Of a stretch of DNA of 64,000 bases, positions 1-64,000 are shown piece after piece. Each line of letters starts with the position of its first letter. Positions within the stretch are counted from its first letter, which is position 1. Position numbers and translations under genes: made by a program. The notes under the pieces were generated by a model. That model was not told the origin of the DNA. It did no database searches and saw only the letters and a program-made list of their open reading frames with translations. Source of the DNA: Devosia sp. 67-54 (lineage in GTDB: Bacteria; Pseudomonadota; Alphaproteobacteria; Rhizobiales; Devosiaceae). The stretch lies in contig NZ_MKVA01000005.1 in NCBI RefSeq assembly GCF_001899075.1, positions 248,001 to 312,000 on the forward strand, read 5' to 3'.

Positions 1-473
1 CCGGAATGGATGCCGGTGGCGGTGAGGATGAGATTGATGCCGCCGCCGATCGGCTGGTACAGCACGCGCCAGGTGAGGAAGGCGACGAAGGCCGGCATCG
101 CCCAGGGCAGCATCAGGAACGAGCGGAACAGGCCGCGGCCCGGCAGGTGCTGGTGCACGAGCAGCGCCAGGCCAAGCCCGATGCACAGCTTCAGCCCGTC
201 CGACACCAGCACCATCGTAATAGTGTTCCAGATGGACGAGACGAAGGTCGAGTTCTTGCTGAGATAGATGAAGTTGGCGAGGCCGATCCATTTGCCGACA
301 TTGCCCACCACCTGGTCGGTGAAGGAAATCCAGATGGCGAACAGGAACGGATAGGCGACGAGGCCGACGATCAGCAGCACCACCGGCGCCACCAGCAGAT
401 AAGCGAAGAGGGTCAGCCGCGAAACACCGCGGCGGGCCGGCAGGGCGCCTGGGGACTGGGTGATCTCGGCCAT
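1..473 (-). CDS. Sugar ABC transporter permease, MalF/UgpA type (partial, C-terminus outside window)
   Basis: Inner-membrane permease of a CUT1-type carbohydrate importer. The visible 157 residues open with a polar leader (MAEITQSPGALPARRG). A hydrophobic helix (LTLFAYLLVAPVVLLIVGLV) and the family segment YPFLFAIWISFTD follow, then further helices (LKLCIGLGLALLV, LFRSFLMLPWAMPAFVAFLT). This is the N-terminal half of a MalF-like protein of about 300 residues; the EAA loop is beyond the window edge. It lies directly downstream of a binding-protein gene on the same strand, with a terminator-like stem-loop between them. The family call is firm; the sugar is unknown. Confidence 0.9.
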   Translation of the reverse strand, partial: MAEITQSPGALPARRGVSRLTLFAYLLVAPVVLLIVGLVAYPFLFAIWISFTDQVVGNVGKWIGLANFIYLSKNSTFVSSIWNTITMVLVSDGLKLCIGLGLALLVHQHLPGRGLFRSFLMLPWAMPAFVAFLTWRVLYQPIGGGINLILTATGIHS

Positions 474-489
474 TCGTCCGCTGTCTGAG

Positions 490-524
490 AAAAAGGGGCG
501 GGCGGCCGGGAGGAGCCGCCCGCC
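490..524 (-). terminator. Stem-loop plus T-run between binding-protein and permease genes
   Basis: On the minus strand, perfect 10-bp arms (GGCGGGCGGC at 497-506 pairing with 515-524) enclose an 8-base loop and are followed by CC and five T. It has the form of an intrinsic terminator or attenuator. It sits after the binding-protein stop and before the permease start, so it probably lets only part of transcription continue into the permease. Confidence 0.7.
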
Positions 525-534
525 TGGCCGTCGG

Positions 535-1863
535 CTATTTGTACTTGTCGTAGATGTTCTGCGCCTGCGCCTGCGCTTCATCCATCGCCTTGTCGAAGTC
601 CCAGCCGTCGATCACCACGCGCTGCGCCATCTTGGGGATGATGAAGTTGGACGACATGTCGGCATAGGCGGCGTTGTAGACGTCGGGATAGGCCGGCGCC
701 GTGCCGTTCTGCGCCAGGCCGAGCAGGCCGACGAGGATGGAGTTGGAGCCGTCGAAGGCCTTGAGCTTCTCCTGCGCCTTCAGCACCGGGCCGTAGATGG
801 CGACGTTGAAATAGGCGTTCATGAAGTCGGGGTTCGACAGGTACTCGATCAGCGCCTTGGCCTCATCCTGCATCGGGCTCGCTTTCGGGATCACGCGCAG
901 TTGCACGTCGATCGGCGAGACCACGCCCTTGGGGCCGCCGGGCAGCGCGGAGAAGGCGCTGCTTTCGAACAGGTCCGGGTCGTCCTTCTTGGCGGCGATG
1001 CCCACCGAGCCGGTGTTGGCAATGAAGGCGGCCTGGCCGGCGAGATAGGCCTGGTTGTCGCCGGCGCCGTCCCAGGTGGTGTTGCCCGGCGGGAACACGC
1101 CCTTGTCCCAGGCGTCCTTCAGCCATTGCAGATAGGCGCGCGTTTCCTCCGACTTGATGGTGACCTTCTTGCCTTCGTCGTCGGCGATGCGGCCGCCATA
1201 GGCCTGCATGACGTTGATCTGCACGTTGCCGTCGCCGACATTGGAGAGGGCGAGGCCGAGGCCGTAGACCGGCGGGGCGTTGACGGCGGCCGCCTGTTCG
1301 GCGAGCTCGGCCCAGGTCTTGGGCGCGTCCTTGAAGCCCTTGGGCTCGAGCAGGTCCTTGCGGCGCAACAGCAGATTGCCGTTGACGCCGAACGGGATGC
1401 CGATGCGGCCGCCGGCGGCAGCGGTGGTGTCGCTGGCCTTGTCGGTGCCCGGATACCAGCCGCCCTGGGCGTCGCCGATCTTCTTGTAGAGATCGTCGAG
1501 GGTGGTGAAGACGCCCTGCCGGCCGAGCAGCAGGCCGAGCCCGAGCCCGACGTCGAGCGCGTCCGGCATGGAGTTGGAGGCGACCGCCGCCGAGACTTTC
1601 TGCGTCGTCTCGTTCTGGTTGATCATCACCACCTCGGTGGCGACGCCGTTCTTGGCGCCCCAATCGTTGATGGTGTCGACCAGCAGCTTATTGGCGTCGT
1701 CGGAGAAGATCAGGCCGCCCCAATAGGTCAGCTTCTTGCCCTGGGCGCGCGCCGGCGCCGCCAGGCCCGCCCCAAGCGCGACGGCGGCGGTGCTCGCCGC
1801 GGCAGCGCCCAGCACCTTGCGCCGTGTCCAGGGCGTCAACTTGGACTTGTCTGCCTCACTCAT
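535..1863 (-). CDS. Sugar ABC transporter substrate-binding protein (family 1), Tat-type leader
   Basis: Periplasmic solute-binding protein, 442 residues, the usual MalE/UgpB size. The N-terminus carries a twin-arginine-like motif (TRRKVLGAAAAS) followed by a hydrophobic stretch ending APARAQ, so export through Tat with signal peptidase cleavage is expected. The mature part starts KKLTYWGGLIFSDD, typical of extracellular binding protein family 1. The start at 1863 is preferred over an upstream ATG because AGGGAGGA lies about 9 bases before it and the leader motif is then correctly placed. It is transcribed ahead of the permease and divergently from a GntR-type regulator. The substrate is not inferable from sequence. 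Confidence 0.9.
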   Translation of the reverse strand: MSEADKSKLTPWTRRKVLGAAAASTAAVALGAGLAAPARAQGKKLTYWGGLIFSDDANKLLVDTINDWGAKNGVATEVVMINQNETTQKVSAAVASNSMPDALDVGLGLGLLLGRQGVFTTLDDLYKKIGDAQGGWYPGTDKASDTTAAAGGRIGIPFGVNGNLLLRRKDLLEPKGFKDAPKTWAELAEQAAAVNAPPVYGLGLALSNVGDGNVQINVMQAYGGRIADDEGKKVTIKSEETRAYLQWLKDAWDKGVFPPGNTTWDGAGDNQAYLAGQAAFIANTGSVGIAAKKDDPDLFESSAFSALPGGPKGVVSPIDVQLRVIPKASPMQDEAKALIEYLSNPDFMNAYFNVAIYGPVLKAQEKLKAFDGSNSILVGLLGLAQNGTAPAYPDVYNAAYADMSSNFIIPKMAQRVVIDGWDFDKAMDEAQAQAQNIYDKYK

Positions 1864-1949
1864 GTGGTCTTCCTCCCTCGGTCGCACCCCGGCCGGCCGG
1901 CCTCTCGCCGGCATCCGCCCCTTGCCGGTTGGTTGCGCGCCACCAGTTG

Positions 1950-2006
1950 AAATATATTTATTGGGGCGATAAAGGCGAGGCTAAGGGCCGGTCCTAGCGA
2001 TGTCAA
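1950..2006 (-). promoter_or_regulatory. Candidate promoter and operator in the divergent region
   Basis: On the minus strand TTGACA (2006-2001) is followed 17 bases later by TAGCCT (1983-1978), a plausible sigma-70 promoter for the leftward transporter. Downstream of it lies the perfect palindrome AAATATATTT (1950-1959), strikingly AT-rich in this DNA and a candidate site for the neighbouring GntR protein. Both assignments are inferred from pattern only. Confidence 0.35.
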
Positions 2007-2036
2007 CGAGCTAAACGGTGCCTTTCAGGGGGTGAA

Positions 2037-2699
2037 TTGGCAGCACGGGAACGAGCGGAGACAGCGCTGCATCCGGGCTATGCGGCGTTCTTTGCGGCGC
2101 TGGTGGAGCGGCGGATCAGCCTCGGCCAGACGCTGCGGCAGGACGAATTGTGCGACATCCTGGGCATCTCGCTGTCGCCGATGCGCGAGGCGACGACGCT
2201 GCTCGAAGCGGAGGGGCTGCTGACGGTACGGCGGCGCATCGGCATAACGATATTCTACCCGGACGTGCAGTTCGTGCGCGAGACGTTCCAGTTCCGCGGC
2301 ATGCTGGAGCGCGAGGGGCTGAGGCGCTTCGCGCGCACTGCGCCCGCCGGCTGGGTGGCGCGCAACCGCAAGGCGCATGACGACATCATCGCCTTCGTCA
2401 CCGAGGTCGATGACGAGAAGCGCTATCGCGCCCCGGTGCGGGCGCTGGAATCGGAGTTTCACGGCAGCTTCATCGGCGCCTTCGGCAACGCCGAAATGGC
2501 GTCGGTCTATGCGCGGCTGCAGCGCAAGATGTACCTGTTGCGGCTGATCAACCCCGAGGCGGTCAACACCGGCAGCACGATCAAGGCGATGCGCGAGCAC
2601 GTGGCGATCATCGACGCCGTCGAGGCGCGCGCCCCCGACGCCGCGGCCGATGCGCTCGACCGGCACCTGCAGGGCGTGCTGCACCGGGTGCTGGGATAG
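2037..2699 (+). CDS. GntR-family (FCD subfamily) transcriptional regulator
   Basis: DNA-binding regulator, 220 residues. The N-terminal winged helix-turn-helix is visible as ISLGQTLRQDELCDILGISL then SPMREATTLLEAEGLLTVRR, the GntR recognition pattern. The rest is helical with conserved polar residues (ESEFHGSF, REHVAIIDAV, DRHLQGVLHR), as in FCD ligand-binding domains that hold a metal and a small carboxylate or sugar acid. The start is a TTG with CAGGGGG 5-10 bases upstream; no ATG lies in frame before the HTH. It is divergent from the binding-protein gene and most likely regulates it. Confidence 0.85.
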   Translation: MAARERAETALHPGYAAFFAALVERRISLGQTLRQDELCDILGISLSPMREATTLLEAEGLLTVRRRIGITIFYPDVQFVRETFQFRGMLEREGLRRFARTAPAGWVARNRKAHDDIIAFVTEVDDEKRYRAPVRALESEFHGSFIGAFGNAEMASVYARLQRKMYLLRLINPEAVNTGSTIKAMREHVAIIDAVEARAPDAAADALDRHLQGVLHRVLG

Positions 2700-2702
2700 C
2701 TC

Positions 2703-3929
2703 CTACTTTTCGGCGGTGACGCCGAGGGCTGCCGGGCGGCGGGCCGACGCCAGCATCGGCGGCATCGGCAGGCCGCCGACGCCGAACAGGTCGTCGTGCA
2801 TGCGCTCCATGGCGACGCTGAGCGCGCCGATGAGGGCGGCGCGGTTGCCCAGCACGCTCGCCTCGATGCGGGGTGGCGTGGGGGTGCAGCGCGGCAAATA
2901 GCGGCGGATGGCCTCGAGCAGTTCGCTGCGCAGCCCGATGCTGCCGCCGAGGATGACGATCTCGGGGTCGAGCATGGCGCCGACGGCGGCGATGGCGAGC
3001 GCCATCAGCCGTGCCGTTTCCTCGACGGTGGCGATGGCGGCGGCATCGCCCGAAGCCAGCGCCGCGAAGATGTCGCGTACGGTGAGGCCGCGGCGGCCGC
3101 CGAAGCCGGCATAGCGCTCGGCGATGGCGGCGCTGCCCACCGAGGATTCGAAGGTGCCCAGCGCAAAGCCGCGCGGGTCGTAGGGGTCGCCGGCAAGCGG
3201 CAAATAGCCGATCTCGCCGGCGGCGCCGCGCGCGCCGCGCAGCAGATGGCCGTTGGCGATGATGCCCATGCCGACGCCGGTGCCGAAGGCGATGAAGACG
3301 AAATTGCCGATGCCGGCGCCGTGGCCGCGCCATTGCTCGCCGCGCGCCGCGAGGTTGACGTCGTTTTCGATCAGCACCGGGATGCCGAGCCGCTGTCGGA
3401 GCTGCGTCGGCACGTCGATCTCGCCGAAGCCGGGAATGTTGGGCACGAAATCGATGTGCGTGGTTTCGGACTGGAATACGCCGGGCGTGCCTAGAACGGC
3501 GATCCGGAGCTCGCGGGTGGTGACGCCGAGCTGGCCGGAAAGGGTTTCGATCTGCGCGGCGATCTGGTCGACGACGTAGAGGCCGCCGCGCGCATCGGTG
3601 GGCACCAGGCTCTCGGCGAGAGCATTGCCGACGAGGTCGCCGATGGCGACGTTGAGCTTGGTGCCGCCCAGATCGATGGCGGCGGCGAGGCCGGCCCGTC
3701 CGTCGATCTCGTACACCACCGCGCTGCGGCCGGGCTTGCCGCTGGTGCGGCCCTGCGGCTTCAGCCAGCCGGCCGTCTCGAGCTCGAACACCACCTCGGA
3801 GATGGTCTGCTTGCTGAGGCCGGTGCGCTTGGCGAGATCGGCGCGCGATGTCGGTCCATGCGCCAGGATGGCCTGGATGACGGCATAGAGCGAGATTTGT
3901 CGGGCAACGGGCGGATCGGGCGTTTCCAT
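2703..3929 (-). CDS. ROK-family transcriptional repressor
   Basis: NagC/Mlc/XylR-like sugar-responsive repressor, 408 residues. An N-terminal winged HTH (SRADLAKRTGLSKQTISEVV, about residues 28-47) is followed by the ROK actin-like fold, with the phosphate loop AAIDLGGTKLNVAIGD (about 83-98), IENDVNLAARGE and FGTGVGMGI. The CxCGxxGC zinc motif of classical ROK repressors is absent: after GAAGEIGYLPLAGDPYDPRG there is no cysteine cluster. The start at 3929 is chosen because the family HTH begins soon after it and AGAGG lies about 10 bases upstream. It is divergent from a glycosidase gene, with two TTTGTC-type operators in between. Confidence 0.88.
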   Translation of the reverse strand: METPDPPVARQISLYAVIQAILAHGPTSRADLAKRTGLSKQTISEVVFELETAGWLKPQGRTSGKPGRSAVVYEIDGRAGLAAAIDLGGTKLNVAIGDLVGNALAESLVPTDARGGLYVVDQIAAQIETLSGQLGVTTRELRIAVLGTPGVFQSETTHIDFVPNIPGFGEIDVPTQLRQRLGIPVLIENDVNLAARGEQWRGHGAGIGNFVFIAFGTGVGMGIIANGHLLRGARGAAGEIGYLPLAGDPYDPRGFALGTFESSVGSAAIAERYAGFGGRRGLTVRDIFAALASGDAAAIATVEETARLMALAIAAVGAMLDPEIVILGGSIGLRSELLEAIRRYLPRCTPTPPRIEASVLGNRAALIGALSVAMERMHDDLFGVGGLPMPPMLASARRPAALGVTAEK

Positions 3930-3946
3930 ACGACGATGCCTCTTGG

Positions 3947-3967
3947 TTTGTCCGGGACACTGACAAA
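3947..3967. promoter_or_regulatory. Candidate ROK operator 1 (TTTGTC-N9-GACAAA)
   Basis: A 21-bp perfect interrupted palindrome, TTTGTC, nine bases, GACAAA, starting 18 bases upstream of the ROK start codon. A close copy lies 95 bp further on (4042-4062). Position and symmetry suggest autoregulation by the ROK protein. No binding data exist in the sequence. Confidence 0.5.
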
Positions 3968-4041
3968 TAAGCAGGCCGGCGTCAAATGCCGGCGTGAGTT
4001 TCGGGCTCGCATTGCGAGAACGGACGCAGATTTTTGCGCAA

Positions 4042-4062
4042 TTTGTCCGGGTCCTTGACATA
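4042..4062. promoter_or_regulatory. Candidate ROK operator 2 overlapping a TTGACA -35 box
   Basis: This copy matches operator 1 at 17 of 21 positions (TTTGTCCGGG, then TTGACATA). Its right half contains a perfect TTGACA (4055-4060) reading towards the glycosidase, so a bound repressor would cover the -35. A further 15-bp perfect palindrome, CTGTCCG-G-CGGACAG, lies at 4102-4116 and shares the GTCCG core. Confidence 0.5.
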
Positions 4063-4164
4063 CAGGCGCGTCTGTCGCCACAGTGTCGTGTGGTTCGAAC
4101 ACTGTCCGGCGGACAGAGGGGGCGGCAGGATGGCGACGTGCTTTGACATCGCTCAGCCGTTGCA

Positions 4165-4187
4165 CCGGGGCGGAAGCGCCGCCCCGG
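4165..4187 (+). promoter_or_regulatory. 9-bp stem-loop just before the glycosidase start
   Basis: CCGGGGCGG (4165-4173), a five-base loop and CCGCCCCGG (4179-4187) form a perfect stem. It would bury any ribosome-binding site for an ATG at 4192 but leaves the ATG at 4222 free, one reason the later start is used here. Confidence 0.4.
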
Positions 4188-4221
4188 CAGCATGCCGGTC
4201 GGCCCCCGTCCGGGTGGCATC

Positions 4222-5976
4222 ATGCTGACGCCGCGCGCCGATGGGGCGCTCCTCGCCGAGGCGCCGGTGCTGCTGCCGGTGATGGCGCCGCGGCTGCAGG
4301 GCGACGTCTTTCCCGATGGCGCCGTCGATCTGTCATTGTGGGGCGTCGGCCGGCTGGGCCGGGTACGATTCTCGCCGCTCGCCGGTCCCTATGTCTATGC
4401 GCCGAACCGGGTGATCGGCCGCAACGGCAGCATCCATGTGGCGCAGTCGGCGCCGGTGCTGCTGGTGCGCGGTGGCGGCGCCGCGCGGGTATTTCCGGCG
4501 CGTCGCTGCGCCTGGTGGCACGAGATCGCCGCGGCCGAGGCGCGGCCGGTCTGGCGGGCGACCGCCGCCGGGCGCGTCATGGAACTGCCCTGGGGCGTGC
4601 TGCAGGTCGAGCAGCGCGGCGACGATTTGCTGCTGGCGGTGGGCGTCGACCAGGCGGAGGCGGCGCGCGCGATGCGGCTCACGGCCGACCAGATCGTCGC
4701 CGAGGCCGAGGCGTATGTCCGCCGTTGCGACCTGATGGCGGAGGCCGATCCGCTGCTGCGGAGCATGGTCGTACAGGGCGTGCACGCAGCCCTGTCGAGC
4801 ATCCGCGCCGACGAGCAGGGCGGCTTTGCCGGGCTCGCCGCCGGGCAGGCCTACAGCTCGCCGGCGCGCACCTATTATCGCGACGGCTACTGGACGCTGC
4901 AGCCGCTGCTGGCGCTGCGGCCGGACGCGGTGCGCGAGCAGATCCGGTTGCTCGCCAAGGGGGTGCAGCCGGACGGCGAAGCGCCCAGCGGGGTGATCCT
5001 GTCGGGTCGCGCGCAGTCGAAGGCGTGGCGGGCGTTCCGCGACCACCCCGACCGCTACAAGGAACATCACCTGCGGCCGGAGGATTGGTGGAGCGACCAT
5101 TTCGACAGCCCGCTGTTCTTCGTGCTCACCGTCGGCGACTATGTGCGCGAGACCGGCGACAGCGCGGAAGCCGAACGGCACTGGCCGGTCATCGCCGCCA
5201 TCCTGGAACGCTATTTCAGGCTGGCGGGGCCGGACGGGCTGCCGCTGAAGCCGCGGCACGACCGCGACTGGGCCGACAATGTGTATCGCGAAGGGCTGGT
5301 GGCGTACGACCTCGGCCTGTGGGTCGGAGCGCTCGACGTGGCGGCGCGGCTCGGCGCGACGCTCGATCCGGTACTGGCGGCGCGGGCGCGCGAGGCGGCG
5401 GCACGGGCCCGGCGCACGATCGACGGGCGGCTCTGGGTCGAGGCGCGGCAGGGCTATGCCGATTATGCGACGCCGGACGGCTTCGTCGAGGATCACCTCG
5501 TTCTCGACAGCCTGACGCTCAGCCGCTACGACGCGGTGCCCGACGAGCAGGCGGTGCGGGTGCTGCGCTCGATCGAGCGTACGCTGGAATCGCGGCACAA
5601 CACCGAGCAGCCCTATGGCGACTGGGGCATGCTGTGCGCCTATCCGCCGTTCAAGCGCGCGCGTGACATCCGCGCCAAGACGGCGTTCCCGTTCCGCTAT
5701 CACAATGGTTCCGACTGGCCCTATCTCGACGGGCTCTACGCCGAGGAGCGGCTGCGCCGCGGGCTGGGCGGCGCGCGCTATCCGCTGCTGCGCTGGTGGG
5801 AGATGTGCCTCGCCAATGGCTGGGCCGGGGCGGTCGAATATTTCTCGCCGCCGTTCGGGCGCGGCTCGGCGCTGCAGGGCTGGAGCGCGATGCCGGCGGC
5901 GGTGGCGCTCAAATACGGCGCGGCGGCGCTGGACGAGTCGCCATCCGTGCGCCGCACGGCGGAGGCGGTGTCATGA
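4222..5976 (+). CDS. Six-hairpin (alpha/alpha) glycoside hydrolase, family undetermined
   Basis: Probable cytoplasmic glycosidase, 584 residues, with no signal peptide. The N-terminal third is beta-rich. The remainder has repeated helical hairpins with aromatic and acidic motifs typical of six-hairpin glycosidases: TYYRDGYWTLQPLL, HDRDWADNVYREGLVAYDLG, HNTEQPYGDWGM, RYHNGSDWPYLDGLYA and GSALQGWSAMPA. The acids in RDWADN and NGSDWPYLDG are candidate catalytic residues. The layout recalls GH63/GH133-like amylo-glucosidases, but I cannot place it in a family. The start at 4222 follows GGGTGG; an ATG at 4192 would add 10 residues but sits behind a hairpin. It is divergent from the ROK regulator and tail-to-tail with a GNAT gene. 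Confidence 0.75.
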   Translation: MLTPRADGALLAEAPVLLPVMAPRLQGDVFPDGAVDLSLWGVGRLGRVRFSPLAGPYVYAPNRVIGRNGSIHVAQSAPVLLVRGGGAARVFPARRCAWWHEIAAAEARPVWRATAAGRVMELPWGVLQVEQRGDDLLLAVGVDQAEAARAMRLTADQIVAEAEAYVRRCDLMAEADPLLRSMVVQGVHAALSSIRADEQGGFAGLAAGQAYSSPARTYYRDGYWTLQPLLALRPDAVREQIRLLAKGVQPDGEAPSGVILSGRAQSKAWRAFRDHPDRYKEHHLRPEDWWSDHFDSPLFFVLTVGDYVRETGDSAEAERHWPVIAAILERYFRLAGPDGLPLKPRHDRDWADNVYREGLVAYDLGLWVGALDVAARLGATLDPVLAARAREAAARARRTIDGRLWVEARQGYADYATPDGFVEDHLVLDSLTLSRYDAVPDEQAVRVLRSIERTLESRHNTEQPYGDWGMLCAYPPFKRARDIRAKTAFPFRYHNGSDWPYLDGLYAEERLRRGLGGARYPLLRWWEMCLANGWAGAVEYFSPPFGRGSALQGWSAMPAAVALKYGAAALDESPSVRRTAEAVS

Positions 5977-5993
5977 TGGCCGCGACGTCGGGC

Positions 5994-6611
5994 TCAGCGC
6001 AGCGTCATGGCGTAGGTCACGTGGCCGGGGCCGCTGATGTCGGTGAAGCCGACATGGGAGTAGAAGCCCTTGGCGCGTTCATTGTCGGGGCTGACCCCGA
6101 GCTGCACGCCAGAAACGCCGGCGCGGCGCAGGGCATCGAGCTCGGTCTCGATCATGCGGCGGCCCCAGCCGCCGGACTGCGCTTCGGGCAGCAGATTGAT
6201 GTGCAGATGGGCGGGATAGTCCTGCAGCGCCGTCTCATGCCGCTCGGGCGTGGCGATGCGGCGCAGCACGCCCTCGTCGAGCGGCTTCTGCGGCGTCATG
6301 CCGGCCACTTCGGCGCGCACCTTCGGCCACCAGTCGCGCTCGAGCCGTGCCTCGAAGGCGACGGTGTCGGGGGCGGCGACGACATAGCCCAGCACGCGGT
6401 CGCCGTCGGCGAGCAGGAAGGCGAAATCCGGCTCCAGCGCGCCATAGGGCGCGGCCCAGATGTAGCCGGGCAGCCGGCGGTCGCTGTAGAGCGCGCTGGC
6501 GTCGACGCCGCTGTCGGCGGTCAGCAGGCAGATTTCGTAGAGCGCCGCCATGTCGTGCGGCTCGAAGCGGCGGATGCGGTACGCCGCACGCGGTTCATTG
6601 GTCATCGTCAA
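5994..6611 (-). CDS. GNAT-family N-acetyltransferase resembling the HAT-like domain of O-GlcNAcases
   Basis: 205-residue acetyltransferase-fold protein. The N-terminal segment (MAALYEICLLTADSGVDAS, then LYSDRRLPGYIWAAPY) resembles the HAT-like domain that follows the catalytic domain in animal O-GlcNAcase and is found free-standing in bacteria. The acetyl-CoA loop region reads HINLLPEAQSGGWGRRMIET; QSGGWGRRM matches the Q/RxxGxG/A motif. The C-terminus FYSHVGFTDISG is the usual GNAT beta-bulge strand. It is convergent with the glycosidase (17 bases between stops). The substrate is unknown; the gene's place among amino-sugar genes suggests an amino sugar, as inference. Confidence 0.75.
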   Translation of the reverse strand: MTMTNEPRAAYRIRRFEPHDMAALYEICLLTADSGVDASALYSDRRLPGYIWAAPYGALEPDFAFLLADGDRVLGYVVAAPDTVAFEARLERDWWPKVRAEVAGMTPQKPLDEGVLRRIATPERHETALQDYPAHLHINLLPEAQSGGWGRRMIETELDALRRAGVSGVQLGVSPDNERAKGFYSHVGFTDISGPGHVTYAMTLR

Positions 6612-6723
6612 TCCTGTCGCCGGACCTGGCCGGCGTCAGCGAGCTACCGTTCCCGGGATCGTCGCGCAAGCCCGATCGCGGGGACAACGATCAACACAAT
6701 CCACGGAAAGGGAGACTGGACTC

Positions 6724-8046
6724 ATGCATGACACTCTCAGCAACCGCCTGCGGCTCGGGGCCGCGGGCATCGCCGTAGCGGCGCTTGCCGCCGGCCTCGG
6801 CGGCGCCGCGCAGGCGCAGACGCTGGTCACCTGGGACGACTATACCGATGTCGGCCAGAATGCGGTGATCGAGCAGCTCAACAAGAACTTCGAGGCGGCG
6901 CATCCCGGCGTCACCATCAACCGCACGGCGCGCACCTTCGACGATCTGTCGATGACGCTGAAGCTCACGGTCGCCGCCGGAAACGGGCCGCAGGTGACCA
7001 AGGTCAACCAGGGCGCCGCCGACCAGGGCACCATGGTCAAGCAGAAGCTGCTGCTGCCCATCGACGACTACGTGAAGCAGTATGGCTGGGACAAGCGGTT
7101 CGGCGAGGGCGTGCTGGCGCGCATGCAATGGTCCGACAGCGGCCAGTTCGGCGAGGGCCACTATTATGGCGTGTCCGGCCTCGGCGAAATGGTGGGTCTC
7201 TTCTACAACCAGAAGGTGCTGTCCGACGCCGGCATCTCGACGCCGCCAAAGACCTTCGAAGAGCTTCTCGCCGACGCCGATGCGCTGCACGCCAAGGGCG
7301 TTCCGGCCTTCGCCATCGGCACGGCCAAGCAGCATATCGCGCTCCACATGCTCACCGGCATGGAGCAGGCCCATATCGACGCCTCCAACCGCAAGGCGCT
7401 CGACGACGTGATCTACGGCCGCGGTGGCACCTTCAAGACCCAGGCGGCGCTCGATGCGGCGACCACCATGCAGAAATGGGCCAAGGAGGGCTATTTCATC
7501 GACGGCTATTCCGGCATCGCCGGCAATGACGCGGTGCAGCTGTTCGTTGCCGGGCAGGGCGCCTTCCTGCTCGACGGCACCTGGTACTTCGGTGACATGC
7601 AGGCCAACCCGGACATCCACTTCATGCCGGTGCCAGCGCCGGCCGGCGTCAGCAAGCCGCTGACGGTGGGCGGTGTCGACCTCAGCTGGTCGATCACCTC
7701 CAACGCCAAGGACAAGGCGACGCAGGACCTGGCGGCCCAGTACATGGACTACATGGTGTCGCCCGAGGCGGCGAATGTGTGGGCGGCGGCGGGCTTCTTC
7801 CCGTCCTCGACCCCGACCGACGACAGCGCCGTCAAGAGCCCGCTGCTCAAGGAAGGCCTCGCCATGTGGAAGACCATCACCGAGAACAACGCGCTCGGCC
7901 ACTATGCCGACTGGGCGAGCCCGACGATGCTCAAGACCTATGACGACAACATGCCCCATCTGCTGGCCGGCGACATGACTCCGCAGGCCTTCGTGGATGC
8001 GCTCGATGCCGACTACCAGGCCTACATGAAGAGCGTCGGCAAGTAA
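6724..8046 (+). CDS. Sugar ABC transporter substrate-binding protein (family 1)
   Basis: Periplasmic binding protein, 440 residues. A Sec signal peptide is clear: MHDTLSNRLRLG, then a hydrophobic core ending GGAAQAQ. The mature protein begins TLVTWDDYTDVGQNAVIEQL, a standard MalE/UgpB opening, and keeps the family segments GEMVGLFYNQKVLSDAG and FVAGQGAFLLDGTWYFGDM. The ATG at 6724 has GGAAAGGGAG about 9 bases upstream; an earlier in-frame start would put the signal peptide inside the protein. It leads an operon with two permeases. No ATPase gene accompanies it, so a shared MalK/UgpC-type ATPase from elsewhere is likely. Confidence 0.92.
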   Translation: MHDTLSNRLRLGAAGIAVAALAAGLGGAAQAQTLVTWDDYTDVGQNAVIEQLNKNFEAAHPGVTINRTARTFDDLSMTLKLTVAAGNGPQVTKVNQGAADQGTMVKQKLLLPIDDYVKQYGWDKRFGEGVLARMQWSDSGQFGEGHYYGVSGLGEMVGLFYNQKVLSDAGISTPPKTFEELLADADALHAKGVPAFAIGTAKQHIALHMLTGMEQAHIDASNRKALDDVIYGRGGTFKTQAALDAATTMQKWAKEGYFIDGYSGIAGNDAVQLFVAGQGAFLLDGTWYFGDMQANPDIHFMPVPAPAGVSKPLTVGGVDLSWSITSNAKDKATQDLAAQYMDYMVSPEAANVWAAAGFFPSSTPTDDSAVKSPLLKEGLAMWKTITENNALGHYADWASPTMLKTYDDNMPHLLAGDMTPQAFVDALDADYQAYMKSVGK

Positions 8047-8062
8047 CAAGCCCTCGACAACC

Positions 8063-8096
8063 GGCCGCGGCTGCCCGCAAGGTAGCCGCGGCCTTT
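8063..8096 (+). terminator. Intercistronic stem-loop after the binding-protein gene
   Basis: GGCCGCGGCT (8063-8072) pairs perfectly with AGCCGCGGCC (8084-8093) across an 11-base loop, followed by TTT. It probably works as a leaky terminator or mRNA 3'-end protector that raises binding-protein dosage over permease. Confidence 0.6.
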
Positions 8097-8115
8097 CGCA
8101 ACGGCCGGGGGGACG

Positions 8116-9087
8116 ATGGCGGCGACCACCGAACAAAGCATTGGCGACAGCGGGCGTATCCCGGGCGGGACCCGCAGGCGCGCCCGGCCGGAGGAGCCGG
8201 CATCGATCCTCGACCGCATGGGCAAGGGCAATCTGCTCTACGTGCTGCCGGGCCTGCTGATCTACGCGGTGTTCGTGTTCGTGCCGATCCTGGCGGCGGT
8301 GGTGATCAGCCTCACGGAATGGAACGGGCTGGTGGTGCCGAGCTTCGTCGGGCTGCAGAACTACATCAAGCTGTTCTCGGACCACGAGTTCTACATCGCG
8401 CTGCGCAACAACGCCGAATTCATGGTGTTCTACTGCGTGTTGCCGCTGGTGATCGGCATCTGCCTCGCGGCGATCATCAGCGTGGTCGGCCAGCGCGAGC
8501 GGCTGGTGCTGCGCACGCTGTTCTTCTTGCCCTACATCATGCCCACGGCGGTGCTCGGCATCATCTTCCAGTGGCTCTACAATCCGGCGTTCGGGCCGTT
8601 CAACCAGATCCTCAAGGCGGTGGGCCTGGGCAAGATCGCGCTGCCCTGGCTCGGCGATTTCACCTGGGTGCTGCCGGCGGTGGGCGCGGTGGCGGTGTGG
8701 TATTTCTTCGGCTTCTGCATGGTGGTGTTCCTGTCGGGCATGCAGCGCATCGACCCGTCGCTGTTCGACGCGGCGCGGGCCGACGGCGCCAAGGGCTGGC
8801 AGAGCTTCTGGCACGTCACGCTGCCGCAATTGATGCCGGAGGTGCGGGTGGTGCTGCTGCTCACCGTCATCGCCTCGATCAAGAGCTTCGATCTGATCTT
8901 CACCATGACGCGTGGCGGGCCGGGCAATGCGACCCTGGTGCCCAACATCTACATGTACGAGCTCGGCTTCCAGCTCAACCGCTACGGCTATGCGGCGGCG
9001 GTGGCGATCATCGGGGCGCTGCTGGTGTTCGTCGTGAACTTCGCCATCCACCAGGGCATGCGTCGCTTCGACAGGTCGTCGGTCTGA
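8116..9087 (+). CDS. Sugar ABC transporter permease, MalF/UgpA type
   Basis: Inner-membrane permease, 323 residues. A 35-residue basic leader is followed by helices starting LLYVLPGLLIYAVFVFVPIL. The EAA loop near the C-terminus reads DAARADGAKGWQSFWHVTLPQLMPEV, matching the EAA-x3-G motif that contacts the ATPase. The ATG at 8116 follows GGGGGG. Its stop codon overlaps the next ATG by one base (TGATG), indicating translational coupling with the second permease. Confidence 0.92.
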   Translation: MAATTEQSIGDSGRIPGGTRRRARPEEPASILDRMGKGNLLYVLPGLLIYAVFVFVPILAAVVISLTEWNGLVVPSFVGLQNYIKLFSDHEFYIALRNNAEFMVFYCVLPLVIGICLAAIISVVGQRERLVLRTLFFLPYIMPTAVLGIIFQWLYNPAFGPFNQILKAVGLGKIALPWLGDFTWVLPAVGAVAVWYFFGFCMVVFLSGMQRIDPSLFDAARADGAKGWQSFWHVTLPQLMPEVRVVLLLTVIASIKSFDLIFTMTRGGPGNATLVPNIYMYELGFQLNRYGYAAAVAIIGALLVFVVNFAIHQGMRRFDRSSV

Positions 9088-9920
9088 TGGCGCGCTCGGG
9101 AGTGTCCACGGCGCCGACGGTGCCGTTCCGCATCGTGCTGTGGCTGTTCGGGCTGATCACGGTGGTGCCGTTCGGGCTGCTGCTGCTGACCTCGATCAAG
9201 AGCCGGGCCGACGTGCTGAAGGGCGCCTTCGCGCTGCCCGACTATCCGCATTTCGAGAACTACGTCGCGGCGTGGACCGACGGGCGGTTCGGCACCTATT
9301 TCGTCAACTCGGTGATCGTGGTGGTGCCGGTGGTGGCGGTCAGCATCGTGCTCGGCGTGATCACCGGATTCGCCTTCGCCTATCTGCGCTTTCCGTTCAA
9401 GAAGTCGATCTTCGTCATCCTCACCTTCGGCATGATGGTGCCCACCGAGGCCTTCATCATCCCGCTCTATTACGAGATGCTCTATCTCAACCTGATCAAC
9501 ACGTATTGGGTGCTGATCCTGACGCAGATCGCGCTGTCGGTGCCGTTCGCCACCATCTTCATGGCCAGCGCCATGCGGCAATTGCCGACCGAGGTGCTGG
9601 AGGCGGCGGTGCTCGACGGCGCGACGCGGCCGCAGGTGCTGCTGCGCGTGATCGTGCCGCTGCTGGCGCCGGCGGTGTCGACGCTGGCGCTGTTCCTGTT
9701 CATCTGGACCTGGAACGAGTTCCTGCTGCCGCTGATCCTGGTCAACGACGATTCGCTGCGCACGCTGCCGATCGGCGCGCTGTTCTTCCAGGGCAAGTAC
9801 ACCATCAACACGCCGGTGCTGACGGCGGGCGCGGTGATCGTCATCGCGCCGATCGTGGTGGTGTACCTGATCTTCCAGCGCAAGTTCATCGAGGGCCTGA
9901 CCTCGGGGGCGACGAAGTAG
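9087..9920 (+). CDS. Sugar ABC transporter permease, MalG type
   Basis: Second membrane subunit, 277 residues. It begins MARSGVSTAPTVPFRIVLWL and has the MalG pattern: a first helix, a periplasmic segment (PDYPHFENYVAAWTDGRFGT), four further helices, and the EAA loop LEAAVLDGATRPQVLLRVIVPLL. The C-terminus QRKFIEGLTSGATK is the usual MalG-type tail. The start overlaps the stop of the preceding permease. The next gene, a GNAT enzyme, follows after about 105 bases. Confidence 0.92.
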   Translation: MARSGVSTAPTVPFRIVLWLFGLITVVPFGLLLLTSIKSRADVLKGAFALPDYPHFENYVAAWTDGRFGTYFVNSVIVVVPVVAVSIVLGVITGFAFAYLRFPFKKSIFVILTFGMMVPTEAFIIPLYYEMLYLNLINTYWVLILTQIALSVPFATIFMASAMRQLPTEVLEAAVLDGATRPQVLLRVIVPLLAPAVSTLALFLFIWTWNEFLLPLILVNDDSLRTLPIGALFFQGKYTINTPVLTAGAVIVIAPIVVVYLIFQRKFIEGLTSGATK

Positions 9921-10026
9921 GGGCGCGGGCCGCCCGCTTCGGTCAAATTGCACTGGATCGACCACCCGCCAGTAATGCTAAGGTCGTGGCGGGGCGCGCC
10001 GCCCGCGCGGCCGAGGCAAGAGGCGA

Positions 10027-10512
10027 ATGACGGATCTGCTGGTCAATCTCTATTCGCGCCGGCTCGACGCGCTGGCGGCGCGGGTCGCCGGCGTCGCGGC
10101 GACCATCCGCGTGGCGCTGCCCCCCGAGCTCCATATCGTCGCCGGCTGGATCAAGGCCAATTTCAGCGATTACTGGGTGAGCGAGGCGACGGTGGCGATG
10201 GCGCACCAGCCGCCCGGCTGCCTGGTCGCCGTCGTCGATGGCGAGCTCGTCGGCTTTGCCTGCTACGATGCGACGGCGCGCGGCTTCTTCGGCCCGACGG
10301 GAGTTGCCGAGAGCGCCCGCGGCAGGAAGATCGGGCTGGCGCTGTTCTACCACACGCTCATGGCCATGAAAGCGCACGGCTACGCCTATGCCGTCATCGG
10401 CTCGGCCGGGCCGGTCGATTTCTACGTCAACGCCGTCGGCGCGCTGCCGATCCCGGCCGACAGGGAAGACATCTACCAGGGGCTGCTGCGGCTGAAGCCG
10501 GCGGCCTCGTAA
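10027..10512 (+). CDS. GNAT-family N-acetyltransferase
   Basis: 161-residue single-domain acetyltransferase. It shows the GNAT order: the segment VSEATVAMAHQPPGCLVAVV leading to strand beta4 (GELVGFACYDATARGFFGPTGV), the acetyl-CoA loop ESARGRKIGLALFYHTLMAM (RGRKIG matches R/QxxGxG/A), then AYAVIGSAGPVDFYVNAVGA as the C-terminal strand-helix. The start ATG is preceded by AGAGGCG. The stop is 14 bases before the GTG of the GH3 gene, so the two are probably co-transcribed. It may acetylate an amino sugar released by the neighbouring glycosidase; this is inference from position. Confidence 0.8.
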   Translation: MTDLLVNLYSRRLDALAARVAGVAATIRVALPPELHIVAGWIKANFSDYWVSEATVAMAHQPPGCLVAVVDGELVGFACYDATARGFFGPTGVAESARGRKIGLALFYHTLMAMKAHGYAYAVIGSAGPVDFYVNAVGALPIPADREDIYQGLLRLKPAAS

Positions 10513-10526
10513 CGCAGGACCGAACA

Positions 10527-11552
10527 GTGTCGTCCACCCCACCTCTTGCCCTGTTCGTCGGCGTCGCCGGACTTCGCCTCACGGCGGACGAGGCCGCTTT
10601 CCTGCGCGACGCCAACCCGCTCGGGCTGTTCCTGTTCCGCCGCAATCTCGAGGAGCCCGAGCAGACGCGGTGGCTGACGGCGGAGTTTCGCGAGGCGGTG
10701 GGGCGCGCCGATGCGCCGGTGTTCATCGACCAGGAGGGCGGGCGCGTCCAGCGGCTCGACAATGGCCGCTGGCCGAGCTTCCGCAGCCTCGGCGCCTTCG
10801 GGGCGCTGGCACGGCGGGACCTCGAGCTCGGCAAGCGTGCGCTGCGCCTCTCGACGCAGGCGATGGGCTCGCTGATGGCGGAGCTGACCATCGACAGCGG
10901 CACCACACCGGTGATCGACCTCGCCCGCCGCGACACCCATGACGTGATCGGCCAGCGCGCCTTCGGCGACGATCCGGACCTCGTTGCGGTCATGGGACGC
11001 GAGATCGTCGACGGCATGCTGGAGGTCGGCGAGCTGCCCGTCATCAAGCACATTCCCGGCTACGGCCGGGTCGCGGTCGATCCGCATTTCGACTGTCCGG
11101 TGGTCGACGCCACGCTCGAGGATCTGCGCGGCAGCGATTTCCGCCCGTTCGTCGCCTTGCGCGATTGTCCGTGGGCGATGGTGGCGCATCTGATCTTCAC
11201 GCAGATCGATCCCGAGCGCGCCGCGTCGGTCTCGCCGGTGCTCTGCCGGCTGATCCGCGACGAGCTCGGCTATGACGGGGTGCTGATCACCGACTGCCTG
11301 TCGATGGAGGCGCTCGAGGGCAGCGTCGCCTCGCGCGTCGGCGGAGCGCTGGCGGCGGGCTACGATATCGCGCTTTACAGCAAGGGCGACATGCCGGCCA
11401 ATATCGAGGCGGCCGGGGCGGCGCGCCCGCTCGGCGCGGCGAGCCTTGCCCGCATCGCCCGCGCCGAGGCGCGGCGCGGCGCGCTTCGGGTGGACGTTCC
11501 CGCCGTCCACGCCGAGGTCGAGAGGATTTTCAGGGAGAGCGGTATTGCGTAG
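10527..11552 (+). CDS. Glycoside hydrolase family 3, NagZ-like beta-N-acetylhexosaminidase
   Basis: 341-residue, single-domain GH3 enzyme without signal peptide, so cytoplasmic like NagZ. Motifs in order: FIDQEGGRVQRL (about 67-78), the KHIPGYG-x4-DPH loop (K174, H175, D185, H187), equivalent to KHFPGHG-x4-DSH in NagZ where the His acts as acid/base, and LITDCLSMEAL with the nucleophile D256. The loop carries Tyr and Pro where canonical NagZ has His and Ser. The GTG start at 10527 has GCAGGA 8 bases upstream. It precedes an oligosaccharide-type importer, so it probably removes terminal N-acetylhexosamine from imported chito-oligosaccharides or muropeptides. Confidence 0.85.
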   Translation: MSSTPPLALFVGVAGLRLTADEAAFLRDANPLGLFLFRRNLEEPEQTRWLTAEFREAVGRADAPVFIDQEGGRVQRLDNGRWPSFRSLGAFGALARRDLELGKRALRLSTQAMGSLMAELTIDSGTTPVIDLARRDTHDVIGQRAFGDDPDLVAVMGREIVDGMLEVGELPVIKHIPGYGRVAVDPHFDCPVVDATLEDLRGSDFRPFVALRDCPWAMVAHLIFTQIDPERAASVSPVLCRLIRDELGYDGVLITDCLSMEALEGSVASRVGGALAAGYDIALYSKGDMPANIEAAGAARPLGAASLARIARAEARRGALRVDVPAVHAEVERIFRESGIA

Positions 11553-11583
11553 CGTAGTGCCGACACACGAGAGGAGACATGCA

Positions 11584-13242
11584 ATGTTGACTAGCAAAGC
11601 GATCCTGGCCGCTTCGGCCATGGTCCTCGCCATGGCGGCACCGGCCATGGCGCAGACCGTGCTGACGGTCAGCTCGGAGCAGACTACCACCTGGGTGCGC
11701 AACTTCAATCCGTTCGGGCAGACCTCCGCCCGCGCCACGACCAAGGAGTTCATCTACGAGCCGCTGGTGATCTTCAACCGGCTCAAGGGCAACGAGCCGA
11801 ATTTCCGGCTGGCCGAAAGCTACGAGCTGGCGGACGATCTCAAGTCGATCACCTTCAAGCTCCGTTCGGGCCTCAAATGGTCGGACGGGCAGCCGCTGAC
11901 GGCCGACGACGTGGTCTTCACCTACGACTACATCAAGAAATTCCCGGCGCTCGACTTCGTCTCGGTGTCGGCGCTGCTGGACTCGGTCGAAAAGGTCGAC
12001 GACCAGACGGTGCGCTTCAACCTCAAGCAGCCCAATTCGCTGATCGCCAACACCATCGTGTCGATGCCGATCGTGCCGCAGCACATCTGGTCCAAGGTCG
12101 ACGATCCGGTGACCTTCGCCAACGAGAATCCGGTGGGCTCGGGGCCGCTGACCGAGATCACGCGGTTCACGCCGCAGGTCTATGAGCAGTGCCGCAACCC
12201 GAACTACTGGGACGCGAAAGACCTCGCGGTCGATTGCATCCGCCTGCCGCAGCTCGCCGATAACCCGCAGGTGCTGGCGGCGCTGGCCGACGGCACGCTC
12301 GACTGGGCGACGAGCTTCGTGCCCGACATCGACAACACCTTCGTCGCCAAGGATCCCGAGCACAACAAATACTGGTTCACGCCGTCGAGCCTGGTGTCGT
12401 TCTCGCTCAACCTCGCCACGACCGACGCGAACGACCACAAGGCGTTCAACGACGTGAAGTTCCGCCGCGCGGTCAGCATGCTGATCGACCGCAAGACCAT
12501 CGTCGACGTGGCCGGCTACGGCTATCCGCTGATCAACGAAGACCCGTCCATGCTGGGCGAGCTCTACAAGGCGTTCGCCAATCCCGAGGTGGCGACGAAG
12601 TTCGGCAAATACGGCAAGTTCGACAAGGACGCCGCCGTGGCGCTGCTCGACGAGGCCGGCTACAAGGATGCCAATGGCGACGGCTTCCGCGACAATCCGG
12701 ATGGCACGCCGATCGCCATCGACATCGAGGTGCCGAACGGCTGGACCGACTGGATCGACGCGGTGCAGATCGCCATCGAGTCGCTGAAGGGCGCCGGCCT
12801 CAACGTCAAGATGAGCACGCCCGAAGAGGCGGTGTGGGCCTCCGATTTGATCGGCGCCAAATATTCGATGACGCTGAACGCGCTGGCCTCGGCGGCGGAC
12901 CCGTACTTCCCGTATATCCGCTCGTTCAATCCGGACGATTTCGGCAAGAGCCGCTTTTCGGCGCAGCGCTGGACCGATCCGGAGGTCATGGACATGCTGA
13001 ACAAGTACACGCAGCAGAAGGATCCGGCGGAACGCAAGAAGCTGATGGACGCCATCCAGCTCAAGGTGGCCGAGGCGATGCCGGTGATCCCGGTGTACAA
13101 CAGCCCGTCCTTCTACGAGTACAGCACCAAGCGCTTCACCGGCTGGGCCAATGCCGACAATCCGGCCTATTCGCCGGTGGTGTCGAACGCCAACCCGGCG
13201 CGGCTGCTGCAATTGCTCGACCTGAAGCCGGTCGCGAAGTAA
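11584..13242 (+). CDS. ABC transporter substrate-binding protein, family 5 (oligopeptide/oligosaccharide type)
   Basis: 552-residue periplasmic protein with a clear signal peptide (MLTSKAILAASAMVLAMAAP then AMAQ). The family 5 core is present: WVRNFNPFGQTSARATTKEF near the N-terminus, LRSGLKWSDGQPLTADDVVF, and RRAVSMLIDRKTIV. The opening NFNPF and the tail GWANADNPAYSPV recall the subgroup that binds cello- or chito-oligosaccharides rather than peptides. The ATG at 11584 has GAGAGGAG about 8 bases upstream. It heads a complete importer with two permeases and two ATPases, directly after the GH3 glycosidase, which supports a sugar oligomer or muropeptide as cargo. Confidence 0.88.
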   Translation: MLTSKAILAASAMVLAMAAPAMAQTVLTVSSEQTTTWVRNFNPFGQTSARATTKEFIYEPLVIFNRLKGNEPNFRLAESYELADDLKSITFKLRSGLKWSDGQPLTADDVVFTYDYIKKFPALDFVSVSALLDSVEKVDDQTVRFNLKQPNSLIANTIVSMPIVPQHIWSKVDDPVTFANENPVGSGPLTEITRFTPQVYEQCRNPNYWDAKDLAVDCIRLPQLADNPQVLAALADGTLDWATSFVPDIDNTFVAKDPEHNKYWFTPSSLVSFSLNLATTDANDHKAFNDVKFRRAVSMLIDRKTIVDVAGYGYPLINEDPSMLGELYKAFANPEVATKFGKYGKFDKDAAVALLDEAGYKDANGDGFRDNPDGTPIAIDIEVPNGWTDWIDAVQIAIESLKGAGLNVKMSTPEEAVWASDLIGAKYSMTLNALASAADPYFPYIRSFNPDDFGKSRFSAQRWTDPEVMDMLNKYTQQKDPAERKKLMDAIQLKVAEAMPVIPVYNSPSFYEYSTKRFTGWANADNPAYSPVVSNANPARLLQLLDLKPVAK

Positions 13243-13250
13243 GTCCCGAT

Positions 13251-13280
13251 GGCGGGGCGCGCCGGCAGGTGCGCCCCGCC
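13251..13280 (+). promoter_or_regulatory. Intercistronic stem-loop after the binding-protein gene
   Basis: GGCGGGGCGC (13251-13260) and GCGCCCCGCC (13271-13280) form a perfect 10-bp stem with a 10-base loop, eight bases after the binding-protein stop. There is no T-run, so mRNA 3'-end stabilisation is more likely than termination. Confidence 0.55.
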
Positions 13281-13306
13281 TCCCGCCGCACGGAGACCGA
13301 CGTTCA

Positions 13307-14284
13307 ATGCGCTTTCTGCTCGGGCGGCTGGCATTCTACGTCGTCGCGTTCGTCGCGGCGGCCACGGTCAATTTCTTCCTGCCGCGCATCATGCCGGGCG
13401 ATCCGATCCAGATCATGTTCGCCAGCGCCGGCTCGCAGCTCTCCATGGAAAACCTCAACGCGCTGAAGCTGACCTTCGGCTTCATCGATGCGCCCATGTG
13501 GGAGCAATATCTCAAATATCTGCAGAGCGTGTTCACCGGCGATCTCGGGGTGTCGATCAAATACTTCCCGCTGCCGGTGACCGAGCTGCTGGCCCGAGCG
13601 CTGGTGTGGACCGTTGGCCTCGTCGGCAGCGCCACCCTCGTCAGCTTCACGCTGGGCTCGCTGCTCGGGGCGCTCGCGGCGTGGCGGCGGGGCAGCCTGT
13701 TCGACACCGTGGTGTCGATGCTCTCGATCTTTTTCAGCTCGGTGCCGGCGGTGGTGATCTCGCTGGTGGCGCTGTTCGTGTTCGGCCACAGCCTCAACTG
13801 GTTCCCCGGCGGCTATTCCGCCGACCCGCTGCTCGATCCGGCGTTTTCGGCCGAATATATCGGCAGCGTCGTCTATCACGGCACGCTGCCGATGCTGACG
13901 CTGGTGACGGTGCTGATCGGCGGTTTCGCCGTGACCATGCGCAACAACATGATCAACCTGTTGGGCGAGGACTACATCGTCATGGCCCGTGCCAAGGGGC
14001 TGAGCGAGAGCCGGGTGCTGTTCTGGTACGCGGCGCGCAACGCGCTGCTGCCGACGTTCTCCAGTCTCGCCATCGCCATCGGCACGGTGCTGGGCGGCTC
14101 GCTGGTGACCGAGGTGGTGTTCAACTATCCCGGGCTCGGCAATCTGTTCTATCAGGCGATCCTCGCGCGCGACTATCCGGTGATCCAGGGCCAGCTCCTG
14201 ATCATGACCGGCGCCATGCTGGTCTCCAACCTCATCGTCGATCTGAGCTATGTGCTGCTCGATCCGCGGCTCAAGAAGGCCTGA
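13307..14284 (+). CDS. ABC transporter permease, DppB/OppB type
   Basis: 325-residue membrane protein. It begins MRFLLGRLAFYVVAFVAAA and has the DppB-type segment NFFLPRIMPGDPIQIMF, then EQYLKYLQSVFTGDLGVSIK. The EAA-type cytoplasmic loop reads EDYIVMARAKGLSESRVLFW, followed by ARNALLPTFSSLAIAIGTVL. It is the first permease of the family 5 importer and ends two bases before the second permease. Confidence 0.92.
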   Translation: MRFLLGRLAFYVVAFVAAATVNFFLPRIMPGDPIQIMFASAGSQLSMENLNALKLTFGFIDAPMWEQYLKYLQSVFTGDLGVSIKYFPLPVTELLARALVWTVGLVGSATLVSFTLGSLLGALAAWRRGSLFDTVVSMLSIFFSSVPAVVISLVALFVFGHSLNWFPGGYSADPLLDPAFSAEYIGSVVYHGTLPMLTLVTVLIGGFAVTMRNNMINLLGEDYIVMARAKGLSESRVLFWYAARNALLPTFSSLAIAIGTVLGGSLVTEVVFNYPGLGNLFYQAILARDYPVIQGQLLIMTGAMLVSNLIVDLSYVLLDPRLKKA

Positions 14285-14286
14285 CG

Positions 14287-15173
14287 ATGCGCGATCTGGT
14301 CCGGCAGCTTCGGCACAACCGCAAGGCGCTCATCGGGCTCCTGATCCTGCTGCTCATCATCGGCGCCGCGCTCGCCGCGCCGTGGCTGACGCAGTATGCG
14401 CCGACGGCGCGCGTCGGGCGGCCGCACCAGCCGCCGTCGGCCGAGCATTGGCTCGGCACCACGCGGCTCGGGCAGGACGTGTTCGCGCGGCTGATCTACG
14501 GCGCCCGCACCTCGCTCGCGGTCGGTTTCGGCGCCGGGGTGATGATCACGGTGCTGGGCACGGTGCTGGGAATCGTTGCCGGCTACCGCCGCGGCCTCGT
14601 CGACGAGATCATCAACTTCGCCACCAACATCGTGCTGGTGGTGCCGAACCTGCCGCTGCTGCTGGTGCTGGCGGCGTTCATCGGCCAGGCCAGCCCCTGG
14701 GTGATCGCGCTGATCCTCGGCCTCACCTCCTGGGCCTGGGGCGCTCGCGTCACGCGCTCGGAAACGCTGTCGGTGGCGCAGAAGGATTTCGTCAAATCCG
14801 CCGAGATGCTGGGCGAGCCGGCGTGGCGCATCATGGCGCTCGAGATCTTTCCCAACCTCATCTCCATCGTCGGCATCAACCTCATCGGCAGCGTGATATT
14901 CGCGGTGATCACCGAGGCGACGCTGGAGTTCCTCGGGCTGGGCGACCCCAACGCCGTGTCGTGGGGCATCATGCTCTACAACGCGCAGAACTCATCGGCG
15001 CTGACGGTCGGCGCCTGGTGGGACCTGCTGTCGCCCTGCGTGGCGCTGGCGCTGCTCGGGCTCGGCCTGGCGCTGCTCAATTTCGCCATCGACGAGATTT
15101 CCAACCCGCGGCTCAGGACCGGCAGCCGCATCCAGCGCTGGACGCGGCTGGTGCGGGCCGGGGAGGGCAGGCT

Positions 15174-15177
<4 letters not shown>
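14287..15177 (+). CDS. ABC transporter permease, DppC/OppC type
   Basis: 296-residue membrane subunit. The N-terminus has the OppC-N helix (LIGLLILLLIIGAALAAPWL) and the characteristic HWLGTTRLGQDVFARLIYG. The EAA loop is KDFVKSAEMLGEPAWRIMAL, followed by IFPNLISIVGINLIGSVIF. The C-terminus (NFAIDEISNPRLR) is the usual DppC ending. The stop overlaps the GTG of the first ATPase by four bases (GTGA), indicating coupling. Confidence 0.92.
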
Positions 15178-15984
<807 letters not shown>

Positions 15985-15992
<8 letters not shown>

Positions 15993-16896
15993 GGCGCTGC
16001 TCGAAATGCGCGACGTGTCCAAGACGTTCGCCGCGCCGGGCCGGCAGGTGCATGCCGCCCGCTCGGTGTCGCTGGCGCTCAATGCCGGGCGCACGCTGGC
16101 GCTGGTCGGGGAATCGGGCAGCGGCAAGACCACCTGCGCGCGGCTGATCATGCGCGAATACGCGCCCGACAGCGGCGAGCTGCTGTTCCGCGGCGCGCCG
16201 ATCGACGCCAGCTCGCACCGCAACATGCGAGCCTATCGCCAGGCGGTGCAGATGATCTTCCAGGACCCGTTCGCCTCGCTCAATCCGGCGCACACCATCG
16301 GCTACCATCTCGGCCGGCCGCTGCGCCTTTACGGCCACGGCAGGAGCCGGGCGGAGCGGCAGGCGGCGATCGCGGCGCTGCTCGAGCAGGTGAAGCTCGA
16401 TCCCGAGCTGGTCGGCCGTTTCCCGCACGAGCTCTCGGGCGGGCAGCGGCAGCGCATCAGCATCGCGCGGGCGCTGGCGGTGGGGCCGGAAGTGCTGGTC
16501 GCCGACGAGCCGACCTCGATGCTCGACGTGTCGGTGCGGCTCGGCATCCTCAACCTGCTCAACGACATGAAGCGCGGCCTCGGGCTCGCCGTGCTCTACA
16601 TCACGCACGACATCGCCACGGCGCGCTACGTCGCCGAGGACATCATGGTGATGTATGCCGGGCAGGTGGTGGAATGGGGGCCGACCGAGAGCGTGCTCGG
16701 CCAGCCCGCGCATCCCTATACGAGGCTGCTGCTGTCGGCCGTGCCGGATCCGGACCGCCCCTACAGCGCCGGCGTCGGCGTCGGCGCCGAGCTCGCCGAC
16801 ATCGACCGCATCCGCCGCGAGGCCGCCGCGCCGCAACCGCTGGCCGAAGAGGTGCATCCCGGCCATTTCGTGCGGCCGATCCCGGCCAGGGTGTGA
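15985..16896 (+). CDS. ABC transporter ATPase, DppF/OppF type
   Basis: 303-residue partner ATPase. Walker A GESGSGKTT, Q-loop MIFQDPFASLNP, signature LSGGQRQRIS, Walker B VLVADEPTSMLD and the H-loop YITHDIATARY are present. The C-terminal GQPAHPYTRLLLSAVPDPD is the OppF/DppF tail. The start at 15985 overlaps the previous gene by eight bases; GAGGG lies six bases upstream, which favours it over a GTG two codons earlier. A small stem (CGCTGT/ACAGCG at 16908-16923) follows the stop and may end the operon. Confidence 0.9.
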
Positions 16897-17096
16897 CAGG
16901 GGCGGTTCGCTGTTCGGACAGCGCCCCGGCCGAAAGTCAACGAAACGCTGGTTGGCGCGGCCCGCCGCCTGCTATTGCTGGACGACGGCCGACGCCGGCG
17001 GCTCCTCGCCATCAAGGAGCCGGCATTGGCCGGACGTTAACGAGAACGGCGCATCCTCGGCGGATTACGCGCGGGTCTCGTACATTTGGGGGCGCC

Positions 17097-17918
17097 ATGA
17101 AACTCTGGTTGCTGGGATTGCTGGCGGGTGCCCTGGCGCTGTCGTCGGCCGCGACATTTGCGGCGACGACCGACATCGACGACACGCCGGGCGCTCCGAC
17201 GGCCGCCGATATGGCGGAGCCCCCGTCGGACGGAGCGTCGCCGCTCACCGGGCGGGTTCTCCTCGTCAGCTCGGCGGCGGACATCGTGCTGCGGCCGCAC
17301 GAGGTCATCCTGACCTTCGACGACGGCCCGAAGCCGGGAACCACCGATTCCATCGTCAAGACGCTGAACGCCTACGGGGTCAAGGCGACGTTCCTGATGG
17401 TGGGCAGCATGGCGCTTAGGCATCCGGACATCGTGCGGTCAGTGTTTCTGTCGGGCAATACGGTCGGCACGCATACCTTCGACCACCAGGACCTGTCCAA
17501 GCTCGATCCGGATGCGGCGCTCGACGACATCCAGCGCGGCGAAGACGCGGTGCGCAAGGCGCTGGCGCCGATCGGAGCGGAGCCGTCGCCGTTCTTCCGC
17601 TTCCCCTATCTGGCGCAGACCAAGGTGCTGCGGGCCGATCTCACCCTGTCGGGACGGATCGCGCTCGGGGCGCAGCTCGACAGCGACGATTATTTCACCT
17701 CGACCCCCGACCGGCTGCTGCGGCGCATCCTCAAGGGCCTCGACCGCACCGGCAGCGGCATCATCCTGATGCACGACATCCACGCCCGGACGGCCAAGAT
17801 GCTGCCCGACCTGCTGCAGGAGCTCGAGGCGCGCGGTTACACGGTGGTGCAACTGGTCTATCGCGACGCGCCGTTCCTGGGAGTGCCGCTCAGAACCGCC
17901 ACCAACGGCACGCGGTGA
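17097..17918 (+). CDS. Secreted polysaccharide deacetylase (NodB homology domain, CE4)
   Basis: 273-residue exported protein. The signal peptide is MKLWLLGLLAGALALSSAAT then FA, followed by an acidic low-complexity linker. The NodB domain has motif 1 TFDDGP (D75, D76), motif 2 H126-x3-H130 (GTHTFDHQD), which together bind the metal, and motif 3 RFPY (168-171). GSGIILMHDIHART matches the late LxHD motif. All catalytic residues appear present. The family removes N-acetyl groups from chitin, chito-oligomers or peptidoglycan. Position after the GH3 and oligosaccharide importer suggests GlcNAc polymers; no binding module is visible. Confidence 0.9.
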   Translation: MKLWLLGLLAGALALSSAATFAATTDIDDTPGAPTAADMAEPPSDGASPLTGRVLLVSSAADIVLRPHEVILTFDDGPKPGTTDSIVKTLNAYGVKATFLMVGSMALRHPDIVRSVFLSGNTVGTHTFDHQDLSKLDPDAALDDIQRGEDAVRKALAPIGAEPSPFFRFPYLAQTKVLRADLTLSGRIALGAQLDSDDYFTSTPDRLLRRILKGLDRTGSGIILMHDIHARTAKMLPDLLQELEARGYTVVQLVYRDAPFLGVPLRTATNGTR

Positions 17919-18064
17919 GGGCGCAGCGCCCGCTGGCCCGCGTGTCCGCCGGGCGCGACTACCTCGCCGGCCGTCTGGCGGTCGTCGATGGCTGGATCGT
18001 GGCGGCGAGCGAGGCGGAGCGGGCCGGTCCCGCACAGGCGCAGCCGGAGCCGGCTTTGCGCTGA
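17915..18064 (+). CDS. Possible 49-residue protein, GTGA-coupled to the deacetylase
   Basis: A GTG overlapping the deacetylase stop opens a 49-codon frame containing DYLAGRLAVVDGWIVAASEA. The GTGA overlap and sustained GC3-rich codon use are the only support. I recognise no family. It could equally be chance or a remnant of a longer gene's C-terminus. Confidence 0.22.
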   Translation: MRAQRPLARVSAGRDYLAGRLAVVDGWIVAASEAERAGPAQAQPEPALR

Positions 18065-18133
18065 CGGCGCCAGTCCCGGCGGGTTTTCCGTCGACTGTCC
18101 GACCTCTTGCGCTGTCCGCGCAAATATGCACTG

Positions 18134-18157
18134 ATACGTATAAGTAATACGTATAAT
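18134..18157 (+). promoter_or_regulatory. Twin ATACGTAT palindromes and TATAAT box before the LacI-type gene
   Basis: Two copies of the palindrome ATACGTAT (18134-18141 and 18147-18154) are separated by five bases, and a perfect TATAAT (18152-18157) overlaps the second. No good -35 is visible. The arrangement suggests autoregulation by the LacI-type protein. Transcription from this -10 would start only a few bases before the ATG, giving an almost leaderless mRNA. Confidence 0.5.
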
Positions 18158-18169
18158 TGCGGTATCCGG

Positions 18170-19171
18170 ATGAGGCGAGCGACGCAGAGGGACGTTGCAA
18201 GGGCGGCGGGCGTCTCGCAGGCGGCCGTGTCGATGGTGCTGAGCGGCGGCACGTCGCCGTCCATCTCCACCGAAACGCATGAGCGCATCGTCAAGGCGGC
18301 GGCCGAGCTCGGCTACACGCCCAACCGCTTCGCCCAGGCGCTGCGGACCAGCCGGACGATGACCATCGCCTGCGTCGTGCCGGACATCAGCAACCCGTTC
18401 TATCCGGCGCTGATGCGCGGCGTGCAGTCGGTGACCGACGGGGAGAACTACGACCTCATCGCCTTCAACACCGACGGAACGCCGGACCGCGAGCGCCACT
18501 TCCTCGCCTGGGCGCGGCAGGGCCGCGTCGACGGCGTGGTCGGCGTGTTCTTCACCCTGCGCGCGTCCGACTTCCGGCCGCTGGTCGAGTCCGGCGTGCC
18601 GGTGGTGCGGATCGAATCGTCGAAGAAGCAGGGCGGCCCCATCGCCATCGACGACATCTATGTCGACAGCCGCGCCGCGGCCGAAGCGGTCACCAACTAT
18701 CTGACCTCGCGCGGCCACACGCGGATCGCCATGGTGGCGGGGCGCGGCGGTCCGCAGGGCACCCGCGTCGAAGGCTACAAGGCGGCCCTGCTGGCCGCCG
18801 GCGGAACGCCGCATGTGGTGATCGTCGACGAGTTCAGCGAGGCGGGCGGGCTCGGCGCGGCCGAGACGGTGCTCGCCAGCGGCTACAAGCCGACGGCGAT
18901 CTTCGCCGCCAACGACCTCATGGCCATCGGCGTCATGCAGGCGCTGCGCGAGCGCGGCATCGAGATACCGGGGGAGATCGCCGTCGTCGGCTTCGACGAC
19001 ATTTCCGCCGCCAAGCTGGTGACGCCGCCGCTGACCACGGTGACGCAGTTCCAGCGCGACATGGGCGTCAAGGCCGCCCAGATCCTGATGCACCGGCTGC
19101 GCGGGCCGCGCGGCGAGGCGGGCACCGCCATCGAGATGCCGTTCGGGCTGATCGAACGGAATTCTACCTGA
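18170..19171 (+). CDS. LacI-family transcriptional regulator
   Basis: 333-residue repressor. The HTH is at the extreme N-terminus (ATQRDVARAAGVSQAAVSMV, about 4-23), followed by the hinge-helix region LGYTPNRFAQALRTSR. The periplasmic-binding-protein-like effector domain begins MTIACVVPDISNPFYPALMR and contains AIFAANDLMAIGVMQALRE and VVGFDDISAAKLVTPPLTTV, all standard for the family. The ATG at 18170 is chosen because the HTH starts four codons later; no Shine-Dalgarno is evident. It lies 19 bases before the binding-protein gene on the same strand, so it probably regulates that importer. Confidence 0.92.
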   Translation: MRRATQRDVARAAGVSQAAVSMVLSGGTSPSISTETHERIVKAAAELGYTPNRFAQALRTSRTMTIACVVPDISNPFYPALMRGVQSVTDGENYDLIAFNTDGTPDRERHFLAWARQGRVDGVVGVFFTLRASDFRPLVESGVPVVRIESSKKQGGPIAIDDIYVDSRAAAEAVTNYLTSRGHTRIAMVAGRGGPQGTRVEGYKAALLAAGGTPHVVIVDEFSEAGGLGAAETVLASGYKPTAIFAANDLMAIGVMQALRERGIEIPGEIAVVGFDDISAAKLVTPPLTTVTQFQRDMGVKAAQILMHRLRGPRGEAGTAIEMPFGLIERNST

Positions 19172-19190
19172 ATCCAAGGAGGAGGAAACC

Positions 19191-20513
19191 ATGGAACGTC
19201 GTCTGTTTATGAAGGCTGCTCTGGCTGGCGCCAGCCTGCCGCTGCTCACGCGCCTGGCGCTGGGGCAGGACAAGAAGCCGATCACCTTCTGGTACGAATC
19301 GGCATCGCCCGCGAACCAGGACAATCTCAAGAAGCTGCTGATCGATCCGTTCAACGCCGCGCATCCCGACAGCGAGCTGTCGATCGATTTCCGCGGCAGC
19401 GACCTCGACAAGCAGATGCGCATCGCCATGCTGTCGGGCGGCGGCCCGGACATCGTGTTCACCGCCGGGCCGAGCTACGTCGCCTCGATGGCGCAGGCGG
19501 GCCAGCTCCTGTCGCTGGACGATTATGCGCAAAAGCTCGGCTGGAACGACCGGCTGCTGCCGCTGTTCCTCGATCTCGGCAAGTACAATGGCAAGCTCTA
19601 CGCGCTGGCCAAGACCTACGAGACGCTCGGCCTGTTCTACAACAAGACCATGTTCGACAAGAACGGCTGGAAGGCGCCGACCACCATTCCCGAGCTCGAA
19701 GCCTTGGCCGAGGAGGCCAAGAAGGCGGGCCTCGTGCCGTTCGGCGCCGGCAATGCCGACTGGCGGCCGACCAATGAGTGGTACGTCTCGATCGTGCTCA
19801 ATTCGATCGCCGGGCCCGACAACGTCTACAAGGCGCTGACCGGGGCGATCCCGTGGACCGACCCGTCGATCGTCGCCGCCATCGATAAGCTCAACGAGTG
19901 GTGGCAGAAGGGCTATTTCGGCCCGAACTACTTCTCGCTGACCACCGAGCAGGCCTTCGCGCAGGTGCCGCAGGGGCAGGCGGCGATGGCGCCGGTCGGC
20001 ACCTGGGCGTTCTCCAACGTCGCCACCTATTTCCCGCAGAACAATGTCGAGCCGGGCTTCGTCGGCTTCCCCAGCGCCAGCGGCGATCCGGTCTATGCGC
20101 TGGGCATCGGCTCGACCTTCTCGATCAACGCCCAGTCGCAGAACGCCGACGGCGCCGCGGCGGTGCTCGACATGATCTTCCAGCCGAAATTCTATTCCGA
20201 GATGAACTCGGTGTGGCAGGGCGAGTGGAACCTGCCGCTCAAGGATCTGAGCGGCGTCAAGATCGGCGGCAACGTCACGCCGCTCTACGAGGAGGTGATG
20301 AAGACCCTGTCCACCGCCGTGGGCGACGGCCGCTACGGCTACACCTCGTGGACGTTCCTGCCGCCGGCGACCGACACCTATCTGGTCTCCGGCATGGAGG
20401 AGGTGTGGCTCAACAAGATCAAGACCGCCGACTACCTCAAGAAGTGGAACGACATTTTCAAGCAGGAAAAGGATCAGGGCAAGGTGCCGGCGATCCCGCC
20501 GCGCGCCAACTGA
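19191..20513 (+). CDS. Sugar ABC transporter substrate-binding protein (family 1)
   Basis: 440-residue periplasmic protein. The leader MERRLFMKAALAGASLPLLT ends at LALGQD; RRLFMK resembles a twin-arginine motif. The mature region KPITFWYESASPANQDNLKK and the segment GPDIVFTAGPSYVASMAQAG are typical of family 1. A very strong ribosome site (AAGGAGGAGG) precedes the ATG by about 6 bases. It heads an operon with two permeases and the ADP-ribosylglycohydrolase-like gene, and follows the LacI regulator. There is no cognate ATPase gene in the operon. Confidence 0.92.
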   Translation: MERRLFMKAALAGASLPLLTRLALGQDKKPITFWYESASPANQDNLKKLLIDPFNAAHPDSELSIDFRGSDLDKQMRIAMLSGGGPDIVFTAGPSYVASMAQAGQLLSLDDYAQKLGWNDRLLPLFLDLGKYNGKLYALAKTYETLGLFYNKTMFDKNGWKAPTTIPELEALAEEAKKAGLVPFGAGNADWRPTNEWYVSIVLNSIAGPDNVYKALTGAIPWTDPSIVAAIDKLNEWWQKGYFGPNYFSLTTEQAFAQVPQGQAAMAPVGTWAFSNVATYFPQNNVEPGFVGFPSASGDPVYALGIGSTFSINAQSQNADGAAAVLDMIFQPKFYSEMNSVWQGEWNLPLKDLSGVKIGGNVTPLYEEVMKTLSTAVGDGRYGYTSWTFLPPATDTYLVSGMEEVWLNKIKTADYLKKWNDIFKQEKDQGKVPAIPPRAN

Positions 20514-20519
20514 TCGATC

Positions 20520-20549
20520 GGCGCGGCCGCGGGGATACGCGGCCGCGCC
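20520..20549 (+). promoter_or_regulatory. Intercistronic 12-bp stem-loop after the binding-protein gene
   Basis: GGCGCGGCCGCG (20520-20531) and CGCGGCCGCGCC (20538-20549) form a perfect 12-bp stem with a six-base loop, starting six bases after the binding-protein stop. There is no T-run. It probably protects the upstream mRNA and so biases expression to the binding protein. Confidence 0.55.
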
Positions 20550-20573
20550 AGCTACCGGGAAAGGAGGGAGCCC

Positions 20574-21500
20574 ATGACGATGCAAGCCGAGACGCTGGCG
20601 GTGGCCGAGCCGCAGCCGCGCGTCGCCGCCGATGGCGCGGGGGCGCCGAGCCGCGTGCACCTGCTCTATCTGGTTCCCACCCTCGCCATCAATTTCGCCA
20701 TCATCCTGGTGCCGGCGCTGCTGACCATCGCGCTCGCCTTCTTCAGCTGGGACGGGATCTCGGCGCCGCAATTCATCGGGCTCGACAATTTCACCGCGCT
20801 TACCAGCGACGGCGTGTTCTGGACGGCCTTCGGCAACAACCTCATCTGGACGGCGATCTTCCTCACCGTGCCGATCGCGATGGGCCTGTTGGCGGCGACC
20901 ATGCTGCTGATCGCGCGGCGGGCGCGGACGTTCTTCCAGGTCGTCTACTTCCTGCCGGTCATCATCGCTACCGCGATCACCGCACGCGTCTGGCAGGGCA
21001 TGATCTACAGCCCCGTCACCGGCCTCTTCGGCCTCGCCGCCAAGAACGGCCTGCAGCTCGGCAACCCGCTCGCCGGCACCTCCACCGCGCTCTATGGCGT
21101 GGCGACGGTCGATCTCTGGCACTGGTGGGGGTTCCTGTGCGTCATCTTCTTTGCCGCGCTCCGCCAGGTGCCGGCCGAGCAGATCGAGGCCGCGCATCTC
21201 GAAGGAGCCAATTACTGGCAGATGCTGCGCTACGTGCTGCTGCCCGGCATCCGCCCGACCATCACGCTGATGATGATCCTCACCGTCATCTGGTCGTTCC
21301 TCGCCTTCGACTTCGTCTACATCCTGACGCAGGGTGGGCCGGCCTTCTCCAGCGAGGTGCTGTCGACGCTGGCCTACCGCCACGCCTTCTACGACCTCAA
21401 TGTCGGCCAGGCGGCGGCGGTAGCGCTGATCATCTCGTGCTTCGGGCTGGTCGCCACCTTCTTTTACATCCGCGTGCAAACCCGGGAGGAACAGTCGTGA
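20574..21500 (+). CDS. Sugar ABC transporter permease, MalF/UgpA type
   Basis: 308-residue membrane protein with an N-terminal polar leader, then helices from LLYLVPTLAINFAIILVPAL. The segment LAFFSWDGISAPQFIGLDNF and the EAA loop IEAAHLEGANYWQMLRYVLL (E-A-A-x3-G) are diagnostic. It is preceded by AAAGGAGGG. The last codons overlap the GTG of the second permease (GTGA). Confidence 0.92.
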   Translation: MTMQAETLAVAEPQPRVAADGAGAPSRVHLLYLVPTLAINFAIILVPALLTIALAFFSWDGISAPQFIGLDNFTALTSDGVFWTAFGNNLIWTAIFLTVPIAMGLLAATMLLIARRARTFFQVVYFLPVIIATAITARVWQGMIYSPVTGLFGLAAKNGLQLGNPLAGTSTALYGVATVDLWHWWGFLCVIFFAALRQVPAEQIEAAHLEGANYWQMLRYVLLPGIRPTITLMMILTVIWSFLAFDFVYILTQGGPAFSSEVLSTLAYRHAFYDLNVGQAAAVALIISCFGLVATFFYIRVQTREEQS

Positions 21501-22330
21501 ACCGGGTCGAAAGCCGCTTCACCATGATCGTCACCTATGTGGTGCTCGGCATCGGCGCTGTCATCGCGCTGCTGCCGATTGCGCTGCTGGTCATCAATTC
21601 GGTGAAGCCCGCCGCCGCCATCGTGGTGAGCCCGCTGTCGCTGCCCACCACCATCCACTGGGACAATTTCGTCCATGCCTGGCGCGACGCACATTTCAGC
21701 CAGACCTTCGTCAATTCGGCGGTGCTGACGGCGCTGACCATCGTGCTGGTCTGCACCACCGGCTCGCTCACCGCCTATGTGCTGGCGCGGCGCAAGATCA
21801 AGAGCTGGAAGATCTGGACCTTCTACCTGATGGCGACGACCACCGCGCCGATCCAGCTCTTTTTGTTCCCGCTGTATTTCGGCTTCGCGCGGCTCGGCCT
21901 CGTCAACAACCCGCCGGCGGTGTCGCTGATCTACACGGCGCTCTACAGCCCCTTCGCCATCATGCTGCTTCGGACCTATTTCCTCGCCGTGCCGCGCGAG
22001 CTCGAGGAGGCGGCGCTGGTCGACGGCGCCAGCCACTGGCAGGTGTTCACCCAGGTCATGCTGCCGATCGTGTCGCCGGGCATCCTGACGGTGGCGCTGA
22101 TCATCGGGCTTTATTCCTGGAACGAGTTTCTGATCGCGACGACCTTCCTGCAGAGGGCCGACAAGAACACGGCGGTGGTGGCGTTCAACCTCCTCTCCGG
22201 CCAGTATTCGTCGGACTGGGGGGAGATCATGGCGGCGGCGCTGCTGATCGTGCTGCCGGTGGTGGTGCTGTTCCTGTTCATGCAGCGGCGCTTCATCGAG
22301 GGCATGGCCGGCGGCTCGGTCAAGGGCTGA
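21497..22330 (+). CDS. Sugar ABC transporter permease, MalG type
   Basis: 277 residues. It opens with a GTG (VNRVESRFTMIVTYVVLGIG) overlapping the preceding stop by four bases. It has the MalG layout with EAA loop LEEAALVDGASHWQVFTQVM and the tail FMQRRFIEGMAGGSVKG. It is followed after 26 bases by the ADP-ribosylglycohydrolase-like gene, which appears to belong to the same operon. Confidence 0.92.
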   Translation: MNRVESRFTMIVTYVVLGIGAVIALLPIALLVINSVKPAAAIVVSPLSLPTTIHWDNFVHAWRDAHFSQTFVNSAVLTALTIVLVCTTGSLTAYVLARRKIKSWKIWTFYLMATTTAPIQLFLFPLYFGFARLGLVNNPPAVSLIYTALYSPFAIMLLRTYFLAVPRELEEAALVDGASHWQVFTQVMLPIVSPGILTVALIIGLYSWNEFLIATTFLQRADKNTAVVAFNLLSGQYSSDWGEIMAAALLIVLPVVVLFLFMQRRFIEGMAGGSVKG

Positions 22331-22356
22331 ACGGCGGGCAAAACGGGAGACCAGAC

Positions 22357-24474
22357 GTGCCGATTCCGAACGACTATCTCGAGCGGGTCTATGCCGGCGT
22401 GCTCGGCAAGCTGATAGGGGTCTATCTCGGCCGGCCGTTCGAGGGCTGGACCTACCAGAAGATCATGCAGGAGCTCGGCCCCATCGAGTACTACGTGCAC
22501 GAGCGGCTGGGCCAGCCGCTGGTGGTCACCGACGACGACGTGGCGGGCACCTTCACCTTCGTGCGAGCGCTGGAGGATTACGGCATCTCGCCCGATCTCA
22601 GCGCCGAGGACATCGGCAAGGCCTGGCTCAATTACATCGTCGAGGAGCGCTCCATCCTGTGGTGGGGCGGCAACGGCAATTCGACCGAGCACACCGCCTG
22701 GCTGAACCTCAAGAAGGGCATCCCGGCACCGCAATCGGGGGCGATCGCGACCAATGGCGCGACGGTCGCCGAGCAGATCGGCGCGCAGATCTTCATCGAC
22801 GGCTGGGCGATGGTCGCGCCGGGGCAGCCGCAGCTCGCGGCCGAGCTTGCGCGCAAAGCGGGCAGCGTCAGCCATGACGGCGACTCCGTCCATGCGGCGA
22901 TGCTGTGGGCGGCGATGGAGGCCGAGGCGTTCGTGTCGAGCGATATCGAGCACCTGCTCGAGACCGGCCTGTCGGTCATTCCCGCGGACGGCCTGATCGC
23001 CCGGCTGATCGCCGATGTGCGCGCCTGGCGCCGGCAATATCCCGACTGGCGCGACACGCGCCAGCAGATCGAGAACCGGTACGGCTACGACAAATATCCG
23101 GGCAATTGCCACGTGGTGCCCAACCACGCGCTGATGATCATGGCGGTGCTCTATGCGCCCGACGATTTCCAGAAGGCGCAGATGATCGTCAACACCTCGG
23201 GCTGGGACACCGACTGCAATGCCGGCAATGTCGGCTGCTTGATCGGGCTGATGCAGGGGCTCGACGGGCTGGAAACGGGGCCGGACTGGCGCGGCCCGAT
23301 CGCCGACCGCCTGCTGATCTCGTCGGCCGACGGCGGCAGCTCGATCAACGATGCGGTGCGCACCGCCTATTACCTCACCAATATCGGCCTGCGCCTCTCC
23401 GGCGCCAGCGCGATGGCGCTGCCCAAGGAGGGGGCGCAGTTCCACTTCTCGCTGCCCGGCAGCGTGCAGGGGTTCACCGCGGCCGGCGGCGTCGGCGGCA
23501 ACCGCTCGGTGCGGACCGCCAATGTCGAGTTCGAAGGCGGCCGCGCGCTGGCGGTCGTCTACGAAGCGCTGGGGCCGGGGCAGATCGCAGCGGTGAGCAC
23601 GCCCACCTTCACGCCGCGCGACGTGCTCGACATGCGCACCTACGAGCTGATGGCGACGCCGCTCGTCTATCCCGGGCAGGTGGTGAAGGCGCGCGTCGTC
23701 GCCGACAGGGCGAACACCGGCGCCGTCGTCGTGCGGCTGCGGGCGCGCGTCTATGACGAGCACGACCAGCTGCGCGACGTCGATGGCGAGGGCCGGGTGC
23801 TGCAGCCGGGCGAGGCGGCGATCCTCGACTGGCGGCTGCCGGAGTTCGGCGGCCAGCCCATCGGCGAAATCGGCATCGCGTTTGCCGCCGACGGCCGCCG
23901 CGCCGATGGCCGGGTGCTGCTCGACTACCTCCGCTGGGACGGCGCGCCGCAGGTGACGTTGCGCCGGCCGGCCGGCGACAGCGATTTCTGGCGGCGCGCC
24001 TGGGTCAACGGCGTGAGCTTTTTCTCCAAGCGCTTCTCGCCCAGCTTCCGCATCTCGCAGGATCGCGGCGAGGGGCTCATCATCCACGGCACGCGGCAGT
24101 GGACCGACTATCGCGTCGACACCGAGATCGTCATCCACCTGGGCAGCTATGGCGGGGTTTCGGTGCGCGTGCAGGGCCTGCGGCGGCGCTACGACGTCCG
24201 CCTGACCCGGCAGGGCCGGCTCGAGATCGTGCGCGTGCGCGACGACGCTGTCGAGGTGCTCGCCGCGACGCCGTTCCCGCTGCAGTTCGAAACCCGGATC
24301 GGCTGCACCGTCTCGGTGACCGGCAGGGAGATCCGCGCCGAAATCGGGTCGGTCTCGCTCGCGGCGCGCGACGACAGCGAGCAGGCATTCGCCGACGGCG
24401 GCATCGGCCTCCTCATCGCCGAGGGCGCGCTGTCGACCGACGAGGTGCGCGTCGCCGGCCTCCCGCCGGGCTGA
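22357..24474 (+). CDS. ADP-ribosylglycohydrolase-family protein with C-terminal beta-rich extension
   Basis: 705-residue protein without signal peptide. The N-terminal approximately 350 residues match the ADP-ribosylglycohydrolase (DraG/ARH) fold: YAGVLGKLIGVYLGRPFEGW at the start, the acidic metal motif VVTDDDVAGTFT (D59-D61), VSHDGDSVHAAML, and late GWDTDCNAGNVGCLIGL, equivalent to the second metal site GGDTDTNA. The remainder is beta-rich and unlike DraG: a middle region and a last approximately 150 residues resembling a LamG/DUF1080-type jelly roll. DraG-family enzymes cleave N- or O-glycosidic bonds to ribose. Here the gene closes a sugar-importer operon, so a small imported N-riboside or glycoside is a more likely substrate than a modified protein. 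Confidence 0.8.
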   Translation: MPIPNDYLERVYAGVLGKLIGVYLGRPFEGWTYQKIMQELGPIEYYVHERLGQPLVVTDDDVAGTFTFVRALEDYGISPDLSAEDIGKAWLNYIVEERSILWWGGNGNSTEHTAWLNLKKGIPAPQSGAIATNGATVAEQIGAQIFIDGWAMVAPGQPQLAAELARKAGSVSHDGDSVHAAMLWAAMEAEAFVSSDIEHLLETGLSVIPADGLIARLIADVRAWRRQYPDWRDTRQQIENRYGYDKYPGNCHVVPNHALMIMAVLYAPDDFQKAQMIVNTSGWDTDCNAGNVGCLIGLMQGLDGLETGPDWRGPIADRLLISSADGGSSINDAVRTAYYLTNIGLRLSGASAMALPKEGAQFHFSLPGSVQGFTAAGGVGGNRSVRTANVEFEGGRALAVVYEALGPGQIAAVSTPTFTPRDVLDMRTYELMATPLVYPGQVVKARVVADRANTGAVVVRLRARVYDEHDQLRDVDGEGRVLQPGEAAILDWRLPEFGGQPIGEIGIAFAADGRRADGRVLLDYLRWDGAPQVTLRRPAGDSDFWRRAWVNGVSFFSKRFSPSFRISQDRGEGLIIHGTRQWTDYRVDTEIVIHLGSYGGVSVRVQGLRRRYDVRLTRQGRLEIVRVRDDAVEVLAATPFPLQFETRIGCTVSVTGREIRAEIGSVSLAARDDSEQAFADGGIGLLIAEGALSTDEVRVAGLPPG

Positions 24475-24670
24475 GCCGGCGACTGTCCCGGCCGGCGATC
24501 CTGTGCCTCGGGTCGCCGGTCCGGTGCAGGAGGAAGACGGCAGCCGCGACGTGCGGATGGAGAGCGTCGTTCCAGTCGGTCCTGCTGCGCATGATTGCGA
24601 GGAAAGCGATGGGCGCTTGCACGGGCTTTTGCCCGCGCGGCGGTGCATCGAATTTTCCTATGAGAAGATT

Positions 24671-24694
24671 TGAAATGTCGATTTTACAAATGAT
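24671..24694 (+). promoter_or_regulatory. phn box 1, shared 24-bp element upstream of the phosphonate importer
   Basis: TGAAAT, two bases, CGATTTTACAAAT, one base, AT. The same element occurs on the other strand at 34534-34557 with 21 of 24 matches. This copy ends 77 bases before the importer's first ATG and points the same way as the gene. The core ATTT-TAC-AAAT is symmetric, as LysR-type sites often are. It sits in an AT-rich island within the 297-bp gap before the importer. Confidence 0.6.
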
Positions 24695-24771
24695 CCGACC
24701 GGCGAGACTGTTATCATCGCGGTCGTCCCAGAGCCTGTCCTCGGGGCGGGGGCCGCTTGGGAGAATGCATC

Positions 24772-25899
24772 ATGAAATCAATTCGAACTGGAGTCTCGCG
24801 CCGCGACGTGCTGCGCGGAGGAACTGCACTTGGCGCATTGGCTGCGTTCGGGCTGCCGCAGCTGGCGGTGGGGTCGGCCAACGCCGCGACGATGGAGGAC
24901 TGGGCGCTGCCGCCGGACCTTGAAAAGGCCAAGGTCGAGGGGCTGGAATATGCGAGCTACGGCATGCCCGACACCTGGGCCAATTACGGCGAAGTGCTGC
25001 AGAAGCTCGGGGCCCAGCTGGGCATCCAGATCCATCACACCGACACCGACATGAGCTCGCTCGAGGAGGTGACCAAGTACGACGCCGAGAAGGACAATCC
25101 TGTCGCCATCACCTCCGACATCGGCATCCTGTTCGGGCCCGTGGCGGACGCCAAGGGCGTGGTGCCGCCCTACACGCCGCCGAACGCAGCGCGCCTGCCG
25201 GCCGGCCTCAAGGGGCCGAATGGCGGGTGGGTCGCAACCTTCACGGGCGTGCCGACCATCATCACCAATACCGACGTCGTCAAGAACCCGCCCAAGACCT
25301 GGGAAGATCTGCTGAAGCCCGAATATACCGGCAAGGTGCAGTCGATCGATCCCAGCGCGGGTGGCGCGACCGACGTCGCCTTCTTCCTCGCCTGGGCTTA
25401 CGCCTTCGGGGGTGACGAGAACAATTTCGACGGCGCCGTGGAGTACGCCAAGAAGCTGCTGGGCCAGTTCAGCGCGGTGTCGGCCAACGGCCAGACGCTG
25501 GAGAAGGGCGAGGTGCCCATCCAGCTGCAATGCGACTACAACGCCATCGCCGCCGCCAAGCGGCTCAAGGACAAGGGCATCAGCTCCGACGTGGTGGTGC
25601 CGGGCGTCTCCATCTATGCGCCCTATGCGATCATGGCCAACAAATATAACCTGGCCAAAATGAACATCGCCAAGCTCATGCTCGATTTCGTGCTGAGCGA
25701 CGAGGGACAGACGGCGTTCGCCCGCTTCGGCGCACACCCGATCCGCGTCGCGCTCGGCGATCTGACGCTGCCCGACGACGCCAAGGCGAACTGGCTGCCC
25801 GACAGCATGTACGCCCAGGTCAAGAACATCCCCGACTGGTCCAAGGTCAGCCTGCAGCGGATTGCCGAAGTCTGGCAGTCGCAAGTGGCCGGCGGCTGA
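24772..25899 (+). CDS. ABC transporter substrate-binding protein, family 1, probable phosphonate (AEP-type) importer
   Basis: 375-residue periplasmic protein with a Tat-type leader: SRRDVLRGGTALGALAAFGL, ending at VGSANAA. The mature part (LEYASYGMPDTWANYGEVLQ, VPTIITNTDVVKNPPKTWED, LLKPEYTGKVQSIDPSAGGA) belongs to the spermidine/Fe/thiamine/2-aminoethylphosphonate-type binding proteins. GGGAG lies about 9 bases before the ATG. It heads an operon of two permeases, an ATPase and a phosphonate monoester hydrolase, so a phosphonate such as 2-aminoethylphosphonate or its ester is the likely ligand. The ligand is inferred from neighbours. Confidence 0.85.
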   Translation: MKSIRTGVSRRDVLRGGTALGALAAFGLPQLAVGSANAATMEDWALPPDLEKAKVEGLEYASYGMPDTWANYGEVLQKLGAQLGIQIHHTDTDMSSLEEVTKYDAEKDNPVAITSDIGILFGPVADAKGVVPPYTPPNAARLPAGLKGPNGGWVATFTGVPTIITNTDVVKNPPKTWEDLLKPEYTGKVQSIDPSAGGATDVAFFLAWAYAFGGDENNFDGAVEYAKKLLGQFSAVSANGQTLEKGEVPIQLQCDYNAIAAAKRLKDKGISSDVVVPGVSIYAPYAIMANKYNLAKMNIAKLMLDFVLSDEGQTAFARFGAHPIRVALGDLTLPDDAKANWLPDSMYAQVKNIPDWSKVSLQRIAEVWQSQVAGG

Positions 25900-25902
25900 G
25901 GG

Positions 25903-26820
25903 ATGGCCGACCAGCTCAGCTTCGGCCTGGCCTCGACGCGAGGCCGAAGCAGCCATCTGCGCCGGTTCGCCAGCCGCCTGCTCGTGTGGCTGGCGGACTG
26001 GTCGATGGCGCTGCCGCTGCTGATCGTGTCGGCGCTGATGCTCGTCGCGCCGATGGTGGCGATGTTCGCCGGCAGCTTCATCGACGGCAACGGCCAGATG
26101 TCGCTGGTGAACTGGAGCGACACGCTCGGCTCGGTCGCGAGCCAGCGTGCCATCGGCAACAGCCTGCTGCTCGGCGTCACCGTGGCCACCATCACGCTGA
26201 TCATCGGCGGCCCGCTGTCGTGGCAGGTGTCGCGCATGCTGCGGCTCGGCCGCGCCTTCAGCCTCGGCCTGCTCAACGTGGCGGCCAATTTCAGCGGCAT
26301 CGGCCTCGGCTTCGCCTTCGTCGCCGCGCTCGGCACCTACGGCATGGTGACCCTTGCCATGCAGGCGCTCGGCCTGCCGTTCTCGCCGGTGTCGCAGAGC
26401 TCGTTCTGGGGCATGGTGATCGCCTATGAATACGGCAACATCCCGCTGTTCGTGCTGCTGTCGCTGCCGGCGATGAGCCTGCTGCGCGACGAGTGGTGGG
26501 AAGCGGCGCAGACGGCGTCGGCGACCCGCTGGCAGTTCTGGCGCCACATCGGGCTCCCCATCCTGATGCCGCTGATGCTGGCCGACTGGTTGCTGATCTT
26601 CACCTGGTCGGTGGGCATGTACGGCCTGCCGCTCGCCTTGGTCGGCAGCGCGCCGCGGGCCTTCCGGCTGATCACGGTGGAAATGGGCCAGTCGATGGTC
26701 GGCTCGCTGTTCGGCGTCAACCACGTGCCGGTCTATGCCGTGATCCTGATGGTCATCGCCACGATCACGCTGCTCGCCTACCGGCTGATCGTCAGGAGGG
26801 CGATGCAGTGGCTCGTGTAG
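25903..26820 (+). CDS. ABC transporter permease 1 of the phosphonate importer
   Basis: 305-residue membrane protein starting three bases after the binding-protein stop. About six helices are visible, from SMALPLLIVSALMLVAPMVA onward. The EAA-like loop is WWEAAQTASATRWQFWRHIG, followed by LPILMPLMLADWLLIFTWSV. It resembles the CysU/PotB-like permeases that accompany spermidine- and AEP-type binding proteins. It overlaps the next permease by 13 bases. Confidence 0.88.
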   Translation: MADQLSFGLASTRGRSSHLRRFASRLLVWLADWSMALPLLIVSALMLVAPMVAMFAGSFIDGNGQMSLVNWSDTLGSVASQRAIGNSLLLGVTVATITLIIGGPLSWQVSRMLRLGRAFSLGLLNVAANFSGIGLGFAFVAALGTYGMVTLAMQALGLPFSPVSQSSFWGMVIAYEYGNIPLFVLLSLPAMSLLRDEWWEAAQTASATRWQFWRHIGLPILMPLMLADWLLIFTWSVGMYGLPLALVGSAPRAFRLITVEMGQSMVGSLFGVNHVPVYAVILMVIATITLLAYRLIVRRAMQWLV

Positions 26821-27644
26821 CTCGGCTCGCGCAGCGTATCCCCATCGTGCTGATGGCGATCTTCATCATCCTGCCGATGGTGGCGGTGCTGCTCTATTCC
26901 TTCGCCACGCGCTGGACGAGCAACATCCTGCCCGACGGCTATACGTTCGAGCACTGGATCGACGGCTTCACCGATGCGCGGTTCGCGGCGGTGCTGGTGC
27001 GCACGCTGCTGCTCGCCATCGCCTGCGCGGTGCTCGACCTGATCCTGGTCACTCCCGCGGTGTACTGGCAGAAGGTACGCAATCCGCGCATCCGGCCGTT
27101 CCTCGAGCTGGCGGCGGCGATACCGTTCGCCATTCCGTTCGTGGTGATCGCCTTCGGCCTGCTGGCGCTCAGCGGCCGCTTCGCCCCGCAATTGCAGGGT
27201 ACGCTGTGGCTGCTGCTGCCGGCGCATGCGGCGGTGGCGTTCTCGTTCGTCTATTGGGCGGTCGACAGCTCGATGACCTCGGCAGGCGTCGCCCGCCTCA
27301 GCGAGGCGGCACGGACGTGCGGAGCCGGCCCGATGACCATTCTGTGGCGGGTGGTGCTGCCCAATATCGGCCCCGGCATCGCCAGCGGCGCGCTGCTGGC
27401 GTTCGGCGCGAGCTTCAACGAAATCGCCCTGGTGCAGATGCTGGTGGGCAACCGCTTCGAGACGGTGCCGCTCTACATGCTGAACCTGCTCAAGGGCTCC
27501 AACGCCGATTTCAACCTTCTGGCGGTGATGACCAGCGTGACCTTCCTCGTCACCCTGGTCCTGTCGATCGCGGTCGTCTACGTCAATGGCGGCGCCACGA
27601 CGCAACTGGCCAACACCAACCCAGGTCGAAGGGAAACGCAATGA
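26808..27644 (+). CDS. ABC transporter permease 2 of the phosphonate importer
   Basis: 278-residue partner permease (PotC/CysW-like). The GTG at 26808 is chosen because AGGAGGG lies 8 bases upstream, inside the end of permease 1. Helices begin IPIVLMAIFIILPMVAVLLY; the EAA loop reads LSEAARTCGAGPMTILWRVV followed by LPNIGPGIASGALLAFGASF. The stop overlaps the ATPase start (ATGA), so the subunits are translationally coupled. Confidence 0.88.
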   Translation: MARVARLAQRIPIVLMAIFIILPMVAVLLYSFATRWTSNILPDGYTFEHWIDGFTDARFAAVLVRTLLLAIACAVLDLILVTPAVYWQKVRNPRIRPFLELAAAIPFAIPFVVIAFGLLALSGRFAPQLQGTLWLLLPAHAAVAFSFVYWAVDSSMTSAGVARLSEAARTCGAGPMTILWRVVLPNIGPGIASGALLAFGASFNEIALVQMLVGNRFETVPLYMLNLLKGSNADFNLLAVMTSVTFLVTLVLSIAVVYVNGGATTQLANTNPGRRETQ

Positions 27645-28690
27645 GCAGCATCACGCTGCGCGGCGTCAGCCGCCACTATGGTCCGGTGGTCGCGCTGGAC
27701 GAAGTCAACCTCGAGGTGGAGGCGGGCGAGTTCATCGCCTTGCTCGGCAGCTCCGGCTGCGGCAAGACCACGACGCTGCGCTGCATCGCCGGGCTCACGC
27801 AGCCCTCGGCCGGCCGCATCTTCTTCGGCGACCAGGACGTCACCGACGTGCCGACCCGGCTGCGGCCCATCGGCATGGTGTTCCAGAGCTACGCGCTGTT
27901 TCCCAACATGACGGTGCGGCAGAACATCGCCTTTCCGCTCGCGGTGCGCGGCCGGCGCGGCAGCGAAGTGGAGCGGCGGGTCGACGAATTGCTGGAGCTG
28001 GTCGACCTGGTCGAGTTCGCCGGCCAGCATCCCAACCAGCTCTCGGGCGGGCAGGCGCAGCGCACGGCGCTGGCGCGGGCGCTGGCGCCGTCGCCGGCGG
28101 TGCTGCTGCTCGACGAGCCGCTTTCCGCCCTCGACGCCGTGGTGCGCCTGCATCTGCGCGACGAGATCCGGCGCATCCAGCAGCAGGTGAAGATCACCGC
28201 CTTGCTGGTGACGCACGACCAGTCGGAGGCGCTGGCGGTCGCCGACCGCGTGGTGGTGATGAGCAAGGGGCGGATCGAGCAGGTGGCAACGCCGGCCGAG
28301 CTCTACGAAACGCCCGCGACGCTGTTCAGCGCGAGCTTCATCGGCAACCGCAACGCCATCGAGCTGCCGGTGGTGGACGGGCGGATCCGCCTGGGCGGCG
28401 CCTTCGACCTGCCGAGCGGCGTCAAGGCCGATACGGCGCTGGTGTTCGTGCGCGCCGAGGACGTGCGGCTGGCCGGCGAGGGGAGGGGACACCCGGCGCG
28501 CGTCGAAAGCCGCATCTTCCAGGGGTCGACGACGCGCTTCTACCTGTCGGTCGATGCCGGCTTCGGCCCCATCCGGCTGCGGGCCGACTGGCCGAGCCGC
28601 GATGCGGCGTCGGTGCAGACCGGCGACACCGTCCGGCTCTACGTCGATCCGGCCGACGCCCGCGTCTTTGCACCCGAGGCGCGCCCATGA
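27641..28690 (+). CDS. ABC transporter ATPase of the phosphonate importer (PotA/FbpC-like)
   Basis: 349-residue ATPase. Walker A LLGSSGCGKTTT (about 35-46), Q-loop MVFQSYALFPNMTV, signature LSGGQAQRTALARAL, Walker B VLLLDEPLSALD and H-loop LLVTHDQSEAL are all intact. The C-terminal approximately 110 residues form a TOBE-type domain (PSGVKADTALVFVRAEDVRL, then a second strand set). It is coupled on both sides by ATGA overlaps, to the permease before and the hydrolase after. It is the only PotA/MalK-type ATPase in the window. Confidence 0.92.
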   Translation: MSSITLRGVSRHYGPVVALDEVNLEVEAGEFIALLGSSGCGKTTTLRCIAGLTQPSAGRIFFGDQDVTDVPTRLRPIGMVFQSYALFPNMTVRQNIAFPLAVRGRRGSEVERRVDELLELVDLVEFAGQHPNQLSGGQAQRTALARALAPSPAVLLLDEPLSALDAVVRLHLRDEIRRIQQQVKITALLVTHDQSEALAVADRVVVMSKGRIEQVATPAELYETPATLFSASFIGNRNAIELPVVDGRIRLGGAFDLPSGVKADTALVFVRAEDVRLAGEGRGHPARVESRIFQGSTTRFYLSVDAGFGPIRLRADWPSRDAASVQTGDTVRLYVDPADARVFAPEARP

Positions 28691-30210
28691 CGACGCCGGG
28701 CCTCAACGTTCTCCTCATCACCGCGGATCAGTGGCGCGGCGACCTCCTGGGCGCCGCCGGGCATCCGTTCGCCAGCACGCCGCATCTCGATGCGCTCGCC
28801 GCGGATGGCACCCGGTTCGCGCGCCACTACTGCCAGGCCTACCCCTGCGGTCCGGCACGCGCGTCGATGCTGACCGGCCTTTATCCGCACAAGCACCGCA
28901 GCATCCAGAACGGCGTTCCCCTGGATGCGCGCCATCCCACGCTGTTCAAGGAGGCGCGGCGCGGGGGCTACCGGCCGCGGCTGTTCGGCTATTCCGACAC
29001 CACCCTCGATCCGCGCGGCCGGCCGGAGCTCGACCCCGATCGCGGCGACTACGAAAATGTGTGCCCCGGCCTCGATGTCGACACGCTGCTGACCGAGCGC
29101 GCCGTCTCCTGGCTCGCCGACCTCCTGGCCAAGGGCTACGACGTCGACCCGGATGGCGGGCGGGATGCGGTGTTTGCGGCGCGCGGTCCGGGCGAGCCGC
29201 CGCTGTTTTCCGCCGAGGACAGCGAGGCTGCGTTCCTCACCGACCGTTTCCTGCTGTGGCTTGCGGCCGCCGGGTCGCGCCCGTGGTTCGCGCATCTCTC
29301 CTACATTTCCCCGCATCCGCCGTTCGCGGCCGCACCGCCCTATGACACGCTCGTCGATGTCGGCCAGGTGCCGCTGCCGAAGCGGGGCGCGGCGCCCGAG
29401 ACCGAGGCCGCGCAGCATCCCTTCATCGCCGCGCTCTACGACCAGATGGATGCCGGCCATTTCGTCCCCGGCCTCAACGGGCGCTCGCGGGACGTGAGCG
29501 ACGACATGATCCGGCGGATACGCGCGATCTATGCCGGCCAGGCGGCGGAGGTCGACCATCACATCGGCCGCATCGTCGCGGCGCTGACGGCGAGCGGTGC
29601 CCTCGAGCGGACGCTGGTGATCTTCACCTCCGACCACGCCGAGCAGCTGTTCGACCACTGGATGCTGGGCAAGGCCGGGTATTTCGACCAGTCCGCGCAC
29701 GTTCCGCTCATCATCCGCCATCCGGGCGCGCTGGCGCGGGCGCATCGCGGCCGGACCGTGCAGCAGTTCACCGAATCGATCGACCTGATGCCGACGATCC
29801 TCACGGCCATCGGCGTCACGCCGCCGCGCAATTGCGACGGCCACAGCCTGTTGCCGTACTGCTTCGGGGAGGCGCCGGCCGGCTGGCGCGACGAGGTGCA
29901 TTGGAGCACCGATTTCCGGGACATCGAAACGCGCCGCATGGAGCAGCAGTTCGGGTTGCCGTCGGAGTGGTGCAATTTGCAGGTGATCAGGACCGAGCGC
30001 TTGAAATACGTGCACTTCGCAGGCCTGCCGCCGGTCCTGTTCGACCTCGAGGACGATCCGGACGAGCTGGTCAACCGGGCCGACGATCCCGCCGCCCGTC
30101 CCCTGAAGCTCGAGGCGCTCGACCGGCTGCTGACCTGGCGGCAGCGCAACGAGGAGCGGACGCTTACGGGCTATCTCGCCCGCGCCGGACGCTATTTCGA
30201 AGAGACGTAA
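28687..30210 (+). CDS. Phosphonate monoester hydrolase / sulfatase-type, formylglycine dependent
   Basis: 507-residue cytoplasmic enzyme of the alkaline-phosphatase superfamily. The N-terminus NVLLITADQWRGDLLG has the first metal Asp; C54-G-P-A-R58 matches the CxPxR motif in which Cys becomes formylglycine, the nucleophile. FTSDHAEQLFDH and LGKAGYFDQSAHVPLIIRHP complete the metal site. Length and motifs match the rhizobial/Burkholderia phosphonate monoester hydrolases (about 510 residues) better than typical secreted sulfatases. It is ATGA-coupled to the importer ATPase and next to PhnA/PhnY genes, so I infer that it releases phosphonate from imported phosphonate monoesters. It needs a formylglycine-generating enzyme from elsewhere. 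Confidence 0.82.
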   Translation: MTTPGLNVLLITADQWRGDLLGAAGHPFASTPHLDALAADGTRFARHYCQAYPCGPARASMLTGLYPHKHRSIQNGVPLDARHPTLFKEARRGGYRPRLFGYSDTTLDPRGRPELDPDRGDYENVCPGLDVDTLLTERAVSWLADLLAKGYDVDPDGGRDAVFAARGPGEPPLFSAEDSEAAFLTDRFLLWLAAAGSRPWFAHLSYISPHPPFAAAPPYDTLVDVGQVPLPKRGAAPETEAAQHPFIAALYDQMDAGHFVPGLNGRSRDVSDDMIRRIRAIYAGQAAEVDHHIGRIVAALTASGALERTLVIFTSDHAEQLFDHWMLGKAGYFDQSAHVPLIIRHPGALARAHRGRTVQQFTESIDLMPTILTAIGVTPPRNCDGHSLLPYCFGEAPAGWRDEVHWSTDFRDIETRRMEQQFGLPSEWCNLQVIRTERLKYVHFAGLPPVLFDLEDDPDELVNRADDPAARPLKLEALDRLLTWRQRNEERTLTGYLARAGRYFEET

Positions 30211-30272
30211 GCGGTCCCGGACTCCGGCTCGGCGGCCGCCCCGCATTGCTCGCGGCTCGCGGCCGCGGGCGA

Positions 30273-31652
30273 TCAGGCCATGCCGGTTTCAGCCAGGATC
30301 GCGTCTTCGACGATGCCCAGGGCGCGGTCGAGGTCCTGCCGCGAAATCACCAGCGGCGCCGACAGGGTCAGCACGTTGCCGCCGCTCACCTTGAAGTTCA
30401 GCCCGTTCTCGAGGCAGCGATAATAGATGCGTTCGGCGCGGTCGCGCGCCTGGGCGCGGGTGGCGCGATCCTCGACGATCTCGACGCCCAGCAGCAGGCC
30501 GCGCCCGCGCACGTCGCCGACATGGGGCGAGCGCGTCGTCAGCTCGCGCAGCCGCGCCATCGCCGCCGCTCCGAGCTCGGACGCGCGCTCCACCAGGCCG
30601 TCCTCGCGGATGATCTCGATGGTGGTCAGGGCGGCGCGCGTCGTCACCGGATTCTTTTCGTGCGTATAGTGGCCGATCGCGAAATCGCCGGCGACATCGA
30701 GGTCGTGGCGGGCGATCATCGCCGCGATCGGCAGGATGCCGCCGCCGAGCGCCTTGCCGAGCACCATGATGTCGGGCACGACGCCCTCGTGCTCGGAGGC
30801 GAAGAAGCGGCCGGTCTTGCCCAGCCCGGTCGGGATCTCGTCGAAGATCAGCAGCGCGCCGTGCCGGTCGCAGGCCTCGCGCACGCGCCGCCAATAGCCG
30901 GGCGGCGGCAGATAGGGGATGGCCCGCATCGGCTCGGCGATCACCGCGGCGACGTCGCCCTCCTTCTCGAGCACGTACGACACCATGTCGGCGCAGGCGA
31001 GGCCGCAGCTCTCCGGGCCGGCGTGCTTGAACGGGCAGCGATAGCAGGCGAACGGCGCGACGTGCTCGGTGCCGGTCATCAGCGGGCCGGCGATGTGCGA
31101 GCGAAAGGTCGCCTCGCCGCCCACGCTCGCGGCCGCGAAGCCGGCGCCGTGGAAGGCATCCCAGAACGACACCGTCTTGAAGCGGCCGGTGGCGGCCCGG
31201 GCGAGCTTGATGGCGACTTCGATCGCGTCGGAACCGCCGGTGGTGAACAGCACCTTGTCCAGATTGCCGGGGGCGAGCTTGCCCAATGTCTCGGCGAGCT
31301 CCACCGCGGGCTCGCAGGTGAAGCGGCGCGGCGCGAACGACAGCGTGTCGAGCTGCTGCTTGATGGCGGCGACGAGCCGGGGGTGGGCGTAGCCGATGTG
31401 GTGGGCGCTGTTGCCGTGAAAATCCATGTAGCGGCGGCCCGCCGTGTCCTCGATCCAGATGCCCTCCGCCTTGGCGATGGTGGAGACGCAGGGGCTCGAC
31501 AGGCTCTGGTGCAGGAAGGCGTCGGCGTCGCGTTCGAGCAGCGCGCGGGTGGCGTTGTGCTGTTCGCGCCGCGCAAACGACTGCCGTGCGGCCGAGGTGT
31601 TGGACTCCCCCTCGGCGTGGACGATGCCGGTGTCGCGTTCGCCTACACGCAT
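30273..31652 (-). CDS. Class III PLP enzyme of phosphonate catabolism (PbfA-like lyase or AEP transaminase)
   Basis: 459-residue fold-type I PLP protein, class III. Visible motifs are LHQSLSSPCVSTIAKAEGIW, DFHGNSAHHIGYAHPRLV, VLFTTGGSDAIEVAIKLARA, LLIFDEIPTGLGKTGRFF with the ring-nitrogen Asp, and VLGKALGGGILPI with the Schiff-base Lys. This subgroup resembles PbfA, (R)-1-hydroxy-2-aminoethylphosphonate ammonia-lyase, as I recall it. The classical AEP transaminase PhnW is class V and is absent here. Either activity would give phosphonoacetaldehyde for PhnY, encoded 60 bases upstream. The start at 31652 is preferred; a GTG at 31685 would add 11 residues. Confidence 0.75.
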   Translation of the reverse strand: MRVGERDTGIVHAEGESNTSAARQSFARREQHNATRALLERDADAFLHQSLSSPCVSTIAKAEGIWIEDTAGRRYMDFHGNSAHHIGYAHPRLVAAIKQQLDTLSFAPRRFTCEPAVELAETLGKLAPGNLDKVLFTTGGSDAIEVAIKLARAATGRFKTVSFWDAFHGAGFAAASVGGEATFRSHIAGPLMTGTEHVAPFACYRCPFKHAGPESCGLACADMVSYVLEKEGDVAAVIAEPMRAIPYLPPPGYWRRVREACDRHGALLIFDEIPTGLGKTGRFFASEHEGVVPDIMVLGKALGGGILPIAAMIARHDLDVAGDFAIGHYTHEKNPVTTRAALTTIEIIREDGLVERASELGAAAMARLRELTTRSPHVGDVRGRGLLLGVEIVEDRATRAQARDRAERIYYRCLENGLNFKVSGGNVLTLSAPLVISRQDLDRALGIVEDAILAETGMA

Positions 31653-31712
31653 GTGCAATCTCGGGGTTCGAGGCACGCGGCACACGGGCTCCGCGCGCCG
31701 GTACGCCGGGCG

Positions 31713-33170
31713 CTAGGCCCAGGGCAGGGAAAAAGTCTTGACATTGGTATAGCTCTTCATGGCCTCGACGACGCCTTCCTTGAAGCCGTTGCCGGAATCT
31801 TTGATGCCGCCGAAGGGAGACATCTCGGTGCGATAGCCGGGAACCTCCCAGATGTTCACCGTGCCGACGCGGAGGCCGGCGACGTATTTCTGGATGCGGC
31901 GGAAATCGTTGGTGCAAACGCCAGAGGACAGCCCGAACGGCGTGGAGTTGGAGAGCGCAATCAGCGCCGCGTCGTCATCGGGCACGCGCACGATCGGCAC
32001 GATCGGACCGAACGTCTCCTGCATCACGAGATCGCTCGCATGCGGCACGCGGTCGACCACGATCGGCGGCAGCAGCGCGCCCGTCCGTCCCGGATGGTAG
32101 AGAATCTCGGCGCCCTGTTCGGCGGCCATCTCGACCCGGCGTTCGAACAGCGCCGCCGCCTTCTGGTTGACCACCGTTCCAAGCTGCGTGTCGGGCAGCA
32201 GCGGATCGCCGAAGCGGATCGCCTGGGCGCGCTCCAGCACCAGCGGCACGAAGCGGTCGGCGACGCGCTCCTGGCAGAGGATGCGCTTGACGGCGGTGCA
32301 GCGCTGCCCGGAATTCCGCGTCGCGCCGGCGACCGCGAGATCGGCCGCCCGCGCCAGGTCGGCATCGTCGAGGTCGTCGAGCACGATCAGCGGATCGTTG
32401 CCGCCCAGCTCGAGCACCTGGCGGCGGTAGCCGGCGGTCGCCGCGATCATCTTGCCCACCGGCACGCTGCCGGTGAAGGTGACGAGCTCGACATTGGGGT
32501 TGGTGATCATCTCGGCGCCGATGTCGGCCGGCCAGCCGGTGACCACCGAGAGCATCTGCGGCGGCAGGCCGGCCTCGTAGAGGATGTCCGCCAGCAGCAG
32601 CGCGGTGATGGGCGTCGCCTCGGCCGGCTTGACCACGACGCAATTGTTGGTGGCGATCGCCGGGGCCACCTTGTGCGCCACCATGTTGAGCGGATGGTTG
32701 AACGGCGTGATGGCCGAGATCGCGGTCAGCGGCTCGCGCAGCGTGAAGATCTTGCGCGCCCGCCCATGCGGGGTGAGGTCGCAGGCATAGACCTCGCCGT
32801 CGTCGTGGATCAGCGCCTGCCCGGCGAGGGTGAAGACGTCGAAGGCGCGCCCGACCTCGTACAGCGAATCCTGCCGGGAGATGCCGAGCTCGAGGCTGAT
32901 GCAGGTAGAGAGCTCGTCCCGCCGCGCGTCGAGCATTTCGGCGGTCCGCAGCAGGATGCGCTGCCGCTCGTAGCGGGTGAGCGTCGCGCGGAAGCCCGCC
33001 GCCGCGGCAAAGGCGTCGCGGGCGTGCCGCGCGCTGCCCGCCGGCACCGTTCCCACCAGATGGTCGTCATAGGGGTGGCGGATTTCGATCACCGCATCGG
33101 CGTCGACCGAACGGCCGGCGATCCGCATGGGATGGTGACGGGCAGGGAAGTGGCGGGCCGGCTCGGACAT
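31713..33170 (-). CDS. phnY: Phosphonoacetaldehyde dehydrogenase
   Basis: 485-residue NAD-dependent aldehyde dehydrogenase that oxidises phosphonoacetaldehyde to phosphonoacetate. The catalytic Cys is C291 in [11 protein letters not shown]; the general base lies in LELGGNDP and the NAD fold in [11 protein letters not shown]. Residues R108, H159 (PFNHP), R290 and R447 (PGYRTEM) fall at the positions I recall for phosphonate binding in Sinorhizobium meliloti PhnY, which makes this more than a generic ALDH. The ATG at 33170 has CGAGGGA just upstream, 10 bases after the PhnA stop; an earlier ATG would overlap PhnA. It sits in the middle of the leftward phn unit. Confidence 0.9.
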
Positions 33171-33180
33171 CGGTCCCTCG

Positions 33181-34437
33181 CTACCTGGCGACGCGGGTGG
33201 CGGCCACGGCGTAGTAGAACGCATCGAAATTGCGCAGCACCGGCGCGTCGGGCAGGTCGGGAAGCCGCCGGTTGACGATGAAGGGCACGCGCTGCTCGGT
33301 CAGCCCGCCATGCGAGCGCAGCGGTTCCTTGAGCGCCGCGAGATCGTGCCGCGCCGCGCTGGTGCCGATCGTCTTGTTCTCGCTCGAGATCAGCACCAGA
33401 TCGCCCATGCGGTCCTCGGGCAGCTCGAAGCGGGCGCAGGCCTGCTGGCGGTCGAGCACCAGGTCGAGCCCCGCGACCCCGCGCAGGCGTTCGATCAGCG
33501 CCGCCCGGTCGACCGAGTCCGGCAGGTACGCGGTGGCGAAGGATCCGAGCGCCCCGTGGTGGACGACATAGGGGTCGGTGATCGGCAGGATCACGCGCGC
33601 GGCGCCGGCGCCGAGCCACGTGTCCAGCAGGTCCTGCAGGTAGATCACGTCCGGCGTCCCGTCGGCCTTGTGCTTGGGCTTCATGCCGTGGTCGGCGGTC
33701 ACCACCACCGCGGCGCCGAGCGCGTCCAGCTCGCCCAGATAGTGGTCGAACATGGCGTAGAAGGCGTTGGCCTGCGCGGTACCGGGGGCGAATTTGTGCT
33801 GCACGTAGTCGGTGGTGGTCAGGTACATGATGTCCGGCCGGAACTCGCGGAGCAGCTTCACTCCGGCGGCGAACACGAACTCGGACAGCTCCGCCGAATA
33901 GACCTCGGGAACGGGGCGATCCAGCCAGGCCGAGGCGTTGTCGATGCCGTTGCCGGCAAGCGTGGTGGCGCCGGCGCGTTCGGCCGAAAAGCACACCGCG
34001 CGATCGGGGAAGGCGAGGCCGTGGCCGAGCAGCGCCCTGAGCTTGTCCTTGGCGGTCACCACCGCGACGCGGGCGCCGGCGTCGAAGAACCCCTTGAACA
34101 GCGTCGGCGCGCGCAGGAATCTCGGATCGTTCATCATCACCTCTTCGCCGGTGGCCGGATCGTAGAGGTAGTTGCCGCAGATGCCGTGCACGGCCGGGGG
34201 GCGACCGGTGGCGATCGACAGATTGTTGGGGTTGGTGAAGCTCGGCATGGCGCTATGGGCAAAGCGGACCGTGCCGCGCTGCTTGATGTCCACCAGGTTG
34301 GGCATGAGCCCGGCGGCGATGGCGGTGTCGAGATAGGCCGGCTCGCAGCCGTCGAGGCAGATGGCGATGGCGGGCACGTCCGGCCAGTCATAGCTCCGGC
34401 CGTTGATGGTGATGGCGTTCCGTCCCAGCTCGCTCAT
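33181..34437 (-). CDS. phnA: Phosphonoacetate hydrolase
   Basis: 418-residue zinc enzyme of the alkaline-phosphatase superfamily that splits phosphonoacetate into acetate and phosphate. Metal and nucleophile residues fall at the expected places: D29 (CLDGCEP), T68 nucleophile (PSFTNPNN), the [11 protein letters not shown] segment, [11 protein letters not shown] and [12 protein letters not shown]. Length and numbering match Sinorhizobium PhnA. It is the first gene of the leftward unit, followed by phnY 10 bases on. Its promoter region holds phn box 2 and is shared with the divergent LysR gene. Confidence 0.93.
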
Positions 34438-34533
34438 GCGTCGCTCCCAGTGAGTCCGAGCCGTTCGGCGTGCCGCTGCCAGGCGAGGCGAGCGGCCAGA
34501 ACTCCATTTTCAAGCGACGGTGGCAGCCGTCCC

Positions 34534-34557
34534 ATTATTTGTAAAATCGTTATTTCA
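34534..34557 (-). promoter_or_regulatory. phn box 2, shared 24-bp element upstream of phnA
   Basis: On the minus strand it reads TGAAAT, two bases, CGATTTTACAAAT, one base, AT, like box 1 at 24671-24694. It ends 96 bases before the phnA start and faces it. It lies in an AT-rich stretch between phnA and the LysR gene, the classic place for a LysR-type activator site. Confidence 0.6.
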
Positions 34558-34674
34558 TATTTTGTGATTGGAAAATCCGATAGTTGGTCGGCTAGATCGC
34601 TGCCGCCGATCGGGCCGGAAAGAGCGCCGGTTTCCGCCGACCGGCATCGTCTGCGTCGCTCGTCGGAGATCACA

Positions 34675-35607
34675 TTGCGCTACGTTCAGCTCAGGGCCTT
34701 CCACCATGTCGCCGTCTGCGGCGGCTTCTCGCGCGCCGCCGAGGCGCTGCACCTGACGCAGCCGGCCATCTCCGACCAGGTGCGCAAGCTCGAGGAGGAG
34801 TACGACGTGCTCCTGTTCAACCGGCTCAAGAAGCAGGTGACGCTGACGCAGGCCGGGCAGAACCTGTTCGAAGTCACCAAGCGCATGTTCGACGTCGAGC
34901 AGCAGGCGCTCGGCCTGCTGTCGGAATCGCGCAGCATGCGGCTGGGCACGCTGCGGATCGTGGCCGACGCCCCGCACCATCTGCTGCGCATCCTCGCGCG
35001 CTACCGCAGCAAATATCCGGGCGTGCGCATCCTGCTGCATTCGGGCAATTCGGAGACGGTGGTCGAGAGCCTCTATGCCTACGAGGCCGACATCGGCGTG
35101 CTCGGGGATTTCCCGAGCGGCCGCGACTTCCTCACGGTGAAACTCCATTCCACGCCGATCATCGCCTTCGCCGCCGCGGACCACCCGATCGCGAAGAAAG
35201 GCAGGACGACGCTCAAGGAGCTCGCCAGCCAGCCGCTGGTGATGCGCGAGCGCGGCTCGATGACGCGGCAGCGGCTCGAGGAGACGGCGCGCGCGCAGGG
35301 CGTCGAGCTGAAGCCGATCATCGAGGCGGAAGGGCGCGAGGCGGTGCGCGAGATCGTGGCCTCGGGCGGCGGCATCGGCTTCGTCTGCGCCGCCGAGTTC
35401 AGCCCCGACAACCGCGTGGTGGCGATCCCGATCGACGGGGCGAGCATGCTGATGGACGAAGGGCTGATCTGCCTGCGCGAACGCGGCGGCAACCAGCTGG
35501 TCCGCGCCTTCTTCGAAACGGCGCTCGAAAGCCGCGACTCCGAAGAGACCGCCGTCAAACCCGCATCCCGAAAGCCCCATGCGAGGAGCAGGAGCGCGCG
35601 GGCCTAG
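34675..35607 (+). CDS. LysR-family transcriptional regulator of the phosphonate genes
   Basis: 310-residue regulator. The winged HTH is at the N-terminus (FHHVAVCGGFSRAAEALHLT, QPAISDQVRKLEEEYDVLLF), then the effector domain (LGTLRIVADAPHHLLRILAR, AFAAADHPIAKKG, IVASGGGIGFVCAAEFSPDN). The start is a TTG at 34675 with GGAG about 7 bases upstream; no in-frame ATG lies at the family's usual start. It is divergent from phnA with the phn box between them, so it is the probable activator. The C-terminal 20 residues are basic and unusual. Its stop shares the palindrome CCTAGG with the stop of the opposing deaminase remnant. Confidence 0.88.
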   Translation: MRYVQLRAFHHVAVCGGFSRAAEALHLTQPAISDQVRKLEEEYDVLLFNRLKKQVTLTQAGQNLFEVTKRMFDVEQQALGLLSESRSMRLGTLRIVADAPHHLLRILARYRSKYPGVRILLHSGNSETVVESLYAYEADIGVLGDFPSGRDFLTVKLHSTPIIAFAAADHPIAKKGRTTLKELASQPLVMRERGSMTRQRLEETARAQGVELKPIIEAEGREAVREIVASGGGIGFVCAAEFSPDNRVVAIPIDGASMLMDEGLICLRERGGNQLVRAFFETALESRDSEETAVKPASRKPHARSRSARA

Positions 35608-35899
35608 GCAAAGCGCTCGAGCAGGCGCTGCCGTGTTTCGGCGGGAATGAAGGCGACCGCGAGGGCGTTGCGGTTTGCCGCGGCGAACTCGTCCGCTCCC
35701 CAGCCGAAGGTCTTGTGCAGGCGCTCGTATTCGTCGGCGAGGGTCAGGTCGGTGGGGCCGCGGGCGTCGGTGTTGACGCTCAGGGCCACGCCGAGCCGGC
35801 GCAGGCGATCGATGGGGTGGTCCTCTCCAAGCTCATCGAGCAATCGAGATGCAGATGCAGCTCCACCTTGGGAAGCGCCGCAATGTCGTCGCGCGTCAT
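35604..35899 (-). pseudogene. Adenosine deaminase remnant with large internal deletion
   Basis: Only the two ends of an adenosine deaminase survive. From 35899 the frame reads MTRDDIAALPKVELHLHLD, the canonical start with the HxH zinc ligands. It then jumps frame to LDELGEDHPIDRLRRLGVAL and SVNTDARG with TLADEYERLHKTFGWGADEF, the C-terminal part. About 230 of some 330 residues are missing, including the catalytic Glu and the HAGE region. The join is out of frame, so the gene is dead. It is the last gene of the nucleoside operon, 10 bases after the permease stop. Confidence 0.85.
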
Positions 35900-35909
35900 G
35901 CCGCCCGTC

Positions 35910-36743
35910 CTAGCCCTTTATGCCCGCCGACGACAGGCCCTGCACATAGTAGCGCTGCAGCGGCAGCAGCAGCACGATGGGGATCAGCGCGGTGACCACC
36001 GCCACGGCGAAGAGCTGGTTCCAGAAGGTCTGGTATTGCTGCTGGAAGGCGGCCATCCCGACCTGGATCACCTTGAACTGCTGGCTCGGCATCGCCAGCA
36101 GCGGCCACAGGAAGGCCTCCCACTGGAACACGAACAGCAGCAGCCCGGCGCTGATGCAGGTGGGGATCGAGAGCGGCACATAGATCCGCCACAGGATGTC
36201 GAACCAGGTGGCGCCGTCGATCTGGGCCGCCTCGAGATAGTCGGACGGCACCTGCCGGAAGAACTGGTAGAACAGGAACACCGCAAGGCCGTTGGCGACG
36301 CTGGGCACGATCAGGGCGGCGATGTTGTCGACCCAGCCCAGTTGCAGCGTCACCGAATAGAGCGGCAGCGCGATGGCCTCGAATGGCAGCATGAAGCTGA
36401 CGATGACGAAGGCGAGCACCAGGCCTTTGCCCTTGAAGTCGAACAGCGCGAAGGCAAAGCCGGCGGCGCCGTTGACGACGATCCCGGCGATCACCGTCAC
36501 CACGGCGACCAGCAGGGTATTGGCGATGATGAGGCCAAAACCCTGGTCGAGGATGCCGCTATAGGCCTCGAGCGAGAAGGGCACGGGGATCAGCGCCTTG
36601 GGAGTGAAGGGGAAAAGGTCGGCGAAGACTTCGCTGTTCGGCCGCAGCGACGACACGATCGCCCACCACAGCGGCAGCACGAACACGAAGGCGATGGCGA
36701 TGTAGGCGAGGTGCCTGAGGCCGAGGGCAGCGCCGCGCTTCAT
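35910..36743 (-). CDS. ABC transporter permease, MalG type (nucleoside operon)
   Basis: 277-residue membrane subunit. It begins MKRGAALGLRHLAYIAIAFV; the EAA loop is LEAAQIDGATWFDILWRIYV, and the end QRYYVQGLSSAGIKG is a MalG-type tail. The ATG overlaps the preceding permease stop (ATGA). It belongs to the leftward operon with a nucleoside hydrolase and a binding protein. Confidence 0.92.
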   Translation of the reverse strand: MKRGAALGLRHLAYIAIAFVFVLPLWWAIVSSLRPNSEVFADLFPFTPKALIPVPFSLEAYSGILDQGFGLIIANTLLVAVVTVIAGIVVNGAAGFAFALFDFKGKGLVLAFVIVSFMLPFEAIALPLYSVTLQLGWVDNIAALIVPSVANGLAVFLFYQFFRQVPSDYLEAAQIDGATWFDILWRIYVPLSIPTCISAGLLLFVFQWEAFLWPLLAMPSQQFKVIQVGMAAFQQQYQTFWNQLFAVAVVTALIPIVLLLPLQRYYVQGLSSAGIKG

Positions 36744-37612
36744 GATGCTGCCTCCGTGCGGCGGGAGAGCAGCCGGAACTGCAGGCCGACGATCAGCAGC
36801 AACAGCAGCACCAGCACCACGATGATCGCCATCGCCCGTCCCATGTCGCCGAAGATGAAGCCGGATTTGTAGGCCTCGTACATCAGCACGTTGGTGGAAT
36901 CCGCCGGGCCGCCCTGGGTCAGCATGAAGATGGGGGCAAACAGCAGGAAATTGATGGACACGTCGGCCACCAGCACGAACAGCAGCGTCGGCCGCAGCAG
37001 TGGAACCGTGATATAGACCAGCCGCTGCCAGGCGCGGGCGCCGTCGATCCGCGCCGCGTCGTAGATTTCGGGCGAAATGTTCTGCAGGCCGCCGACGATG
37101 AAGATCATCCAGTACGAGATGCCCTTCCAGGTGGCGATGGCGATGATCGAATAGAGCGCCAGGCCTTCGGAGGTCAGCCAAGGTTGCGCCGGCAGCCCGG
37201 CGACATTGAGCAGGCCGTTCACCAGCCCGTCCGGCGTCAGCATGATGCGCCAGATGATCACCGCGGTCGGCAGCGACACGCCGATCGGAATGAGAAACAG
37301 CACCCGGTAGAGGGTGATGCCGCGGAACTTCTGCACGTAGAGCAGCGCCAGCCCGAGCGCCAGCGCGATCTGGATGGGGTTCATCAGCAGGTTGAACCAC
37401 AGCGTCACCTGCAGCGATTTCCAGAACGTCGTATCGGCGGCGAGCGCCAGATAATTGCCGATCCCGACGAAGATCGTGTCGCCCCTGACGACGTTGAACA
37501 GGCTGTCGGAGACGGCGAGCGCGATCGGATAGAGCCGGAACACCACCAGGCCGAGCAGCGCCGGCGCAAGGCACAGCACGGCGAAGAAGACGGGGGTTCG
37601 GCGTGTCGTCAT
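36740..37612 (-). CDS. ABC transporter permease, MalF/UgpA type (nucleoside operon)
   Basis: 290-residue membrane subunit. It starts MTTRRTPVFFAVLCLAPALL, with SDSLFNVVRGDTIFVGIGNY as the first periplasmic loop and the EAA loop YDAARIDGARAWQRLVYITV. It is separated from the binding-protein gene by a 50-base gap holding a GC stem-loop, and coupled to the MalG-type permease by an ATGA overlap. Confidence 0.92.
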   Translation of the reverse strand: MTTRRTPVFFAVLCLAPALLGLVVFRLYPIALAVSDSLFNVVRGDTIFVGIGNYLALAADTTFWKSLQVTLWFNLLMNPIQIALALGLALLYVQKFRGITLYRVLFLIPIGVSLPTAVIIWRIMLTPDGLVNGLLNVAGLPAQPWLTSEGLALYSIIAIATWKGISYWMIFIVGGLQNISPEIYDAARIDGARAWQRLVYITVPLLRPTLLFVLVADVSINFLLFAPIFMLTQGGPADSTNVLMYEAYKSGFIFGDMGRAMAIIVVLVLLLLLIVGLQFRLLSRRTEAAS

Positions 37613-37631
37613 GCAAGGCTCCGGGGGCGGA

Positions 37632-37655
37632 GCCCTCCCGCCGAAGCGGGAGGGC
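37632..37655 (-). promoter_or_regulatory. Intercistronic stem-loop after the binding-protein gene
   Basis: Perfect 10-bp arms GCCCTCCCGC and GCGGGAGGGC flank a four-base loop (CGAA on the plus strand, TTCG on the transcript strand, a very stable UUCG tetraloop). It lies seven bases after the binding-protein stop, as in the other importers here. There is no T-run. Confidence 0.55.
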
Positions 37656-37662
37656 GATGGGC

Positions 37663-38985
37663 CTATTGGGCGACGCGCTTGGCGGCGGCCTCGAATTTCT
37701 GCACCGCGCTCTTGAGGGCATCGGCAACGGGCACGCCGTTGGAGATGTCGGTGAAGGCGGTGCGGAAGGCATCCTGCAACTGGCCATAGGCTGCCGTCAC
37801 CGGCCGCGCCTTGGCGGTATTGAGCGAGTCATAGACGCCCAGGCGGAACACGTCCTGCGGGAAGGTGTCGAAGGCGGGCGAGGTGCTGATCTCGTCGAGC
37901 AGCGGCTTGTACACGGGCAACTGGTTCAGCGCCTTGAACCAGACGCGCGTGCCCTCGTCCGAGGTGGTGAGATATTTGGCGAAGTCGAACGCGTCCTGCT
38001 GGTCGGCGGAGGCGGCGTTGACGCCGACATACCAGCTGCCGGTCGGGGTCAGCACCTTGCCGCCCGCGAAATAGGGGTAGGGCGCAACGCCGTAATCGAC
38101 GCTGGTGGCGCTGAGGATCGGCAGGTTCCAGGTGCCGCCGACGAACATCGCAAGCTTGCCGGTGGTGAACAGCTGCGCCGCCTCGCCATAGCCCAGCCCC
38201 TTCGGGCTCACGCCCCACTCGTTGTAGAGGTTGGACCAGTAGGTGGCGGCCTTCGTCCAGGCGGGGCTGTCGAGATAGCCCTCGGCGGTGACGCCGTCGG
38301 GCGCGATCACGTCGGTGCCCAGCGATTCACCGAAGGGCTGCAACTGGTAGAGCTCGGCGAACTGCTCGACGCTGAAGCCGTATTGCGTGGTGCGGCCATT
38401 GTCCTTCACCGTCAGCTTCCTGGCCGCATCAGCGATCTGCTCCCAGGTCCAGCGCTTGCTCGAGGCCAGCTCGTCGACCTGCTTCTGGCTCGCCGACTGC
38501 CCGGCCGTCAGCCCGTCCGGCGGCGTGATGCCGGCGGCCTTGAACAGCGCCTTGTTGTAGAACAGCACCTGCGCGGAATTGTTGATCGGCAGGGCGTATT
38601 GCGTGCCGTCATACTTGCCGGCATCGACGCTGGCCTGCACCAGGGTGGAGGTGTCGATCCCCTGGTCGATCTTGGACAGGAAGCCGCGCGACGCATAGCT
38701 CGCCACCAGCGGCGCATCGACATAGACGAGGTCGATGCCCTTGTCCTTGGAGCGCAGCCGCAGCTCGGCCACCTGGAAGAACTGGGCGAACGGATAGGAT
38801 TGCAGCTTGATCTTGATGCCGGGATGGGCCGCCTCGTAGCTGTCGGCCACCGCCTGCATCGCGGTGGTGTCGCCACCTTCGATCACGATCATGTTGAGCG
38901 TCTTGTCCGCCGCCAGTGCGGAGGTGGCGAGCAGGCCGGCAGCAAGGCCGGCCATTGCCGCAGTCTTCCAGATCATCTTCATCAT
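37663..38985 (-). CDS. ABC transporter substrate-binding protein, family 1 (nucleoside operon)
   Basis: 440-residue periplasmic protein. The signal peptide is MMKMIWKTAAMAGLAAGLLA, ending ATSALAA. The mature region TLNMIVIEGGDTTAMQAVAD and the segment GIDLVYVDAPLVASYASRGF are family 1. Two adjacent ATGs (38985 and 38982) overlap the nucleoside hydrolase stop; AAGGGG lies four to seven bases upstream. Because it is coupled to a nucleoside hydrolase and a former adenosine deaminase, a nucleoside or riboside ligand is inferred, although family 1 proteins usually bind sugars. Confidence 0.88.
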   Translation of the reverse strand: MMKMIWKTAAMAGLAAGLLATSALAADKTLNMIVIEGGDTTAMQAVADSYEAAHPGIKIKLQSYPFAQFFQVAELRLRSKDKGIDLVYVDAPLVASYASRGFLSKIDQGIDTSTLVQASVDAGKYDGTQYALPINNSAQVLFYNKALFKAAGITPPDGLTAGQSASQKQVDELASSKRWTWEQIADAARKLTVKDNGRTTQYGFSVEQFAELYQLQPFGESLGTDVIAPDGVTAEGYLDSPAWTKAATYWSNLYNEWGVSPKGLGYGEAAQLFTTGKLAMFVGGTWNLPILSATSVDYGVAPYPYFAGGKVLTPTGSWYVGVNAASADQQDAFDFAKYLTTSDEGTRVWFKALNQLPVYKPLLDEISTSPAFDTFPQDVFRLGVYDSLNTAKARPVTAAYGQLQDAFRTAFTDISNGVPVADALKSAVQKFEAAAKRVAQ

Positions 38986-39986
38986 GCAGCCCCTTGGGTT
39001 CGCGTTTTGGACGTGGTGGCGTAGCGCTTCGCCGCCCAGATCAGCGCCTGGGTGACGAGGTCGGTGAACCGCGTGGTGTCGGCGCTCATGGCGACATCGA
39101 CATTCATCGTGCGCGTGTCGTGCTTGCGATCCTGCGGCCTGAGATCGATCAGCGTCTGGCCGTAGCTTTCGCAATCGGCGACGATCACCTCGCCCGGCCG
39201 CGGCTCGACGGCGAAGATGTCCGGCTCGATCAAATAGGCGATCGTGCATGGATCGTGCAGGGGGGCGCCGCGCGGATCGGCGCCGGCAAAGGCATGATAG
39301 GTGCCGCAGTAGAACTGCATGATATCGGCGGCGGGATTGGGACCCGGCTGCGCCGCCCGCACCGCGTCGATGGCCGCCTGCGCCAGCCGCGTCTGGTGCG
39401 TGACGTTGAGGCCGAACATCACCAGCTTCACGCCGGACCTGAAGACGATGCGTGCCGCCTCGGCATCGGCCCAGATGTTGAACTCGGCCGCCGGCGTGAC
39501 ATTGCCCTCGGTGCTGGAGCCGCCCATGAACACGAGGCGCTTGATCTTGCCCGCCAGGTCCGGTCGCTTGGCGAGGACCAGCGCGGCGTTGGTCATCGGC
39601 CCGATGACCACCAGGGTGATTTCGCCCGGATGCGCCTCGACCCGCTCGATGATGGCGTCGACGGCATGCTGCCCCTGCGCCGCGCGCGTCGCCGGCGGCA
39701 GGTCGGCGCCGGCGCTGTCGAGGCCGCTCGGGCCGTGGAAGGCGGCGGGGAAGTCGTAGCGATGCAGCAGCGGCTGCACCGCCCCGGCATGGACCGGCAC
39801 GTCGAGGCCGAACGCCTCGACGATGCGCAGCGCATTGTTGGTGGTGTTGGCGAGGGAGGCGTTGCCGCACACCGTGGTGATGGCCTCGAGCCGAATCCGG
39901 TCGTGCCAGGCCGCCAGCAGGATCGCCGCCATGTCGTCATGTCCCGGGTCGCAATCGATGATGACCCGTTCGGGAGCTTCCGCCAT
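38982..39986 (-). CDS. Inosine-uridine type nucleoside N-ribohydrolase
   Basis: 334-residue cytoplasmic enzyme that hydrolyses the N-glycosidic bond of nucleosides, giving base and ribose. The calcium site DCDPGHDDMAAIL lies near the N-terminus; VIGPMTNAALVLAKRP, FMGGSSTEGNVTPAAEFNIW and FGLNVTHQTRL are family motifs, and HDPCTIAYLIEPDIF supplies the late Asp ligand. The ATG at 39986 is chosen since the DxDxxxDD motif then starts at its usual depth; a longer frame would add 36 unlikely residues. It is the first gene of the leftward operon, divergent from a LysR-type gene. Confidence 0.92.
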   Translation of the reverse strand: MAEAPERVIIDCDPGHDDMAAILLAAWHDRIRLEAITTVCGNASLANTTNNALRIVEAFGLDVPVHAGAVQPLLHRYDFPAAFHGPSGLDSAGADLPPATRAAQGQHAVDAIIERVEAHPGEITLVVIGPMTNAALVLAKRPDLAGKIKRLVFMGGSSTEGNVTPAAEFNIWADAEAARIVFRSGVKLVMFGLNVTHQTRLAQAAIDAVRAAQPGPNPAADIMQFYCGTYHAFAGADPRGAPLHDPCTIAYLIEPDIFAVEPRPGEVIVADCESYGQTLIDLRPQDRKHDTRTMNVDVAMSADTTRFTDLVTQALIWAAKRYATTSKTRTQGAA

Positions 39987-40151
39987 TGCTGTCCTGCCTG
40001 CTCGGATGATCCAGTAAAACTGCCGGGACTTTTTCCGTCCGAGGTCCGTTTTGGCTCCCCGGCGGCGGCCAAAAGTCCAAATTTCAAGGGGCAACGGTAG
40101 GATGGACGTGCCGCGCCCAATAGCCTAAATTTGGCCGGTCAGTTGACTTTT

Positions 40152-40166
40152 ATTCAACGATTGAAT
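40152..40166. promoter_or_regulatory. ATTCAA-CGA-TTGAAT palindrome overlapping the LysR-type start codon
   Basis: A perfect 15-bp palindrome with six-base arms covers the first bases of the ATG at 40165. A looser inverted pair, CCAAATTT (40077-40084) and AAATTTGG (40127-40134), lies upstream in the same divergent gap. Either could be the regulator's site; overlap with the start codon would fit autorepression. Confidence 0.4.
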
Positions 40167-41160
40167 GCTGCATCTGCTCAACGCCATTCGCGCCTTCGAG
40201 GTCGCCGCACGCCTGGGGAGCGTCAGCAAGGCCGCCGAGGAGCTGCGCGTGACGAGCGGCGCCGTCAGCCGCCACATCAAGAACCTCGAGGCCGAGTTCG
40301 GCATCCAGCTGTTCGAGCGCGGCAACAGGTCGTTGCGCCTCACGCCCGAGGCCGCCGCCTTCGCCGCGACCATCACCGAAGCCTTCGCCTCGATGACGCG
40401 CGGGGTGGAGCACCTGCGCGCCGCCTACCGGCAATCCACCATCATGCTGACGGCGCCCGACACGTTTCTGCTGCGCTGGCTGGTGCCGCGCCTCAACAGC
40501 CTCGATGCCGCGCTGGGCGGCAAGTCGGTGCGGCTGACGACGTGGACGCGCGAGATCAATCCGGCCGACCGGTCGATCGACGTCTATGTCGGCGTCGGCC
40601 CGCTGCTCGACATCGCCGGCCTGACGGTGATCGAGATCGGCGCGGAAACCTTCGGTCCGGTGGTGAGCCCGATGCTGCTGCGCGATCACGAGGTCACCGC
40701 GGATTATCTGTGGTCGCTCCCCCGCCTCGACATTCGCTGGCCCCCGGACATGTGGACCAACTGGGCGCGCGAGGCCGGCCATGTGCTGCCGCCGCGCGAG
40801 ACCATCTGGTATGATACGCTGACCTACAGCGTGCAGGCGGCAGAAGCCGGGCTCGGCGTCGCCATCGGACCGGGCCCCGCCGTGTGGGACGCGCTCCAGC
40901 ACGGCCGCCTCGTCGCCCCGCTCGGGCTGATCAGCCGGCCGGGCCGATGGTTCCTCGCCTGGCGCAGCGACCGCGCCGGATCGACCATGAATACCATCGC
41001 ACGATGGTTCCAGCACGAGATGCAGCGGTCGGCAGCGCAAGGGCTGGCCGGGGTTCCCGAGGCCGACGGCCAGGGACCGGTCCGATCGGCTATTGGCCGC
41101 GCCCGGCCTTCCGGAATTCCCGGGGCGACGTCCCGGTCCAGCGCCGGAAGGCGAGGGTGA
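40165..41160 (+). CDS. LysR-family regulator (GcvA-like)
   Basis: 331-residue regulator. The HTH is N-terminal: LLNAIRAFEVAARLGSVSKA then AEELRVTSGAVSRHIKNLEA, a GcvA-type arrangement. The effector domain has TAPDTFLLRWLVPRLNSLDA, and SVQAAEAGLGVAIGPGPAVW as the usual late motif. The ATG at 40165 has no clear ribosome site. It is divergent from the nucleoside hydrolase and most likely controls that operon. The last approximately 25 residues (GRARPSGIPGATSRSSAGRR) look non-native and overlap the opposing AraC-type gene by 71 bases. Confidence 0.88.
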   Translation: MLHLLNAIRAFEVAARLGSVSKAAEELRVTSGAVSRHIKNLEAEFGIQLFERGNRSLRLTPEAAAFAATITEAFASMTRGVEHLRAAYRQSTIMLTAPDTFLLRWLVPRLNSLDAALGGKSVRLTTWTREINPADRSIDVYVGVGPLLDIAGLTVIEIGAETFGPVVSPMLLRDHEVTADYLWSLPRLDIRWPPDMWTNWAREAGHVLPPRETIWYDTLTYSVQAAEAGLGVAIGPGPAVWDALQHGRLVAPLGLISRPGRWFLAWRSDRAGSTMNTIARWFQHEMQRSAAQGLAGVPEADGQGPVRSAIGRARPSGIPGATSRSSAGRRG

Positions 41161-42085
41161 ACGGCGGCGACGTGGAATAGCCGAGGAGCCCGGCGACATT
41201 GGCGATCGGAGCGTTGGAGGTTCCAACCATCCGCGTCGCCATGTCCTGGCGGACCTTTTCGAGCACTTCGGAAAACGACGTGCCCTCCTGCTGCAGGAGC
41301 CGCTGCATCTTTTTCGGACTGAGGCCGAGCGAGTTGGCGATGAAGTCGAGATTGCAATAGCCGGTTCCCATCACGCTCGGAATGGCGAGCGCCACGGTGG
41401 CACGAATTGTCTGGTCGTAGATCGGCGTCTGGCCGATGCGCCGCCGCACATAGCGGGAGACCAGTCCGCGCACCGGCCTCGGCCGCCCGCCCGCCTGCGC
41501 CGCGAGGTACGCCCTGTCGAGCAGCACCTCGTCGTGCTCGGCGCCGAACTCGACCTCGCAGCGAAACAGGGTCCGGTGCGGCGTGACGTCTGCCGGCGCA
41601 CAGTGCCGGAACCGCACCGCCATCAGCTCGGCGTCGATGCCGGTCCCGCCCCGGGCGAGCCTGACGCAATTGGCGACGCTCAGTTCCATGACCTGCCTGG
41701 GGGAGAATTCCGAATCGTCCGTCCGGTAGCGGACGATCACGTGCGGTTGGGCGGGATCGTTGATCAATTGCAGGCTGTAGGCGTCGGTGTGCAGGCGCCA
41801 GTATTGCAGCCCGAGCCTGAACCACTCTTCGAACGTCTCGCTGAATGCCGCCATCAGCATGATGGGCCCCGCATTGGGGAAGTCCGAGGGCAGCGTGCCC
41901 GACCAGGTCAGGGCGAAGGACGGCATGGCGAGGCGATCGGCGGCGAGTTCCAGCGCCATGGCCAGCCTGCGCCAGGAGATGAACTGGTCGCCGTCGGTGA
42001 GGCAGGACGGGTCGAGCCCGGCGTCGCGCACGAGTTCGATCGGATCGCCGCCGCGGGCGCGCACGAGGTCCGCAAAGCCGTACAT
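41090..42085 (-). CDS. AraC-family transcriptional regulator (OruR/arabinose-binding-like)
   Basis: 331-residue regulator. The N-terminal ligand domain (GFADLVRARGGDPIELVRDA, FISWRRLAMALELAADRL) matches the arabinose-binding-like domain of OruR-type proteins. The C-terminal double HTH is NLDFIANSLGLSPKKMQRLL and VAGLLGYSTSPPFTLAFRRW followed by TGTSPREFRK, the AraC signature. The ATG at 42085 is the conservative start. Family-like residues (KDRYIRSTI) continue upstream, so a TTG at 42145 is possible. Target genes are unknown. Confidence 0.85.
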   Translation of the reverse strand: MYGFADLVRARGGDPIELVRDAGLDPSCLTDGDQFISWRRLAMALELAADRLAMPSFALTWSGTLPSDFPNAGPIMLMAAFSETFEEWFRLGLQYWRLHTDAYSLQLINDPAQPHVIVRYRTDDSEFSPRQVMELSVANCVRLARGGTGIDAELMAVRFRHCAPADVTPHRTLFRCEVEFGAEHDEVLLDRAYLAAQAGGRPRPVRGLVSRYVRRRIGQTPIYDQTIRATVALAIPSVMGTGYCNLDFIANSLGLSPKKMQRLLQQEGTSFSEVLEKVRQDMATRMVGTSNAPIANVAGLLGYSTSPPFTLAFRRWTGTSPREFRKAGRGQ

Positions 42086-42436
42086 GATCGTGCTGCGGAT
42101 GTAGCGGTCCTTGGCGCGTCGTCGGCGTCTCGCGGCAAAATTCAATGCAGATGGTCCGGTGCGTCTCGCGGCGATGCCCGGCCGAGCGCGACTCCTTCGC
42201 GTCGTGGGCACCTGCGCCGAACTCTATCCACGCGACAGCAAGAACGGGATGCGTCAGATCAATCTGACCGACCATGTTTGCTTGGCTCGCCGAGGTTGTG
42301 TCCTGAAATATGAACTCGCTCGGTCCTGCGGTGAAGTTATGCCGTTTCTGCAGGACTGTCGCGCCAGGCCCGAAACATTTCATTTACGCCGGAAACGCTA
42401 CCGTGGGCTCGCGTCAACAACTCCTCACAAACAGCT
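42086..42436. other. Intergenic gap before the DUF2336 gene
   Basis: About 350 bases without a supported gene. The part from about 42230 onward is clearly lower in GC than its surroundings, as promoter regions here tend to be. It probably holds the divergent promoters for the AraC-type and DUF2336 genes, but I see no convincing -35/-10 pair. The first 60 bases may be the true N-terminus of the AraC-type protein. Confidence 0.4.
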
Positions 42437-43510
42437 ATGCTCGAACGATTAATTGATCTCGCTGCGCAAGCCGACAGCGACAGCCGTCGCGACTTGCTTA
42501 GAAGCATAGCAGATATGTTCTACAACAATGGCCGCGACCACATCGCCGAGAGCGAGGTCAGGCTGTTCGCCGATGTCGTGGGCCGCGCCCTCGAGGACAT
42601 GAGCGAAGAGCATCGCGAGGAATTCTCCGATCGGGTCGCGTCCGATCCGCGCACGCCGCGCGATCTTGCGCTGCGGCTCGCCGGCGACACGGCGGTGGTC
42701 GCCGCTCCGGTTCTCGGGCGGTCGCCGGTCCTCACCGACGACGACCTGATTTCCATCGCGAGCTCCAAAGGCACCGGCCATCGCCTGGCGATCTCCAGGC
42801 GCGAGCACGTCAGTGCGCGCGTCACCGATGTCCTGATCGACTTCGAAGAGACCGAGGTGATGCTGTCGCTGCTCGACAACCAGACGGCGCGGACCTCGCC
42901 GGCCGGCATGAAAAAGCTCGCCGGCCACGCCGAAAACATCGCCGAGCTGCGCGAGAAGCTCTGTCGCCGCGACGACGTCCCGCAATCGATCCTGCAGCGG
43001 ATCATGCCGCTGCTCAGCGAGGAGGCGCGCGAACGCGCCGAGCTGCTGCTCGAGAGCGGCAACGAGCAGTTGAGCGGCGTCATGGCGCAGGCCGGCACCT
43101 CGCTCGCGGTCGAACGCGCCGAGCGGGCGCGCCGGCGGCTGGCGATCAAGGCCATGGCGCAGCGGGTCGCGTCGGGGGCGCTCGGCCTCGATGCCTTCGT
43201 GGCGGATCTGGCGTCCCAGAACCGGCCGCTCGACCTCGCCCTCGGCCTGTCGTCGGTTGCAGCGCTGCCCGAACGGCAGGTCGCCAACGCGGTGATCTCG
43301 CTCAGCGCCGAACCGCTCGCGCTCGTCTGCAAAGCCCTCGACATGACCCCGGCGTCGTACCGGATCGCGGAGGGCATGCGCCGCGAAAGCATGCGGCTCA
43401 GCCGCGAGGTGCCGGCGGCATCGCTCGAGCAATATGGCAGGCTCGACGTCGCGACCGCGCGGCGCGGCGTGCGCTTCGTCCAGGTTCGCGCCAACGTGGC
43501 CGCCGGCTAG
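42437..43510 (+). CDS. DUF2336-family protein
   Basis: 357-residue, almost wholly helical cytoplasmic protein rich in Arg, Glu and Leu. It matches the alphaproteobacterial DUF2336 pattern: DRVASDPRTPRDLALRLAGD, VAAPVLGRSPVLTDDDLISI, HRLAISRREHVSARVTDVLI, HEAT-like helical pairs. Function is unestablished. It is followed 12 bases later by a PilZ protein and then an 82-residue protein, an apparent operon. The link to PilZ hints at motility or cyclic-di-GMP physiology. The low-GC upstream region and the lack of a strong ribosome site leave the exact start slightly open. Confidence 0.8.
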   Translation: MLERLIDLAAQADSDSRRDLLRSIADMFYNNGRDHIAESEVRLFADVVGRALEDMSEEHREEFSDRVASDPRTPRDLALRLAGDTAVVAAPVLGRSPVLTDDDLISIASSKGTGHRLAISRREHVSARVTDVLIDFEETEVMLSLLDNQTARTSPAGMKKLAGHAENIAELREKLCRRDDVPQSILQRIMPLLSEEARERAELLLESGNEQLSGVMAQAGTSLAVERAERARRRLAIKAMAQRVASGALGLDAFVADLASQNRPLDLALGLSSVAALPERQVANAVISLSAEPLALVCKALDMTPASYRIAEGMRRESMRLSREVPAASLEQYGRLDVATARRGVRFVQVRANVAAG

Positions 43511-43522
43511 CGCAGGTCGACC

Positions 43523-44152
43523 ATGCCCCCTCGAACGCGATTCGCCGCCCCGCAGGACATCCGCTATGTCGGCCCCATCGGCGGCCGCTACAGCCTCGCA
43601 CCGGCCGACGGCCCCGACGCGGGAAAAGCCGAAATCTACGCCTGCCGCGCGGTCAGCCTGTCGCCGACCAACGCCGTGCTGACGGTTCCGGTCGTTGCCC
43701 CCGCCGGCCGCCAGATCGTGCTCATGCTCGACCATATCGGGCTCATCCGCGGCACCGTCTCGCGCTCGGCGAAGGCCGACCTGCACGTCGCGATCACGGC
43801 CACCGCGGCGGAGCGCGAGAAGCTCGCGGCGAAGATCAACTGGCTCAAGAAGCACCGCCACAACCAGGCGGACAATGCGCGCGATGCAAAGCGCTGGCGT
43901 CCGAAAAATCCCAAGGGCGTCTTCTGTCTCGACGATGGCTCGGAACATCCGTGCTTCATCGTCGATGTCTCGGCGTCCGGCGCCGCCATCTCCGGCGGGG
44001 TCGTGCCCGCAATCGGCACGCCCGTCCGTCTCGGCGAGCTGCCCGGCGTGGTGGTCCGCCACACGGAAACCGGATTCGGAATCCGCTTCCAGGCGACGCA
44101 GCAGCAGAGCGGGCTCGAGGCCAGCATCGGCGCCCGGCCGACCACACCATAG
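43523..44152 (+). CDS. PilZ-domain protein
   Basis: 209 residues. The C-terminal approximately 75 residues fit a PilZ fold: CFIVDVSASGAAISGGVVPA (equivalent to the D/NxSxxG motif), then GTPVRLGELPGVVVRHTETG and FGIRF. An upstream Arg-rich stretch (KKHRHNQADNARDAKRWRPK) may provide the RxxxR arm that binds cyclic-di-GMP. The N-terminal half (APQDIRYVGPIGGRYSLAPA onward) is a second beta-rich, possibly degenerate PilZ unit. It is co-directional with DUF2336, 12 bases apart. Confidence 0.78.
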   Translation: MPPRTRFAAPQDIRYVGPIGGRYSLAPADGPDAGKAEIYACRAVSLSPTNAVLTVPVVAPAGRQIVLMLDHIGLIRGTVSRSAKADLHVAITATAAEREKLAAKINWLKKHRHNQADNARDAKRWRPKNPKGVFCLDDGSEHPCFIVDVSASGAAISGGVVPAIGTPVRLGELPGVVVRHTETGFGIRFQATQQQSGLEASIGARPTTP

Positions 44153-44166
44153 GCGCCACGCATCAT

Positions 44167-44415
44167 ATGAAGTCGACCTTCGTCGTCACCTGGACCGGCA
44201 TCGCAACCTGGGCCGGCCCCACGGGCACACTCGACAGTGCCGCCCGCGCGCTGGCCGTGGCCATGGGCATGAGGAGCCTCGGCATGCGCGACATCGTCAT
44301 CCGCGAGGACCGGCCCGACGGCGCCTGGCGCACGCTCACCCTCGCCGAACTGGACGCCCTGGCGCAGGAGGAAAACGCCCCGCCCAGGCAACGGCATGAC
44401 CCCGCCGCACCTTAG
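44167..44415 (+). CDS. Small conserved-looking hypothetical protein
   Basis: 82 residues (MKSTFVVTWTGIATWAGPTG at the start), 14 bases after the PilZ stop, probably in the same operon. It has an alpha/beta look with no signal peptide or membrane helix and a disordered Pro-rich tail. I recognise no family. It ends about 30 bases before the convergent tRNA. Confidence 0.6.
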   Translation: MKSTFVVTWTGIATWAGPTGTLDSAARALAVAMGMRSLGMRDIVIREDRPDGAWRTLTLAELDALAQEENAPPRQRHDPAAP

Positions 44416-44445
44416 GCGTGGTGAGACTAAACGAAGAAAAAGCGT

Positions 44446-44521
44446 TGGTGGGCCCGGCAGGACTCGAACCTGCAACCAGACCGTTATGAGCGGTCGGCTC
44501 TGACCATTGAGCTACAGGCCC
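44446..44521 (-). tRNA. tRNA with CAU anticodon, probably tRNA-Ile2 (lysidine type)
   Basis: A complete 76-base cloverleaf on the minus strand with encoded CCA. The acceptor stem is GGGCCTG/CGGGCCC, D-stem GCTC/GAGC, anticodon stem GACCG/CGGTC with loop CTCATAA, and T-arm GCAGG-TTCGAGT-CCTGC. The anticodon CAU could be Met or Ile2. The short D-loop and a body similar to Escherichia coli ileX favour Ile2, which needs TilS modification. Certainty on tRNA is high; the isotype is less sure. Confidence 0.9.
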
Positions 44522-44563
44522 CGGGGCGCCTCATAGCAGGCGGCCGGTTAAGGGCAAACGAAA

Positions 44564-44866
44564 TCAGCCGTTGCGGGTGGCGTCCTCGATCTGGGCCAGC
44601 TCGGCCTCGGCCCGCAGGGCGCGGTCGCGCCAGTCCTCGATGGTGAGGCCGTCGAGCCGGGCAGCGGCGAGGGGGGCGGCGGGCGCCTCGTCGGGCTCGG
44701 GCGTACGGTTCATCAGCCGCGCATGCAGCGCCCGGATATAGGCTTCGTCCTCGGAATCGAGCTTGCCCTGCCGCCAGGCCTCGAGCATTTGGTTGAGCTC
44801 GAGCGTGGTCTCGTCGTTCATGTCTCCGCGGGCCAGAAGTTCTGCAACGAGCTGATCGACCTGCAC
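44564..44866 (-). CDS. Small hypothetical protein, helical and acidic
   Basis: 100 residues with two helical regions (ETTLELNQMLEAWRQGKLDS; DWRDRALRAEAELAQIEDAT), no signal peptide or membrane segment. The GTG start is preceded by AAAGGAA at good spacing; an ATG 15 codons later is the alternative. It lies just upstream of the tRNA on the same strand. I recognise no family; the C-terminal coiled-coil-like helix suggests a partner-binding protein. Confidence 0.65.
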   Translation of the reverse strand: MQVDQLVAELLARGDMNDETTLELNQMLEAWRQGKLDSEDEAYIRALHARLMNRTPEPDEAPAAPLAAARLDGLTIEDWRDRALRAEAELAQIEDATRNG

Positions 44867-44932
44867 GACGGTTCCTTTCCCTCAGGGGCACTGGCGCCGG
44901 ACCATAGCCAAGCGCGCCCATGGCGCAAGCCC

Positions 44933-45499
44933 TCAGGCTTTCGGGAACGGCTTGCTCAGAAATCTCGAGCCGGCGACGCCGAAGCGCCAGGGCACCTCCA
45001 TCGCCTTGCTGATGCCGATGCGCGGGCCGATGGCGACCGCCGCTGCCGCCCCGCGCGGCAGCACCAGGGTGAACGGCGGCGCGTCGAGCATGTGGCCGTC
45101 GAGCGCGCCGGTGACGCCGAGCGCGGCGCAGAGCTTGCCCGGGCCCGAGCACAGCGTGCGCACATCCTCGAGGCCGCGCCGCTGCCGCATGGCGGCAATG
45201 CCGTCGGTCGGCTCCAGCGCGCGGAGCAGCACGGCGCTGGCATTGGCGCACACGATGTTGATGCACCAGTGGATGCCGTAGGAGCGATAGACATAGACGC
45301 GCGGCGGCCCGGCGAACATGGCGCCGTTGCGCGGCGTCGGGCCGCGGAAGGAATGCGAGGCCGGGTCGGTGGGGTGGTAGGCCTCGACCTCGACGATCTG
45401 CCCGCCGACGCCGTCGACGAGGAATTTCGCGCCGAGCAGCGCCGGGGCGACGAGCGCGGCCTCGCGGTCGAGGAATCGCATGAGGGAAGCAGTGGCCAT
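44933..45499 (-). CDS. 3-methyladenine (alkyladenine) DNA glycosylase, AAG/MPG family
   Basis: 188-residue base-excision repair enzyme. Diagnostic motifs are [20 protein letters not shown] (catalytic Glu and water-binding His/Arg region), [40 protein letters not shown] and [20 protein letters not shown]. The length is normal for bacterial members. The start at 45499 places the first motif at the family position; a longer frame adds 30 residues. It follows a LuxR-type gene by seven bases on the same strand. Confidence 0.9.
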
Positions 45500-45506
45500 G
45501 GCGGGC

Positions 45507-46202
45507 TTATAGCAGGCCGCGGCGCACGATCTCGGCCACCGTGTGGGCGCGATTGCGGGTGCCGAGCTTGTCGGCGACGTTGTCCACATGCTGGTTCACG
45601 GTGCGCGCCGACACGCCGAGCTGGGCGGCGATCTCCACCGAGGTCAGCCCGGCGGCGGAAAGCTGCATCACCTCGCGCTCGCGCGGCGTCAGCGCCACCG
45701 CCCGTTCCTCCGGCGTCGACAGCCGCGCGGCGCGCAGATGCGCGAAGGCGCTGTAGGCGACGAGCTGCAGCCCCAGCTCGTGCTGCGGGTCGCGCTGCGG
45801 CGCGCCGCAATAGCCGACGATGCCGGCGAGCTCGCCGCCCTCGCGGATCGGCACCGCCGTCACATCCACCAGATCGTTGGCGGCGCAGGCGGCGCGCAGC
45901 CGTTCGGCGCCGGGGCCGAAGCGGCCGGCATCGTAGCGCACGATGCCGCTGCTCCCGACGGTCCGGGCAAGATCGCGCGGCGCCGGCCTGAGGTCGCCGG
46001 CAAGCGGGCTGCTCCACCAGGCGCGGCGGGCGGGTTCGGTGTCGAGCACGCGCGGCGCCGCCGCCGCCCGGGCGGCGTAGTCGACGAGATAGGCGCTGCG
46101 GAAGCCGAAGCGGATCGCCGCCTGTCCGACGGCCCGGACGATGTCCGCATCGCTGCGCGCCGCCCCCAGCGCCTTGAGGGGGCCCTCGATGAGCTCGAGC
46201 AT
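45507..46202 (-). CDS. LuxR-family transcriptional regulator
   Basis: 231 residues. The N-terminal part ([40 protein letters not shown]) resembles the autoinducer-binding domain of LuxR solos. The C-terminal HTH is complete: [60 protein letters not shown]. The ATG at 46202 is preferred because the upstream frame is not protein-like. There is no luxI-type synthase nearby, so it would be an orphan sensor. It lies seven bases from the DNA glycosylase gene. Confidence 0.82.
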
Positions 46203-46500
46203 CCTGATCAACGCCGTCCGGCCACCCGGACGGCTCCGTCTCAACCATGGCCAGCCTAAGCCCGGCATTGCGCCGCAGTCATGGCGGCCCCGGCAAAAAT
46301 CACAGGGCGATTTTTCACGGGGCGGGACTTGCAGGACAGGGTCAGCCGCGCCGGGTTCGTGGCTGAAATCGCAGCACATTCCCGCCGCAAGCCGCCGCTG
46401 GCGCGCCAACGCGAATGCGGGCCGCGCCGGAGCACGCCCGCAAAGCTTGCGGGCAGCGGCCTGCCGTGACAAGCAGAGCGTCCCCAGGAGGGAGCCTGTC

Positions 46501-47880
46501 ATGCCCAGCAGCCTCAAATTCGGCACCAGCGGCCTGCGCGGCCTCGCCACCGACCTCGTCGGCGCCGAGAGCCGGCGCTACGCCGCCGCGTTCGTCGACT
46601 GTCTCAAGACGCGCGGGCCGGTGGCCGAAATGCTGGTCGGGCGCGACCTGAGGGCCAGCAGCCCGGAGATCGCCGCCGCGGTGATCGCGGCCATCGCCGG
46701 CAGCGGCGTTGCGGCCGTCGATTGCGGCGAGCTGCCCACCCCGGCGCTGGCCTACGAGGCGCTGCGCCGCAAGGCGCCGGCGATCATGGTCACCGGCAGC
46801 CACATCCCGGCCGACCGCAACGGCCTCAAATTCTACACCGCCGGCGGCGAGATCGACAAAGCCGACGAGGCCGGCATCCTCGCGGCGCTGGTGCCCGACC
46901 GCGGCGGCGAAGGGCAGGCGAGGGCCGAGCCCGAGGCGCTGCGCCGCTATCGCGCGCGCTACGCCGGCCTGCTGCCGCACGGCGTGCTGAAGGGCTGGCG
47001 CGTCGGCGTGTGGGAGCATTCGTCGGTGGCGCGCGACCTGCTCATCGACGTGCTCGACCACTACGATGCCGAGGTGGTGGCGCTCAACCGCTCGCAAAGC
47101 TTCGTGCCGGTCGATACCGAGGCGGTCAGCGCCGATACCGCCACCGAGCTTGCCGGCTGGGTGCGCTCGCACCAGCTCGACGCGCTGGTGTCGACCGATG
47201 GCGATGCCGACCGGCCGCTCCTGGTCGACGAGACCGGCGCGCTGGTGCGCGGCGACACCATCGGCATCCTCACGGCGAGATTTGTCGGCGCCGACACGGT
47301 GGTGACGCCGGTCACCTCCAATTCCGCGATCGAGGGTACCGGCGCGTTCCGGCGCGTCATCCGCACCAGGGTCGGCTCGCCCTATGTGATCGCCGGCATG
47401 GGCGAGGGCGACGGCATCGTCGTCGGCTTCGAGGCCAATGGCGGGGTGCTGCTGGGCAGCGACGTGACGATGAACGGCAGCACGCTCACCGCGATGCCGA
47501 CGCGCGACGCGCTGCTGCCCATCCTCGCCGTGCTCGGCGCGGCGCGGCGGGCGCGGCAGACGCTGTCGCAGCTGGTGGCAACGCTGCCGCCGCGCGTGGC
47601 GCGGGCCGACCGGCTCGAGCACGTGCCACAGGACAAGAGCGCGGCGCTGCTCGACCTGCTCAGCCGCGACGCCGCCGGCTTCCTCGCGCCGCAGGGCACG
47701 ATCGCCGCAGTCTCGACGCTCGATGGAATGCGGTTCCAGATGGCGAGCGGCGACGTGATCCACTATCGCCCCTCGGGCAACGCGCCGGAGCTGCGCTGCT
47801 ACACCGAAGCGGCGACCGCCGACCGCGCCGACGAACTGCTCGCCTGGGGCCTCGACGCGGCGAAGCGGGTGGTGCGATAA
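46501..47880 (+). CDS. Phosphomannomutase/phosphoglucomutase-family protein
   Basis: 459-residue alpha-D-phosphohexomutase. Motifs in order: the N-terminal LKFGTSGLRGLATDL; the active-site loop VTGSHIPADRNGLKFY with the phosphoserine (usually TASHNP); the metal loop STDGDADRPLLVDE (DxDxD); the sugar-binding loop FEANGGVLLG; and the phosphate-binding RPSGNAPELRCY. All four domains seem intact. It interconverts hexose 1- and 6-phosphates; mannose versus glucose cannot be settled. GGAGGGAG lies just before the ATG. The gene stands alone, divergent from the LuxR-type gene. Confidence 0.88.
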   Translation: MPSSLKFGTSGLRGLATDLVGAESRRYAAAFVDCLKTRGPVAEMLVGRDLRASSPEIAAAVIAAIAGSGVAAVDCGELPTPALAYEALRRKAPAIMVTGSHIPADRNGLKFYTAGGEIDKADEAGILAALVPDRGGEGQARAEPEALRRYRARYAGLLPHGVLKGWRVGVWEHSSVARDLLIDVLDHYDAEVVALNRSQSFVPVDTEAVSADTATELAGWVRSHQLDALVSTDGDADRPLLVDETGALVRGDTIGILTARFVGADTVVTPVTSNSAIEGTGAFRRVIRTRVGSPYVIAGMGEGDGIVVGFEANGGVLLGSDVTMNGSTLTAMPTRDALLPILAVLGAARRARQTLSQLVATLPPRVARADRLEHVPQDKSAALLDLLSRDAAGFLAPQGTIAAVSTLDGMRFQMASGDVIHYRPSGNAPELRCYTEAATADRADELLAWGLDAAKRVVR

Positions 47881-47895
47881 AGTTCAGCGACTGCT

Positions 47896-48006
47896 GCCCC
47901 CACCCCCGCCCCCTCCCCGCAAGGGGGAGGGGAGCCTGACTGAAACACCATATTAGCGGTTCCATCGCCCCCCTCCCCCTTGCGGGGAGGGGCCGGGGGT
48001 GGGGGC
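47896..48006. repeat. Palindromic intergenic repeat, copy A
   Basis: A 111-bp element. GC-rich outer arms (GCCCCCACCCCC ... GGGGGTGGGGGC) and inner arms (CTCCCCGCAAGGGGGAGGGG and its inverse) enclose a core running AGCCTGACTGAA to GGTTCCATCGC. Copies B and C are described below; B is inverted relative to A. It lies between the phosphohexomutase and lysE-like stops, where it could form a bidirectional transcript end. Confidence 0.85.
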
Positions 48007-48029
48007 CTCAGCCACCGGACCAGAGAACC

Positions 48030-48647
48030 TCACCCCCGTGCCGCGACGAACGCGGCGGCGCTCGCCATGATGATGCCGGCGGTCTTGTTCATGCGGCGGA
48101 TGGCGCGGGCACTGGTGAACAGCTCGCGCGCCCAGGCGGCGAGCGCGGCGTAGCCCGAGCCGATGGCGAGCAGCACCACCACCACGATGCCGGTCAGCTC
48201 GATGAAGCCGAGCGGGGTGATCGGGCGGTCGAGCGGCACCACCGTGGGCAGCAGCGCCAAGTAGAACACGATGGTCTTGGGGTTGCCCATGGTCAGGGCG
48301 AAGCCGGAGAGGAAGGTGCGCGCCCAGGGTTCGCGCTGGCGCGGCCCGAGCTGTTCCCTGCCGGGCTTGGCGGTCCAGAACTGCCAGGCGATGTAGAGCA
48401 GGTAGGCGGCGCTGGCCCAGCGCACGATGACGAAGATCGGGCCGAAATAGGTGGCGATGGCGGCGAGCCCGAACAGCGCGAACACCAGATAGAGGAGGTC
48501 GCCGACAAGGATGCCGACGATCATCGGCACGGCGCTGGCGAAACCGCCGCCCAGCGCGCGGGCGACGATGGCGGCGACGCCGGGTCCGGGGACGAGCACC
48601 GCGACCACATAGGCGACGGTGAAGGCGAACAGGGTGAAGAGGCTCAT
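48030..48647 (-). CDS. LysE/RhtB-family exporter
   Basis: 205-residue membrane protein with about six helices. The N-terminal FAFTVAYVVAVLVPGPGVAA contains the PGPG motif of LysE/RhtB amino-acid exporters. GGFASAVPMIVGILVGDLLY and FLSGFALTMGNPKTIVFYLA, with the NPK motif, complete the signature. The exported amino acid is unknown. It starts one base after the stop of the serine-tailed protein gene, so the two are co-transcribed. Confidence 0.9.
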   Translation of the reverse strand: MSLFTLFAFTVAYVVAVLVPGPGVAAIVARALGGGFASAVPMIVGILVGDLLYLVFALFGLAAIATYFGPIFVIVRWASAAYLLYIAWQFWTAKPGREQLGPRQREPWARTFLSGFALTMGNPKTIVFYLALLPTVVPLDRPITPLGFIELTGIVVVVLLAIGSGYAALAAWARELFTSARAIRRMNKTAGIIMASAAAFVAARG

Positions 48648-48648
48648 T

Positions 48649-49308
48649 CTACTGCGCCGCCGATGAAGACGAAGACGAAGACGAGGACGAGGACGAGGAC
48701 GAGGACGAAGCGTCGGCAGCCGGCGTGCCGGCCGGCGCCGGCGGGGCTGCCGGGCAGCGCGCCAGCACGATGGGGTAGCCGCGCTCGCGGGTGATGACCA
48801 GAATATCTTCGGAAGCCCGATAAATTTGCACGACGCCGTTGGTCAGGCTGAGCAGCAAGGCGCGCTGCTGGTCAGCGGCGTCGCCGGTCTTGTCCGGGCC
48901 GAGGCCGACGGCGCCGAGATAGGATTGCGGGTCGGTGTGCTCGCCGAAGGTGGAGCCGGCGATCAGCGTATATTGCTGCGAGAAATTCGTGCCGCTGAAA
49001 TTGGTGCTGACGGTCAGCGTCAGCGGATCGGCCGAGGCCAGGGTCACGGCCGCCGGGCTCTTGCAGAATTTCTCGGTATCGGCGCCGTAGGTCTCGATGC
49101 CGGTGCCCGGCTGCGGGCCGTTGAGCCGCACCCAATTGCCGGCGATGCGGCTGAAGGTCTTGTCGCCGACATGCGCCATCAGGAACTCCTGCTGCGACAG
49201 GCCGCCGGCGAACACCGCATAGGCCTGCTGCGCCTGGTCGGCGATGGAGGGGGCCGCGACGGCGGGGCTTGCAAGGGCAACAAGGGTCAGGCACAGCGTG
49301 GCGCGCAT
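48649..49308 (-). CDS. Periplasmic hypothetical protein with polyserine tail
   Basis: 219 residues. A Sec signal peptide (MRATLCLTLVALASPAVAAP) is followed by a globular part (YAVFAGGLSQQEFLMAHVGD; ETYGADTEKFCKSPAAVTLA) with two cysteines that might pair. The C-terminus is a Pro/Ala linker then about 16 consecutive serines and AAQ. The serine run is encoded by a hexanucleotide tandem repeat. I recognise no family. The start is chosen to place the signal peptide first; upstream in-frame sequence is not protein-like. It precedes the LysE-type gene by one base. Confidence 0.72.
   Translation of the reverse strand: MRATLCLTLVALASPAVAAPSIADQAQQAYAVFAGGLSQQEFLMAHVGDKTFSRIAGNWVRLNGPQPGTGIETYGADTEKFCKSPAAVTLASADPLTLTVSTNFSGTNFSQQYTLIAGSTFGEHTDPQSYLGAVGLGPDKTGDAADQQRALLLSLTNGVVQIYRASEDILVITRERGYPIVLARCPAAPPAPAGTPAADASSSSSSSSSSSSSSSSAAQ
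48662..48710. repeat. GACGAG/GACGAA hexanucleotide tandem repeat encoding polyserine
   Basis: About eight hexamer units, GACGAG and GACGAA on the plus strand, encoding alternating TCG and TCC/TCT serines on the minus strand. Repeat length changes in six-base steps would alter the tail length without shifting the frame. Confidence 0.85.
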
Positions 49309-49439
49309 CGTCGACTCCAAAGAACGGGCGGCGACACTAGTGCGTTTCGCAAGCGGCTGTGAAGCGCCATCGGGAAACAACCGCCGGCCATTACCAATGC
49401 GTAATGTGCGCACCGGCGGGGCGTAGATTAGGATGGCAC

Positions 49440-50834
49440 ATGCCCGCTGCATTGCCCGAGCTCGACCACGCCTGGCACCTGCTGAGCCAGCAACGGTTCG
49501 CCGAGGCGGCGCAGCAGGCGGCGGCGATCCTGAGGCGGTTTCCCGACAATGTCTCGGCGCTCGCCTGCCACGCGATGGCGTTCTGGAAGGCCGACGGCGA
49601 CATCGCGGTGTCGCTGGCCGAAATCCAGCGTGCCGTGGCGCTGGCCCCGGCGGAAGCCTCGATCCGGCACAATCTCGCGACGCTCTACGCCTCGGCCGGC
49701 GATGTCGAGGGCGCCGCCGCGCAGTTCGAGGCGGCGCTGGCGATCAAGCCCGACGATACGCTGGCCTTCTACGGGCTGACTCAGAACCGGCGCTTTGCCG
49801 CCGAGACCGACCTGGTGCGCGCCATGGTGGCGCTCGACGCCGATCCGGGGCTCGACCAGACGCGGCGCGAATTCCTCAATTTCGCGCTCGCCAAGGTCTA
49901 TGACGACCTCGAAATCCCCGACCGCGCCATGGCCTATGCGATGGCGGCGAACCGGCTGGGCGCCCGGCCGTTCGACCTCGGCGCCGAGGGCCGCGCCCTC
50001 GACCAGCTCCGGGATCTCGCCGCGCTCGGCGCCTTCCGCCGCGCCCGCGACAGCGGCCATCCGTCGACGGCGCCGCTGTTCATCGTCGGCATGCCGCGCT
50101 CGGGCACGACGCTGGTCGAGGCGATCCTGGCGCGCCATCCCGACGTGTTCGCGCTGGGCGAATCCTCGCTCATGGCCGAGCTCGAATATGTCGGCTTTTC
50201 GCGCATCGCCAATTCGCGGCGCGACGGCGGCCGGCACGAGATGATGCTCGGGCTCGACCGCGACTGGCTGCGCGCCAATGCCGAGACCTGGCTCAGCTAC
50301 GTCACCACGCGCGCCCGGCGGCCGTTCAGGGTGGTCACCGACAAGCTGCCCGAGAACGCGGTGCGGCTCGGCCTCATCAGGCGCTTCTTTCCGCATGCCC
50401 GCGTGGTCCATGTGCGGCGCCATCCGCTCGACACCGGGGTGTCCAATTTCTTCCAGCGCTTTTCGGCCGGGCAGGGGTTCTCCACCCGCCTCGACTGGAT
50501 CGGGGCGCGCACCCGGCAGGTCGCCGACTCCATGGCCATCTGGAAGGCGGCGCTCGACCTGCCGATCCTCGACGTCCGGTACGAAAAGCTGGTGAGCGAC
50601 CCCGAGGCCGAGGCGCGCCGCCTCGTCGCCTTCGCCGGGCTCGACTGGACCGAAGCCTGCCTCCGCCCCGAGCAGGACGGGCGCAGCGTGCTCACCGCCA
50701 GCCAGTGGCAGGTGCGCCAGCCGATCAACACGCACTCGCTCGGCCGCTGGCGCCGCTACGAGCCGTGGCTCGGTCCGATGATCGAAGCGATGGGCGGCCG
50801 GGCGTGGATCGATGCCGAGGCGGCTGGCGCGTAG
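49440..50834 (+). CDS. TPR-repeat sulfotransferase
   Basis: 464 residues. The N-terminal approximately 200 residues are TPR-like helical pairs (AWHLLSQQRFAEAAQQAAAI; RHNLATLYASAGDVEGAAAQ then FEAALAIKPDDTLA). The C-terminal sulfotransferase domain has the 5'-phosphosulfate loop FIVGMPRSGTTLVEAILARH and the 3'-phosphate segment VVHVRRHPLDTGVSNFFQRF, both for PAPS binding. There is no signal peptide, so it is cytoplasmic. Proteins of this layout sulfate carbohydrates or peptides; the acceptor is unknown. AGGA precedes the ATG. It stands alone between the serine-tail gene and repeat B. Confidence 0.85.
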   Translation: MPAALPELDHAWHLLSQQRFAEAAQQAAAILRRFPDNVSALACHAMAFWKADGDIAVSLAEIQRAVALAPAEASIRHNLATLYASAGDVEGAAAQFEAALAIKPDDTLAFYGLTQNRRFAAETDLVRAMVALDADPGLDQTRREFLNFALAKVYDDLEIPDRAMAYAMAANRLGARPFDLGAEGRALDQLRDLAALGAFRRARDSGHPSTAPLFIVGMPRSGTTLVEAILARHPDVFALGESSLMAELEYVGFSRIANSRRDGGRHEMMLGLDRDWLRANAETWLSYVTTRARRPFRVVTDKLPENAVRLGLIRRFFPHARVVHVRRHPLDTGVSNFFQRFSAGQGFSTRLDWIGARTRQVADSMAIWKAALDLPILDVRYEKLVSDPEAEARRLVAFAGLDWTEACLRPEQDGRSVLTASQWQVRQPINTHSLGRWRRYEPWLGPMIEAMGGRAWIDAEAAGA

Positions 50835-50871
50835 CAGTTCACGTTTGGCGGACGCACGTCCGGTGATTGCC

Positions 50872-50981
50872 GCCCCCACCCCCAGCCCTCCCCGCAAGGG
50901 GGAGGGGGGCGATGGAACCGCATACGCAATGCTTCAGTCGGGCTCCCCTCCCCCTTGCGGGGAGGGGCCGGGGGTGGGGGC
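50872..50981. repeat. Palindromic intergenic repeat, copy B (inverted relative to A)
   Basis: 110 bp with the same outer and inner arms as copy A. The core reads GCGATGGAACC to TTCAGTCGGGCT, the reverse complement of the A and C cores. It lies between the sulfotransferase and nucleoside hydrolase stop codons. Confidence 0.85.
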
Positions 50982-51030
50982 CGCAGACGCCGAATATCGC
51001 GTCAGCCCCCAGCGTCAGCCCGGCGGAAGC

Positions 51031-51972
51031 TCACGCCAGCGTCGCCAGCCGTTCGAACAGCAGTTCGTAGAAGCCGTCGGCGTCGCCCGAGCGCAGATAG
51101 TTGACGTTGCGGGTGCGGCCGGTGACGCCCCAATAGTCGACCACGGTCATGCCGCGCGTCAGCTCGCTGCCGGTCTCGATGGCGACGTTGACGTGCCGGC
51201 CCTGGAACAGCTCCGGCTTCAGCAGATACGCGATGACGACGGGATCGTGCAGCGGGCCGCCGTCCCAGCCGTATTTCTGCTCGTCGAAGCGCTCGAAGAA
51301 CTCCAGCATCTCGGCGGTGGCGGTGCCGGTGCGGTTGCCCAGCCCGCGGAAGCGCTCGATGCGCGCGCGGGTGGTCAGCATGGAATGGGTGAGGTCGAGC
51401 GGCACCTGGGTGATCGGGATGCCGGAGTGGAACACCACGTCGGCCGCCTCGGGATCGACATAGATGTTGAACTCGGCGGCCGGGGTGACGTTGCCGCCCT
51501 CGAACAGGCCGCCGCCCATCAGCACGATCTCCTGCACGCGCTCGCAGATGTCGGGCGCCTTGACCAGCGCCATGGCGACGTTGGTGAGCGGCCCGAGGGC
51601 GCACAGCGTCACCGTCTTTGCCGGCTCGCGGCGGATCGTCTCGATGATGAAGTCGACGCCGTGCTGCTCGCGCAGCCTGATCTTGGGCTCGGGCAGGGTG
51701 GGGCCGTCGAGCCCGGTCTTGCCGTGCACGTATTCGGCGGTCACGAGCTTGCGCCGCATCGGGCCCTCGCAGCCGGCATGGACCGCAATGTCGGTCCTGC
51801 CCGACAATTCCACCACCTGCAGGGCGTTCCTGGCGTTCTGCTTCAATCCGACATTGCCGGCGACGGCGACGATGCCCAGCACCTCGATCTCGGCCGGCGA
51901 GCCCAGCGCCAGGAGGATCGCCACGGCGTCGTCCTGTCCGGGGTCGGTGTCGATGATGATCTTGCGGCGCAT
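51031..51972 (-). CDS. Nucleoside N-ribohydrolase (second copy)
   Basis: 313-residue inosine-uridine preferring nucleoside hydrolase family protein. The calcium site IIIDTDPGQDDAVAILLAL is at the N-terminus; CALGPLTNVAMALVKAPD, LMGGGLFEGGNVTPAAEFNI, VPLDLTHSMLTT and GPLHDPVVIAYLLKPELF are the later family motifs, and all metal ligands appear present. The length is canonical. It stands alone on the minus strand, unlike the operon-borne copy (38982-39986), and differs from it throughout, so the two are not recent duplicates. It hydrolyses nucleosides to base and ribose. Confidence 0.92.
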   Translation of the reverse strand: MRRKIIIDTDPGQDDAVAILLALGSPAEIEVLGIVAVAGNVGLKQNARNALQVVELSGRTDIAVHAGCEGPMRRKLVTAEYVHGKTGLDGPTLPEPKIRLREQHGVDFIIETIRREPAKTVTLCALGPLTNVAMALVKAPDICERVQEIVLMGGGLFEGGNVTPAAEFNIYVDPEAADVVFHSGIPITQVPLDLTHSMLTTRARIERFRGLGNRTGTATAEMLEFFERFDEQKYGWDGGPLHDPVVIAYLLKPELFQGRHVNVAIETGSELTRGMTVVDYWGVTGRTRNVNYLRSGDADGFYELLFERLATLA

Positions 51973-52084
51973 GGGCTTAGCCTCTGTGGTTCATGTGCTG
52001 ATTCCGGCGCGGAGCATATACCGGGCCGGCGCGGCGAGGGAACGAAACCGGCGGTCGGGCCTTCTTGTGGGCTGGAGGACGATC

Positions 52085-53335
52085 TTGGCCACCAAAGCGT
52101 CACGTCAGGCTGCCATTCCCAAATCGATGTCGGGCCCGCAATTCGATCGGGTGATGAGCGTTTCGGCGCGGTTCGCGCTGCTCATCGTCGGCGCGCTGGC
52201 GCTGATCTTGGCGCTCGCGCTCGGCCGGGCGATCCTCGCGCCGATCACCCTCGCGGTGGTGGTCGGGCTGATGTTCGGCCCGGTGGCCGACGCCATGGAG
52301 CGCCGCGGCGTGCCGCCGGCGCTGTCGGCGGGCGTCGTGGTGCTGCTGTTCCTCGCGGTGCTGGCCAGCGCCGCCGCCATGTTCGCGCAGCCGCTGAGCT
52401 ACTGGATCGCGCGCGGGCCGATGCTGTGGGAAAAGCTGCAGGCGCAGCTCGTCAATTTCCGCGCCCCGTTCGAGGCGCTGGGCGCCATCCAGGACCAGCT
52501 CAAGGGCGTGTTCGGCGCCGACGCGGCGATGACGGTCAAGGTGCAGGACGGCGGTCCGGTGCAGGACGTGGCGCTGATGGCGCCGGCCATCCTCGCCGAC
52601 TCGCTGCTGTTCCTCGCCGGGCTGTATTTCTTCCTCGCCACCCGGCACAACATCCGCATCTCGGTGATGTCGCTGTGCTTCTCGCGCCGCATGCGCTGGC
52701 GCGCCGCGCACGTCTTCCGCGACGTCGAGCTCAAGGTGTCGCGCTTTCTGATCTCGGCGACGCTGATCAATTTCGGCGTCGGCATCGCCACGGCGGCCGC
52801 GACCTACCTGCTGGGCCTGCCGTCGCCGCTGCTGTGGGGCGCGCTGGCCATGGTGATGAACTTCATCCCCTATGTCGGGCAGGCGGTGATGTTCGTCGTG
52901 CTGTTCGCGGTCGGGCTCGGCACGCAGTCGAGCCTTGCCGGCATCATCCTGCCGGTGGTGGTCTATGCCGCCATCAACCTCACCGCCGACCAGATCGTCT
53001 TCCCGCACCTGGTGGGCAAGGCGCTGACCCTCAACCCGTTCATCATCTTCGTTTCCATCGCCTTCTGGCTGTGGATCTGGGGGCCGATGGGCGGCTTCAT
53101 CGCGGTGCCGACGCTGCTGGTGCTGCAGTCGCTGGTCATGCACATCTTCCCCACCACGCAGAACCTGCCGCGCATCGTCGCCCGCAAGCTCGAGGCGCGT
53201 GCGGCGGCCATCGCCGCGCCGGCCGAGCCGGAACCGCCGCCTCCCGCCGAGCCCCAGCGCAAGGCCCCGGCCGACGGTGCGGCACCGCGCAGGAAGCGCG
53301 TGGCGCGAAAGGCAGCTAGTCTCCCCACGCCTTGA
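52085..53335 (+). CDS. AI-2E-family transporter (PerM/YdiK-like) membrane protein
   Basis: 416-residue integral membrane protein. Helices start FALLIVGALALILALALGRA; the family segments ITLAVVVGLMFGPVADAMER, WGALAMVMNFIPYVGQAVMF and VFPHLVGKALTLNPFIIFVS are characteristic. The C-terminal tail is a charged Ala/Pro/Lys-rich region (EPEPPPPAEPQRKAPADGAA). The start is a TTG with GGAGGA six bases upstream; an ATG 14 codons later is possible. Despite the family name, most members have unproven substrates and some act as Na+/H+ antiporters. It lies 50 bases before the CPA2 antiporter gene. Confidence 0.85.
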   Translation: MATKASRQAAIPKSMSGPQFDRVMSVSARFALLIVGALALILALALGRAILAPITLAVVVGLMFGPVADAMERRGVPPALSAGVVVLLFLAVLASAAAMFAQPLSYWIARGPMLWEKLQAQLVNFRAPFEALGAIQDQLKGVFGADAAMTVKVQDGGPVQDVALMAPAILADSLLFLAGLYFFLATRHNIRISVMSLCFSRRMRWRAAHVFRDVELKVSRFLISATLINFGVGIATAAATYLLGLPSPLLWGALAMVMNFIPYVGQAVMFVVLFAVGLGTQSSLAGIILPVVVYAAINLTADQIVFPHLVGKALTLNPFIIFVSIAFWLWIWGPMGGFIAVPTLLVLQSLVMHIFPTTQNLPRIVARKLEARAAAIAAPAEPEPPPPAEPQRKAPADGAAPRRKRVARKAASLPTP

Positions 53336-53385
53336 CCGCGGCCCGCCGGCCACGCATGTCTTGAGCCCCAGCAAACGAGGCGGGC

Positions 53386-55242
53386 ATGGCCGGCGAGGCG
53401 ATTGCGCACGGAACCGAAATCGCGGTGGCGGCGGCCAGCAGCATCGATCTGGTGCAGGTCGTGGCGCTGCTGGCGGCCGGCGTCATCGCCGTGCCGATCT
53501 TCAAGCGCGCCGGCCTCGGCTCGGTGCTCGGCTATCTCGCCGCCGGCCTCGCCATCGGACCGTTCGGCCTCAGGCTGATCGCCGACCCCGAGGCGATCCT
53601 GCACGTCTCCGAGCTCGGCGTGGTGCTGTTCCTGTTCATCGTCGGGCTCGAAATGGAGCCGAGCCGGCTGTGGAGCCTGCGCAAGCAGATCTTCGGCGTC
53701 GGCGTGCTGCAGGTGGCGCTGTGCGGCGCGCTGCTCACCGGGGCAGGGGTGCTGCTCGGCTTTGCGCCGGCGGTGGCGTTCGTCGCCGGCATGGGGTTCG
53801 TTTTGACCTCCACCGCCATCGTCATGCAGCTGCTGACCGAGCGCGGCGAGCTGGCGTCGCCGCCCGGGCAGCGGATCGTCTCCATCCTCCTGCTCGAGGA
53901 CCTCGCCATCGTGCCGCTGCTGGCCGTCGTGGCGCTGCTGGCGCCGCGCGCCGCCGACGCCGCCGGGGCGACGCCGGTGTGGCTCGCCATCCTCATCGCC
54001 GTCGGCTGCGTCGCGGCGCTCAACCTCATCGGCCGCTGGGTGCTCAACCCGCTGTTCCGCATTCTCGCCAACGCGCAGGCGCGCGAGGTGATGACCGCCG
54101 CGGCGCTGCTGGTGGTGCTGGGCGCGGCGCTGTTGTTCCAGTTCGGCGGGCTCAGCATGGCGATGGGCGCCTTCCTTGCCGGCGTGCTGCTTTCCACCTC
54201 GACCTTCAAGCATCAGCTCGAGGCCGATATCGAGCCGTTCCGCGGCATCCTGCTCGGACTGTTCTTCCTCGCCGTCGGTATGTCGCTCGACGTCACCATC
54301 GTCGCCCAGAACTGGCGCATGCTGATCGTCACGGTCGTCGCCTACATGGCGATCAAGGGCGGGGCGATCTTCGTCCTGGCGCGGCTGCTGAAATCGAGCT
54401 TCGCCGAGGCGCTGGAGCGGGCGCTGCTGATGGCGCAGGGCGGCGAGTTCGCCTTCGTGCTCTACACCACCGCCGCCGCCTCCGGCCTGATCAGCGCCGA
54501 CCAGCAGGCGGTGTTTTCGGCCACCGTCATCATCTCGATGGTGCTGACGCCGCTGACCATCCAGGCGCTGCGCCTGCTGCCGCGGCCGGCGCAGTCGATG
54601 GACGGCGTCGAGGAGCCCGACGGGCTCAGCGGCGACGTGCTGGTCATCGGCTTCGGCCGCTTCGGCCAGATCACCAGCCAGGCGCTGCTCGCCAGGGGCC
54701 ACAAGCTCAGCCTGATCGACACCGACACCGAGATGATCCGCGTCGCCGCGCAGTTCGGCGCCAAGGTCTATTATGGCGACGGCACGCGGCTCGACATCCT
54801 GCGCGCCGCCGGCATCGAAAAGGTCGATTTGGTGGTCATCGCCGTCGACAAGCGCGCCGATGCGCTCAGGATCGCCGAGCTGATCCATGCGGAGTTTCCG
54901 CTGGTCAAGGTGATGGCGCGCGCCTTCGACCGCGGCGCCGCGCTCGATCTGGTCAAGGCGGGCGTCGACTACCAGATCCGCGAAATGTTCGAATCCGCGC
55001 TGGTGCTCGGCGGCGAGGCGCTGCGGCTGCTCGGCTCGTCCGACGAGGAGGTGGCCGACGTGCTCGATGGCGTGCGCGAGCGCGACCGCCAGCGTTTCGC
55101 GGCGCAGCTCGTCGGCGGGCTGCGCGCCGGCCGCGACCTGCTGCTCTCCAACGCCGAGGAGCAGGCGCGCGAAAGCGGCGCCGTCACCGGCCCCTCCGAG
55201 CCGGTCATGCTCGACCCCGCCCCGCAGAAGGCCGACAACTAG
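53386..55242 (+). CDS. Monovalent cation:proton antiporter-2 (CPA2, KefB/C-like) with TrkA-N domain
   Basis: 618-residue membrane protein. The transport domain, about 12-13 helices, runs from LVQVVALLAAGVIAVPIFKR to about residue 385, with GLEMEPSRLWSLRKQIFGVG and the ILLLEDLAIVPLLAVVALLA segment carrying the antiporter acids. A TrkA-N Rossmann domain follows (VLVIGFGRFGQITSQALLAR; YYGDGTRLDILRAAGIEKVD), typical of Kef glutathione-gated K+ efflux. No KefF/KefG-type oxidoreductase is encoded nearby. It is co-directional with the AI-2E-family gene. Confidence 0.9.
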   Translation: MAGEAIAHGTEIAVAAASSIDLVQVVALLAAGVIAVPIFKRAGLGSVLGYLAAGLAIGPFGLRLIADPEAILHVSELGVVLFLFIVGLEMEPSRLWSLRKQIFGVGVLQVALCGALLTGAGVLLGFAPAVAFVAGMGFVLTSTAIVMQLLTERGELASPPGQRIVSILLLEDLAIVPLLAVVALLAPRAADAAGATPVWLAILIAVGCVAALNLIGRWVLNPLFRILANAQAREVMTAAALLVVLGAALLFQFGGLSMAMGAFLAGVLLSTSTFKHQLEADIEPFRGILLGLFFLAVGMSLDVTIVAQNWRMLIVTVVAYMAIKGGAIFVLARLLKSSFAEALERALLMAQGGEFAFVLYTTAAASGLISADQQAVFSATVIISMVLTPLTIQALRLLPRPAQSMDGVEEPDGLSGDVLVIGFGRFGQITSQALLARGHKLSLIDTDTEMIRVAAQFGAKVYYGDGTRLDILRAAGIEKVDLVVIAVDKRADALRIAELIHAEFPLVKVMARAFDRGAALDLVKAGVDYQIREMFESALVLGGEALRLLGSSDEEVADVLDGVRERDRQRFAAQLVGGLRAGRDLLLSNAEEQARESGAVTGPSEPVMLDPAPQKADN

Positions 55243-55258
55243 CCACGTCCACGCTGGC

Positions 55259-55352
55259 GCCCCGCAAGGGGGAGGGGAGCCCGACTGAAGCACCGCAAAA
55301 TGCGGCTCTATCGCCCCCCTCCCCCTTGCGGGGAGGGGATGGGGGTGGGGGC
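55259..55352. repeat. Palindromic intergenic repeat, copy C (left end truncated)
   Basis: About 94 bp. It keeps both inner arms (CCCCGCAAGGGGGAGGGG and its inverse), the core (AGCCCGACTGAAGCA to TCTATCGC) and the right outer arm GGGGGTGGGGGC, but lacks the left outer CCCCCACCCC. Same orientation as copy A. It lies between the antiporter stop and the convergent acyltransferase stop. Confidence 0.85.
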
Positions 55353-55388
55353 CACAAGCGCTGTCGCCTCGAACCGTCGAGAACCGAT

Positions 55389-57272
55389 TCAACGACCGGC
55401 CGCCGCAACGACCTGCTGCGCCAGCAGCCGCGCGGCGCTCAGCGTCGGATGGTGGAAGTCGAAATAGAGCACGATGCCGTCGCGGTAGGTGAGGCAGGTG
55501 CCGTTCGGGCAATAGAGGTCCGTCGGCCGCACCACGATGGCGCCGGTGTGCGCAACGATGGCGTCGAGCCCCGCCAGCGTGCCCTTGAGCCGCTGCTCGT
55601 AGGTCGCAAGCGGGTACGACACCGGATCGAATGTGCCGTCGCGCCAGTCGAGCCGCGCCAGCCGGGTCGGCACGATGCCGTCGACGGTCGGCACCGGGTA
55701 GAGCAGCACCACCGTGCGTCCCGCCGCCCGCAGCTGCGCCACCGCATCGGCGAGGCCGGGGAGAACGTCGTTCAACTCGGCCGCGTCGTCGGCGATCACC
55801 AGCGCCGCGAGCACGATGGTGCGGATCTCGGGATGGGCGAGAAGGTGCGCCAGCACCGCCTGGTTGTGCGCGGCGCAGTTCGGCCGGCCGGGCGGATTGT
55901 AGCCGAGCCCGGGCGAGCAGGCGGAGCTGGTGAATTCCGCCACCGAGCCGCCGCCGGCGCCCTCGATCTCGCCCAGCGCATAGGCGAGTTCGACGCCGTG
56001 GCTGTCGGCCCAGACCGCCATCGTCGGGGCCGCCTTGGCGCCGAGCACGCAGGCCTGGTCGGGCGGGATCGGGGCGTTGAGCTCGTGGCAGTCGTCGCGG
56101 CGCGGCGAGATGTCGTCGGCGAAGGCGGCGAGCCGCGCCGCCTCGGTCGGCAGCCGCCCTGGCAGTCCGCCGCTCATCAGCAGAACCTGACCAGCGATAA
56201 CCAGCGACACTGTCACGGCGGCCGCGCCGGCGAGGATGATGCGGCGCGTGAGGAAAGTCCGGCTACGGAACGGCTGCTCCACATATTTCCAGCTCAGCAC
56301 CGCCAGCGGCACCGACAGCCATACCAGCACCATGCCCTCGCTGGTCGTCAGCGGCCGCAGCAGCCAGTAGCTCGCCAGCGACAGCAGCGGCCAGTGCCAC
56401 AGATACAGCGAGTACGAGACCAGTCCGACGCCCACCAGCGGCGGCGTCCGCAGCACCGCGCCCACCGCGGTTCCCGGGGCGTAGCGGATGAGCAGCGCCG
56501 TGCCCAGCGTCGGCAGCAGCGCGATCCAGCCGGGGAACGGCATGCCGGCGGGCAGGGCGAAAACGGTCCAGCCGATGGCCGTAACCGCAACGATCGCCAG
56601 TACTTCGCGGGCCCAGCGCGGCAGGTCCGGCGCCACTCCCAGCGCCAGCAGCGCGCCGAGCCACAATTCCCACGCCCGGGTCAGCGGCAGGTAGAAGGCA
56701 TAGCTCGGCTGCACCGGGCTCGCGAGCACGCTCAGCGCCAGCGACAGCGCCGCCAGCACGGCGATCACCGCCACCGTTCCCCGCGGCAGCCATCGCACCA
56801 GCGCCAGCAGCAAGAGCGGGAAGAACAGGTAGAACTGCTCCTCCACCGCCAGCGACCAGGTATGCAGCAGCGGGTAGCTCTCGGCCGGCGCGGCGAAATA
56901 GCCGGTGTTGACGGCAAAGAAGATGTTGGAGGCGAACAGCGCCGTCCAGCGCAGCGAATCCCCGAAGCGTTCGAGGTCCTGCGGCACCATGAGCAGCAGC
57001 GCGGCGATGGCCGTCGCCACGATCACCACGAGCAGCGCCGGCCCGATGCGCCGCGCCCGCCGCTCGTAGAAGCGCCAGAGCGAGAAGCGGCCGCCGGCCA
57101 TCTCGGCGGCGAGCAGCCGGGTGATCAGATACCCCGAGATGACGAAGAAGATGTCGACGCCGACGAAGCCGCCGGGCATGCCGCCCCAGCCGGAATGGTA
57201 GAGCAGCACCGGGATGATCGCGAGGCTGCGCAGCCCGTCGATCTCCCGTTCCCTGGGCAGGCCCTCAGTCAC
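55389..57272 (-). CDS. Acyltransferase-3 / SGNH fusion membrane protein (OafA/YrhL-like)
   Basis: 627 residues. The N-terminal approximately 370 form the acyltransferase-3 domain with ten helices: EIDGLRSLAIIPVLLYHSGW, FVGVDIFFVISGYLITRLLA, RFYERRARRIGPALLVVIVA, and LLHTWSLAVEEQFYLFFPLL with the conserved E/Q. The C-terminal periplasmic SGNH domain has MAVWADSHGVELAYALGEIE (DSH nucleophile block) and FDFHHPTLSAARLL (DxxH block). Such proteins O-acetylate surface polysaccharides. The GTG at 57272 (GTGACTGAGGG) is the preferred start; a TTG at 57356 would add 28 residues without homologous character. It stands alone, divergent from glgP. Confidence 0.88.
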   Translation of the reverse strand: MTEGLPREREIDGLRSLAIIPVLLYHSGWGGMPGGFVGVDIFFVISGYLITRLLAAEMAGGRFSLWRFYERRARRIGPALLVVIVATAIAALLLMVPQDLERFGDSLRWTALFASNIFFAVNTGYFAAPAESYPLLHTWSLAVEEQFYLFFPLLLLALVRWLPRGTVAVIAVLAALSLALSVLASPVQPSYAFYLPLTRAWELWLGALLALGVAPDLPRWAREVLAIVAVTAIGWTVFALPAGMPFPGWIALLPTLGTALLIRYAPGTAVGAVLRTPPLVGVGLVSYSLYLWHWPLLSLASYWLLRPLTTSEGMVLVWLSVPLAVLSWKYVEQPFRSRTFLTRRIILAGAAAVTVSLVIAGQVLLMSGGLPGRLPTEAARLAAFADDISPRRDDCHELNAPIPPDQACVLGAKAAPTMAVWADSHGVELAYALGEIEGAGGGSVAEFTSSACSPGLGYNPPGRPNCAAHNQAVLAHLLAHPEIRTIVLAALVIADDAAELNDVLPGLADAVAQLRAAGRTVVLLYPVPTVDGIVPTRLARLDWRDGTFDPVSYPLATYEQRLKGTLAGLDAIVAHTGAIVVRPTDLYCPNGTCLTYRDGIVLYFDFHHPTLSAARLLAQQVVAAAGR

Positions 57273-57425
57273 GCGTTCCGGCTCGAAATCTGGTGTCCCC
57301 GCATGCTCATAGCCGGATCGGCGGGTCCGGCAAAGCGGCGGGCGCGGGGCTTCCAACCGCTTTGGATTGATGCAATGGTGCTCGAACTAGAGGGGAATAC
57401 ATCGTCATGCTGATCGGATTGCGTC

Positions 57426-59903
<2,478 letters not shown>

Positions 59904-59915
59904 GGGGCGTAACCG

Positions 59916-62108
59916 GTGGAGAAGTGGCAGGCCCATCCCGACGAGGTCGAGCAGATCGTCAAGGGGCAGTACGCGAACCCCTTCGCGATCCTCGGCCTGC
60001 AGCAGCCCTACGGCATCTGGGTGGCGCGCACCTTCATCCCGCATGCGCAATCGGTCGAGGCGTTCACCCGCGACGGCCGGCCGCTGGGGCAGCTGCTGCG
60101 CCGCGACGAGGCCGGCTTCTTCGAGGGTCGGGTCGACGTCGAGCAGCGCCAGCCGATCCGCTACCGCGCCCGCAACGAGGGCGGCGAGTGGGACGTGTTC
60201 GATCCCTACAGCTTCGGTCCGGTGCTCGGGCCGATGGACGATTACTACATCAACGAGGGCACGCATCTGCGGCTGTTCGACAAGCTCGGTGCGCATGCGA
60301 TGGAGTTCGAGGGCGTGCCCGGCGTGCATTTCGCCGTGTGGGCGCCCAATGCGCGGCGCGTCTCGGTGGTCGGGCCGTTCAACGACTGGGACGGCCGCCG
60401 CCATCCGATGCGCAACCGCATCGATACCGGCGTGTGGGAGGTGTTCATCCCCGCGATCGGGCCGGGCACCATCTACAAGTACGAGATCGTCGGGCCCGAC
60501 GGCACGCTCCGCCCGCTGAAGGCCGACCCGTTCGCGCGACAGTCGGAGCTCAGGCCGAAGACCGCCTCGATCGTCGCCGATCCGACGCCGTTCGAGTGGA
60601 GCGACGGCAAATATCTCGAGGCGCGCGGCAAGAAGGACTGGCGGCGCGCCCCGGTCTCCATCTACGAGGTGCATCTGGGCTCGTGGCGCAAGCGCGCCGA
60701 CGGCCAGTTCATGAGCTACGACCAGCTGGCGGAGCAATTGGTGCCCTACGCCAAGGACATGGGCTTCACCCATCTCGAGCTGCTGCCGATCTCCGAGCAT
60801 CCGTTCGATCCGAGCTGGGGCTACCAGCCGACCGGGCTCTATTCGCCCACCTCGCGCTTCGGCGAGCCGGCGGCGTTCAAGCGCTTCGTCGATGCGGCGC
60901 ACAAGGCGGGCCTCGGCGTCATCCTCGACTGGGTGCCGGCGCATTTTCCTACCGACGAGCACGGGCTGGCGCAGTTCGACGGAACGGCGCTCTACGAGCA
61001 TGCCGATCCGCGCCAGGGCTACCACCCGGACTGGAATACGGCGATCTACAATTTCGGGCGCAAGGAGGTCGCATCGTACCTCGTCAACAATGCGCTCTAC
61101 TGGTTCGAGGAGTTCCACGTCGATGGCCTGCGCGTCGATGCGGTGGCCTCGATGCTGTATCTCGACTATTCCCGCCAGCCGGGGGAGTGGGTGCCCAACC
61201 AGTTCGGCGGCAACCACAATCTCGAGGCGGTGGAGTTCCTGCGCCGCGTCAATTCCGAGGTCTACCGGCTGCATCCGGGGGTGATGATGATCGCCGAGGA
61301 ATCGACCGCCTGGAGCGGCGTGTCGGCGCCGGTGCATGCGGGCGGGCTGGGCTTCGGCTTCAAGTGGAACATGGGGTTCATGAACGACACGCTGCGCTAC
61401 ATGGCGCGCAACCCCATCCATCGGCGCTACCACCATAACGACATGACGTTCGCGGCGCTCTATGCGTTCAGCGAGAACTACGTGCTGCCGCTCAGCCATG
61501 ACGAGGTGGTGCACGGCAAGGGCTCGCTGATCGCCAAGATGAGCGGCGACGACTGGCAGCAGTTTGCGACGCTGCGTGCCTACTACGCCTTCATGTGGGG
61601 CTGGCCGGGCAAGAAGCTGCTGTTCATGGGCCAGGAATTTGCCCAGCGCGAGGAATGGAACGAGTCCAAGGGGCTCGATTGGTGGCTGCTCGATGCCGGC
61701 ATGCACGAGGGCGTGCGCCGGCTGATCATGGACCTCAACGGCGCCTATCGCGAGCTCGCGGCCCTGCATGGGCGCGACAACGAGCCGGAAGGCTTCGAAT
61801 GGCTGATCGGCAACGACCACGCCAATTCGGTGTTCGCCTGGACGCGGCGCTCGGACGGGGCGAGCCCGGTGGTGGTGATCGCCAATCTGACGCCGGTGCC
61901 GCGCGAGACCTATCGGGTGCCGATGCCGCGTGCCGGCCAGTGGAGCGAGCGCATCAACACCGACGCCGGCTGGTATGGCGGGTCGAATTCGGGCAACCAG
62001 GGAAAGGTGGAGGCCCGGCCGAGCGAGGGGAATAGCTGGATGCCGGCCTATGCGGATCTCTACGTGCCGCCGCTGGCAACCTTGTATCTGAAATACGACC
62101 CGGACTGA
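59916..62108 (+). CDS. glgB: 1,4-alpha-glucan branching enzyme
   Basis: 730-residue GH13 enzyme that forms alpha-1,6 branches in glycogen. It has an N1 domain ([20 protein letters not shown]), a CBM48 region ([20 protein letters not shown]), and the catalytic barrel with [40 protein letters not shown] (nucleophile Asp), [14 protein letters not shown] (acid Glu) and [15 protein letters not shown]. The GTG start at 59916 is preceded by AAGGGG. glgC begins 20 bases after its stop. Confidence 0.97.
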
Positions 62109-62128
62109 TCCGGGCGAGGAGGGAGACC

Positions 62129-63400
62129 ATGGCAGACTACCGGACCCCATCGCCGCTGGCGCGCGAGGCGATGGCCTATGTGCTCGCCGGGGGGCGCGGC
62201 ACGCGGCTTTACGATCTCACCGACCGGCGCGCCAAGCCGGCGGTGTATTTCGGCGGCAAGTCGCGCATCATCGATTTCGCGCTGTCCAACGCGCTGAACT
62301 CGGGCATCCGCCGCATCTCGGTGGCGACGCAATACCAGGCGCACAGCCTGATCCGCCATCTGCAGCGCGGCTGGAACTTCCTCAGGACCGAGCGCAACGA
62401 GAGTTTCGACATCCTGCCGGCGAGCCAGCGGGTCAGCGAAACGCAATGGTACGAGGGCACCGCCGACGCCGTGTACCAGAACATGGACATCATCGAGGAT
62501 TACGGGCCGCGCTACATCGTGCTCCTGGCGGGCGACCACATCTACAAGATGGACTACGAGATCATGCTGCGCCAGCACGTCGACACCGGCGCCGACGTGA
62601 CCATCGGCTGCCTCGAAGTGCCGCGCATGGAAGCCACCGGCTTTGGCGTCATGCATGTCGACGGCCGCGACCGGATCGTCGATTTCGTCGAAAAGCCGAA
62701 GGACCCGCCGGGCATCCCGGACAACCCGGACTACGCGCTCGCCTCGATGGGCATCTATGTGTTCGAGACGCGCTTCCTGATGGAGCAGTTGCGCCGCGAC
62801 GCCGCGACCGAAGGTTCGGCGCGCGATTTCGGCAAGGACATCATCCCTTACATCGTCAAGAACGGCTCGGCCTGGGCGCACCGCTTCCCGCGCTCCTGCG
62901 TGCGCTCGGCCAACGAAGAGGTGGCGTACTGGCGCGACGTGGGCACTATCGATGCCTACTGGAAAGCCAATGTCGATCTGACCGACGTCAACCCGCAGCT
63001 CGACCTCTACGACCGCGACTGGCCGATCTGGACCTTCGCCGAGATCACGCCACCGGCCAAGTTCGTGCACGATTTCGAGGGACGGCGCGGCGAGGCGGTC
63101 AATTCGCTGGTCTCGGGCGATTGCATCGTGTCGGGCGGCCGGCTCGAGCGTACGCTGCTGTCGACCGGCTCGCGCGTCCACTCCTACTCGCTGCTGCACG
63201 AGGCGGTGGTGCTGCCGTACTGCACCATCAACCGCGGCGTGCGCCTGCACAAGGTGGTGGTCGACCGCGGCGTCGTCATGCCCGAAGGGCTGGTGGTCGG
63301 CGAGGATCCGGATTTCGACAAGCGCTGGTTCCGCCGCACCGACGACGGCGTCACGCTGATCACGCAGCCGATGATCGACCACTATCTGGCCAACAAATGA
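62129..63400 (+). CDS. glgC: Glucose-1-phosphate adenylyltransferase
   Basis: 423-residue ADP-glucose pyrophosphorylase, the committed step of glycogen synthesis. The N-terminal nucleotide site is [60 protein letters not shown] and [17 protein letters not shown] follow, then the left-handed beta-helix domain ([20 protein letters not shown]). GAGGAGGGAG precedes the ATG. The stop overlaps the glgA start by four bases (ATGA). Confidence 0.97.
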
Positions 63401-64000
63401 TCGAGGTCATCTCCGTCGCGTCGGAGGCCTACCCGCTGGTCAAGACGGGCGGGCTGGCGGATGTGACCGGCGCGCTGCCGGGCGCGCTGCAGAGCCACGG
63501 CGTGACGATGCGCACCCTGCTGCCGGGCTACCCGGCGGTGCTGGGGGCGATCGAGAACCCGCAGGTGCTGGCGACCTATCCGGCGTTCTTCGGCGGCATG
63601 GCCGAGCTCGTCGCCGGCCGCGCCAAGGGGCTCGACATCATCGCGCTGCGCGCCGACCACCTCTACGACCGGCCGGGCAATCCGTATCTGGGGCCCGACC
63701 GCAAGGACTGGCCCGACAATTGGCGGCGCTTCGCGGCGCTGAGCTATGCCGCCTACGAGCTCGGGCGCGGCATGGTCGACGGCATCAATCCCGACATCCT
63801 CCACTGCCACGACTGGCAGGCCGGGCTGGTGCCGGTCTATGCGCGCTTCAACGGCGGCGTGCGCGCCAAGACCATCCAGACCGTGCACAACATCGCGTTC
63901 CAGGGCCTGTTCGGCTGGGACATCTTCGCCGAGCTCCGCATGGACGACCGGGCGGCGCGCGAGAGCGCCATCGAGTATTACGGCCTCATCAACTACCTCA
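63397..64000 (+). CDS. glgA: Glycogen synthase (partial, cut by window end)
   Basis: The first 201 residues of a GT5 ADP-glucose-dependent glycogen synthase. The N-terminus [20 protein letters not shown] carries the KTGGLADV motif that binds ADP-glucose. [18 protein letters not shown] and [19 protein letters not shown] are family motifs. The ATG overlaps the glgC stop (ATGA), indicating coupling. The rest of the gene lies beyond the window. Confidence 0.96.

Follow-up and report, generated by a model that had tools for sequence, protein, structure and literature searches.

The window, the whole 64,000-nucleotide stretch of Devosia sp. 67-54 DNA that was analysed, contains a phosphonate island in which genes for an ABC importer and a predicted D-type phosphonate monoester hydrolase (PMH) face the genes for PbfA, PhnY and PhnA. 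Our preferred reading, to which we give a probability of roughly 0.55, is that a monoester of (R)-1-hydroxy-2-aminoethylphosphonate (R-HAEP) would be imported, cut by the PMH and mineralised by PbfA, PhnY and PhnA, with the two gene units co-regulated. The importer would carry the ester into the cytoplasm, where the PMH, its gene translationally coupled to that of the importer ATPase through an ATGA overlap and the protein presumably made active by the formylglycine-generating enzyme of the cell, would remove the alcohol and free R-HAEP, as its active-site residues and the enzyme next in line suggest. From family membership, PbfA is predicted to convert R-HAEP to phosphonoacetaldehyde and ammonia, PhnY to oxidise phosphonoacetaldehyde to phosphonoacetate and PhnA to hydrolyse phosphonoacetate to acetate and phosphate, while a 13-bp site common to the two units may let a LysR regulator control them both. 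The island thus points to a natural job for the PMH family and predicts a nutrient class, R-HAEP esters, for a PhnW-less pathway predicted to use R-HAEP and not AEP.

Gene order and the predicted intermediate

The importer and hydrolase unit (24772-30210, plus strand) converges with the PhnA, PhnY and PbfA unit (34437-30273, minus strand). The former begins with a substrate-binding protein of family PF13343 with a Tat-type signal (24772..25899, +), followed by ABC permease 1 (25903..26820, +; PF00528), ABC permease 2 (about 26808..27644, +), which overlaps permease 1 from a probable GTG start at 26808, a PhnT2-like ABC ATPase (27641..28690, +; 373 bits, under the 457.7 cut-off) and the predicted PMH (28687..30210, +). 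The permease 2 and ATPase genes share an ATGA overlap at 27641-27644. On the minus strand are PhnA, phosphonoacetate hydrolase (33181..34437, -), PhnY, phosphonoacetaldehyde dehydrogenase (31713..33170, -), whose start was set at M19 of the longest frame with residues numbered from there, and PbfA, a class III PLP enzyme (30273..31685, -), whose real start is possibly 31652. A LysR-type regulator of the phosphonate subfamily lies beyond them (34675..35607, +; TIGR03339); its TTG start is probable, and the longest frame is translated from 34651.

All of the genes named in the sequence-only reading are present where it placed them, and the two convergent units that it described are borne out by coordinates and strands. 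The ATGA link that it drew from the importer ATPase to the hydrolase is present at 28687-28690, the CxPxR motif of the hydrolase was found as C54-G-P-A-R58, and the residues listed for PhnY (R108, H159, R290, C291 and R447, counted from M19) and for PhnA (D29 and T68) are all there. The LysR gene likewise ends at 35607 and exceeds the phn_lysR cut-off (349.3 vs 341.1 bits).

PbfA (NF049939, 683.4 bits, cut-off 525), PhnY (TIGR03250, 784.2 bits, cut-off 635.65) and PhnA (TIGR02335, 534.8 bits, cut-off 407.55) each exceed their NCBIfam curated cut-offs, so these gene calls lie far beyond chance. The class III PLP enzyme of the earlier reading is therefore present, and its role is, by family score, that of PbfA, the R-HAEP ammonia-lyase; a class III transaminase acting on AEP was considered and ruled out, since the NF049939 cut-off is exceeded. 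In the genome itself (99.93% complete) no protein exceeded the cut-off for PhnW (best 36.6 bits vs 400.8), PhnX (40.5 vs 220) or the TIGR03364 oxidase (82.5 vs 285.1), and neither PhnJ of the C-P lyase nor PhyH gave a match. Neither in the island nor in the genome was a match found to the PhnW by which a PhnWYA AEP pathway is recognised. Among 397 genomes PbfA was over its cut-off in 47 and PhnA in 84; PbfA loci were examined for 35 of the 46 other genomes, and the PhnA loci left out were 15 new ones (one under the cut-off) and that of G248. PhnW is present in 17 of the 18 other loci with PbfA, PhnY and PhnA; the eighteenth, L196, starts 240 bp before its PhnA match, with the upstream genes outside the view.

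Because the PLP enzyme is PbfA and the genome has no PhnW, R-HAEP and not AEP is the predicted intermediate. The earlier reading had an AEP ester, given as an example, taken up and cleaved inside the cell, which would call for an unrecognised transaminase to turn AEP into phosphonoacetaldehyde. AEP is more common than any other biogenic phosphonate (PMC8154272), and in eight other genomes PhnW adjoins a PMH in what could plausibly be an AEP-ester set, but we consider this route improbable here since the genome has neither PhnW nor the TIGR03364 oxidase over cut-off and PbfA is reported to be very substrate specific, acting on R-HAEP (PMC8154272). An unrecognised AEP transaminase may nevertheless be encoded elsewhere in the genome. 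What stands of the earlier reading is the joining of an importer and an intracellular hydrolase of the phosphonate monoester type to mineralisation by PhnY and PhnA, which is supported by the active-site signature of the hydrolase and by the recurrence of PMH genes beside C-P hydrolysis genes; the AEP ester is replaced by an R-HAEP ester as the favoured substrate.

The hydrolase and its neighbourhoods in other genomes

PMHs have been studied as promiscuous enzymes and are best known in vitro. At 10 of the 11 positions taken as catalytic in the PMH of R. leguminosarum (RlPMH) the island hydrolase is identical, and the eleventh is the Asp of the majority D-type. Besides the nucleophile C54, the metal and other catalytic residues D14, Q15, N75, H210, D316, H317 and K329 are present. 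PMHs are told apart from related arylsulfatases by a Tyr at the LysA position and, at the HisA position, either a Thr or the Asp that marks the majority D-type (PMC5488252); the hydrolase has Y102 and D104 there. It scored 500.6 bits against the NCBIfam PehA equivalog cut-off of 900 and so is not a PehA equivalog, and the PhnX-linked PMH of L104 likewise falls under that cut-off (437 bits). No signal peptide was visible in the hydrolase when inspected by eye, and a formylglycine-generating enzyme was found in the genome (231.5 bits). By its active site we predict the hydrolase to be an Asp-type PMH. Since PMHs also cleave phosphodiesters besides phosphonate monoesters (PMC5488252), a different ester is possible as substrate.

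PMH matches at 1e-80 were obtained in 83 of the 397 genomes, and the neighbourhoods of 59 of the 85 matches in other genomes were examined, one per genome and best scores first, some of them being cut by contig ends. PhnX, PhnW and the oxidase were among the queries run on these neighbourhoods. C-P hydrolysis genes (PhnX or PhnA-PhnY) were found in 14 of the 59, mostly adjoining the PMH, with the oxidase and PhnX in six loci, PhnW and PhnX in six and PhnW, PhnA and PhnY in two. The PMHs of all 14 loci are D-type, PhnX, PhnW and the oxidase exceed their cut-offs in the linked loci tested, and the PhnX and PMH frames share four bases in L069, L103 and L104. Several of the 14 loci share a genus (five belong to g74), which leaves fewer than 14 independent events. 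The remaining 26 matches were judged solely on distance to PhnA from contig coordinates, the nearest being 31 kb away (G256). Across 19 other genomes, 0.10 PMH-PhnA pairs no more than 10 kb apart were expected and two were seen (P 0.005), a post hoc estimate that assumes random gene positions and uses hand-copied counts. A PMH-like match in L183 (31%) beside PhnW, PhnA and PhnY falls in a deep separate branch with L070_PMH1 and was not counted as a PMH.

In the tree the island hydrolase groups with importer-linked PMHs in an eight-row clade (support 100/100), which also holds the PMHs of L003, L005 and L007; these three stand apart from the importer and from phn genes, which speaks against the preferred reading. 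L064 and L101 have PMHs from separate branches, although a single origin of the link is still formally compatible with the tree.

A literature search that took in few full texts returned no paper in which gene neighbourhood links a PMH with hydrolytic breakdown of phosphonates, and the repeated linkage of PMH and C-P genes makes a natural PMH role testable. Tentatively, and with more doubt than for the island's own pathway, we suggest that the island is a dedicated, self-contained R-HAEP-ester system and that, more generally, D-type PMHs would have the physiological role of opening aminophosphonate-ester use inside the cell, joined alike to the PbfA-PhnY-PhnA, PhnW-PhnA-PhnY, PhnW-PhnX and oxidase-PhnX routes. 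The esters might then come, for example, from amoebal phosphonoglycan fragments or from phosphonolipids like those reported from Bdellovibrio stolpii.

Burkholderia caryophylli PG2982 is a strain linked to glyphosate. A PMH was characterised in it (Dotson 1996, cited in PMC5649143), which would fit a detoxifying or xenobiotic role in which the hydrolase strips esters off man-made phosphonates, but we find such a role hardly credible for the island since PbfA is reported to need R-HAEP and the genome has no PhnJ of the C-P lyase.

The importer and the shared promoter word

The importer subunits scored under the cut-offs of the phosphonate-transporter families that they matched. The binding protein fell far under those of the PhnS and PhnS2 families (74.2/310, 55.9/395.3 and 44.8/392.75), so that the PhnS or PhnS2 protein over cut-off that defines PhnSTUV and AepXVW importers is absent from the island. 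A structure prediction of the binding protein from an alignment of three sequences had a mean pLDDT of 35. Its homologues are 56-62% identical in six rhizobial loci. An importer for polyamines, thiamine or iron was rejected because the binding protein scores low for those families and its close homologues adjoin PhnX in six loci, a neighbourhood that is context and not proof of the ligand. In L016 (Aliiroseovarius crassostreae) a PMH adjoins importer genes, and the binding protein among them comes closest to polyamine families, though under their cut-offs.

The sequence-only reading knew of no described pathway in which the ester hydrolase is coupled by ATGA to its own importer and proposed a genome search for the same gene order. 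That search found the importer ATPase gene followed directly by a PMH in three other loci, all rhizobial (L004, L006 and L013), so the coupling is not unique to the island; the pairing of importer and PMH with PbfA was found only in the window. In four loci (L199-L202) the importer occurs with the TIGR03364 oxidase and PhnX and with no PMH in the stretch examined; the genome of L199, G085, has a PMH elsewhere. The importer therefore need not be an ester importer and may also carry free aminophosphonates. These loci are consistent with an importer for R-HAEP and related free aminophosphonates, to which the PMH would be an add-on for a side substrate entering by the same importer, such as one of the phosphodiesters that PMHs also take (PMC5488252). 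We regard this as unlikely, though it deserves real weight, since the PMH directly follows the importer in the window as in the three rhizobial loci, and since a PMH neighbours PhnX or PhnA-PhnY, with no such importer, in 14 other genomes.

The 4.21-Mb genome has exact copies of the 13-mer ATTTGTAAAATCG at just two sites, one ahead of each unit: at 24679..24691 (-), about 80 bp ahead of the importer start, and at 34537..34549 (+), in the PhnA/LysR intergenic region. When the two intergenic regions were simulated as pairs, a shared word of equal or greater length arose in 11 of 2000 pairs. In the 600 bp ahead of 75 other PhnA genes the 13-mer was found in none within 2 mismatches and in 10 within 3 mismatches. 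The 13-mer is thus a candidate operator supported by its uniqueness in this genome and by the simulation, its link to the LysR regulator being putative, and its confinement to the two promoter regions suggests co-regulation of both units.

That confinement also bears on whether the units are unrelated neighbours, the importer and PMH drawing phosphorus from a phosphodiester or some other ester, and PbfA, PhnY and PhnA using R-HAEP that enters by another importer. The units are indeed convergent and separate, and none of the tested C-P hydrolysis genes was found in 45 of the 59 PMH neighbourhoods in other genomes; yet the same importer adjoins PhnX in six other loci and in the remaining 14 neighbourhoods PhnX or PhnA-PhnY genes do accompany the PMH, and with the shared 13-mer this makes unrelated units very unlikely.

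Comparison with known systems

Among ABC importers, the island importer shares its layout with the AEP importers PhnSTUV and AepXVW (PMC8316502). The binding proteins AepX and AepS are given there as PF13343, the family of the island protein, from which it differs in its PhnS and PhnS2 scores. Compared with RlPMH and BcPMH, the island hydrolase has in common the CxPxR nucleophile, the Tyr and Asp/Thr marker positions and the metal ligands; it has Asp for Thr at RlPMH position 107 and is under the PehA cut-off, and the RlPMH gene (in L015) lies among sugar- and peptide-type ABC genes, unlike that of the island. A PMH was proposed by Sosa et al. 2017 (PMC5649143) to act in marine phosphonate-ester use, freeing phosphonates before C-P cleavage. 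As consulted here, the paper argues from genome co-occurrence only, including all genomes with C-P lyase, and describes no operon or hydrolytic route such as the island has.

The PbfA clusters with phnW, phnA and phnY (Zangelmi et al. 2021, PMC8154272; PbfF paper, PMC12366243) resemble the island in having LysR, PhnA, PhnY and PbfA in one order, and these four proteins are 68-78% identical between the island and L188. Compared with L188 or L191, the island lacks PhnW, the PbfF-like gene (D-2-hydroxyacid-dehydrogenase type), the Na/Pi carrier and the standard AEP importer, and has the importer-PMH module instead. The TIGR03364 (PbfD1-type) oxidase-PhnX clusters of Rhizobium, Ciceribacter, Pararhizobium and G085 have the same importer as the island, the ATPase gene being followed by a PMH in L006 and L013, with no PMH seen in four of the six loci; there the oxidase removes the amine and PhnX cleaves the C-P bond, whereas the island has PbfA. 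Finally, the PhnX-PMH operons of 12 other genomes from the same taxonomic order place a D-type PMH beside a C-P hydrolysis route as the island does; they use PhnW-PhnX or oxidase-PhnX where the island has PbfA, PhnY and PhnA, and they do not have the island's importer.

Layout and enzymes of the phosphonate island

The phosphonate island was resolved into two convergent units and a regulator gene. The plus-strand unit (24772-30210) encodes a binding protein, two permeases, an ATPase and the hydrolase; the minus-strand unit (34437-30273) encodes PhnA, PhnY and a class III PLP enzyme, and the LysR gene, which ends at 35607, reads outward from the island. Every residue named in the sequence-only reading was found, and the ATGA coupling it described between hydrolase and importer was confirmed as an overlap of the ATPase and hydrolase frames, a second ATGA joining permease 2 to the ATPase. 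Curated NCBIfam cut-offs were passed by PhnY, PhnA, PbfA and LysR. The hydrolase was PehA-like at 501 bits, below the cut-off of 900, and the nearest NCBIfam families of the importer were PhnSTUV/PhnT2-type, with scores below their cut-offs. Immediately upstream, a 705-aa ADP-ribosylglycohydrolase-like protein is encoded beside an ABC permease gene (22357-24474), and beyond the LysR gene lies a second ABC importer (35910-39024, minus strand), made up of permeases and a binding protein of the SBP_bac_1 type. One tRNA gene, for tRNA-Met (44446-44521), was detected in the window.

Alignment of the hydrolase with the phosphonate monoester hydrolase (PMH) of R. leguminosarum, RlPMH, showed identity at 10 of 11 catalytic positions, the eleventh being Asp104 in the window and Thr107 in RlPMH. 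In the available part of one source, two positions distinguish PMHs from arylsulfatases of the group, PMHs having Tyr plus Asp or Thr, with Asp in most of them (PMC5488252). The best PDB match was 4uph (450 bits), followed by RlPMH 2vqr (383) and 2w8s (380). With no signal peptide visible by eye and the fold starting right at the N-terminus, the hydrolase should act in the cytoplasm, in which case its ester must be imported. A gene for formylglycine-generating enzyme was found in the same genome. At another locus of this genome (G000:C12:12341-16290) two further D-type PMH paralogues form a tandem pair, separated by a HAD-type hydrolase gene and adjoined by Opp-type peptide ABC genes.

The class III PLP enzyme scored 683 bits (cut-off 525) with the profile for ammonia-lyases acting on (R)-1-hydroxy-2-aminoethylphosphonate (R-HAEP), and by family assignment it is PbfA, the one copy over cut-off in the genome. 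PbfA is described as converting R-HAEP to phosphonoacetaldehyde and ammonia and as inactive on S-HAEP, ethanolamine and isoserine; the same source, as far as available, lists clusters with phnW-phnX or phnW-phnA-phnY, and HAEP from Acanthamoeba polysaccharides (isolated) and Bdellovibrio stolpii membrane lipids (reported) (PMC8154272). Across the 4.21-Mb genome (99.93% complete), PhnW, PhnX and the TIGR03364 oxidase were all far under cut-off, and PhnJ and PhyH gave zero matches. The oxygenase PhnY*, which makes R-HAEP from aminoethylphosphonate (AEP), is a PhyH member. By these profile searches the recognised AEP routes appear to be absent.

Exact copies of ATTTGTAAAATCG lie in the intergenic regions ahead of the importer unit (24679-24691, minus strand) and ahead of the PhnA unit (34537-34549, plus strand). 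These are its only exact occurrences in the genome, with one further site at one mismatch, and when pairs of sequences matching both regions in dinucleotide composition were simulated, 11 of 2000 shared a word of at least 13. The 13-mer was not conserved upstream of other PhnA genes. LysR may bind it.

PMH genes beside phosphonate genes in other genomes

The gene order importer then PMH, for which a genome search had been proposed, was found to recur. A hydrolase scan of the genome collection gave six loci, two of which (L004, L006) had the same importer followed by PMH, as had L013, reached by a plasmid search. That search also gave L012 with the importer in fragments; on this Aureimonas sp. 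AU20 plasmid (L012:10257-13479) the LysR and importer genes are fragmentary and the PMH is full length, with glpD/glpK and a glycerol-type ABC operon as neighbours. L006 and L013 share the order LysR, TIGR03364 oxidase, PhnX, binding protein, permease, permease, ATPase, PMH. The characterised PbfD1, which falls in TIGR03364, is described as oxidising N-methyl-AEP, and AEP less well (PMC10590968). In a tree of 75 PMHs, a clade with 100/100 support held the window enzyme, four importer-linked PMHs and three unlinked ones (L003, L005, L007). The importer-PMH link is not strict, because four further loci (L199, L200, L201, L202) had LysR, oxidase, PhnX and importer with PMH absent from the fetched stretch.

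Among 59 fetched PMH neighbourhoods from other genomes of the same order, 14 contained C-P hydrolysis genes, and none of those tested was found in the other 45. PMH was accompanied by TIGR03364 oxidase-PhnX in L049, L050, L069, L085, L103 and L104, by PhnW-PhnX in L095, L096, L097, L100, L102 and L106, and by PhnW-PhnA-PhnY with an EamA-type carrier in L064 and L101. It was the adjacent gene or almost so. In nine of the 12 PhnX loci it lies 3' of PhnX on the same strand, with a four-base overlap of the PhnX and PMH frames in L069, L103 and L104; in L049 and L050 its orientation is convergent, and in L100 it precedes PhnW-PhnX. Profiles placed PhnX over cut-off in 5/5 linked loci profiled (L095, L104, L049, L100, L069), PhnW in L095, L100, L101 and L064, and the oxidase in L104 and L069. 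All 14 linked PMHs carry the 11 residues of the window enzyme, and they are spread over several tree branches: an eight-row branch of linked loci only (L095, L096, L097, L100, L102, L103, L104, L106), L069 with L085, L049 with L050, and L064 and L101 elsewhere. Simple arithmetic, assuming one PhnX per 5-Mb genome and random placement, gives about 0.24 PhnX within 10 kb of a PMH over 59 genomes. The PMH-PhnX link (12/59) was far more frequent than the window's pairing of importer and PMH.

Seen from the PhnA side, the PMH link is rare. Besides the window, 53 loci with PhnY and PhnA gave PMH-like matches in L064 and L101, which had entered the set owing to their PMH, and in L183, where the match is a more distant sulfatase; the window's importer was in none of the 53.

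A proposed R-HAEP-ester pathway and its relation to known systems

The sequence-only reading had an imported phosphonate monoester split in the cell and mineralised by PhnY-PhnA. On the observed gene content, coupling, active-site residues, missing recognised AEP routes, shared site and recurrence, we put at slightly better than even (about 55%) a pathway in which the importer would carry an ester, probably of R-HAEP, for PMH cleavage and then PbfA, PhnY and PhnA. The main rival, in which the importer takes up a free aminophosphonate and PMH acts on the side, seems rather unlikely; bearing on it are the importer loci without PMH and, on the other side, the recurring importer-PMH order. Importers of this type may be paired more broadly with intracellular alkaline-phosphatase-superfamily esterases, because operons of Meiothermus taiwanensis and of a Pseudomonas aeruginosa plasmid record (L203, L204), whose binding proteins share 37% identity with that of the window, include a PF01663 phosphodiesterase-type protein of ~260 residues. 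A profile of these binding proteins also matched 4r6y, a putative AEP-binding protein of solved structure, and P5PA (6wce), which binds pyridoxal phosphate. HxDTDMxSxxE, noted with these distant relatives, was invariant in 9/9 aligned sequences.

In 20 same-family genomes sampled there was no PMH at 1e-80 and no PhnA or PbfA over cut-off, which suggests that the island was acquired from outside; its GC content is ordinary. Of 18 loci fetched from elsewhere that combine PbfA, PhnY and PhnA, 17 contained PhnW; in the 18th (L196) the sequence extends 240 bp upstream of the PhnA match. The nearest relatives (L188, L189, L191) have the order LysR, Na/Pi carrier, PhnW, PhnA, PhnY, PbfA. Also present in L188 and L191 are a gene resembling D-2-hydroxyacid dehydrogenases (PF02826 seen in L188), from what is described as the family of PbfF (PMC12366243), and standard AEP transport genes, with PhnT2 over cut-off in L188 and PhnS in L191. 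The island shares LysR, PhnA, PhnY and PbfA with these clusters but lacks their carrier, PhnW, dehydrogenase-like gene and AEP transport genes.

In the available text of open-licence PMC papers, our search found no PMH gene linked to a hydrolytic phosphonate operon, and the terms sulfatase, monoester and alkaline phosphatase were absent from the main texts of the PbfA, PbfB-D and PbfF papers. Action of a nucleotidase on phosphonates appears in one partly available source as speculation only, with RlPMH cited (PMC4744853). The nearest precedent, again from the available part of its source, is a PMH-like enzyme proposed for marine phosphonate esters from genome co-occurrence (PMC5649143). The enzyme families of the island are all known; what is new is their combination and the PhnW-less R-HAEP layout.
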